Assembly: GCA_016194505.1 (NCBI GenBank)
Contig: JACQBK010000027.1
Span: 1 to 35,218, forward strand
From: Ignavibacteriales bacterium
GTDB lineage: Bacteria; Bacteroidota; Ignavibacteria; UBA10030
DNA: 35,218 bases
Reading direction: 5' to 3'
The notes below the pieces were generated by a model. That model ran no database searches, had not been told where the DNA came from, and saw only the letters and a program-made list of their open reading frames with translations. Shown here piece by piece: positions 1 through 35,218 of the stretch. The translations under genes were made by a program, and so were the position numbers. Numbering within the stretch: the stretch's first letter is position 1; the number at the start of each line of letters is the position of its first letter.

Positions 1-1
1 G

Positions 2-799
2 GCGAATTTGTTTATCCTTACCGCCATGATTCACATGTTCAGCGTGTATTTTGAAAAAGCATATCGCAAGCCTCGTGAAATCACATGGGTTACGGGTATG
101 CTCATGTTTTTCCTCGCTCTTGGGTTCGGGTTTAGCGGCTATCTTCTTCCGTGGAACGAGCTTGCCTTCTTTGCCACGAAAGTCGGAACGGATATTGCCG
201 GGGTTGTGCCCGTTATCGGCAAGCCGTTGATGATTTTTTTGCGCGGCGGAGAAGAGGTTACGGGAGCAACGCTTTCACGGTTCTTTGGTTTTCACATCGC
301 TGTGTTGCCGGGAATTTTTACCGTGCTTCTGGGCATTCATTTGATTCTTGTCCAGCGCCAAGGAATGAGCGAGCCTCATGAGTTTGAATCCACGCCAGAG
401 TCGGAGCAAAAAACAATGCCGTTCTTTCCGAATTTTCTCCTGCGTGATCTGCTCCTGTGGCTTCTCGTTCTCAACCTTCTTGCCATCTTAGCGGTGTTCT
501 TCCCATGGGAGCTCGGAAAGAAAGCGGATCTCTTCGGTTCGGCCCCCGCCGGTATAAAACCAGAATGGTATTTTCTCTACATGTTTCAAACGCTCAAATA
601 TCTTCCGGCGAAACTCTTGTTCATTGATGGCGAGGTGTTCGGCATATTGATGTTTGGCATTGCAGGGCTTTTATGGACGATAGTTCCTTTCTGGGATAAG
701 AAGAGCGCGCGTGGGGAGAAAAACAGATTTGTCAATTACCTTGGTCTATTTGCTATCATTTATATTATGGTTTTTACAATCATAGGGTGGTTTGCATGA
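2..799 (+). CDS. Cytochrome b (bc-type quinol oxidoreductase, b6/subunit IV-like), 5'-truncated by the window edge
   Basis: Frame stays open to the window start; multiple TM segments; GYLLPW and [13 protein letters not shown] (Qo-site PEWY) motifs; stop at 797-799. Confidence 0.9.
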
Positions 800-2280
800 A
801 GAAGCGCCTTTCCATAGTGATCGTTTTCCTCTTTTCATTGAGTTACGCTTTTGCAAGTGGTGATCCCCAAAAGGACCAATGCTTTACTTGCCATCAAACC
901 ATAGGGGATAAACCGTCCGAATTGTTCAAACGTGACGTCCATTTCCAAAAAGGCATTTCATGCGCAGCGTGCCATGGTGGCGATTCGAAAGCTGAAGACA
1001 TGGAAAAAGGAATGGATAAAGCGGCAGGATTTAAAGGAGTGCCCAAGGGAGACGCTATTTCAGAAGCGTGCGCCAGTTGCCATTCCAACCAAGAGAAAAT
1101 GAAGCAGTTTCACTCATCGTTGCCGACGAATCAATGGGAGTTCCTTAAGACAAGCGCACACGGAAAGCTTTCACTCACCGGCAAAGAGCATATTGCGCAA
1201 TGTACAACCTGTCATAACGCGCATGGGATTGTTCATGTAAAGGACCCTGCTTCCCCTGTCTTTCCGTTAAATGCGGTTAAGACATGCACCAAATGCCACG
1301 CAGATGCTTCATTCATGCGATCGTATAATCCTTCAATGTCGATTGACCAACTCGATAAATATCGAACGAGCGTCCATGGTCAAAGGAATGCGAAAGGTGA
1401 TAGCAAAACAGCCGAATGCGCAAGCTGCCATGGTAGCCACGATATTCGTCCTGCCAAAGACGTTAAATCGAAAGTGTATGCGACAAACATTCCTTCAACG
1501 TGCGGGACGTGTCATAGCAATGCAGCGTACATGAAGGAATATAAAATTCCGACGGACCAATTTGAGAAATTTTCAAAAAGCGTCCATGGCAAGGCGTTGT
1601 TACAGAAGCATGACCTCGCCGCGCCGGCGTGCAACAGTTGCCACGGTAACCATGGAGCCACGCCTCCGGGAATTACGTCGGTTTCGAAAGTGTGCGGAAC
1701 GTGTCATGCGCTCAACGCCGATTTGTTTTCCTCCAGCCCGCATAAAAAGGCGTTTGACGAGAGAAAACTTCCTGAATGTGAAACCTGTCATGGGAATCAC
1801 GAAATCATCGCGGCAACGGAAAAACTGCTTGGTGTCAGCAAGGATGCCGTCTGCAGTCGTTGTCACAGCGAGTCTCAAAATCCGAAGGGATATGTTGTTG
1901 CCAAGTCTATGAGACAGCTGATAGATAGTTTAGAAGTTACTAATGAAAAGGCAGCCAAGCTGGTGGAAGAGGCTGAACAAAAAGGAATGGAAGTAGCTGA
2001 TGTAAAATTCAAGCTCCGCGACGCGCATCAAGCGAGGTTGCAATCCCGGACAATGGTGCATTCATTCGATCAGGATAAATTCAGCGAAGTGGTCGGCAAG
2101 GGGTTGGGAGTAACGTCCTTCGTTGATCAAGAAGCAAAAGCCGCTTTGGATGAATATATCTTTCGGAGGGTTGGGTTGGGGGTTTCAACGCTCATTATTA
2201 CTATTCTGGCACTATCTTTGTATCTGTATATTAAACGCATAGAGCGAAACCAGCAAAAGAGAGAAAAAAACTCTCTTTAA
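796..2280 (+). CDS. Membrane-anchored multihaem cytochrome c (11 CxxCH)
   Basis: ATG at 796 overlaps the cytochrome b stop (ATGA); signal peptide [20 protein letters not shown]; 11 CxxCH motifs; C-terminal [23 protein letters not shown]. Confidence 0.92.
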
Positions 2281-2308
2281 AAATGAACAACTCATTAGGA
2301 GAAATACT

Positions 2309-2845
2309 ATGAAAATAAACAGCCTCGCTGTAGTTTTATTGATAGGGATCGTGGTAGCGTCATTTTCCGCCTCAGCGCAAAATAAATACATCGGCGTGAA
2401 AATGTGCTCCATGTGCCATAAGTCAGAAAAACAAGGAAAGCAGTTCGACATTTGGCAAAAAAGCAAACACGCCGGAGCCTACAAAACCCTTACGACTGCA
2501 AAAGCGAATGAGATCGCGAAATCAAAAGGGATTTCGAAGCCGGCAGCCGAAGCGTCAGAATGCTTAGAATGCCATGCTAAAGCTCGTGATGTCAAAGAAG
2601 CAAGCTATGATGTGAAAGATGGCGTACAATGTGAAACGTGCCATGGCGCAGGGTCTGCTTACAAAACCCTGTCCGTTATGAAGGACAAAGCAAAAGCTGT
2701 TGCGGCAGGCATGACAGATTTCAAAGATACAGCTACAATAGAGAAATTCTGCAAAACCTGTCATAATGAGAGAAGCCCGAACTTTAAGGAATTTAAGTTT
2801 GAGGAAATGTGGGGCAAGATTAAGCACTCCGTTCCGAAGGGTTAA
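2309..2845 (+). CDS. Periplasmic tetrahaem cytochrome c, cytochrome c-554-like
   Basis: Signal peptide; 4 CxxCH (CSMCH, CLECH, CETCH, CKTCH); AGGAG upstream of ATG. Confidence 0.85.
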   Translation: MKINSLAVVLLIGIVVASFSASAQNKYIGVKMCSMCHKSEKQGKQFDIWQKSKHAGAYKTLTTAKANEIAKSKGISKPAAEASECLECHAKARDVKEASYDVKDGVQCETCHGAGSAYKTLSVMKDKAKAVAAGMTDFKDTATIEKFCKTCHNERSPNFKEFKFEEMWGKIKHSVPKG

Positions 2846-2866
2846 GCGTTTTTTTTATAAATTTTT

Positions 2867-2904
2867 AATCGGCATCGTACCGGTAAGTACGATGCCGATT
2901 TTTT
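2867..2904 (+). terminator. Rho-independent terminator after the tetrahaem cytochrome gene
   Basis: Perfect 14-bp inverted repeat AATCGGCATCGTAC / GTACGATGCCGATT, 6-nt loop, followed by T-run. Confidence 0.85.
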
Positions 2905-3134
2905 AAAAAACAACCAATTTGTGCTAAAAACGCCAGTTTTATATTAAAAGTAGAAGAATTGGCGAATATTTAGCTTGAATCATTCCGCTATAATTGTTAC
3001 AATTGCTGTAAAATCTTTCCAAGTTATGCGAATCCGGTGTGCAAAAGTTTCCAGCCTTTAGGAATAAAAAGGGGAATATGCCTAAAGAATTGTGTAAAAA
3101 ATCCATTTCTGACCGTAAAATCCCAAATTGGTTG

Positions 3135-3149
3135 TGGCACAACACTTGC
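3135..3149 (+). promoter_or_regulatory. Candidate sigma-54 (-24/-12) promoter upstream of the porin/cytochrome operon
   Basis: TGGCAC-N5-TTGC (tGGcacaacacttGC), GG-N10-GC spacing, 39 bp before the ATG at 3189. Confidence 0.6.
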
Positions 3150-3188
3150 GCCTATTGCCGCATATACTCACTTTTTCTCGATACGCCA

Positions 3189-4478
3189 ATGAGAACTCTC
3201 TATTCGATTATCGCCCTTCTTCTTCTTTTTTCAGCTACAACAGTAGCTCAAAGGTTCCAAGCGCGGTTGGTCTCTTCTGCTTATGCATGGGAGCGCCAAG
3301 ACAGCGTTGGAACATCTTCACAGCATCTTTTCGGCTATCAGACTGTCCAGCTCTCGCTTGCCGGGGAAAATCTTTCATGCTACACATACGTGCAAGGGTT
3401 CAATGATTTCACGGGACCCGTCAAAAACGATCCCTTGGTTCGGCTCTATAATTTTTATTTCAAATGGAGCAACATTGCCAATATCGGAGAAGTCACCCTT
3501 GGAAGAGAAGCGATTTTTGCGGGGGTTGGCACCGGAACAATTGACGGTGGAACTATCGGCGCGAAGTTTTTCGATTCCCGATTAAGAGTATTAGGATACT
3601 ACGGATTGCTTCCCGCTCCGCGTATGAAAGCCGAACTCATCGGTGACCGAAAAAATAATTTTATGACTGGCGGACAGATCGTCGGTTCTCCGGTGGAATT
3701 TGCACAGGTATCTCTCAGCTACACCAAAAAGCATATCAAACCGGACGCATATTTAGCGATTCGCCGCGATTCGCTTTTCAATCCTTATACGATCGAGATA
3801 AAACCGACAGCGGAGGCGGAAGAATATCTCAGCGGAGATGTCAATGTTGAATATGCTGAAAGAGTCTCTGGTTACGCCCGCTACGACTATGATATGCTCC
3901 TCGAGAAAATGTCGAGGCTACAACTTTTTACTCGTGTGAAGGTTCTGGAGCCGCTCAGCATTACGGGGGAGTATATTCAGCGCGAGCCGAGGCTTTTCTA
4001 TAATTCCATTTTCTCCGTCTTTACTTATAACACGCTTAAAGAATATGAAGCCGGTGCAGAATATTCCTTGCCGTGGAATGTGCAGGTATTTGGGAAATAT
4101 GGCTCCGTTTCCTATGGCGATGGCGAGACGTCACAACGTATCACTGTCGGAGCCAACAGCAAGCACGCCTCATTAAGCCTATCAAGAAATGTTGGCTACG
4201 CAGGGGAGTTAAGTGCCGCTTCTGTCACTGTGGGATATCCATTCTGCGATAATAAGCTCACTCCGACATTTATGTTGAGCTATGCTCGTTACAAGCTGAG
4301 TGAGAATGCATCATTGGATAATGCGTTGAGCATGGCGTTAGGCGCGGTGTATCGTCCGATCCAGGTGCTGTCATTCGATACGCAGCTTCAATGGGTGCAG
4401 AATAAAATTTATAGTAAAGATATGCGACTGTTTGTTCGAGCAAGCTATTTCTTCAGTCATCAACTTGGAATCTTCTGA
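3189..4478 (+). CDS. Outer-membrane beta-barrel protein / putative porin
   Basis: Signal peptide MRTLYSIIALLLLFSATTVAQ; alternating amphipathic strands throughout; C-terminal LFVRASYFFSHQLGIF ending in F; no CxxCH. Confidence 0.75.
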   Translation: MRTLYSIIALLLLFSATTVAQRFQARLVSSAYAWERQDSVGTSSQHLFGYQTVQLSLAGENLSCYTYVQGFNDFTGPVKNDPLVRLYNFYFKWSNIANIGEVTLGREAIFAGVGTGTIDGGTIGAKFFDSRLRVLGYYGLLPAPRMKAELIGDRKNNFMTGGQIVGSPVEFAQVSLSYTKKHIKPDAYLAIRRDSLFNPYTIEIKPTAEAEEYLSGDVNVEYAERVSGYARYDYDMLLEKMSRLQLFTRVKVLEPLSITGEYIQREPRLFYNSIFSVFTYNTLKEYEAGAEYSLPWNVQVFGKYGSVSYGDGETSQRITVGANSKHASLSLSRNVGYAGELSAASVTVGYPFCDNKLTPTFMLSYARYKLSENASLDNALSMALGAVYRPIQVLSFDTQLQWVQNKIYSKDMRLFVRASYFFSHQLGIF

Positions 4479-4485
4479 GATTACC

Positions 4486-5718
4486 ATGCTAACCACACCA
4501 TCATCGTTTCGCGTAACAATGAAGCAAGTGTACGTTTTCTCAGCGCTTGCAACTGTTCTCATTCTTGGCTTTACAGTGTTGACGAGTTCCCACGAAGTAA
4601 TTGGGGACAAAGAAGTCAAACAAAAATCAATTAAGTTCTCCCACCCATTTCATGTCAAAGATGCGGGCGTTGCTTGTGCTGATTGCCACGATAAGGCTGC
4701 GACGAGTAAGCTCTCTTCGGATAACTTGATCAGCAAGCACGAAAACTGCCAAAGCTGCCACGAAGAACAACTCAAGGCAAATTGCACGTATTGCCATACA
4801 AGCAGTGATCAAACGACCTACAAGGCTTCTCAACTCAAGCGCGAGCTTGTGTTCTCGCATGAATCGCATATCAAAGACCAGAATATTCAATGCGAGACGT
4901 GCCACAAAGATATGAACCCTGCTGATGGCTCTATCAGCATGCCCACCATGGCAACGTGCAACACGTGCCATAATGATGTCAAAGCTACCAACGCTTGCGA
5001 GACTTGCCACACAGACCTTTCTGCACTTCGTCCAAAAGAACACAACCGAACGGATTTTGTTCGCGAGCATAAACGGCTTGCACGCTTATCCGATGCAACG
5101 TGCGCTTCGTGCCATACGCAGGAATCCTGCATCGATTGCCATAATGGCTCAGACCTGCAAAAAGTGGATGTTCCCGGAAAAGATTTGGTTTCTGCGCGCG
5201 CGCCCCGGTTGACTGCGAATGATAGGGGGCAAGGTCAGAGACTTACAAAAGTGCACGACCTTAATTTCCGCTTTACGCATGGAATTGCAGCCGCGGGTAA
5301 AACAGCGGATTGCCAGACGTGCCACAACCAGCAGACATTCTGCGGAACGTGCCATGCCGCGGGTGGCAATGTCAATCAAATCAAGTTTAAGCCCACAACG
5401 CATTCAGAAGCGGGTTTTGTCATGCTTGGTGTTGGGAGCGGCGGAGGAAAGCACGCCGGTCTTGCTCGCCGTAATATAGAAAGCTGTGCTTCGTGCCATG
5501 ATGCTCAGGGCGCCGATCCAACATGCACCACGTGCCACATGGACCCGGATGGCATCAAAGGTAACGATCCGAAGTCGCATGCAAGAGGATTTATGGTAGG
5601 CACAAAAGGCGAATGGCACAGCGATCCGGGTTCAACGTGTTTTACGTGCCATACGGACCCCAATGCCCGTGTTGATGGAATTAAGGGTCAAGGTTTCTGC
5701 GGCTATTGCCACAAGTAG
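4486..5718 (+). CDS. Multihaem cytochrome c (14 CxxCH), c7/c3-like FSHxxH...CxxCH repeats
   Basis: 14 CxxCH motifs; repeated FSHPFHVKDAGVACADCH / FSHESHIKDQNIQCETCH units; N-terminal hydrophobic segment; starts 7 nt after the porin stop (alternative ATG at 4519). Confidence 0.9.
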   Translation: MLTTPSSFRVTMKQVYVFSALATVLILGFTVLTSSHEVIGDKEVKQKSIKFSHPFHVKDAGVACADCHDKAATSKLSSDNLISKHENCQSCHEEQLKANCTYCHTSSDQTTYKASQLKRELVFSHESHIKDQNIQCETCHKDMNPADGSISMPTMATCNTCHNDVKATNACETCHTDLSALRPKEHNRTDFVREHKRLARLSDATCASCHTQESCIDCHNGSDLQKVDVPGKDLVSARAPRLTANDRGQGQRLTKVHDLNFRFTHGIAAAGKTADCQTCHNQQTFCGTCHAAGGNVNQIKFKPTTHSEAGFVMLGVGSGGGKHAGLARRNIESCASCHDAQGADPTCTTCHMDPDGIKGNDPKSHARGFMVGTKGEWHSDPGSTCFTCHTDPNARVDGIKGQGFCGYCHK

Positions 5719-5731
5719 ACGGAATACGAAT

Positions 5732-6613
5732 ATGAAGAATACTCTTATTGCTTATAGCATAACAGCGCTCACAGCGTTAGCTTTTCTTGCAGGATGCAGC
5801 GACCTCAAAGATACGCTCCCCAATCCGTCTTCCGGTGCCTTAAGTGTTCATCCGGATGGATGGGTAACGGCAAGCTCTGCAAACTTCCATGGAAAAGCTA
5901 TTAAGGATCAAGATTGGGATATGAGGGGATGCCAGGCTTGTCATGGAAAAAAGTACGAGGGGGGATACGTACAGGTGTCGTGCAGAACATGCCACAAAGA
6001 GCCGGCGGGACCGGAAAATTGCATTACGTGCCATGGTGGGGTGGCTAATGCAGCGCCGCCACGCGATCTGAACGACAGAACAGACAAAGCAGTTAAAACA
6101 GTTGGTGCCCATCAAATTCACCTACTGGGTAGCACGCTTGCCGGACCGATTCTTTGTAGTGAATGCCACAAGGTTCCGTCAACAGTATATGATCCGGGGC
6201 ATGTTGACTCGCAGGGTCCTGCAGAAGTTGCTTTCAATAATGATTTGACGAATACGAAAACCACCGGTGTTACTCCTGCACCAAGCTACAATGCAAGTAA
6301 TGCAACGTGTGGAAGCACATATTGCCACGGTGCCTTCAAGAATGGCAACACGACGTTTGCACCAATTTGGAACGACCCAAGTGGGACTCAGATGGCTTGT
6401 GGAACTTGCCACGGTGATGTGACGAAAACGACGTTGGCGGAAAAGGCATTGCCGAAAACTACAGCGCAAGGCGGAACTCACCCGGTGTATCCAAGTAATT
6501 TAACGTGCGCAACGTGTCACGGCGATGTTGTTGACGCGACCAATAAAATTATCAATCCCGCAAAGCATATCAACGGCAAATTGAATCTGCTTGGTGCAGA
6601 ACAGTCATTTTAG
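5732..6613 (+). CDS. Multihaem cytochrome c lipoprotein (6 CxxCH + 1 CX4CH)
   Basis: Lipobox ALAFLAGC; CxxCH motifs plus CGSTYCHG...CGTCHG, resembling the Geobacter CxxxxCH/CxxCH domain. Confidence 0.88.
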   Translation: MKNTLIAYSITALTALAFLAGCSDLKDTLPNPSSGALSVHPDGWVTASSANFHGKAIKDQDWDMRGCQACHGKKYEGGYVQVSCRTCHKEPAGPENCITCHGGVANAAPPRDLNDRTDKAVKTVGAHQIHLLGSTLAGPILCSECHKVPSTVYDPGHVDSQGPAEVAFNNDLTNTKTTGVTPAPSYNASNATCGSTYCHGAFKNGNTTFAPIWNDPSGTQMACGTCHGDVTKTTLAEKALPKTTAQGGTHPVYPSNLTCATCHGDVVDATNKIINPAKHINGKLNLLGAEQSF

Positions 6614-6652
6614 ATATTCAGAGGGAATTTACATTAAGAGGAGATATAAGCA

Positions 6653-7864
6653 ATGAACAACCGAATCACGTTTTATATAATTGCCGTCATTGTTTTTATT
6701 ACCATAGTTACTATGGTTGGTTGCAAAGGGGCGGAGGGACCTCAAGGTCCTCCAGGCGAGACGACGCTGGTGAATCTTGAAGGCTTTGCCCCCGGCATAA
6801 AATGCGGCACGTGTCATATCCCGGATGCGGATACAACGTATTATCTTTTAGCGCGCTCATATCAATGGAGTCAATCCAAGCACGCGAACGGTGGAGACCT
6901 CGAGCGCAATAGCAGCGGTTGCGCAGGATGCCATACATCAGAAGGTTTTGTTCAGCGTATGAAGAATCTTGCGGGTGGTTCAATTTCACAGATCGTATCT
7001 GATCAAGCGCAACCAAGCCCGCCGGGCTGTTTTGCGTGTCACTCACCTCACTTACGGGCGAATTTTTCGTTACGCGATACTACCCCTGTTACCATTAAAT
7101 CGTTTGTTGCCGGTGTTCCGGACGCTGTATTTGATTATGGAAGGGGAAATCTCTGCGTAAAGTGCCATCAAACGCGGACGACTTCCACTTTGTCTCCGCT
7201 CCCGGACCCGACAAAAACGGCGGCTACTGATACAATCACCATCACATCGTCACGGTGGTATCCGCACTATGGAGTGCAAGGGCAAATGCTGATGGGAACA
7301 GGTGGTTTTCAATTTGCAGGTTATACCTATACGGGTAACTCCTATCACACGACCGCGACAGCTATCAAACAGAAGGGTTGTCCAATTTGCCACATGGCTC
7401 AAGGAGTATATCCGCCGAACTTAGGGACTGGAAAAGGTGGTGGCCATACCATGAACATTCGCTACACATGGGAAGGAACTCCCGGCTCCGTTGTTGCAGG
7501 ATGCAAAACTGCTGGTTGCCACCCCTCGACAATAACAACGCCTGATATTGTAGGGGCCTCGACCGGTGGGGTACCCGTACAAACACTCGTAGTTGCCTAT
7601 CTTGATACCCTCACTCAGTTGATGACTGATGCCTCGGGAGTTCTTACTGGGGGTAAGTATAAACGAAACTGGATTGTCGTAGGTGCCGATGGTGCTGTTA
7701 CGGTGAATGCAAGCGCTTCAAAGCCGTTGAAAATTGCACCCGCTTCTCGCGCTGGTGCATTGTGGAACTACCTTTTCGTTGAGCATGACTTGAGTGAGGG
7801 AGTCCACAACACAAAATTTGCAGTAGAACTTTTGAAATCATCCATCGTTGAGTTGCGCAAATAG
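6653..7864 (+). CDS. Multihaem cytochrome c lipoprotein (5 CxxCH + 1 CX4CH) with short collagen-like segment after the lipobox
   Basis: Lipobox-like IVTMVGC, then KGAEGPQGPPGE; CGTCH, CAGCH, CFACH, CVKCH, CPICH, CKTAGCH; strong RBS aagaggaga. Confidence 0.87.
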   Translation: MNNRITFYIIAVIVFITIVTMVGCKGAEGPQGPPGETTLVNLEGFAPGIKCGTCHIPDADTTYYLLARSYQWSQSKHANGGDLERNSSGCAGCHTSEGFVQRMKNLAGGSISQIVSDQAQPSPPGCFACHSPHLRANFSLRDTTPVTIKSFVAGVPDAVFDYGRGNLCVKCHQTRTTSTLSPLPDPTKTAATDTITITSSRWYPHYGVQGQMLMGTGGFQFAGYTYTGNSYHTTATAIKQKGCPICHMAQGVYPPNLGTGKGGGHTMNIRYTWEGTPGSVVAGCKTAGCHPSTITTPDIVGASTGGVPVQTLVVAYLDTLTQLMTDASGVLTGGKYKRNWIVVGADGAVTVNASASKPLKIAPASRAGALWNYLFVEHDLSEGVHNTKFAVELLKSSIVELRK

Positions 7865-7874
7865 CGCAACTCAA

Positions 7875-7915
7875 AAAACCAAAGGTGGACTTACAGTCCA
7901 CCTTTGGTTTTATTA
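7875..7915 (+). terminator. Rho-independent terminator ending the porin/cytochrome operon
   Basis: Perfect 16-bp inverted repeat AAAACCAAAGGTGGAC / GTCCACCTTTGGTTTT, 5-nt loop. Confidence 0.85.
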
Positions 7916-8077
7916 GGGGTGTCCCATCGTAGGGACTTATTCAAATAACTATTAAAGTAAGAAACAATCATCATCTGGGTAGCATTTGCGGCATCGGTTG
8001 TATCAACGTATGCGTATTTCCAAACGGCAACGAAGAAAAAATCTGCTATCAAACTCGCGCGTAATAGCTTTATTATT

Positions 8078-10288
8078 ATGATTGCGGGAGTGTTAGCAGT
8101 TTCCGCATTACTGTTGCTCTATATCCTTCGCCATCAATTTGAGTATGCGTACGTGTACGGGTATAGCTCACGGGCGTTGCCCCTACATTTGCTCCTAACG
8201 ACATTTTGGGCTGGTCAGGAAGGAAGTTTCCTGCTGTGGGCATTGTGGGGAGCGATTATGGGCATCTTGTTAATGTCGTACACGCGAAAAAAACATATCG
8301 AGCTTGAAACAATGACGGTCTATGCGGTGGTGCAGTCGTTTTTACTGCTCCTGTTAATTGTGAAATCTCCGTTCCAGTACGTTTGGGACGCGCATCCGGG
8401 TCAGTTTGCCGCGGGTGTCGCACCCGTTGATGGACGCGGACTCAATCCGCTTCTTCAAAACGTCTGGATGGTGGCGCATCCTCCGATTTTATTTATAGGT
8501 TTTGCGGCAATGGCTGTTCCGTTTGTATTTGCCATTGCGGCGCTCTGGCGGAAGAACTACACTGATTGGATTGCCAATGCATTTCCCTGGGTGCTCTTCA
8601 GCACCATCGCGCTTGGAGCCGGCATTATGCTTGGCGGCTATTGGGCATACGGCGTTCTCGGTTGGGGCGGATGGTGGGGATGGGATCCGGTGGAAAACTC
8701 CTCGTTAATTCCATGGATTATCGGCGTTGTCTTGATCCATACGATGCTTGTGCAGAAGAAGACGGGTAATCTCGTCCGCTCGAATTTTTTCCTCGGAGTT
8801 CTTTCATATATCTTGGTTGTTTACAGCACGTTCCTTACCCGCAGCGGGATACTGGGCGAGTCTTCCGTCCACTCATTTGTTGATCCCGGCGCTCTTGCGT
8901 ACACGCTTCTCGTCGTATGGATTGTCGGTGCAATTGTATTCGGCTTCGGCATGATTGTTAAGCGATGGAAGGAATTGAAGGGGTTAGCGCAACCCTCTCT
9001 GTTCTTTACGAGAGAATCATTTCTTGGCATCAGCTCTGCCGTTATGGGTGCGAGTGCGCTTATTATTTTATTCGGCACAAGTTGGCCTATTCTTTCGCAT
9101 TCTTCCGTTGAGCCTGCATTTTATGATAAGATGAATCTCCCCATTGCGATCATCCTTGCGCTGCTGCTTGGAGCAAGCTTATTGTTGAAGTGGAAAGAAG
9201 AATCGTTACGCGATCTTCTGAAGAATTCCCTCGTCTCTCTGAGCGTTTCAATTGTTGTGCTCGTGTTGCTAATAATGGCTGGGCTTACCAATATAACGTT
9301 GGGACTATTTGCTTTTGCATCGCTGTTCGCCCTTGTTGTCAATGCGATCAGGTTCTATCGCCTTGGGAAGGAAAATTTGCAATGGACGGGCGGAACGCTC
9401 GCTCACATCGGGTTAGCGTTGTTGTTTCTTGGCATCATTGGCTCCGGGCGTTATGGGCAAAAGGTGACAACCTCGCTTACGCTCAATGAGCCGAGAGAGC
9501 TATTAGGCTATAAGCTGACCTATACAGGCTCTCAACCTGCCGAAGACGGTAAATGGAAATTTAATGTGAGGGTGGAAAGAAACGGGTCGCAATTTTTGCT
9601 TGAGCCTGTCATGTTCCAAAACACCTATAACAATAGTGTGATGAGAAATCCGGATTACGCGAGTTTTCTCACAAGGGATTTTTACATCGAGCCGGTTTCC
9701 CTGGAAGAATCTCAATCGCAGGAGGTAAGCAGCGGTACCACGTTCCAGTTGAAGAAAGGTGAGCCGCAGACGATTGGCGATATGAAGGTAACGTTCCTGC
9801 AGTTCGATATGAACCATGATGGAATGGATAAAATGGCAAGCGGCGGCGGGTTCGGGATTGGCGCTGTATTGGAAGTGAAACGAGGAGATGCCGTTGAACG
9901 CGTTGTTCCCGTCACTATTTATAAGGAAGGTCAAAAGCCGAATATAAAAACCGCCCAAACAAAGGATGGTCAACTTGGTTTTCAGATGTTGAATATGAAT
10001 ATTGATGCTGAGAAAAAATCTTCGGCTATTGAATTAAATGTTACCGGATTGACGGGACAAGCGACACAAGCACCGCCCAAAACGGAAGTCTTAGTAATCG
10101 AAGCAAGCGTGAAGCCCTTCATAAGCTTGATATGGGTTGCAGCCATTTTGATGACGGGCGGCCTTTTTATTTCCTTAACGAATAACCACCATAAGCAAAA
10201 GAACGGACTGCATATTACGTCGCTCAAAAAACCTGTTACGGTTAGAACCCAGCAAGTAGAAGAGCAGGCAGAAGAACAAGCTGTTTAA
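8078..10288 (+). CDS. ccmF: Cytochrome c-type biogenesis protein CcmF
   Basis: Polytopic protein with WAGQEGSFLLWALW and WGGWWGWDPVENSSLIPWI (tryptophan-rich haem-handling motif); reading frame is open upstream to 7961. Confidence 0.9.
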   Translation: MIAGVLAVSALLLLYILRHQFEYAYVYGYSSRALPLHLLLTTFWAGQEGSFLLWALWGAIMGILLMSYTRKKHIELETMTVYAVVQSFLLLLLIVKSPFQYVWDAHPGQFAAGVAPVDGRGLNPLLQNVWMVAHPPILFIGFAAMAVPFVFAIAALWRKNYTDWIANAFPWVLFSTIALGAGIMLGGYWAYGVLGWGGWWGWDPVENSSLIPWIIGVVLIHTMLVQKKTGNLVRSNFFLGVLSYILVVYSTFLTRSGILGESSVHSFVDPGALAYTLLVVWIVGAIVFGFGMIVKRWKELKGLAQPSLFFTRESFLGISSAVMGASALIILFGTSWPILSHSSVEPAFYDKMNLPIAIILALLLGASLLLKWKEESLRDLLKNSLVSLSVSIVVLVLLIMAGLTNITLGLFAFASLFALVVNAIRFYRLGKENLQWTGGTLAHIGLALLFLGIIGSGRYGQKVTTSLTLNEPRELLGYKLTYTGSQPAEDGKWKFNVRVERNGSQFLLEPVMFQNTYNNSVMRNPDYASFLTRDFYIEPVSLEESQSQEVSSGTTFQLKKGEPQTIGDMKVTFLQFDMNHDGMDKMASGGGFGIGAVLEVKRGDAVERVVPVTIYKEGQKPNIKTAQTKDGQLGFQMLNMNIDAEKKSSAIELNVTGLTGQATQAPPKTEVLVIEASVKPFISLIWVAAILMTGGLFISLTNNHHKQKNGLHITSLKKPVTVRTQQVEEQAEEQAV

Positions 10289-10340
10289 TCTTGCGGTTGG
10301 ACCTTCAGAAGGCTAACAACCTCGCTCAAAGGAGCGAACC

Positions 10341-10844
10341 ATGAAAGCGCCCAAAACAATTCTCGTCCCGACAGATCTCTCGGCGTATTCACTCTCGGCA
10401 TTGCAGTATGCAGTAGAAATTGCAAAGTTATTTGAGGCGAAGATCACTGTTCTCCATGTGTGTGAGAACAAGAGGCCGTCAACAAAAAAAAGCGGTGGTA
10501 TTCAAAAGAAAGATTCGCGAAGCAAGGAAGTGAAAAACATCCGCGAGCAGCTTTCCCGACTGTTGGTAAATTATAACGTTGTAGCACAAAGTTTACAAAT
10601 TTTCATTAAACACGGGTCGCCCGTACGCGAGATTATTCACACTTCCCGCGATCTTCCCGCCGATCTTATTGTTATGTCAACACACGGTAGGACAGGCTTG
10701 CACCATGTGCTGATGGGAAGCGTTGCGGAAAAGGTTGTGCGCTATTCTACATGCCCGGTCTTGACGATTAAGCCGGAAGAGTTTCGCGAGCTGATTGATA
10801 TTACGGAAGAGGATATAGCCGATTCTCTCCATACGGCGATTTGA
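10341..10844 (+). CDS. Universal stress protein (UspA family)
   Basis: ILVPTDLSAYSLSALQYAVEIAK start; MSTHGRTGLHHVLMGSVAEKVVRYSTCPVLTIKP nucleotide-binding motif. Confidence 0.93.
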   Translation: MKAPKTILVPTDLSAYSLSALQYAVEIAKLFEAKITVLHVCENKRPSTKKSGGIQKKDSRSKEVKNIREQLSRLLVNYNVVAQSLQIFIKHGSPVREIIHTSRDLPADLIVMSTHGRTGLHHVLMGSVAEKVVRYSTCPVLTIKPEEFRELIDITEEDIADSLHTAI

Positions 10845-10865
10845 AAATAAGGTATAGCTCTTTAC

Positions 10866-10899
10866 AAAGACCGTCGCTTGTTAAGGACGGTCTTTTTTT
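10866..10899 (+). terminator. Rho-independent terminator after usp, overlapping the 3' end of the convergent response-regulator CDS
   Basis: AAAGACCGTC / GACGGTCTTT inverted repeat followed by T8. Confidence 0.8.
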
Positions 10900-11606
10900 T
10901 GGTTATCCGAGCTTTGTGGCGCAGGTTCTTCGGGAAGGGCGTAGAGTTTAAGGCCGCGTAGTTGCTCGTTGAAGATTTCTTCCTGTAACAACGGAAGTCT
11001 CTTGAGGACTTCGGACATGCGGGTTACGTTTTGCTCGACTTCTTTGAGAAACATCCGCATTTCTTCCGAAGATAATTCAGTTGAGGAAGCCATCCTTGCA
11101 GAGGCAAGCCGAACTATTGCCATTGGGTTATTCAATTCATGATGAACGGTTCGGATAATGGTGGTAATCGCATCTAACCGTTGTGTTGTGATCTCGCGTT
11201 GGACTGCTTCCCGCTGGTATTGTTTTTTCTCAAGTCCGGTAATAATCATTTTTTCAAGTATCAATGGATTTGCCAGCTCTTCTTTCGCGAGGAAATCATC
11301 CGCGCCGAGTTTAAAAATATCGTGGACTACCCTATAATCTTGGCTTGCGGAAATGCACACAACGACGGAGTTGTTATCTCTTAAGCGGAGGGTTTTAAGG
11401 AACTCTGCTCCGTTCATGCCGGGGAGATAATAGTCCAATAAAATAATATCGAAGGGTCCTGAAAGTTCAATCATTTTAATCGCATCTTCGGCTGAAGTTA
11501 CGGTGTTGATGCGATAGTTGTATTCCACCGACTTTTTCAGCGCATACCGGAACGACTGCGAGATGCTTGGTTCATCCTCTATTATCAGAACTGAACGAGT
11601 TGTCAT
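10881..11606 (-). CDS. Response regulator with C-terminal HisKA-like (DHp) region, no ATPase domain
   Basis: VLIIEDEPSISQS, DIILLDYYLPGMNGAEFL receiver motifs; VHHELNNPMAIVRLA H-box; ends at 241 aa without HATPase N/G boxes. Confidence 0.85.
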   Translation of the reverse strand: MTTRSVLIIEDEPSISQSFRYALKKSVEYNYRINTVTSAEDAIKMIELSGPFDIILLDYYLPGMNGAEFLKTLRLRDNNSVVVCISASQDYRVVHDIFKLGADDFLAKEELANPLILEKMIITGLEKKQYQREAVQREITTQRLDAITTIIRTVHHELNNPMAIVRLASARMASSTELSSEEMRMFLKEVEQNVTRMSEVLKRLPLLQEEIFNEQLRGLKLYALPEEPAPQSSDNQKKDRP

Positions 11607-11830
11607 GGAATACCTTTTTTCTCAATGATATTCTTAAGTAAGCTACCTTTTTTAAGAAACTCAATAGTTGGTTCCAAAAATTTTAGAAGCTCCATTTCCA
11701 GCCTTAAGAATACCCTTTCTAGCATTCTCAAATATGCGAAACCCCTGTTTTTTTCCTCGATAAAATGCACACAAAGCACCGACCCATACAACCTTCCAAC
11801 GGCACGGTTTTTGACCTCTTTATGTACCAC
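11603..11830 (-). CDS. Small hypothetical protein (75 aa, GTG start) upstream of the response regulator
   Basis: Stop overlaps the response-regulator ATG (ATGA, translational coupling); no recognised family. Confidence 0.4.
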   Translation of the reverse strand: MVHKEVKNRAVGRLYGSVLCVHFIEEKNRGFAYLRMLERVFLRLEMELLKFLEPTIEFLKKGSLLKNIIEKKGIP

Positions 11831-11861
11831 ATATAGCTCATCAACGACTGAGGGTTTTTTT

Positions 11862-12104
11862 ATGATATTCCCGACATATCAAAACGGCAGAGCACTTAAA
11901 TATGTGTATAGCGTTGTAGGGAAATGTGATGGCTGCCAGCTTTGCGAATTTTTAGCTTTTAACAACTTTGGCAGGGTAGCTGGCACAAATCAGTATGAAG
12001 TGTACAAACAGCCCGAAGGATGGGAAGAATTAGAGCAATGCCAGGAAGCGCTTGAGCGTTGCCCGTTCCGGGGAATCAGCAGGGAAGAAGAAGTGGCCTG
12101 GTAG
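11862..12104 (+). CDS. Small ferredoxin-like 4Fe-4S protein
   Basis: 80 aa; CDGCQLCEFLAFNNF ... CQEALERCPFRGI. Confidence 0.75.
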   Translation: MIFPTYQNGRALKYVYSVVGKCDGCQLCEFLAFNNFGRVAGTNQYEVYKQPEGWEELEQCQEALERCPFRGISREEEVAW

Positions 12105-12123
12105 CACCAAGCGAGACAACGAT

Positions 12124-13266
12124 ATGAACATCGGTATTCTTAAAGAAGATGTTTCAGTGGAGCGCCGCGTAGCGCTTTCACCCTCGGGGGTCGAAGTATT
12201 AACCACTGCGGGACATCAAGTATTCGTCTTGCATCAAAGCGCTTCTCTAACGTTGATGACCGATGAGGAATATAGCGCTGCGGGAGCGGTGGTAAGCTAC
12301 AATCTCGAAGAAATTATTAAGCGTTCCGACGTTGTCTTAAAGATCTCCCCCCCTACTCAGGAAGAACTTGTGCTTCTCAACGAAGGACAGGTGTGGTTTT
12401 CTTTCCTACACCTTGCCACCTCTCAGCGCAAGATACTTGAAGCATTGCTTGAGAAGAAAGTTACTGCAGTGGGATATGAGCTTATTGAAAACGAAAGAAA
12501 TAATCTTGCCGTATTGCAAGTCATGAGTGAGATCGCAGGACAGCTTTCAATTCATATCGCAGCGCATTACTTGCAAGGGAAAAAAGGAGGGAGGGGTGTT
12601 TTATTGGGAAGCATTCCTCGCGTGCCTTCTGCCTCTGTCGTAATTGTTGGCGCTGGTGTCGTCGGGAAAACCGCCGCACGTTTGGCGCTTGATATGGGAG
12701 CCGAGGTAACGATTTTGGATAAAGAAGAATCCCGTCTGGATCAACTCCGCTACACCCTGCGCGGCAATCTTACAACCGCGATTGCCAATACTGTGAATCT
12801 TACCGAAGCAACCAGTCGTGCTGATGTTGTCATTGGCGCGGTGCTGATTAAAGGAGAAAAAGCTCCGCATATTATCACTGAAGAGATGGTAAAGAAAATG
12901 AAGGCGGGGTCTGTTATTGTGGATGTCTCGATAGACCAAGGTGGATGCGTTGAAACAAGCAGACCTACGACGTTGGATGATCCCGTGTTCATCCGGCATG
13001 GGGTTCTTCATTATTGTGTTCCGAACATTCCTGCCTCCGTTGCTCGCACAGCAACGATCGGGTTAACGTACGCTCTTTTGCCTTATGTTCTCGATGTCGC
13101 AAAATTAGGTCTTGATGAAGCACTCAAGCGTAATAAAGGGCTTGCGCGAGGTCTTTGCACCTTTAATGGTTGGTGCACAAATCCGGTGATTGCTAAGGCA
13201 TTTGCCTTTGAAACGCGGAGTGTGGAACAAATTTTATCGAATATGATGCAACCTGTAAGGAATTAG
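12124..13266 (+). CDS. ald: Alanine dehydrogenase
   Basis: MNIGILKEDVSVERRVALSPSGVEVL; Rossmann VVIVGAGVVGKTAARLALDMGAEVTILD; IVDVSIDQGGCVETSRPTT. Confidence 0.92.
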   Translation: MNIGILKEDVSVERRVALSPSGVEVLTTAGHQVFVLHQSASLTLMTDEEYSAAGAVVSYNLEEIIKRSDVVLKISPPTQEELVLLNEGQVWFSFLHLATSQRKILEALLEKKVTAVGYELIENERNNLAVLQVMSEIAGQLSIHIAAHYLQGKKGGRGVLLGSIPRVPSASVVIVGAGVVGKTAARLALDMGAEVTILDKEESRLDQLRYTLRGNLTTAIANTVNLTEATSRADVVIGAVLIKGEKAPHIITEEMVKKMKAGSVIVDVSIDQGGCVETSRPTTLDDPVFIRHGVLHYCVPNIPASVARTATIGLTYALLPYVLDVAKLGLDEALKRNKGLARGLCTFNGWCTNPVIAKAFAFETRSVEQILSNMMQPVRN

Positions 13267-13271
13267 AGAGT

Positions 13272-14591
13272 ATGGATTGGCTTTCTCATTATAAAGCAAA
13301 AGTTGTTGCGTTGGAAGAGGCGGTTTCTGTTGTTAAACCCGGCGACCGAATTTTTATTAGCGGCAATGCCGCAACTCCTACCTTATTGACTAACGGCCTT
13401 GTCCAGCGAAAGAACCGCTTGTTTGAAGTTGAAGTGAACCATGTTCTCTTAATGGGCGAAGACCCGTTGACAAAGCCCGGCATGGAAAAGCATTTTCGGC
13501 ATAATTCGTTGTTTGTGGGTGCGGCTGATCGAGAGGCGATTAGTGAAGGGAGATCGGATTATGTGCCTGTGCACCTTTCGGAAATCCCGGCGCTCTTCAC
13601 GGGTCACATCATCCCGCTGGATGTTGCTTTCGTCCACCTCTCGCCGCCAGATGAACATGGCTTTATGAGTTTTGGCGTGGAATGTGCCGCGTCGAAGGCG
13701 GCCGCCGAGAGCGCAAAGATCGTGGTGGCGCAAGTGAACGAACAAATGCCGAGGACGCTGGGAGATGTGTTTATCCATATCTCGCGGGCGCATAAAATTG
13801 TGGAGTGCTCCGAGCCGCTTAAAACTCTGAAAGAAGAGAGCTCTTCTGATACTGAGCGCATGATCGCATCCCATATTGCCCAGCTTGTGGAGGACGGCTC
13901 CACTTTACAGCTTGGCATTGGCGGCATTCCCGATGCAGTCCTTTCTCAGCTTGATGGGAAAAAGGATTTGGGCATTCACACGGAAATGGTTTCGGATGGC
14001 GTGGTCAAAGCCATTGAGCGGGGCATTATTACTAACCACAAAAAGACGCTGCATGCGGGAAAAGTAATTGCAACGTTTGTGTTGGGTTCGCAGAATCTTT
14101 ATTCGTACGTTCACAACAATCCGTTGTTCGAGCTTCATCCCTGCAATTATACCAATAACCCGTTCATCATTTCGCAGAATGAAAAGATGGTTGCGATCAA
14201 CTCCGCTATCGAGGTGGATATTACGGGTCAGGTGTGCGCGGATTCGATCGGACCGAAAATTTACAGCGGGTTTGGCGGGCAAGTGGATTTTATCCGCGGG
14301 GCAGCATATTCGAAAGGAGGAAAGCCGATTATAGCGCTTCCCTCGACGGCAAAGAATGGTACTCTTTCTCGCATCGTTCCCCGTTTGCAGCATGGAGCGG
14401 GGGTCGTTACTTCTCGCGCAGACGTTCACTATGTGGTGACCGAATACGGTGTTGCATCGCTTCACGGGAAAAATTTACGTCAGCGTGCCGAAGCATTGCT
14501 CAAGATTGCGCATCCGAAATTTCAACCTGAGCTTGAGCAATGCCTTCGAAAATCTGAAAAGAAAGAAGTGCGGTTGGAAATTCCCGTATAA
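13272..14591 (+). CDS. Acetyl-CoA hydrolase/CoA-transferase family protein (4-hydroxybutyrate CoA-transferase-like)
   Basis: Full-length family-like sequence: DGSTLQLGIGGIPDAVLSQL, HTEMVSDGVV, GFGGQVDFIRGAAYSKGGKPIIALPST, VVTEYGVASLHGKNLRQRAEAL. Confidence 0.92.
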   Translation: MDWLSHYKAKVVALEEAVSVVKPGDRIFISGNAATPTLLTNGLVQRKNRLFEVEVNHVLLMGEDPLTKPGMEKHFRHNSLFVGAADREAISEGRSDYVPVHLSEIPALFTGHIIPLDVAFVHLSPPDEHGFMSFGVECAASKAAAESAKIVVAQVNEQMPRTLGDVFIHISRAHKIVECSEPLKTLKEESSSDTERMIASHIAQLVEDGSTLQLGIGGIPDAVLSQLDGKKDLGIHTEMVSDGVVKAIERGIITNHKKTLHAGKVIATFVLGSQNLYSYVHNNPLFELHPCNYTNNPFIISQNEKMVAINSAIEVDITGQVCADSIGPKIYSGFGGQVDFIRGAAYSKGGKPIIALPSTAKNGTLSRIVPRLQHGAGVVTSRADVHYVVTEYGVASLHGKNLRQRAEALLKIAHPKFQPELEQCLRKSEKKEVRLEIPV

Positions 14592-14610
14592 CTATAAAGG
14601 AGGGTATTGT

Positions 14611-14961
14611 ATGGAACTTTTTTGGGAACCGTTGCGCCAGCGAGTTTGCGCAAAGTGTATTGATGGGGATGGAAAAGGAAATTGCCGCCTCCCGCAAGGC
14701 GAAGCGTGCGCGCTCGAAGCATTTTTGCCCGAGCTTGTAACGATTGTCTCGACAGTGAAGGCTGATTCCTATCAAAAGTACGTTGAGGCATTACGCGCTT
14801 CGATTTGTACCCAATGCGACCATCAGGTTGACGGGAAGTGCAATAAGCGCGAAACGTTAGAGTGCGCCCTTGACCGCTATTTCCCGGTCGTGCTTGATGT
14901 TATCGAGACAGTCAAAGATGAATTACAGAAAGATGGAACCATAGAGACAACAAAAGTGTAA
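14611..14961 (+). CDS. Cysteine-rich protein with duplicated C-x2-C-x(7-8)-C-x7-C motif
   Basis: CAKCIDGDGKGNCRLPQGEACALE and CTQCDHQVDGKCNKRETLECALD; strong RBS aaaggaggg. Confidence 0.75.
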   Translation: MELFWEPLRQRVCAKCIDGDGKGNCRLPQGEACALEAFLPELVTIVSTVKADSYQKYVEALRASICTQCDHQVDGKCNKRETLECALDRYFPVVLDVIETVKDELQKDGTIETTKV

Positions 14962-14975
14962 GTAAGAGGTTTTAT

Positions 14976-15239
14976 ATGGAATCCAAGCAAGAAATGAAGA
15001 AATCCATTAAGGTCTTGCTCCGGGATGTTAACCGTATCAGCACCATTGTTACTTCGGTGCAGAGGGAATTGCTTCAGGTGGAGTCGCTTCTTCAAAACAA
15101 ATCAAAACTTCCTGAGATGAAAGAAGAACTGAATGAAGCTCATGCCCGCTTGGAAGGAATCCGTGATTTTATTTTGCGGTGTGAACAACGAGCGTTAAAG
15201 CCGAAGACTCAGCCCGAAGATATAGATGTGTGGCTCTGA
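14976..15239 (+). CDS. Small coiled-coil hypothetical protein
   Basis: 87 aa, heptad-like helical sequence; 14-nt gap from preceding CDS. Confidence 0.65.
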   Translation: MESKQEMKKSIKVLLRDVNRISTIVTSVQRELLQVESLLQNKSKLPEMKEELNEAHARLEGIRDFILRCEQRALKPKTQPEDIDVWL

Positions 15240-15268
15240 ACGTTATTTCCATCAAACGAGCGAACAGT

Positions 15269-15400
15269 ATGAACGATCTCTTTGAATTTCTGGGTAATAC
15301 GCTGTTTGGCTTCGGTTTGATTGCGCTTTTGGTGTTTGCCGGTATCGGATGGTATTTGCTAACGATGGCAACGAGAGCAGAACAGCTTAAGCGTTCATAA
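15269..15400 (+). CDS. Small single-TM membrane protein (43 aa), absent from the supplied ORF track
   Basis: MNDLFEFLGNTLFGFGLIALLVFAGIGWYLLTMATRAEQLKRS; in line with the operon and followed by a terminator. Confidence 0.55.
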   Translation: MNDLFEFLGNTLFGFGLIALLVFAGIGWYLLTMATRAEQLKRS

Positions 15401-15449
15401 GGAGTTGCAATCACGGTGTGCCGCGAACCCTCCTTTTGGCACGCCTCTC

Positions 15450-15488
15450 ATGTCCGGTAAGATGGTGGTCTTGCCGGACATTTCCTTT
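15450..15488 (+). terminator. Rho-independent terminator ending the ald/CoA-transferase operon
   Basis: ATGTCCGGTAAGA / TCTTGCCGGACAT (13-bp stem, one G-T pair) followed by T-rich tract. Confidence 0.75.
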
Positions 15489-15501
15489 TTATAAAAAGAG
15501 A

Positions 15502-16227
15502 TCAGCGGATAGGTTGTTCCCAGTACACTGTTTTTGTTACGGCGTTCAGAAACTGGACATGTTTCGGAACGATCTGAAATTTGGCAACCTTCTGAAAATT
15601 GTTTTGCGCCATCTCAATCTTCAATCGGATTTTGAAATACATGTTCGCTTCGTCTGCTTTCGCTTTCTGAGCGATATCGCGCGCAACTTGCCATCGGAAG
15701 TGAGGATCGAATTTTAAATAGACAGAGGACGTCCGATATCCCTTCCTGATCGAATCCGCGATGGCAACATAAGGGTTAGTAGACAAGTCGCAGACAATCG
15801 AAGGAATATTGTAAGGCGCTTCGATCGTGCTAGGGCTAGCGACTTTATAGACTTGATTGTCGGCGTCGTACGAAACCAGCGACGCTTTTAACATCACGCC
15901 GAATGTCCGCTGGTCGAGCTTTTTGTCCTTTATGTATTTCGCGATTTTAGCGATGTATTGTTGCAGCGCCTCCACCATGCGTTTATCAAATTCGACGGTT
16001 GTTTCAAATTCTGTTTTCTTGCCGATAGAAACAGTATAAGCGTCTGTCTCTGTCTTAAGATATGCCCAAGCATCTTTCATGATGGTGGTTACTTCCGCGG
16101 GAGAAAGATTGTCCTCGACCCCTCCCTCCGCCTTTGCTTGTGCAAAGGTTCGAGAGACGGAACATAACAACGTAATACCCAATGCCATCATCGTCGCTTG
16201 AATGAGATATCTTGTTTGAGTCCTCAT
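15502..16227 (-). CDS. Secreted hypothetical protein
   Basis: Signal peptide ...MMALGITLLCSVSRTFAQA; 241 aa; no family recognised. Confidence 0.7.
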   Translation of the reverse strand: MRTQTRYLIQATMMALGITLLCSVSRTFAQAKAEGGVEDNLSPAEVTTIMKDAWAYLKTETDAYTVSIGKKTEFETTVEFDKRMVEALQQYIAKIAKYIKDKKLDQRTFGVMLKASLVSYDADNQVYKVASPSTIEAPYNIPSIVCDLSTNPYVAIADSIRKGYRTSSVYLKFDPHFRWQVARDIAQKAKADEANMYFKIRLKIEMAQNNFQKVAKFQIVPKHVQFLNAVTKTVYWEQPIR

Positions 16228-16288
16228 AATGTTTTCCTTAATGATAAAAAAACAAACGTTTCAATTCTTATCCAAAATCTTTAAACGG

Positions 16289-17698
16289 TCATTGTGAGAG
16301 CGAAATTGCTGCACCGATAATTTCCGCTGTTTCGTGAGCGCTTTTCACGCAATCTCCAACCGAAATCCCTCCTTTGAAATTGCTGCAAAAGAACAACCCC
16401 GGATGTTCCATTTCAAACTGATTAAGAGCCTTTATCTTGTGGTGATACCCAAGTTCGTATTGGGGAATGGCTTGTTTCCAGCGCGTAACCTTCAAATATA
16501 CATGTTTTCCCTTAATTTGCATAATATTTTTTAAATCGGTGAGAACCACGTCACAAAGCGTTTCTTCGTCGAGAAGAGCCAAATCCGGCTGACGGGAACC
16601 GCCAATAAGTGCCGTAAAAGAAACCATCCCCTGCGGCGCTCTGCCTGAAAATAAGCTTGACGACCACAGGCATCCGAGGATTTTGCGTCTTTCCTTAGTG
16701 GGAATGAGGAATCCAAAACCATCAAGGGATTGGTCAATGGCTTTTTGTTCAAACCCCGCATAAACGGACGCAACGGGGGGGTAGTAAATTGAATCAAGCG
16801 TTGCCGCCGTGGTGGGTGAATATTGCCGAATCAACTCTGCCGCCGCGTATGCTGGAACTGAAAGTACGACAGTGTTTGCTATAACTTGTTCAGCGGCTCC
16901 GTTGCGGGAATATTCTATAAGAAATCGCTTGTCGCTCAACTGGTGACCAGACTGCGAGGTCGTTTGTAGAGAAATAACAGTTGCGTTTGCGATGACCTTG
17001 TCGCCAAGACGTGCCGCTATCGCTTGCGGGAGTACTTGCATGCCGCTTCGAAAAGAAAATGACTCCGCCCGATCTTTAGCCTTCTCCGCGCGCGCCTTAC
17101 GTACTTTTCCCCCTCTTATCATACCTTTGATGAGACCGCCGTATTTTTCTTCGAGTGCGTATAATTTTGGAAATGCCGCATGTACGCTGAGTGCTTCAGG
17201 CTTGCCGGCAAACACACCGGCGACAAATGGGTCAATGGCGTACTCAAGGAACTCCTTTCCCAAGCGGCGAGTAACAAACTCCGCGATGCTTTCCTCCCGC
17301 TCCGCTTTGCCGATGAACGGTTCTTTCAGTAACCGAAGTTTACCCGAAACTGAAAAAAGATTTGTTTTCAAAAAAGCGATTGGATTTAACGGGAGCGCTT
17401 GAAGTTTTCCATCGCGGAGAATATAGCGGTTCGCGCTCGCGGGATTCGCATACATGAATTCATCTTCCAGTGCACAATCAGAGACGAGTTCTTTGAAGAG
17501 AGGGGTTGTTTCGAGCGCGTTATTAGGTCCGGTTTCAACGAGAAACCCGTTCTCGCTGACTGATTTCATCGTTCCGCCGACTGCCGCATCCTTTTCCAAC
17601 ACGATGACGTCCACGTTGCGTTTTGTCAGCCAATGCGCAACGCAAAGCCCGGAAATTCCTCCTCCAATGATGACGACTTCACACTGCTTTGTATTCAT
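16289..17698 (-). CDS. hemY: Protoporphyrinogen oxidase (oxygen-dependent, HemY/HemG type)
   Basis: VVIIGGGISGLCVAHWLTKRNVDVIVLEKDAAVGGTMKSV; SVGDCVKSAHETAEII C-terminus; next to hemH. Confidence 0.92.
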   Translation of the reverse strand: MNTKQCEVVIIGGGISGLCVAHWLTKRNVDVIVLEKDAAVGGTMKSVSENGFLVETGPNNALETTPLFKELVSDCALEDEFMYANPASANRYILRDGKLQALPLNPIAFLKTNLFSVSGKLRLLKEPFIGKAEREESIAEFVTRRLGKEFLEYAIDPFVAGVFAGKPEALSVHAAFPKLYALEEKYGGLIKGMIRGGKVRKARAEKAKDRAESFSFRSGMQVLPQAIAARLGDKVIANATVISLQTTSQSGHQLSDKRFLIEYSRNGAAEQVIANTVVLSVPAYAAAELIRQYSPTTAATLDSIYYPPVASVYAGFEQKAIDQSLDGFGFLIPTKERRKILGCLWSSSLFSGRAPQGMVSFTALIGGSRQPDLALLDEETLCDVVLTDLKNIMQIKGKHVYLKVTRWKQAIPQYELGYHHKIKALNQFEMEHPGLFFCSNFKGGISVGDCVKSAHETAEIIGAAISLSQ

Positions 17699-17714
17699 AG
17701 GATAAAAACCGTTC

Positions 17715-18749
17715 TCAGTGAGTCAGCTTTAATTTAGCTCGGCATTGACACATGTGCGCATCACCGGTATTGCCATTGGATGCTTGTTTTAAAACTTCAT
17801 CTACTAATGCCTGAATGAACTTCGGGTGGTTGTTAAGAGCCGGCATCATCTCAAATCGTTCCACGCCAAGCTTTGCTGCTTCTTCACGCGTCTCGATATT
17901 GATTTCATGAAGAGTCTCTATATGGTCAGTGACAAATGCAATCGGGATGATGAGCATATTCTTCGCGCCCTTCGTTGCCAGCGAATGGATGGTATCATTC
18001 AGCGAAGGCGCAAGCCATTTGGAAGGACCTACTTTGCTCTGATAACAGAGAAGGTGAGGGTGCTGCCACTTGCCGCGTTCCATCACTAAGCGCACGGTTG
18101 CTTCGATGTGTCTCTGATAGGGGTCGCCTCGTTCGATAATATACAACGGAACTCCATGCGCGCTAAAGACGAGTTGAACGTCTTTCGGGGCGACTCCGGA
18201 GAATTTTGCCAATGCTTTGTTGATGTTATCAACGATGGCTTCAATATAGAGCGGATTATTATAAAACTGATGTACTAACTTTTGGGGTTTTATATCGAGC
18301 CCGGCGCGAGAGCATTGTCTCTGCCATTCATTGATGCTTGAGCCGGAAGTGGTTATAGAGCAGTGAGGATACAACGGTAACAGGATTACCTCATCAAAGT
18401 TGCCCATCTTTATTTGGTTTACGGCGACTTCCGTCAGCGGATGCCAATAGCGCATGGCGACGAAGACTTTTGCATCTATTGTACCATCAAGCGCCTGTTG
18501 AAGAGCGTTTGCTTGAGCGTTCGTTAGCTCTAAAATAGGGGATTTGCCCCCGATTTCCGCATAGTGATGTGCTGCCTTGCTCTTTCGTTTTGAGGAGATG
18601 TACTGTGCAAGCGGTTTGCGCGCGATGCGTGCAAACGGGAAATCAATAATATCCGGATCCATAAATAAATTAAACAGAAACGGTTCAACGGCTTCCAACG
18701 AATCCGGTCCGCCAAGCTGAAATAACACTACCGCAATTTTCTTGGACAA
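17715..18749 (-). CDS. hemH: Ferrochelatase
   Basis: VVLFQLGGPDSLEAVEPFLFNLFMDPDII; LVFSAHGVPLYIIERGDPYQ; PIAFVTDHIETLHEI. Confidence 0.95.
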   Translation of the reverse strand: MSKKIAVVLFQLGGPDSLEAVEPFLFNLFMDPDIIDFPFARIARKPLAQYISSKRKSKAAHHYAEIGGKSPILELTNAQANALQQALDGTIDAKVFVAMRYWHPLTEVAVNQIKMGNFDEVILLPLYPHCSITTSGSSINEWQRQCSRAGLDIKPQKLVHQFYNNPLYIEAIVDNINKALAKFSGVAPKDVQLVFSAHGVPLYIIERGDPYQRHIEATVRLVMERGKWQHPHLLCYQSKVGPSKWLAPSLNDTIHSLATKGAKNMLIIPIAFVTDHIETLHEINIETREEAAKLGVERFEMMPALNNHPKFIQALVDEVLKQASNGNTGDAHMCQCRAKLKLTH

Positions 18750-18800
18750 TGGCTAAGTTCCTTTTCCCTTTATTTGAGACATCTGAAAAACAGAAATAAT

Positions 18801-18895
18801 TGTCTTTGCGAGGAGCGTAGCGACGAAGCAATCCTCTAAGTCAAAAGGAAAACGAGGTTGCTTCTCCCGACTAAAGTCGGGATCGCAATGACGTG
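18801..18895. repeat. Intergenic palindromic repeat (TGTCTTTGCGAGGAGCGTAGCGACGAAGCAATC ... GATCGCAATGACG type)
   Basis: Imperfect terminal inverted repeat TGTCTTTGCGA / TCGCAATGACG with internal CCCGACTAAAGTCGGG hairpin. Confidence 0.75.
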
Positions 18896-18955
18896 TATTT
18901 TTAATTTTTCAGAAGTCACTATGTACTACTTAGGTACTTATTACTCGCTTCTCGC

Positions 18956-19855
18956 CTACACCCATTCTTTTGGTTGCCGCAAGAGGTCAATCAGCTGCGC
19001 TTCGCGAGAACCTTGCTTTGGCTGGATATTATAATCCCACCGAGCTAAAGGAGGGAGGGACATGAGAATTGACTCAACGCGCCCTTTTGTTTCAAGCCCG
19101 AAAAGCGTACCCCGGTCGTACACTAAATTAAATTCAGCATACCGTCCGCGGCGAAGAAGCTGCCAATATTGTTCATGTTCTCCCCATTGTTCGGATTTTC
19201 GCCGCTCAACGATTGGCACGTATGCATCCAAAAATGAGTTGCCACACGTTTGGACGAAAGCGAAAAGTCGCTCGAAGTCCCCTTTAAGGTAATCAAAAAA
19301 AATCCCGCCAATGCCCCGTGCTTCTTTCCGATGCTTGATGAAGAAATACTCATCGCACCATTTTTTAAATTTTGAATAGTATTGCTTATCGTGTTGGTCG
19401 CACGCTTGTTTCCAAACGGAGTGAAAATAGCGAGCATCATCCTCAAAAAGATACGAGGGTGTTAAATCTGCGCCGCCCCCAAACCATGCGTCGGAGTTTT
19501 CCAACTCAAGATACCGAAAATTTGCATGAACCGTCGGAATCATCGGGCTATCCGGATGAATGACCAACGAAATGCCCGTTGCAAAAAATTGTTGCGGCTC
19601 AACATTCAAACGCTGAGCGAGGAGTTCCGTCAGAGTTCCTGAAACGGCAGAAGTATTGACGCCCCCTTTTTCAAACACGGCTCCATTTTGTATAACGCGC
19701 GTTCTCCCGCCGCCACCTTCAGGGTGTTGCCAGGCATCTTCTGCAAAGCGCGCCTTGCCATCCAATGATTCGAGCTTGCCGCAAATTACATCCTGCAGCT
19801 GTTCGAAATAGAGCTGGGCGCGTTGCTTATGAGTTTGTATTGTTGCTGTTTGCAT
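18956..19855 (-). CDS. hemF: Coproporphyrinogen III oxidase, aerobic
   Basis: Strong HemF signature: HANFRYLELENSDAWFGGGADLTPSYLFEDDARYFHSVWK; start taken at MQTATIQTH. Confidence 0.95.
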   Translation of the reverse strand: MQTATIQTHKQRAQLYFEQLQDVICGKLESLDGKARFAEDAWQHPEGGGGRTRVIQNGAVFEKGGVNTSAVSGTLTELLAQRLNVEPQQFFATGISLVIHPDSPMIPTVHANFRYLELENSDAWFGGGADLTPSYLFEDDARYFHSVWKQACDQHDKQYYSKFKKWCDEYFFIKHRKEARGIGGIFFDYLKGDFERLFAFVQTCGNSFLDAYVPIVERRKSEQWGEHEQYWQLLRRGRYAEFNLVYDRGTLFGLETKGRVESILMSLPPLARWDYNIQPKQGSREAQLIDLLRQPKEWV

Positions 19856-19884
19856 TTTGGGGTCAAGGTCAGCGGGATATGATT

Positions 19885-19912
19885 GCAGGCGACGATTTTC
19901 ATCGTCGCCTGC
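19885..19912. repeat. Perfect 12-bp stem / 4-nt loop hairpin between the S9 peptidase gene and hemF
   Basis: GCAGGCGACGAT-TTTC-ATCGTCGCCTGC. Confidence 0.7.
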
Positions 19913-19923
19913 TTGTCGCATAC

Positions 19924-22233
19924 CTAATTATCGCTTGTTTCTTTTTTGTCTTCTTTCTTTTCGTCTTTATCGTCTTTTAAAGTGGAAAGCAAGTCGTTCC
20001 ATTCGAACCAGCCTTGCTTGCCACGGATCCATTTTTCCATCCAGTTAAATTCAGAGACCATTTTTACCATTTGGTTTCTTGGATCGGGAATGCCATGCGT
20101 TGTGCCGGGGTAAACGAAAAATTCCGTAGGAATACCCATGCTTTTCAACGCCATGTGCAGCTCTTCGCTTTGCGGGCGCGGCACGCGCGGATCGCCGTCA
20201 ACAACGTGGATAAGCGTTGGTGTTTTTGCTTTTTTGATATATTTGAGCGGGGAAACGTCCCAATAGTGCTCAAAATTGTCGTACGGTTTTCCCTTATAAT
20301 AATATTCGCGGTTGCGCTGGATATCGCTTTGGGCATACATTGAGGTCCAGTTAACGGCACCCGCACCGGATGAAATTGCCTTAAAGCGGTTGGTGTGCGT
20401 CAATATCCAGTTCGACCAGTGTCCGCCCGCGCTCCATCCCATCGCGCCCATTTTATCTTTATCCACAAGTCCTGTGCTGATTAAATGATCAACGCCGGTC
20501 ATGATGTCTTCATAGCCTTGGCGGAAATAATCGCCCGCAATTTCCATTTTATGCTTTTCTCCATAATTCGTGGAGCCGCGATAGTTGGGCAAGAAACACA
20601 CATATCCCGATCCCGCATACACGTTAGAATAATTCCCATAGCTCCCGCTGAAATTGAGGAGAGACGCACCCGCAGGTCCGCCGTGAATTTGGACAACAAG
20701 CGGATAGCGCTTTCCCTTTTCGTAACCGATAGGCTTCACCAGCACTCCGCCAACTATTTTTCCGTCGCTCGATTTCCAAGAAATTTCTTCCGTTTCGCCC
20801 AAAGTAATATTTTCAACTTGCGGATTGGAATTGGTCAACTGCATCCAGTTTGCTTTGTTGCCTAATTTCTCAATCGAAGAAATATAATAAATGTTGGACG
20901 GTGTTGTTGGGCTGGAGAAATTAGCAAGAATCGTTTTTGAGTCTTCATCGCGTGAGGCAAATATTACTGCTTGTTGATTGGTAAGTTGTGTAACTTTCCC
21001 CGTTTCAACAGAAACTGAGAAAGCCTGAGCAGTAGCTTTCCATCCATTGTTGAAATAAATCGTCTTTCCATCATCGGACCAAAAACCTACGGTGATATCG
21101 CCATCAAAATTTGAGCCCAGTTTTTTCCACTTGCCGCCGCGGTCGGTAGTTTGACGGACATACACCCGATTATTACGGAAGTAAGTAAAATCATCGTCAG
21201 CTGAAAAGGCGATCATCGAGCCATCGGGTGAAAAACTTAGCGTGCTTTCCCCAATATCTTTGTTGTTTGTTAAGCGTTCGATAGTGCCGGTACTCGCTTC
21301 CAACAAATACAAATCCATGTAGCTATTGGCTTCGGTCACGGTACGATAGTAACGGTTGCTAGAAATTCCATGGAATCCAATCCATTTTGAGTTATCGGAG
21401 ATTTTCACATCGCTGACGCTATAGTCCGATGAAGAAGTGTGCCTCGTTTCTTTTTTCGTCTCAAGGTCAATCGACCAGAGATGGACAAGTGGAGAATCCT
21501 CGTTGCGGACACGGACATCGAACTTTTTCTCTTTGCGTTGTTTGTTAGCTTTATCTACACTATCCGGAGCAAGAAAATAGATTTTCTTGCTGTCGGGGGA
21601 GAACTGCCACCACGTGATCGGAGTTTTGTGCTTGGTAAATTGGACAGGTTTGTCTTTGTCAATTCCCGCAACAGCGATAGTCCAAATTTGGCGTTCGTCT
21701 TCTTTGCCCGCCGAAAAGGCAAGCCACTTGCCGTCTTTGCTGAACGCAAACGTTCCAACGCCTTCTTTTGCATCGGAAATTTTGGAAGCCTCGCCGCCAT
21801 CAGGTCGCATCATGTAAATCTGGTTTTGCGTTGCCTTTGCTTCGGGCGCTTCTCTATTGGAAAGAAACGCAAACAATGATCCGTTAGGAGTCCAGCGTGG
21901 AGAAGTTTCGTTCTTATCCTTTGTAAATGTCATTTGCCGAGCGGAAGGCAAGCCCTGACTGGTAGAGACTAAATAAATATCTGTGTAGCTCTTTGCGGCT
22001 TTCCAATCGGGGATAGAGTAGGTATAGAGCACCCATTTCCCATCGGAACTGACCGCAGGACTCCCGACATTCCGCATTTCCATAACATCCATGAACGTCA
22101 TCGGTCGCTTAGTCTGTTGTGCCAGTGAGAGCGAAGAGCTTATCAAAACCACTAAAGCAATCATCAATCCATATTGGTACCAGAGGCTTATGGTTTTCTC
22201 GCCTCGTTTACAAGCGGTTGGGAAAGTGTTCAT
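19924..22233 (-). CDS. S9 family prolyl oligopeptidase / dipeptidyl aminopeptidase, secreted
   Basis: Signal peptide; beta-propeller WSPDG/FSPDS repeats; GWSAGGHWSNWILTH nucleophile; HVVDGDPRVPRPQSEEL; GTTHGIPDPR. Confidence 0.92.
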   Translation of the reverse strand: MNTFPTACKRGEKTISLWYQYGLMIALVVLISSSLSLAQQTKRPMTFMDVMEMRNVGSPAVSSDGKWVLYTYSIPDWKAAKSYTDIYLVSTSQGLPSARQMTFTKDKNETSPRWTPNGSLFAFLSNREAPEAKATQNQIYMMRPDGGEASKISDAKEGVGTFAFSKDGKWLAFSAGKEDERQIWTIAVAGIDKDKPVQFTKHKTPITWWQFSPDSKKIYFLAPDSVDKANKQRKEKKFDVRVRNEDSPLVHLWSIDLETKKETRHTSSSDYSVSDVKISDNSKWIGFHGISSNRYYRTVTEANSYMDLYLLEASTGTIERLTNNKDIGESTLSFSPDGSMIAFSADDDFTYFRNNRVYVRQTTDRGGKWKKLGSNFDGDITVGFWSDDGKTIYFNNGWKATAQAFSVSVETGKVTQLTNQQAVIFASRDEDSKTILANFSSPTTPSNIYYISSIEKLGNKANWMQLTNSNPQVENITLGETEEISWKSSDGKIVGGVLVKPIGYEKGKRYPLVVQIHGGPAGASLLNFSGSYGNYSNVYAGSGYVCFLPNYRGSTNYGEKHKMEIAGDYFRQGYEDIMTGVDHLISTGLVDKDKMGAMGWSAGGHWSNWILTHTNRFKAISSGAGAVNWTSMYAQSDIQRNREYYYKGKPYDNFEHYWDVSPLKYIKKAKTPTLIHVVDGDPRVPRPQSEELHMALKSMGIPTEFFVYPGTTHGIPDPRNQMVKMVSEFNWMEKWIRGKQGWFEWNDLLSTLKDDKDEKKEDKKETSDN

Positions 22234-22380
22234 AAGAGCACCTTACTAATTAGTGAAAGAAGTTGTCAGCGAATCGAGGGTTTTCGCAGTTGTTAATGTA
22301 TGAATGGAATTGAATTAAAGCCATAAAAAAGGTACAAGCTTTTGAAGGTTCAGAAAAAAATCTCCCCCCCCTTTTTTAAG

Positions 22381-22430
22381 TCCCGAAGGGATCCCTTTGG
22401 GAGAGGAGTCCGTCCCGTTCTACGGGACGG
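22381..22430. repeat. Two adjacent hairpins downstream of hemE and upstream of the S9 peptidase gene
   Basis: TCCCGAAGGGATCCCTTTGGGA (near-palindrome) and CCGTCCCGT-TCT-ACGGGACGG. Confidence 0.7.
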
Positions 22431-22474
22431 GAGGGAGTCAGAAAAAGCTGATACCTCTGACAAGGGCAATCTAT

Positions 22475-23521
22475 CTAACCCTTATGGTATTTTCCGCTCT
22501 CTTCTTTTACTGCCTGAATAAGCGCTTTTGCATGTTCGACTGGTATATCGGGCAGAATGCCATGACCGAGATTGAAAATATGTCCTGAGCCTTTGCCGAA
22601 TTTCTCTAAAATGCGCTTTACACCTGCCCGGATTTTTTCCGGCGGCGCATATAATAGTGTCGGGTCGAGATTGCCTTGCAATGCTACATAACTTCCAACC
22701 ATCTCGCGGGCTTTGCCAATATCAGTAGTCCAATCCAATCCGACGACATCCGTGCCTGTATCTGCAATTGCTTCGAGCGAGTGCCCGCAATCTTTGCAGA
22801 AGACAATCACCGGAGCATTATTTTTCTTAAGAAGTTGAAGCACCTGTTGTATATAACGCAGAGAGAATTCTCGAAATTCCTCTTGCGGGAGAATGCCGCC
22901 CCATGTATCGAATATCTGAACCGCTTGAGCACCGGCTTCTATTTGAGCGCTAAGGTACGATGCAACTGCGCGGGCAAGTTTATCCAGCAACGCGTGAGCG
23001 TCTTTAGGGTTTGTATAAATCAGTTCCTTGATGTAACGAAAATTTCTCGAGCCTCTACCTTCAACCATATATGTAGCAAGCGTCCATGGCGAGCCGGAAA
23101 AGCCTATCAATGGAACGCGCCCGTTCAGTTGCTTGCGGGTGAGCCGTAGAGCATCCATAACAAAACGAAGCTCGCGGTTTGGATCGGGCATTGTAAGCCG
23201 GTCAATGTCTGCTCGTGAACGGAGCGGGGCAGGGAAGCGTGGACCACCCTTTCCCTCTTCGACGATAAGTTCCATTCCCATCGCTTCCGGAACGACAAGG
23301 ATATCGGAAAAAATAATGCACGCATCAACACCGACGATATCAACGGGCTGGATGGAAACTTCCGCGGCAAGTTCCGGAGTCTTGCACAGCGTAAGGAAAT
23401 CCGTTTTTTCCCTAATGGCGCGATACTCGGGCAAGTATCTACCCGCCTGACGCATCATCCAGACAGGAGTGCGTTCAACATCTTCTCGCTTGCAAGCTCG
23501 TAAGAAAAGATCGTTTGTCAA
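22475..23521 (-). CDS. hemE: Uroporphyrinogen decarboxylase
   Basis: TPVWMMRQAGRYLPEYRAIREKTDFLTLCKTPELAAEVSIQP signature; IFSDILVVPEAMG; FNLGHGILPDIPVEHA. Confidence 0.96.
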   Translation of the reverse strand: MTNDLFLRACKREDVERTPVWMMRQAGRYLPEYRAIREKTDFLTLCKTPELAAEVSIQPVDIVGVDACIIFSDILVVPEAMGMELIVEEGKGGPRFPAPLRSRADIDRLTMPDPNRELRFVMDALRLTRKQLNGRVPLIGFSGSPWTLATYMVEGRGSRNFRYIKELIYTNPKDAHALLDKLARAVASYLSAQIEAGAQAVQIFDTWGGILPQEEFREFSLRYIQQVLQLLKKNNAPVIVFCKDCGHSLEAIADTGTDVVGLDWTTDIGKAREMVGSYVALQGNLDPTLLYAPPEKIRAGVKRILEKFGKGSGHIFNLGHGILPDIPVEHAKALIQAVKEESGKYHKG

Positions 23522-23560
23522 TTGATGCCTTTACATAATTCGATTTGTGAAAAATTGCAT

Positions 23561-23584
23561 AGGGGCTTGATTCATCAAGCCCCT
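23561..23584. repeat. Perfect hairpin upstream of hemE
   Basis: AGGGGCTTGA-TTCA-TCAAGCCCCT. Confidence 0.65.
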
Positions 23585-23699
23585 ACTTTAAGGTTTTGAC
23601 CGCAAAATCATTCCTTTTTCTCCGCGTGCTCTGCCTGCCTGCCGCAGGCGGGCGAACTCTGCGGTGAATATTCAACCCCCCCGTTTTAAATCGTTATAA

Positions 23700-24473
23700 C
23701 TATTTCGATCCAAAATATTCTTCAATCGTTTCAACCAGCGATTCCGCCGTGGCTGCTTTGGCGATAATGCTGACCGAAAGACCTAAGTCCGTTGCGGCTT
23801 TTGCCGTAGATGGACCTATCACTGCAATCGCTGTGGTATCCAGGCATTTTGTGCCCATTATTTGAATAAAATTCCGTACGCTGGATGGGCTGAAAAACGT
23901 AACAACATCCACTTTTTGAGCCGCAAGGGCGTTGCGAATGGCGTCGAGATCGGTTTGTTTCGGACTGACCGTTTTATAAACCGCCACTTCGTCAATCACT
24001 GCGTCTAACGAGCGGAGTGCATTCGGCAGAATATCTTTGCCGATGCTGCTTTTAGGAAAAAGGAAACGTTTCCCCCCGATTTCTTCTTGGCTTAATGCGG
24101 AAACTAAATCCTCCGCAGAGTAAATCTCCGGGGTCATTGCTACGGGAATCCCAGCTTCTTCCAAAACTGCTTCCGTTTTTTCTCCCACAGCAAATATCCG
24201 CCGGCTTGCTAAGATGTTCTTTGCTTCAGAATGAATTGCGGCAATTCGTTGAAGGAATTTTTCTACAGCATTCTTGCTTGTGAAGAAAACGCCGTCGTAA
24301 TTTCTTAGATTAATAATCGCGTTGTCGCATTCATCCCATGAATCGGGATCAACAATTTCAATTGTGGGGAATGCAATTACCGTTGCGCCTTGTTGTTCCA
24401 GAAGCCGAACAAGCGAAGCGTTTGAATCAGCGGCTCGCGTAACGACAACGGTTTTTCCTTCTAAACTGCTCAT
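23700..24473 (-). CDS. hemD: Uroporphyrinogen-III synthase
   Basis: MSSLEGKTVVVTRAADSNASLVRLLEQQGATVIAFPTIEI; FFSPSSVRNFIQ; AVIGPSTAKAATDLGL; directly follows hemC. Confidence 0.88.
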   Translation of the reverse strand: MSSLEGKTVVVTRAADSNASLVRLLEQQGATVIAFPTIEIVDPDSWDECDNAIINLRNYDGVFFTSKNAVEKFLQRIAAIHSEAKNILASRRIFAVGEKTEAVLEEAGIPVAMTPEIYSAEDLVSALSQEEIGGKRFLFPKSSIGKDILPNALRSLDAVIDEVAVYKTVSPKQTDLDAIRNALAAQKVDVVTFFSPSSVRNFIQIMGTKCLDTTAIAVIGPSTAKAATDLGLSVSIIAKAATAESLVETIEEYFGSK

Positions 24474-24486
24474 TGTGTATTGCGGT

Positions 24487-25452
24487 TCACGCTTCTGGCT
24501 GTTGTTCAGACGAGCTGGTTTGGCGAATCTCATCCAAAATTTCTTTTCCACCGCGGGCAAGGAGTTGCTCTGCCAATTGGATGCCAAGTTTTTCAGAATC
24601 CGATTGATTGCCAATGATATGCCCGCGCACCAAACGCTTGCCGTCCAAACTTCCGATGATCGCATCGAGGCGGAATTTTCCGTTTTCAATTCTGCCGTAT
24701 GTACCGATAGGAACTTGGCATCCGCCTTCAAGATACCGCAGTAATGCCCGCTCGCCGTTGACGCAGAGAGCAGTGGACTCGTGGTGGAGCTTGCGGATAG
24801 GTTTTTCGACTCGCCCATCCTTCTCGCGGATTTCTATTCCCAGCGCGCCCTGTCCGACTGCAGGCAGCATAACCTCGTAGGGCAATACCTCCGTAATGCT
24901 CTTTTCCCAGCCTAATCGTTTAACACCTGCTTTTGCTAAAAGCATTCCATCCCAATCGGATTGTTCAAGTTTTTGCATGCGGGTGTTAAGATTTCCGCGA
25001 ATGTCTATTATCTCCACATCCGGGCGTTGATGCAAAAGCTGGCATTTCCGGCGCAGACTTCCCGTTGCTATCGTTGCGCGTTGGGGAAGATCGGAAAATG
25101 ATTTGTGAGATTTCTTTGGGTGAGCAATAAACACATCGCGGACGTCTTCCCGCTCCGTTATTGCGCCAATCGTAAGACCTTTTGGAATCTGTGTCGGAAT
25201 ATCTTTAAGGCTGTGCACGGCGAGGTCAATTTCGCGATCCAATAACGCCCGTTCGATTTCCTTTGTGAAGAGGCCTTTATCACCGATTTTCGATAAAGGA
25301 GAATCGAGGATTTTGTCTCCGAGTGTTTTAATAATGCGGAGCTCAATTTCTAACTGAGGGAAGAGAACGGAGAGTTTCGATTTGATATGATTGCTTTGCC
25401 ACAGCGCCAGCTCGCTACCGCGCGTTCCGATAATCAGTCTCTCAACTGCCAT
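24487..25452 (-). CDS. hemC: Hydroxymethylbilane synthase (porphobilinogen deaminase)
   Basis: LIIGTRGSELALWQSNHIK; DLAVHSLKDIPTQIPKGL; GERALLRYLEGGCQVPIG. Confidence 0.96.
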   Translation of the reverse strand: MAVERLIIGTRGSELALWQSNHIKSKLSVLFPQLEIELRIIKTLGDKILDSPLSKIGDKGLFTKEIERALLDREIDLAVHSLKDIPTQIPKGLTIGAITEREDVRDVFIAHPKKSHKSFSDLPQRATIATGSLRRKCQLLHQRPDVEIIDIRGNLNTRMQKLEQSDWDGMLLAKAGVKRLGWEKSITEVLPYEVMLPAVGQGALGIEIREKDGRVEKPIRKLHHESTALCVNGERALLRYLEGGCQVPIGTYGRIENGKFRLDAIIGSLDGKRLVRGHIIGNQSDSEKLGIQLAEQLLARGGKEILDEIRQTSSSEQQPEA

Positions 25453-26722
25453 TCGACCGCTCCTTGCGCGTAGTATCAATACCAAAGAGTTTTCGCACGA
25501 GGCTTATCTTTTGCTGTTGCTCAGCTTTCGAATCATCGTGCCCATTGCGCAAATTAACAATAGGGGCGTGGAGAATTTTATTGACAATCCGTTTCGTTAC
25601 AAGCTCGACAAGCTCGCGGTCTTTCGAATCAAACCGGTTGATGTTTTTCTCCACTTCTTCTTTTCTGATGTGCTCAATCAGTTCATTGAGGGCGGCAATA
25701 GTAGGGGTCGCTTGCAGTGAAGAGTTCCATCGCTCCAACTCAGCAACTTCCTCCGCAATAATGCTTTGAATTTTCGGGATTTCCTCTCGTCGCTTTTCGA
25801 TATTTTCGCTCACCATCACGTTCAAGCTGTCGAGATCGTACAAAAACACATTGTCTACATTCTTTGCGGCTGGGTCAATGTTGCGAGGCACGCCAATGTC
25901 AATTAAGAATAACGCGCTCGTATGCCGGTTCTTGATGATTTTTTCAATGTCCGTTCGGTTGAGAACATATTGTTCCGATTGAACAGAAGAAATAATAATA
26001 TCAATATCCGACAATTTCTCGCTGAACGTATCGAATGGTATCGCATGACCGCCAACCATTTTTGCCAGTGCTTCTGCGCGCTCCGTCGTGCGGTTGGTGA
26101 TGAACAAATTGCCGATATCTTTGCCCTTGAGATGTTTTGCAGTAAGCTGTGCCGTATCCCCTGCGCCGATAACGAGCGCGCTTTTCTTGCGCAAGTCATC
26201 GAAGATGTGTTGAGCAAGCTCCACAGCGGCGTAGCTGACGGAAATGGCTCCTTCGGAAATATGCGTTTCGCTCCTTGAGCGTTTGCCAACGTGGAATGCA
26301 GATTGGAACAGCTTGTTCATAAAGAACCCAGCCGTTGTGCTCTGGTTGGCAAGCGAGAAGCCGCTTTTTATTTGGGCGAGGATTTGCACATCGCCCATAA
26401 TCATCGAATCAATGCCGGCGGCAACTTTGAACAGGTGCTCTACCGCCGCGTGCCCGGCATACGAAAAGAGATGAGCGGGTTGGATGCTTCCATCGACGGA
26501 TTTTTGTTTCAGGAAAAATTGGGTTAAGGATTCAACGCGCGCATTGGCATCGTACGCGTACAGTTCTGTTCGATTGCATGTAGAAAAGAGCACGCACTCC
26601 GTAAAACCCTGGGCTTTCAACAGCGGTAACGCGGCGAGGATTTCCTCGTTGGAATACCACAGCTTTTCCCGCAGTTCAAGCGGAGCCGTGTGATGCGATA
26701 TGCCGATGCAAACTAAGTTCAC
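25442..26722 (-). CDS. hemA: Glutamyl-tRNA reductase
   Basis: CVLFSTCNRTELYAYD; VGKRSRSETHISEGAISVSYAAVELA; overlaps hemC start by 11 bp. Confidence 0.95.
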   Translation of the reverse strand: MNLVCIGISHHTAPLELREKLWYSNEEILAALPLLKAQGFTECVLFSTCNRTELYAYDANARVESLTQFFLKQKSVDGSIQPAHLFSYAGHAAVEHLFKVAAGIDSMIMGDVQILAQIKSGFSLANQSTTAGFFMNKLFQSAFHVGKRSRSETHISEGAISVSYAAVELAQHIFDDLRKKSALVIGAGDTAQLTAKHLKGKDIGNLFITNRTTERAEALAKMVGGHAIPFDTFSEKLSDIDIIISSVQSEQYVLNRTDIEKIIKNRHTSALFLIDIGVPRNIDPAAKNVDNVFLYDLDSLNVMVSENIEKRREEIPKIQSIIAEEVAELERWNSSLQATPTIAALNELIEHIRKEEVEKNINRFDSKDRELVELVTKRIVNKILHAPIVNLRNGHDDSKAEQQQKISLVRKLFGIDTTRKERSNGS

Positions 26723-26740
26723 GTTATTATTGAAAGATTA

Positions 26741-26983
26741 TCACGCAAAGCCGCAAAGAAAAATTATCTATTAAATATAGTAGCGCTCTTTGTGTCTTAT
26801 ATATTTTTGACCTCACCCTGTCCCTTCTCCTGATTTATCGGGAGAAAGCTAGTGCCAAAGGCATCGAGACTGTGTAAAAAGTAAATCTTTGTAAAAATAA
26901 GTGGGACAATTCTCCACAAATCTAGTTGTCCGAGAGTTAAACTCTCGGACAGAAATTTCTTCGACAGTTTAACTGTCGAAGAA
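26741..26983. repeat. Cluster of intergenic palindromic/repeat elements between hemA and a YciI-like gene
   Basis: CACGCAAAGCCGCAAAG...CTCTTTGTGTC (26742-26798); TTCTCC...GGAGAA (about 26825-26846); perfect palindromes at 26927-26951 and 26957-26983. Confidence 0.7.
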
Positions 26984-27024
26984 CAATATGAACCGTTGGT
27001 CTTGTCACGATGTACGACAGTATG

Positions 27025-27240
27025 TCATAAATAGTTGGGATCCTGTTCGGTAATTTCTGTAGCTGCCTCGATTGAGTCTGCTTCGAACGTGATCAATCCG
27101 CCTGACCGGTCAGAGAATGGACCCCCTGAATACTTGGCTAACGGTTTATTATTCCAATACCCAATATGTTGTGAAACAACTGATTTGATTCTTTCTGGTT
27201 CTGACTTCATGAAATAAAAATAAGCGAATCGCTTTCCCAT
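27025..27240 (-). CDS. YciI-like small protein, short C-terminus
   Basis: 71 aa; GGPFSDRSGGLITFEADSIEAATEITEQDPNYL resembles the YCII-family core. Confidence 0.55.
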   Translation of the reverse strand: MGKRFAYFYFMKSEPERIKSVVSQHIGYWNNKPLAKYSGGPFSDRSGGLITFEADSIEAATEITEQDPNYL

Positions 27241-27264
27241 ACATCGGTCCTTTTGAGATGCCTT

Positions 27265-28083
27265 CTAATTAAATTTATGAAAGCCGCTAAAGAACATGTT
27301 AATAACCGTCATCGAAAAAACGGCAATAACAAAACCTGTAACCGAAAGGAGCATAACTTTTCTTCCCTTCAGTTCGCCTGTTTTCTTGGCAAGAATGCCG
27401 ATCCCATACACGGCCCAAACGATGAATGTCCCAATAAGTTTTGGGTCACTGAGGGAGTAATCTGAAAAGGTTTTTTGCAGCCAAATAAATCCGACAATAA
27501 TCGCCAACGTTAATAATCCGAACGCCATTGTTACGGCAGTGAAGTTCATCTTCTCCAGCGTTTCCAAGTTGGGGAGTTTCTTGTAAATCACGCCGAAATT
27601 ACTCGCTTTAATTTGGTGATAGAGCATAAGATAGAGGAACCCATATACAGCGGAAATAGTGATCGCCGCATAACCAAGCAAAGCGCTTGCGACATGGAGT
27701 CCGAACCAACTGCTGCGGAGAATCTGTGGAACTTCAAGCAAATCTTTTATAAAGAGGGATGAGCCAAGTTGGAAAAAGAATGCGATATTCAAAATGAAAT
27801 ATCCGGTTTCCTTTGACTTGGAACGACGCTCAATAAAAGCATACGCCACAGCAACAGAAAACGCCAGTACGCTGAGAATTTCAAAAACGGTTGTTACCGG
27901 TGGATGGTCAAAGGCGACTGTCCGTGCAAATAAATAGATGAGATGCAAAATTATAATTCCGAGCAACACATTACTCTTAATCTTTTTCGCCCACGCGGTA
28001 TCGGAGAAAAACGCCTTTGCGTAAACCCAAACGATGGCAAAATAGCATATCGGCAGAAAGATATTGAGGAGATTTATCAGGAT
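27265..28083 (-). CDS. Cytochrome c assembly protein, CcsA/HemX-like; start codon uncertain
   Basis: Polytopic; FGLHVASALLGYAAITISAVYGFLYLMLYHQIK; frame extends upstream of the listed GTG (27969) as (I)LINLLNIFLPICYFAIVWVYAKAFFSDTAWAKKIKSN. Confidence 0.82.
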   Translation of the reverse strand: MLINLLNIFLPICYFAIVWVYAKAFFSDTAWAKKIKSNVLLGIIILHLIYLFARTVAFDHPPVTTVFEILSVLAFSVAVAYAFIERRSKSKETGYFILNIAFFFQLGSSLFIKDLLEVPQILRSSWFGLHVASALLGYAAITISAVYGFLYLMLYHQIKASNFGVIYKKLPNLETLEKMNFTAVTMAFGLLTLAIIVGFIWLQKTFSDYSLSDPKLIGTFIVWAVYGIGILAKKTGELKGRKVMLLSVTGFVIAVFSMTVINMFFSGFHKFN

Positions 28084-28220
28084 AACTGTGTTCCTTTCGA
28101 CATCGAAATAAGACTCTTTCTTAAAATTTAGACAATTGTCGTACCATAAACAAGTTGCTTCATTTTCGCCATTTTTTATCTCACTTTTGCAAAAATTAGC
28201 AGATCGGGAGGGAAGATTTC

Positions 28221-28249
28221 TTGCCTTTCGGAAAGGTGATAGCTATATT
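28221..28249 (+). promoter_or_regulatory. Candidate promoter upstream of the M20 peptidase
   Basis: TTGCCT-N17-TATATT, about 55 bp before the ATG at 28304. Confidence 0.45.
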
Positions 28250-28303
28250 GCACCCGTATTCATTGAAAAAATCTGAAATCCATTTCTTTAAGGAAACCTC
28301 ATC

Positions 28304-29689
28304 ATGCAACAAATACTCTCCTACATAGATTCCAACAAAGACCGATACCTCAGCGAGTTAAAAGATTTTATCGCCATTCCAAGCGTCAGTTCGCAAGGCC
28401 AGCATAATGCCGATATGCAGCGGTGTGCCGAGTGGGTTGCCAACCAAATGAAAACAATCGGTATGCAGAATGCCCAAATCATGCCGACTCCCGGTCACCC
28501 CGTTGTGTATAGCGAGTGGCTTGGCGCCCCTGGAAAACCAACCGTGCTGTTTTACGGTCACTACGATGTTCAGCCCGTTGACCCATTGAACTTGTGGACC
28601 TCTCCGCCATTTGAAGCAACAATTCGCGGCGATCAGTTATTTGCCCGCGGCTCTGCGGATGACAAAGGGCAAGTCTTCATCCACTTCAAGGCTATTGAAG
28701 CATGCATGAAAAATAGCGGCAGCCTTCCCGTCAATATCAAAATGCTCATTGAGGGGGAGGAAGAGGTCGGCAGCGCCAATCTCGATAATTTTGTCGAGGC
28801 GCATAAAGAGCTGCTGAAAGCCGATCTCGTTCTCATCTCCGACTCTTCGATGTTCGCCAAAGGCGTGCCATCGGTTTGCTATGGGTTGCGAGGGCTTGCC
28901 TATATGGAAGTCGAAGTAACGGGTCCTAACAGCGATTTACATTCCGGCTCGTTCGGCGGCTCCTTGCATAACCCGATTCAAGCGCTTGCGGAAATGATCG
29001 CCTCGCTTCACGATAAGAACGGAAAGATCACCATCCCCGGATTTTATGATGACGTGCGGCCGCTTTCCAAGAAGGAACGAGATGCGTTCAAAAAACTCCC
29101 GTGGAGCGACACGAAGTACGCAAAACAATGGGGACTTAAACAACTCTACGGCGAAAAAGGATTTACCACGCTTGAGCGGCTCTGGGCACGACCAACTTTA
29201 GAGTGCAACGGCATTTGGGGCGGATACACGGGCGAGGGGGCGAAGACAGTGCTTCCCGCAAAAGCGTTCGCGAAAATTTCCATGAGGCTCGTTCCCGACC
29301 AAACCTCCGCCAAAGCCGCAAAACTGTTTGAAAAGCATTTGAAGAAAATCGCTCCCAGGACGATAGATATACAAGTGCGGGCACTGCACGGCGGCGAGCC
29401 GGCGATAACGCCGATTGAAAGTCCCGGTGTGCAGGCGGCGATTGCGGCACTGCAAAAAGGATTCGGCAAGAAGCCGTTATATCAGCGCGAGGGTGGCTCC
29501 ATTCCGATCGTCGTTCAGTTCAAAAAACTGCTCGGACTCGATACGGTGCTGTTGGGCTTCGGCTTGCCGGATGAGAATGCCCATGCGCCCAACGAGTTCA
29601 TCAATCTGGATAATTTCTTCGGCGGCATTCGCACCTCGGTTCATTTCTACAATGAACTGCCCAATTATTGGGGCAAGAAGGGGAAGTGA
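28304..29689 (+). CDS. M20 family metallopeptidase (dipeptidase)
   Basis: VLFYGHYDVQPVDP, LFARGSADDKGQVFIHFKA, LIEGEEEVGSANL metal-binding motifs. Confidence 0.95.
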   Translation: MQQILSYIDSNKDRYLSELKDFIAIPSVSSQGQHNADMQRCAEWVANQMKTIGMQNAQIMPTPGHPVVYSEWLGAPGKPTVLFYGHYDVQPVDPLNLWTSPPFEATIRGDQLFARGSADDKGQVFIHFKAIEACMKNSGSLPVNIKMLIEGEEEVGSANLDNFVEAHKELLKADLVLISDSSMFAKGVPSVCYGLRGLAYMEVEVTGPNSDLHSGSFGGSLHNPIQALAEMIASLHDKNGKITIPGFYDDVRPLSKKERDAFKKLPWSDTKYAKQWGLKQLYGEKGFTTLERLWARPTLECNGIWGGYTGEGAKTVLPAKAFAKISMRLVPDQTSAKAAKLFEKHLKKIAPRTIDIQVRALHGGEPAITPIESPGVQAAIAALQKGFGKKPLYQREGGSIPIVVQFKKLLGLDTVLLGFGLPDENAHAPNEFINLDNFFGGIRTSVHFYNELPNYWGKKGK

Positions 29690-29712
29690 TATAGTCCACA
29701 ATTAGCCCATAG

Positions 29713-29746
29713 GAAAGCCCTGCAGTCGAAGCGGGGCTTTCTTCTT
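29713..29746 (+). terminator. Probable rho-independent terminator after the M20 peptidase
   Basis: GAAAGCCC ... GGGCTTTC followed by T-rich tract. Confidence 0.65.
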
Positions 29747-29790
29747 TCAAGCCTCTTTGGTATCTTGTTTTTAAATAAAAACCGTGCGAA

Positions 29791-29821
29791 TGTGACCGTC
29801 ACCTTTAAGGTGACGGTCACA
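29791..29821. repeat. Perfect 31-nt palindrome
   Basis: TGTGACCGTCACCTT-T-AAGGTGACGGTCACA, 15-bp arms around 1 nt. Confidence 0.8.
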
Positions 29822-29979
29822 TGGAAATAAATGTTGCTTTTGGAAAGCTTAACGGGCAAGTCGGTGACTCGCCCCTACAAAAATTTTGCATTTTTGCCTG
29901 CCCGACGTAGGCGGGCGTCTTAGCGTGAGTTGATGTTCCCATTAGAAATTTGAACTCAAAATATCAAAAAAACTTCTTA

Positions 29980-30885
29980 ATGTCCTCCCAAGAATTTCTC
30001 TCTAAAATTCCGATTTTTGAAAAGCTCCCCGCTGCGGACCACGATGTTTTGCTGAAGCTTTGGCAATCGCGCACGGTGGAGGAGGGAGAGGTGTTATTTC
30101 GTATCGGTGAAAAGGGAAATTCGATGTTCGTTATTGAGGAAGGGAAGATTGAAATTACCGTTCCGATTGAGGGTCAAGCTAAGAAAGAAACGAGAGTGTC
30201 GGTGTTGCACGAGGGAGAGTTTGTCGGCGAGCTTTCCTTGATTGACGGATTACCAAGAACCGCTACCGCAACGGCTATGGAGCCGTGCAAGCTCATGGAA
30301 ATGAAGCGCGAGGATTTCATTAAGTTTCTCATGGAACGCCCTGCGGTTTCTATTTCAATGGTGAGCGAGATCGGCAAACGGTTGCGCTCCACCAACGAGC
30401 TTGTGATGTCGCTGGCATCGAAGAACGTCAACGTGGAGATGGAGGAACAGCTCAAGTTTGGCGACCGTCTTGCGGATAAAATTGCCGAGTTCGGAGGCAG
30501 TTGGTTATTCATTATCATATTTTTTGTTTTTATTGGGGCGTGGGCTTTGTTGAACACCGCCCAGCTTTGGTTCAAGCCGTTCGATGAGTATCCGTTTATT
30601 TTTCTTAATCTCATGCTTTCCACCATTGCCGCTCTTCAAGCGCCGATTATTATGATGAGCCAAAACCGCGCGCAGAAAAAAGACCGCTTGCAAGCAGAGT
30701 TGGATTACAAAGTCAATTTGAAATCCGAGCTTATGCTTCAACAGCTTCACGCCAAGCTCGATGATATTCGCGCGACGGAAATTCATCATATGCATGAGGC
30801 GTTGCAGGAAAAGCTTTCGGCATCAAAGAGGCAGTCGAAAGAAAAAGTGAAACGTAAGACGGGAAATGTGAGACGGAAGACGTGA
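29980..30885 (+). CDS. Cyclic nucleotide-binding domain + DUF1003 membrane protein
   Basis: FRIGEKGNSMFVIEEGKIEI...GEFVGELSLIDGLPRTATATA cNMP domain; DKIAEFGGSWLFIIIFFVFIGAWALLN...QAPIIMMSQNR DUF1003. Confidence 0.9.
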   Translation: MSSQEFLSKIPIFEKLPAADHDVLLKLWQSRTVEEGEVLFRIGEKGNSMFVIEEGKIEITVPIEGQAKKETRVSVLHEGEFVGELSLIDGLPRTATATAMEPCKLMEMKREDFIKFLMERPAVSISMVSEIGKRLRSTNELVMSLASKNVNVEMEEQLKFGDRLADKIAEFGGSWLFIIIFFVFIGAWALLNTAQLWFKPFDEYPFIFLNLMLSTIAALQAPIIMMSQNRAQKKDRLQAELDYKVNLKSELMLQQLHAKLDDIRATEIHHMHEALQEKLSASKRQSKEKVKRKTGNVRRKT

Positions 30886-30934
30886 GAAGTGAGATGTGAG
30901 AAGTAAGAAGTCAGACGTGGGACAAAAGACGGGG
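30851..30934 (+). repeat. Degenerate tandem repeat (GTGAGAAG/GTGAGATG/AAGTAAG/AGACGTGGGAC units) across the 3' end of the DUF1003 CDS
   Basis: cgtaagacgggaaatgtgagacggaagacgtgagaagtgagatgtgagaagtaagaagtcagacgtgggacaaaagacgggg. Confidence 0.65.
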
Positions 30935-30947
30935 TTCAAAATCTTTT

Positions 30948-31487
30948 ATGAAAATTTATACAAAAACCGGCGATGAAGGCGAAACATCTCTCTTTGGCGG
31001 GCAGCGTGTTCCCAAAGAATCACTCCGCATAGAAACATACGGAACGGTTGATGAATTAAACTCGGTCGTTGGTATTGCGCGATCACTGAAGCCGCACAAA
31101 GAAGTTGATGCGATCCTTGAGCGCATACAAAACGATCTCTTCGTGCTTGGCGCCGACCTTGCTGCTCCACTGACCAAAACCTCCGATAAAATTGCTCGCA
31201 TCCAGCAATCTCATGTGGATGATCTCGAACGTTTTATTGATTCGCTTGAGCCGAAACTTCAACCGCTGAAGGTATTTATTTTGCCGGGCGGCTCAGCGGT
31301 GGCGGCGCATCTCCATTTCGCGCGCACTGTTTGTAGGCGAGCGGAACGGTTAACGACAGGGCTTTCTCGTGAGGAAACAATAGGCACCGCGCCGCTCGCG
31401 TACCTTAATCGTCTCTCGGACTTGCTCTTTGTTCTCGCCCGTTATGCAAATTATTTGGATGGTGTCGCTGAAACGCAGTGGAAATAA
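30948..31487 (+). CDS. Cob(I)alamin adenosyltransferase (PduO type)
   Basis: MKIYTKTGDEGETSLFGGQRVPKESLRIETYGTVDELNS; FILPGGSAVAAHLHFARTVCRRAER; LNRLSDLLFVLARYAN. Confidence 0.96.
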   Translation: MKIYTKTGDEGETSLFGGQRVPKESLRIETYGTVDELNSVVGIARSLKPHKEVDAILERIQNDLFVLGADLAAPLTKTSDKIARIQQSHVDDLERFIDSLEPKLQPLKVFILPGGSAVAAHLHFARTVCRRAERLTTGLSREETIGTAPLAYLNRLSDLLFVLARYANYLDGVAETQWK

Positions 31488-31503
31488 TCTCAAGAGAAAA
31501 CAT

Positions 31504-31714
31504 TACACAGAGTTCACAGAGAAGTCACAGAGCTACACAGAGGATAAATATAAGTTTTGAATGACTATTGGAACATTACGATCTATTTCTAAAGCATAAC
31601 GGCGAGATCAAACCTTACGAAAGTTCTAAAGCTTTTTTGTTTACTTTTTAAAAACTGATTATGAGTTGTTTTGCTCTGTGGTTCTTTGTGTCTCCTCTGT
31701 GTTCTCTGCGTAAC
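31504..31714. repeat. Inverted pair of CACAGAG-type periodic repeats (about 40-nt imperfect arms) flanking about 130 bp
   Basis: Left tacacagagttcacagagaagtcacagagctacacagagg; right ctctgtggttctttgtgtctcctctgtgttctctgcgtaac. Confidence 0.7.
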
Positions 31715-31735
31715 GCGTTTAGTTCCTAATTTAAA

Positions 31736-32416
31736 ATGACCTCATCCCAAGTTCTTCAACGGTTAAAATCTCTCGAAAACCCTAAAGCTGTATTAACGAT
31801 GGCGCACTTTGCGGTGACCGCTAAGAAGGCGTATGGAATTTCAGCGCCGGTGTTGAGACAACTTGCGAAGGAAATCGGTAAAAATCAGCAGCTTTCGTTG
31901 GAGCTTTGGTCCTCGGAAATTTTGGATGCACGCATGGTCGCTTGTCTTGTCGGTGACCCGAAGCAAGTGACAGAGCGTCAAATGGAAGCATGGGTGAAGG
32001 AGTTCGACTCGTGGGCTATTTGTGATTGTTGCTGCAGTGTTCTCTTCGACAAAACTCCTTTTGCATATCGCAAAACAATGGCATGGTGCAAAAAGAAGGA
32101 AGAGTTCGTCAAGCGCGCGGGCTATGTGATGATGGCTGTGCTTGCCGTCCATGATAAAAAGGCAAGCGATGAGCAGTTCATAAAGATGTTTCCTGCGATA
32201 AAAAAAGGCGCGACCGATGAGAGAAATTTTGTCAAAAAAGCCGTTAATTGGGCGCTCCGGCAGATCGGCAAGCGGAATAAGAATCTCAATACGCTTGCTC
32301 TTAAAGTGGGAGAGGAAATTCGGAGGATGGATTCTCCCGCGGCACGATGGATTGCCGCAGATGCCTTACGAGAGCTGCGAAGTGCAAGCGTGCAAAAGCG
32401 TGTGAAAAAGCGATAA
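31736..32416 (+). CDS. DNA alkylation repair protein (AlkD-like HEAT repeat)
   Basis: KKAYGISAPVLRQLAKEIG; WVKEFDSWAICDCCCSVLFDKT; ERNFVKKAVNWALRQIGKRN. Confidence 0.9.
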   Translation: MTSSQVLQRLKSLENPKAVLTMAHFAVTAKKAYGISAPVLRQLAKEIGKNQQLSLELWSSEILDARMVACLVGDPKQVTERQMEAWVKEFDSWAICDCCCSVLFDKTPFAYRKTMAWCKKKEEFVKRAGYVMMAVLAVHDKKASDEQFIKMFPAIKKGATDERNFVKKAVNWALRQIGKRNKNLNTLALKVGEEIRRMDSPAARWIAADALRELRSASVQKRVKKR

Positions 32417-32537
32417 CGAATTGACGCTTGCAATTTCAGCCCAAGTTATCTATACTCAAGTAGATACCAGCCTCAAGGTTTCCGCTACTATTCGTTGTGT
32501 TCACTTTCATTGAACATTTCGTTGAAAGGAGAGAAGC

Positions 32538-33068
32538 ATGAACGACGAAAATCTGCAAGAGGAATTTTCTATGATGTATGAGGAAAATTCCAAGCCTACG
32601 AGGAGCCTCGACTCTTCCACCTTTCAAATGCCAATTAAGAACCTTCGGATTCGGAAACCGATTGCCGTTTCACCAACCCAGACTGTTGCAGAAGCAGTGA
32701 AAATCATGCAGGAGAAGCGTTTAGGATGCGTTGTCGTTACCGAAAAAGAAAAATTGGTAGGTATCTTCACCGAACGCGATGTTCTGATGAAAATTATCGG
32801 CAAAAAGGACCCCGCTTCGGTAAAAGTGCAAGAAGTGATGACTTCGAAACCCGAATCATTCCAACCCGATGACAGTATCGCGTTTATTTTGAATGCGATG
32901 CACGTTGGCGGATATCGCCACGTGCCCATAGTGGATGAACAAGGGAAGCCGCTCGCTGTCGCTTCCGTGAAAGATATTGTGGGGTTTATTCTTGACCATT
33001 TCGCCGAGGATGTCCTCAATCTTCCCCCCGAACCGATGCGTAAAACGGAGCAACGCGAAGGCGCATAA
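32538..33068 (+). CDS. CBS-domain pair protein
   Basis: TVAEAVKIMQEKRLGCVVVTEKEKLVGIFTERDVL and AFILNAMHVGGYRHVPIVDEQGKPLAVASVKDIVGFI. Confidence 0.93.
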   Translation: MNDENLQEEFSMMYEENSKPTRSLDSSTFQMPIKNLRIRKPIAVSPTQTVAEAVKIMQEKRLGCVVVTEKEKLVGIFTERDVLMKIIGKKDPASVKVQEVMTSKPESFQPDDSIAFILNAMHVGGYRHVPIVDEQGKPLAVASVKDIVGFILDHFAEDVLNLPPEPMRKTEQREGA

Positions 33069-33276
33069 CGAACATTATTGTTTCAAACATTGCTGTGTCC
33101 AGAGTCAATTCTCACAAATGGAGTTGTTAAAAATAAGACCGTTCACATGCGCCGCAACGGCGGTTTAATTTTTTAGACTTTACGAGATGCAGGACCCCGC
33201 TCCATCGCTACGATGTTTGTTTCTCATAAATTGCTTTTTGTTACACAGTATTGTTTGAATTTCCACTACACTTTTC

Positions 33277-33307
33277 TTGACAATCGGACAAGTTCTCTTT
33301 ATATTTG
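33277..33307 (+). promoter_or_regulatory. Candidate promoter of the nuo operon
   Basis: TTGACA-N17-TATATT; -10 also fits the Bacteroidota TAnnTTTG (TATATTTG); 53 bp before nuoA ATG. Confidence 0.6.
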
Positions 33308-33360
33308 TTGGCATTTAAAGTAGGATTTTCTGCATTAATTCTGAGGCTTTGGAAAATTCC

Positions 33361-33804
33361 ATGCTCACTGAATTTGGTAATGTCCTCGTCTTCCTCATCA
33401 TCGGCGCGATATTCGTCGCCGGTGGAATGATTGCATCGTGGATTCTTCGTCCCCATCGTCCGTATCCTGAAAAACTTGCCTCGTACGAATGCGGCGAAGA
33501 ACCGGTCGGCGATGCATGGGTGAAATTCAACATTCGCTTTTATGTGGTTGCACTCATCTTTCTAATCTTTGATGTGGAGGTTGTATTTCTTTTCCCGTGG
33601 GCCCTTGTGTATCGTCAACTTGGGCTTTTTGCTTTTCTGGAGATGGCGGTGTTTCTTGTCATTCTTCTTATCGGGTTCGCGTACGTGTGGGTGAAGGGCG
33701 ATTTGGATTGGGATAAGCCGAAGCCGGAAATCCCGAAGATTGAACGCAGACCGTCTGCCATGCGTGCGTCTGTAAAGCCACAGGTTGAAAGCGTAACTGT
33801 TTGA
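33361..33804 (+). CDS. nuoA: NADH-quinone oxidoreductase subunit A
   Basis: [44 protein letters not shown] signature. Confidence 0.96.
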
Positions 33805-33833
33805 TCATACATTAAATTTTTGAAAAGTACACG

Positions 33834-34325
33834 ATGGGTTTATTAGATCAGCCGTTTGACAATAGCAATGTCTTCATCACCTCGCTTGACAAGTTGTTGA
33901 ATTGGGCAAGGCTTTCATCGCTGTATCAGATGCAATTCGGACTTGCATGCTGCGCGATCGAGATGATGGCGGCTTCGGCGTCAAATTTCGATATTATGCG
34001 GTTCGGTGTTATTCCGCGTGCAACACCCCGGCAAGCGGATGTCATGATTGTTGCCGGCACAGTGACGTTGAAGATGGCATCGCGCATCAAACGGTTGTAT
34101 GATCAAATGGCGGAGCCGCGCTACGTTCTTTCTATGGGAAGTTGCTCCAATTGCGGCGGTCCGTATTGGGAACACGGCTATCACGTCCTCAAAGGCGTGG
34201 ATCGTGTCATTCCTGTGGATGTGTATATCCCCGGTTGTCCGCCCCGCCCTGAAGCGTTGCTGGAAGGTTTGATCAAGCTTCAGGAAAAAGTGCGAAGAGA
34301 AAGCATCGCAAAAAAATCGGCGTAA
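33834..34325 (+). CDS. nuoB: NADH-quinone oxidoreductase subunit B
   Basis: [59 protein letters not shown]. Confidence 0.97.
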
Positions 34326-34372
34326 GTATCGGATGAGCCGCGCTAGCAAAATTCTTATGGCTGGAGAAAATC

Positions 34373-34582
34373 TTGACTAAATACGAAGTGATTATATACT
34401 GGAGTAAGGACGACGAGGCCTTTGTTGCGGAAGTTCCGGAACTTCCTGGTTGTGCGACTGATGGAAAGACATATAAAGAAGCCTTGGAAAACGTTGAAAT
34501 CGTAATCCAGAAATGGATTGAAACTACTAAAGACTTGGGTCGCGCAATCCCGAAACCAAAAGGTCGCTTGTCCTTTGCTTAA
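34373..34582 (+). CDS. HicB-like (UPF0150) protein, solitary; TTG start
   Basis: YEVIIYWSKDDEAFVAEVPELPGCATDGKTYKEALENVEIVIQKWIETTKDLGRAIPKPKGRL; SD-like ctggag upstream. Confidence 0.88.
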   Translation: MTKYEVIIYWSKDDEAFVAEVPELPGCATDGKTYKEALENVEIVIQKWIETTKDLGRAIPKPKGRLSFA

Positions 34583-34596
34583 CAATTTAACGTGCG

Positions 34597-35073
34597 ATGA
34601 CTGCTGAAGAAATATACAACAATCTAAGAGCTAAATTCACAGAGGCAATTCTCGAGGCAAAGCTCGATGCGCTTCAGCCGTGGATTTTAGTTGCTCCGAA
34701 TAAGACAAAAGAAATTGCGGCGTTTCTCCATGATGAGGCGATGCTTCGTTTTGACTTTCTTATGTGTTTAAGCGGCATTGATTACAACGATGGCAAGCTC
34801 GGTGTTGTGTATCATTTGTCCTCGATGGAGCACAAGCATAAGATTGTTTTGAAAGCCTATTGCACGAAAGAGAACCCCCACGTTCAATCGGTAAGCTCGA
34901 TTTGGGGGACGGCCAACTGGCACGAGCGCGAAGCGTTCGACCTGTATGGAGTCGTATTTGATGAGCACCCCGACCTTCGCCGCATCCTTCTTCCGTATGA
35001 TTGGGAAGGTCACCCGTTACGCAAAGATTACAAAGTCCCGGAGTTCTACAACGGGATGAAAGTTCCTTACTAA
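34597..35073 (+). CDS. nuoC: NADH-quinone oxidoreductase subunit C
   Basis: VYHLSSMEHKHKIVLKAYC; WGTANWHEREAFDLYGVVFDEHPDLRRILLPYDWEGHPLRKDY. Confidence 0.97.
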   Translation: MTAEEIYNNLRAKFTEAILEAKLDALQPWILVAPNKTKEIAAFLHDEAMLRFDFLMCLSGIDYNDGKLGVVYHLSSMEHKHKIVLKAYCTKENPHVQSVSSIWGTANWHEREAFDLYGVVFDEHPDLRRILLPYDWEGHPLRKDYKVPEFYNGMKVPY

Positions 35074-35092
35074 CGCCCGTTGATACTTCCGC

Positions 35093-35218
35093 ATGATAGA
35101 AACCAGATCTCTCCCAACTGATTACGTATTCAAACCCGGCGAAATTAAAACTTCCAGTGGTAAGACGCTTCGTACCGATGAAATGATCATCAACATGGGT
35201 CCGCAGCATCCTTCCACG
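35093..35218 (+). CDS. nuoD: NADH-quinone oxidoreductase subunit D, N-terminus, truncated by window end
   Basis: MIETRSLPTDYVFKPGEIKTSSGKTLRTDEMIINMGPQHPST; NMGPQHPST is the NuoD signature; not in the ORF track. Confidence 0.93.
   Translation, partial: MIETRSLPTDYVFKPGEIKTSSGKTLRTDEMIINMGPQHPST

Follow-up and report, generated by a model that had tools for sequence, protein, structure and literature searches.

To my knowledge, it is largely unknown how bacteria outside the Proteobacteria take the decision to build extracellular electron-transfer machinery. NtrC-type enhancer-dependent promoters combine a response regulator and a PAS kinase with tandem palindromes that are spaced by three helical turns and lie ~80-110 bp ahead of the -24 box. 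In Geobacter sulfurreducens, the RpoN regulon links sigma-54 to the cytochromes of extracellular electron transfer, with the consensus TTGGCACGGTTTTTGCT (PMC2725144); expression of Geobacter electron-transfer genes changed in the RpoN+ strain although these genes had no detectable RpoN elements, a possibly indirect effect (PMC2725144). The Desulfovibrio sigma-54 activator DVU3142 has predicted sites before the multiheme cytochrome genes of the octaheme Ohc complex (PMC4641369). Porin-cytochrome conduits of the OmbB-like and MtrB-like kinds have already been reported in Ignavibacteria, in a paper whose text does not contain the word 'promoter' (PMC7399161). Neither Ignavibacteria nor cytochromes appear in the text of a cross-phylum sigma-54 survey (PMC12316311), and a literature search found no paper that joins Ignavibacteria with sigma-54.

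Here I describe a candidate conduit locus in a stretch of 35,218 nucleotides (the window) from an Ignavibacteriales bacterium known as a metagenome-assembled genome (Table 1). An outer-membrane barrel is encoded together with cytochromes of 14, 6 and 5 CXXCH motifs, as in a porin-cytochrome conduit; the barrel itself has no Pfam match, and its top 50 Foldseek matches are generic outer-membrane barrels. An initial annotation had placed a near-perfect sigma-54 promoter element in front of this operon, to be served by a dedicated activator encoded outside the window, and had suggested looking in the genome for rpoN, for NtrC-family regulators and for the same motif before other cytochrome genes. 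Judged by its sequence context and conservation, the motif is very probably a real sigma-54 promoter that evolution has maintained, and not a chance match.

Table 1. Coordinates of the promoter, its operon, related features of the window and the candidate regulatory pair on contig C75
Feature	Position	Strand	Basis or remark
Preceding operon's end: cytochrome b, 11-CXXCH cytochrome, c554 (4 CXXCH)	2..2845	+	
Terminator-like stem-loop and T-run after c554 gene	2869..2905	+	direct reading; shortened version found by separate search
Distal enhancer palindrome TTCCAAGTTATGCGAA	3017..3032	.	starts 118 bp before box; 32 bp from proximal copy
Proximal enhancer palindrome TTCCAGCCTTTAGGAA	3049..3064	.	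starts 86 bp before box
Sigma-54 -24/-12 box TGGCAC-AACAC-TTGC, porin-cytochrome operon	3135..3149	+	exact match; homologues
Predicted transcription start	3160..3161	+	inferred from sigma-54 geometry
Outer-membrane beta-barrel (porin) with signal helix, operon's first gene	3189..4478	+	AlphaFold2 model; homologues
Multiheme cytochrome, 14 CXXCH	4486..5718	+	
Multiheme cytochrome, 6 CXXCH	5663..6613	+	
Multiheme cytochrome, 5 CXXCH	6653..7864	+	
CcmF-type cytochrome c assembly protein	8078..10288	+	own enhancer and box promoter at 11 sites in relatives
Universal stress protein (Usp)	10341..10844	+	homologues behind same promoter type in relatives
Second sigma-54-like box CGGCAC-GGTTT-TTGA	11800..11814	+	palindromes 11695-11710, 11725-11740
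Ferredoxin (11862-12104); alanine dehydrogenase/transhydrogenase-type gene (12124-13266)	11862..13266	+	behind 11800 box
Tentative third box TGGTAC-GACAA-TTGT	28132..28146	-	palindrome 28218-28233; before CcsA-like gene and hemA-C-D-E-F-H-G
NtrC-type activator, 455 aa	C75:8452-9816		receiver, sigma-54 AAA+, HTH_8 (Pfam)
PAS histidine kinase, partner of C75 activator	C75:9820-11226		

The box and its conservation before porin genes

TGGCAC-N5-TTGC is matched exactly at a single place in the window, TGGCACAACACTTGC at 3135-3149 on the + strand, against an expectation of ~0.06 from base composition; its GG-N10-GC spacing places GG at -24 and GC at -12. The element described in the initial annotation is confirmed, and the gap of 39 bases to the porin ATG (3189) is as first given. 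Its position after the terminator of the previous operon was also read correctly, since a stem-loop and T-run lie at ~2869-2905, past the end of the c554 gene (2845). A box alone is only suggestive, and proof must therefore rest on conservation. With two mismatches allowed, the window holds 41 box-like matches against 35 expected, which is uninformative; the exact box occurs eight times in the whole genome against five for the reversed control, a slight excess, and its count is not clearly raised in 61 relatives either. Because these counts are at or near chance, I do not use them as the main argument. The 9-base core TGGCAC-N5-TTG is in clear excess in the whole genome (30 against 10 for the reversed control).

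Porin homologues were found in 47 of the 61 relatives; the named relatives are Ignavibacteria/Ignavibacteriales. Upstream regions of porin homologues were oriented and scored, giving 67 non-redundant regions, and the expectation was taken from permuted motifs on the same 67 sequences. Matches to the box at 9/10 or better occur in nine of these regions against 0.02 expected, all of them at -60 to -44 from the ATG; examples are TGGCACACGGATTGC (L032), TGGCACAGCGGTTGC (L040), TGGCACAAGGCTTGT (L039) and TGGCACAATCCTTGT (L045). Where the porin lies within ~30 bases of c554, which is the case in the majority of distant relatives, no box was found upstream of it, suggesting that the promoter goes with transcriptional independence. 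The box is also missing despite gaps of at least 100 bp before the ATG in L056, L058, L060, L063 and the L050-L053 group; thus, sigma-54 control of porin genes is not universal. L050-L053 and L065 carry a gene of ~130-150 codons (ending ...GPWFMASxxR) between c554 and porin, with no box before the porin, and control of the porin may be wired differently in this group.

Enhancer palindromes and the other genes behind them

Motif discovery recovered a 16-bp palindrome, TTCCcA-N4-TgGGAA (TTCCcAanntTgGGAA), in all 13 box-bearing porin upstream regions, the window's included, with a log-likelihood of 63 compared with 21-30 in shuffles. It typically lies 65-115 bp before the box, often as two copies ~30 bp apart. 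Of all 16-mers in the window, its two copies (3017 and 3049) score highest and second highest with a matrix built from non-porin sites only, and this porin-free matrix separates box-bearing from box-less porin upstream regions (medians 11.8 and -4.6, p=2e-8), a p value that is indicative because relatives are not independent samples. Furthermore, the pattern palindrome-N50-80-box occurs at 30 sites in 100 genomes whereas the reversed pattern occurs at none. A palindrome scoring at least 7 accompanies seven of the 30 box cores in the genome, and all seven are non-coding if the porin starts at 3189. Exact boxes on C64, C117 and C120 lack the palindrome and were set aside; those on C64 and C120 lie inside genes. 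Together, positional conservation and the conserved enhancer sites support the sigma-54-type promoter that the initial annotation had proposed.

The operon that precedes the porin appears to have a promoter of this type as well. Positions 1-141 of the window are identical to C127 8871-9011, the split falling inside the cytochrome b gene, and this exact 141-bp overlap makes C127 the window's upstream neighbour. A box lies at C127:1367, and behind it starts an operon of multiheme cytochromes, a Rieske protein and cytochrome b that ends at the c554 terminator. The palindrome at this box is weak (score 7.1); homologous promoters precede the operon's first gene in relatives. Within the window, the second promoter, at 11800, is retained in L049-L052 and L090, where it again stands ahead of the ferredoxin and transhydrogenase-type genes, and the tentative third box was not confirmed in the two distant relatives available for comparison. 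Two neighbouring loci are recorded for completeness. On the minus strand at 16289-28074, adjoining the electron-transfer cluster, lie a CcsA-like gene, hemA, hemC, hemD, hemE, hemF, hemH and an amine-oxidase-type (hemG-like) gene; at 10881-11606, also on the minus strand and between the two predicted sigma-54 operons, a response-regulator receiver is fused to a domain of HisKA type, and no ATPase domain was recognised.

Across the genomes, the palindrome and box precede redox genes: the porin, the cytochrome b/multiheme operons, CcmF, the ferredoxin-transhydrogenase pair, Usp and a large multiheme cytochrome, and also genes whose sequences were recognised as HemN, PFOR and a hydrogenase protease. 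The shared enhancer motif suggests that the conduit belongs to a wider regulon. A cytochrome encoded behind the C75 regulator (L141 5051-7153) has 701 residues, nine CXXCH motifs, MtrC/MtrF-like domains and a T9SS sorting domain, and its homologues carry the palindrome and box in L128, L192 and L193; it is a candidate surface terminal reductase. Elsewhere, C24 encodes another kinase/NtrC-type pair (L142 4536-8260), with a palindrome and box shortly after it that precede 4Fe-4S ferredoxin and 2-oxoacid:ferredoxin oxidoreductase genes.

The candidate activator and competing explanations

NtrC-family regulators, which the initial annotation had proposed to look for, are plentiful: the genome (G000) encodes at least 11 (11-12) strong sigma-54 activator domains as well as weaker ones. 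The pair on C75, whose activator was flagged by script for its GAFTGA/GSFTGA loop, has one palindrome and box upstream of the kinase and a second immediately downstream of the regulator. The latter is found directly behind the regulator orthologue at 27 of 30 loci; the former recurs before the kinase gene in relatives G005, G010, G012 and G016, and with a weaker palindrome in G002, and was not seen in the other readable relatives. The activator has an orthologue in nearly all relatives, and regulator and porin share a contig in 18 of the 42 genomes that have both, within 35 kb in 13 of these. In the named relatives, an activator next to the porin was within reach at three loci only, none of them informative. 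By gene neighbourhood and conservation, the C75 kinase/NtrC-type pair is thus the best candidate for the activator. The earlier expectation of an activator encoded outside the window therefore has a strong candidate, but that activator would not be dedicated to the conduit, as the same enhancer motif stands before the cytochrome b operon, before ferredoxin-transhydrogenase and, in relatives, before CcmF and others.

Very probably, then, 3135-3149 is the sigma-54 promoter of the porin-multiheme-cytochrome operon, with its palindromes bound by an NtrC-type regulator, the C75 protein being the best candidate, that would act regulon-wide. RNA polymerase-sigma-54 would wait in closed form at the box, while the response regulator would bind both palindromes, ~80 and ~110 bp upstream; once phosphorylated, on whatever signal is sensed, it would loop to the polymerase and open the promoter for transcription. 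The same activator would serve the C127 Rieske/cytochrome b/multiheme operon, the ferredoxin-transhydrogenase operon, the T9SS-exported multiheme cytochrome and its own kinase gene. For the relatives, CcmF, Usp, HemN, PFOR and others join the predicted regulon.

A sigma-54 promoter presupposes its sigma factor, and on this point the initial annotation, which would have given up its proposal for a genome without rpoN, formally receives a negative answer: RpoN was not found in this assembly, which is 90.6% complete. Together with the exact box's slight excess over control, this could mean that the motif arose by chance, or that it is a remnant from before this lineage lost rpoN. The genes that neighbour rpoN in relatives are hslV, hslU and a DUF3467-like gene, and hslU and the DUF3467-like gene are likewise missing here. 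Since rpoN is present in 57 of 61 relatives (51 of the 53 good ones) and the strong activator genes remain, an assembly gap is the better and more economical reading of its absence; with box and both palindromes intact and box cores at three times control, a chance match or relic is very unlikely. I give slightly less credence still to a housekeeping-type promoter, TTGAAT-17-TACAAT at 2975-3003, with translation from an ATG at 3078. No stop interrupts the porin frame as far back as 3039, so that a longer ORF (3039-4478) is possible, and the in-frame ATG at 3078, preceded by AGGGG as a fair ribosome site, would place the motif inside it; the hexamers match at 9 of 12 positions, with TG before the second. 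Such matches are at chance level, however (two found, 1.4 expected), and the conservation of box and palindromes speaks against this reading. Most porin homologues carry a stop codon shortly before the aligned ATG, and the AlphaFold2 model from 3189 (pLDDT 82.5) opens with a helix (residues 2-15), a putative signal peptide, and continues as a beta-barrel of 20+ strands. As the extension is missing from homologues, and the signal helix and barrel start from 3189, I rejected the N-terminal extension to 3078; 3189 is the likely start, which leaves the 3135-3149 motif non-coding.

Which activator drives the promoter is a separate question. A different NtrC-type protein might do so, the C75 pair being merely a neighbour and itself a target; the number of strong activators in the genome leaves room for this, and on C24 another kinase/activator pair stands just before the palindrome and box at C24:20241. 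I nevertheless regard it as unlikely, given how regularly the palindrome and box accompany the C75 orthologues, behind the regulator and, in several relatives, before the kinase. The recognition helices of the other activators differ, whereas the helix of C75 recurs in a stand-alone HTH protein behind the same promoter type.

This protein, of 86 residues and Fis-type (HTH_8), is encoded directly behind the C75 activator, under a palindrome and sigma-54 promoter, and has a counterpart behind the activator at 15 of 30 orthologous loci (L160-L189), counting HTH hits other than the one in the activator itself. Its helix, GISLSSLYRK, matches GVSLSSLYRK of the activator; among the other activator C-termini compared within this genome, none matches. 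The small protein could occupy these palindromes and yet be unable to open the promoter, in which case the activator would be switching on a rival to itself. As such a built-in brake, which I put forward as a tentative reading on the doubtful side of even, it would limit the amount of cytochrome that the cell makes; equally, the protein may be a co-activator or have an unrelated role.

Relation to known systems

The promoter mechanism is of a known kind, and the regulon, enhancer motif and activator are apparently undescribed within the searchable literature. What emerges is an apparently undescribed Ignavibacteria circuit that probably turns on cytochromes, ferredoxin and respiratory parts for pushing electrons out of the cell. 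It can be phrased as a clade-wide hypothesis: a single kinase/activator pair, together with a single enhancer sequence and sigma-54, would govern the cytochrome complex of the inner membrane, the conduit of the outer membrane, the T9SS-exported surface cytochrome, and the cytochrome-assembly and ferredoxin genes. The motif can be used to find further conduit genes in metagenomes, and the predicted binding sites lend themselves to in vitro tests that require no culture of the organism.

In architecture, the porin promoter is like NtrC-type promoters, but its palindrome, TTCCcA-N4-TgGGAA, differs from NtrC sites and its targets are respiratory rather than nitrogen genes. The Geobacter consensus, TTGGCACGGTTTTTGCT, is near-identical to the box described here (PMC2725144); unlike in Geobacter, the operons here carry both box and enhancer sites, belong to another phylum and come with a candidate activator. 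Finally, DVU3142 is predicted to act on the ohc operons and is divergent to them (PMC4641369), whereas the candidate here is a kinase-coupled regulator with a broad predicted redox regulon.
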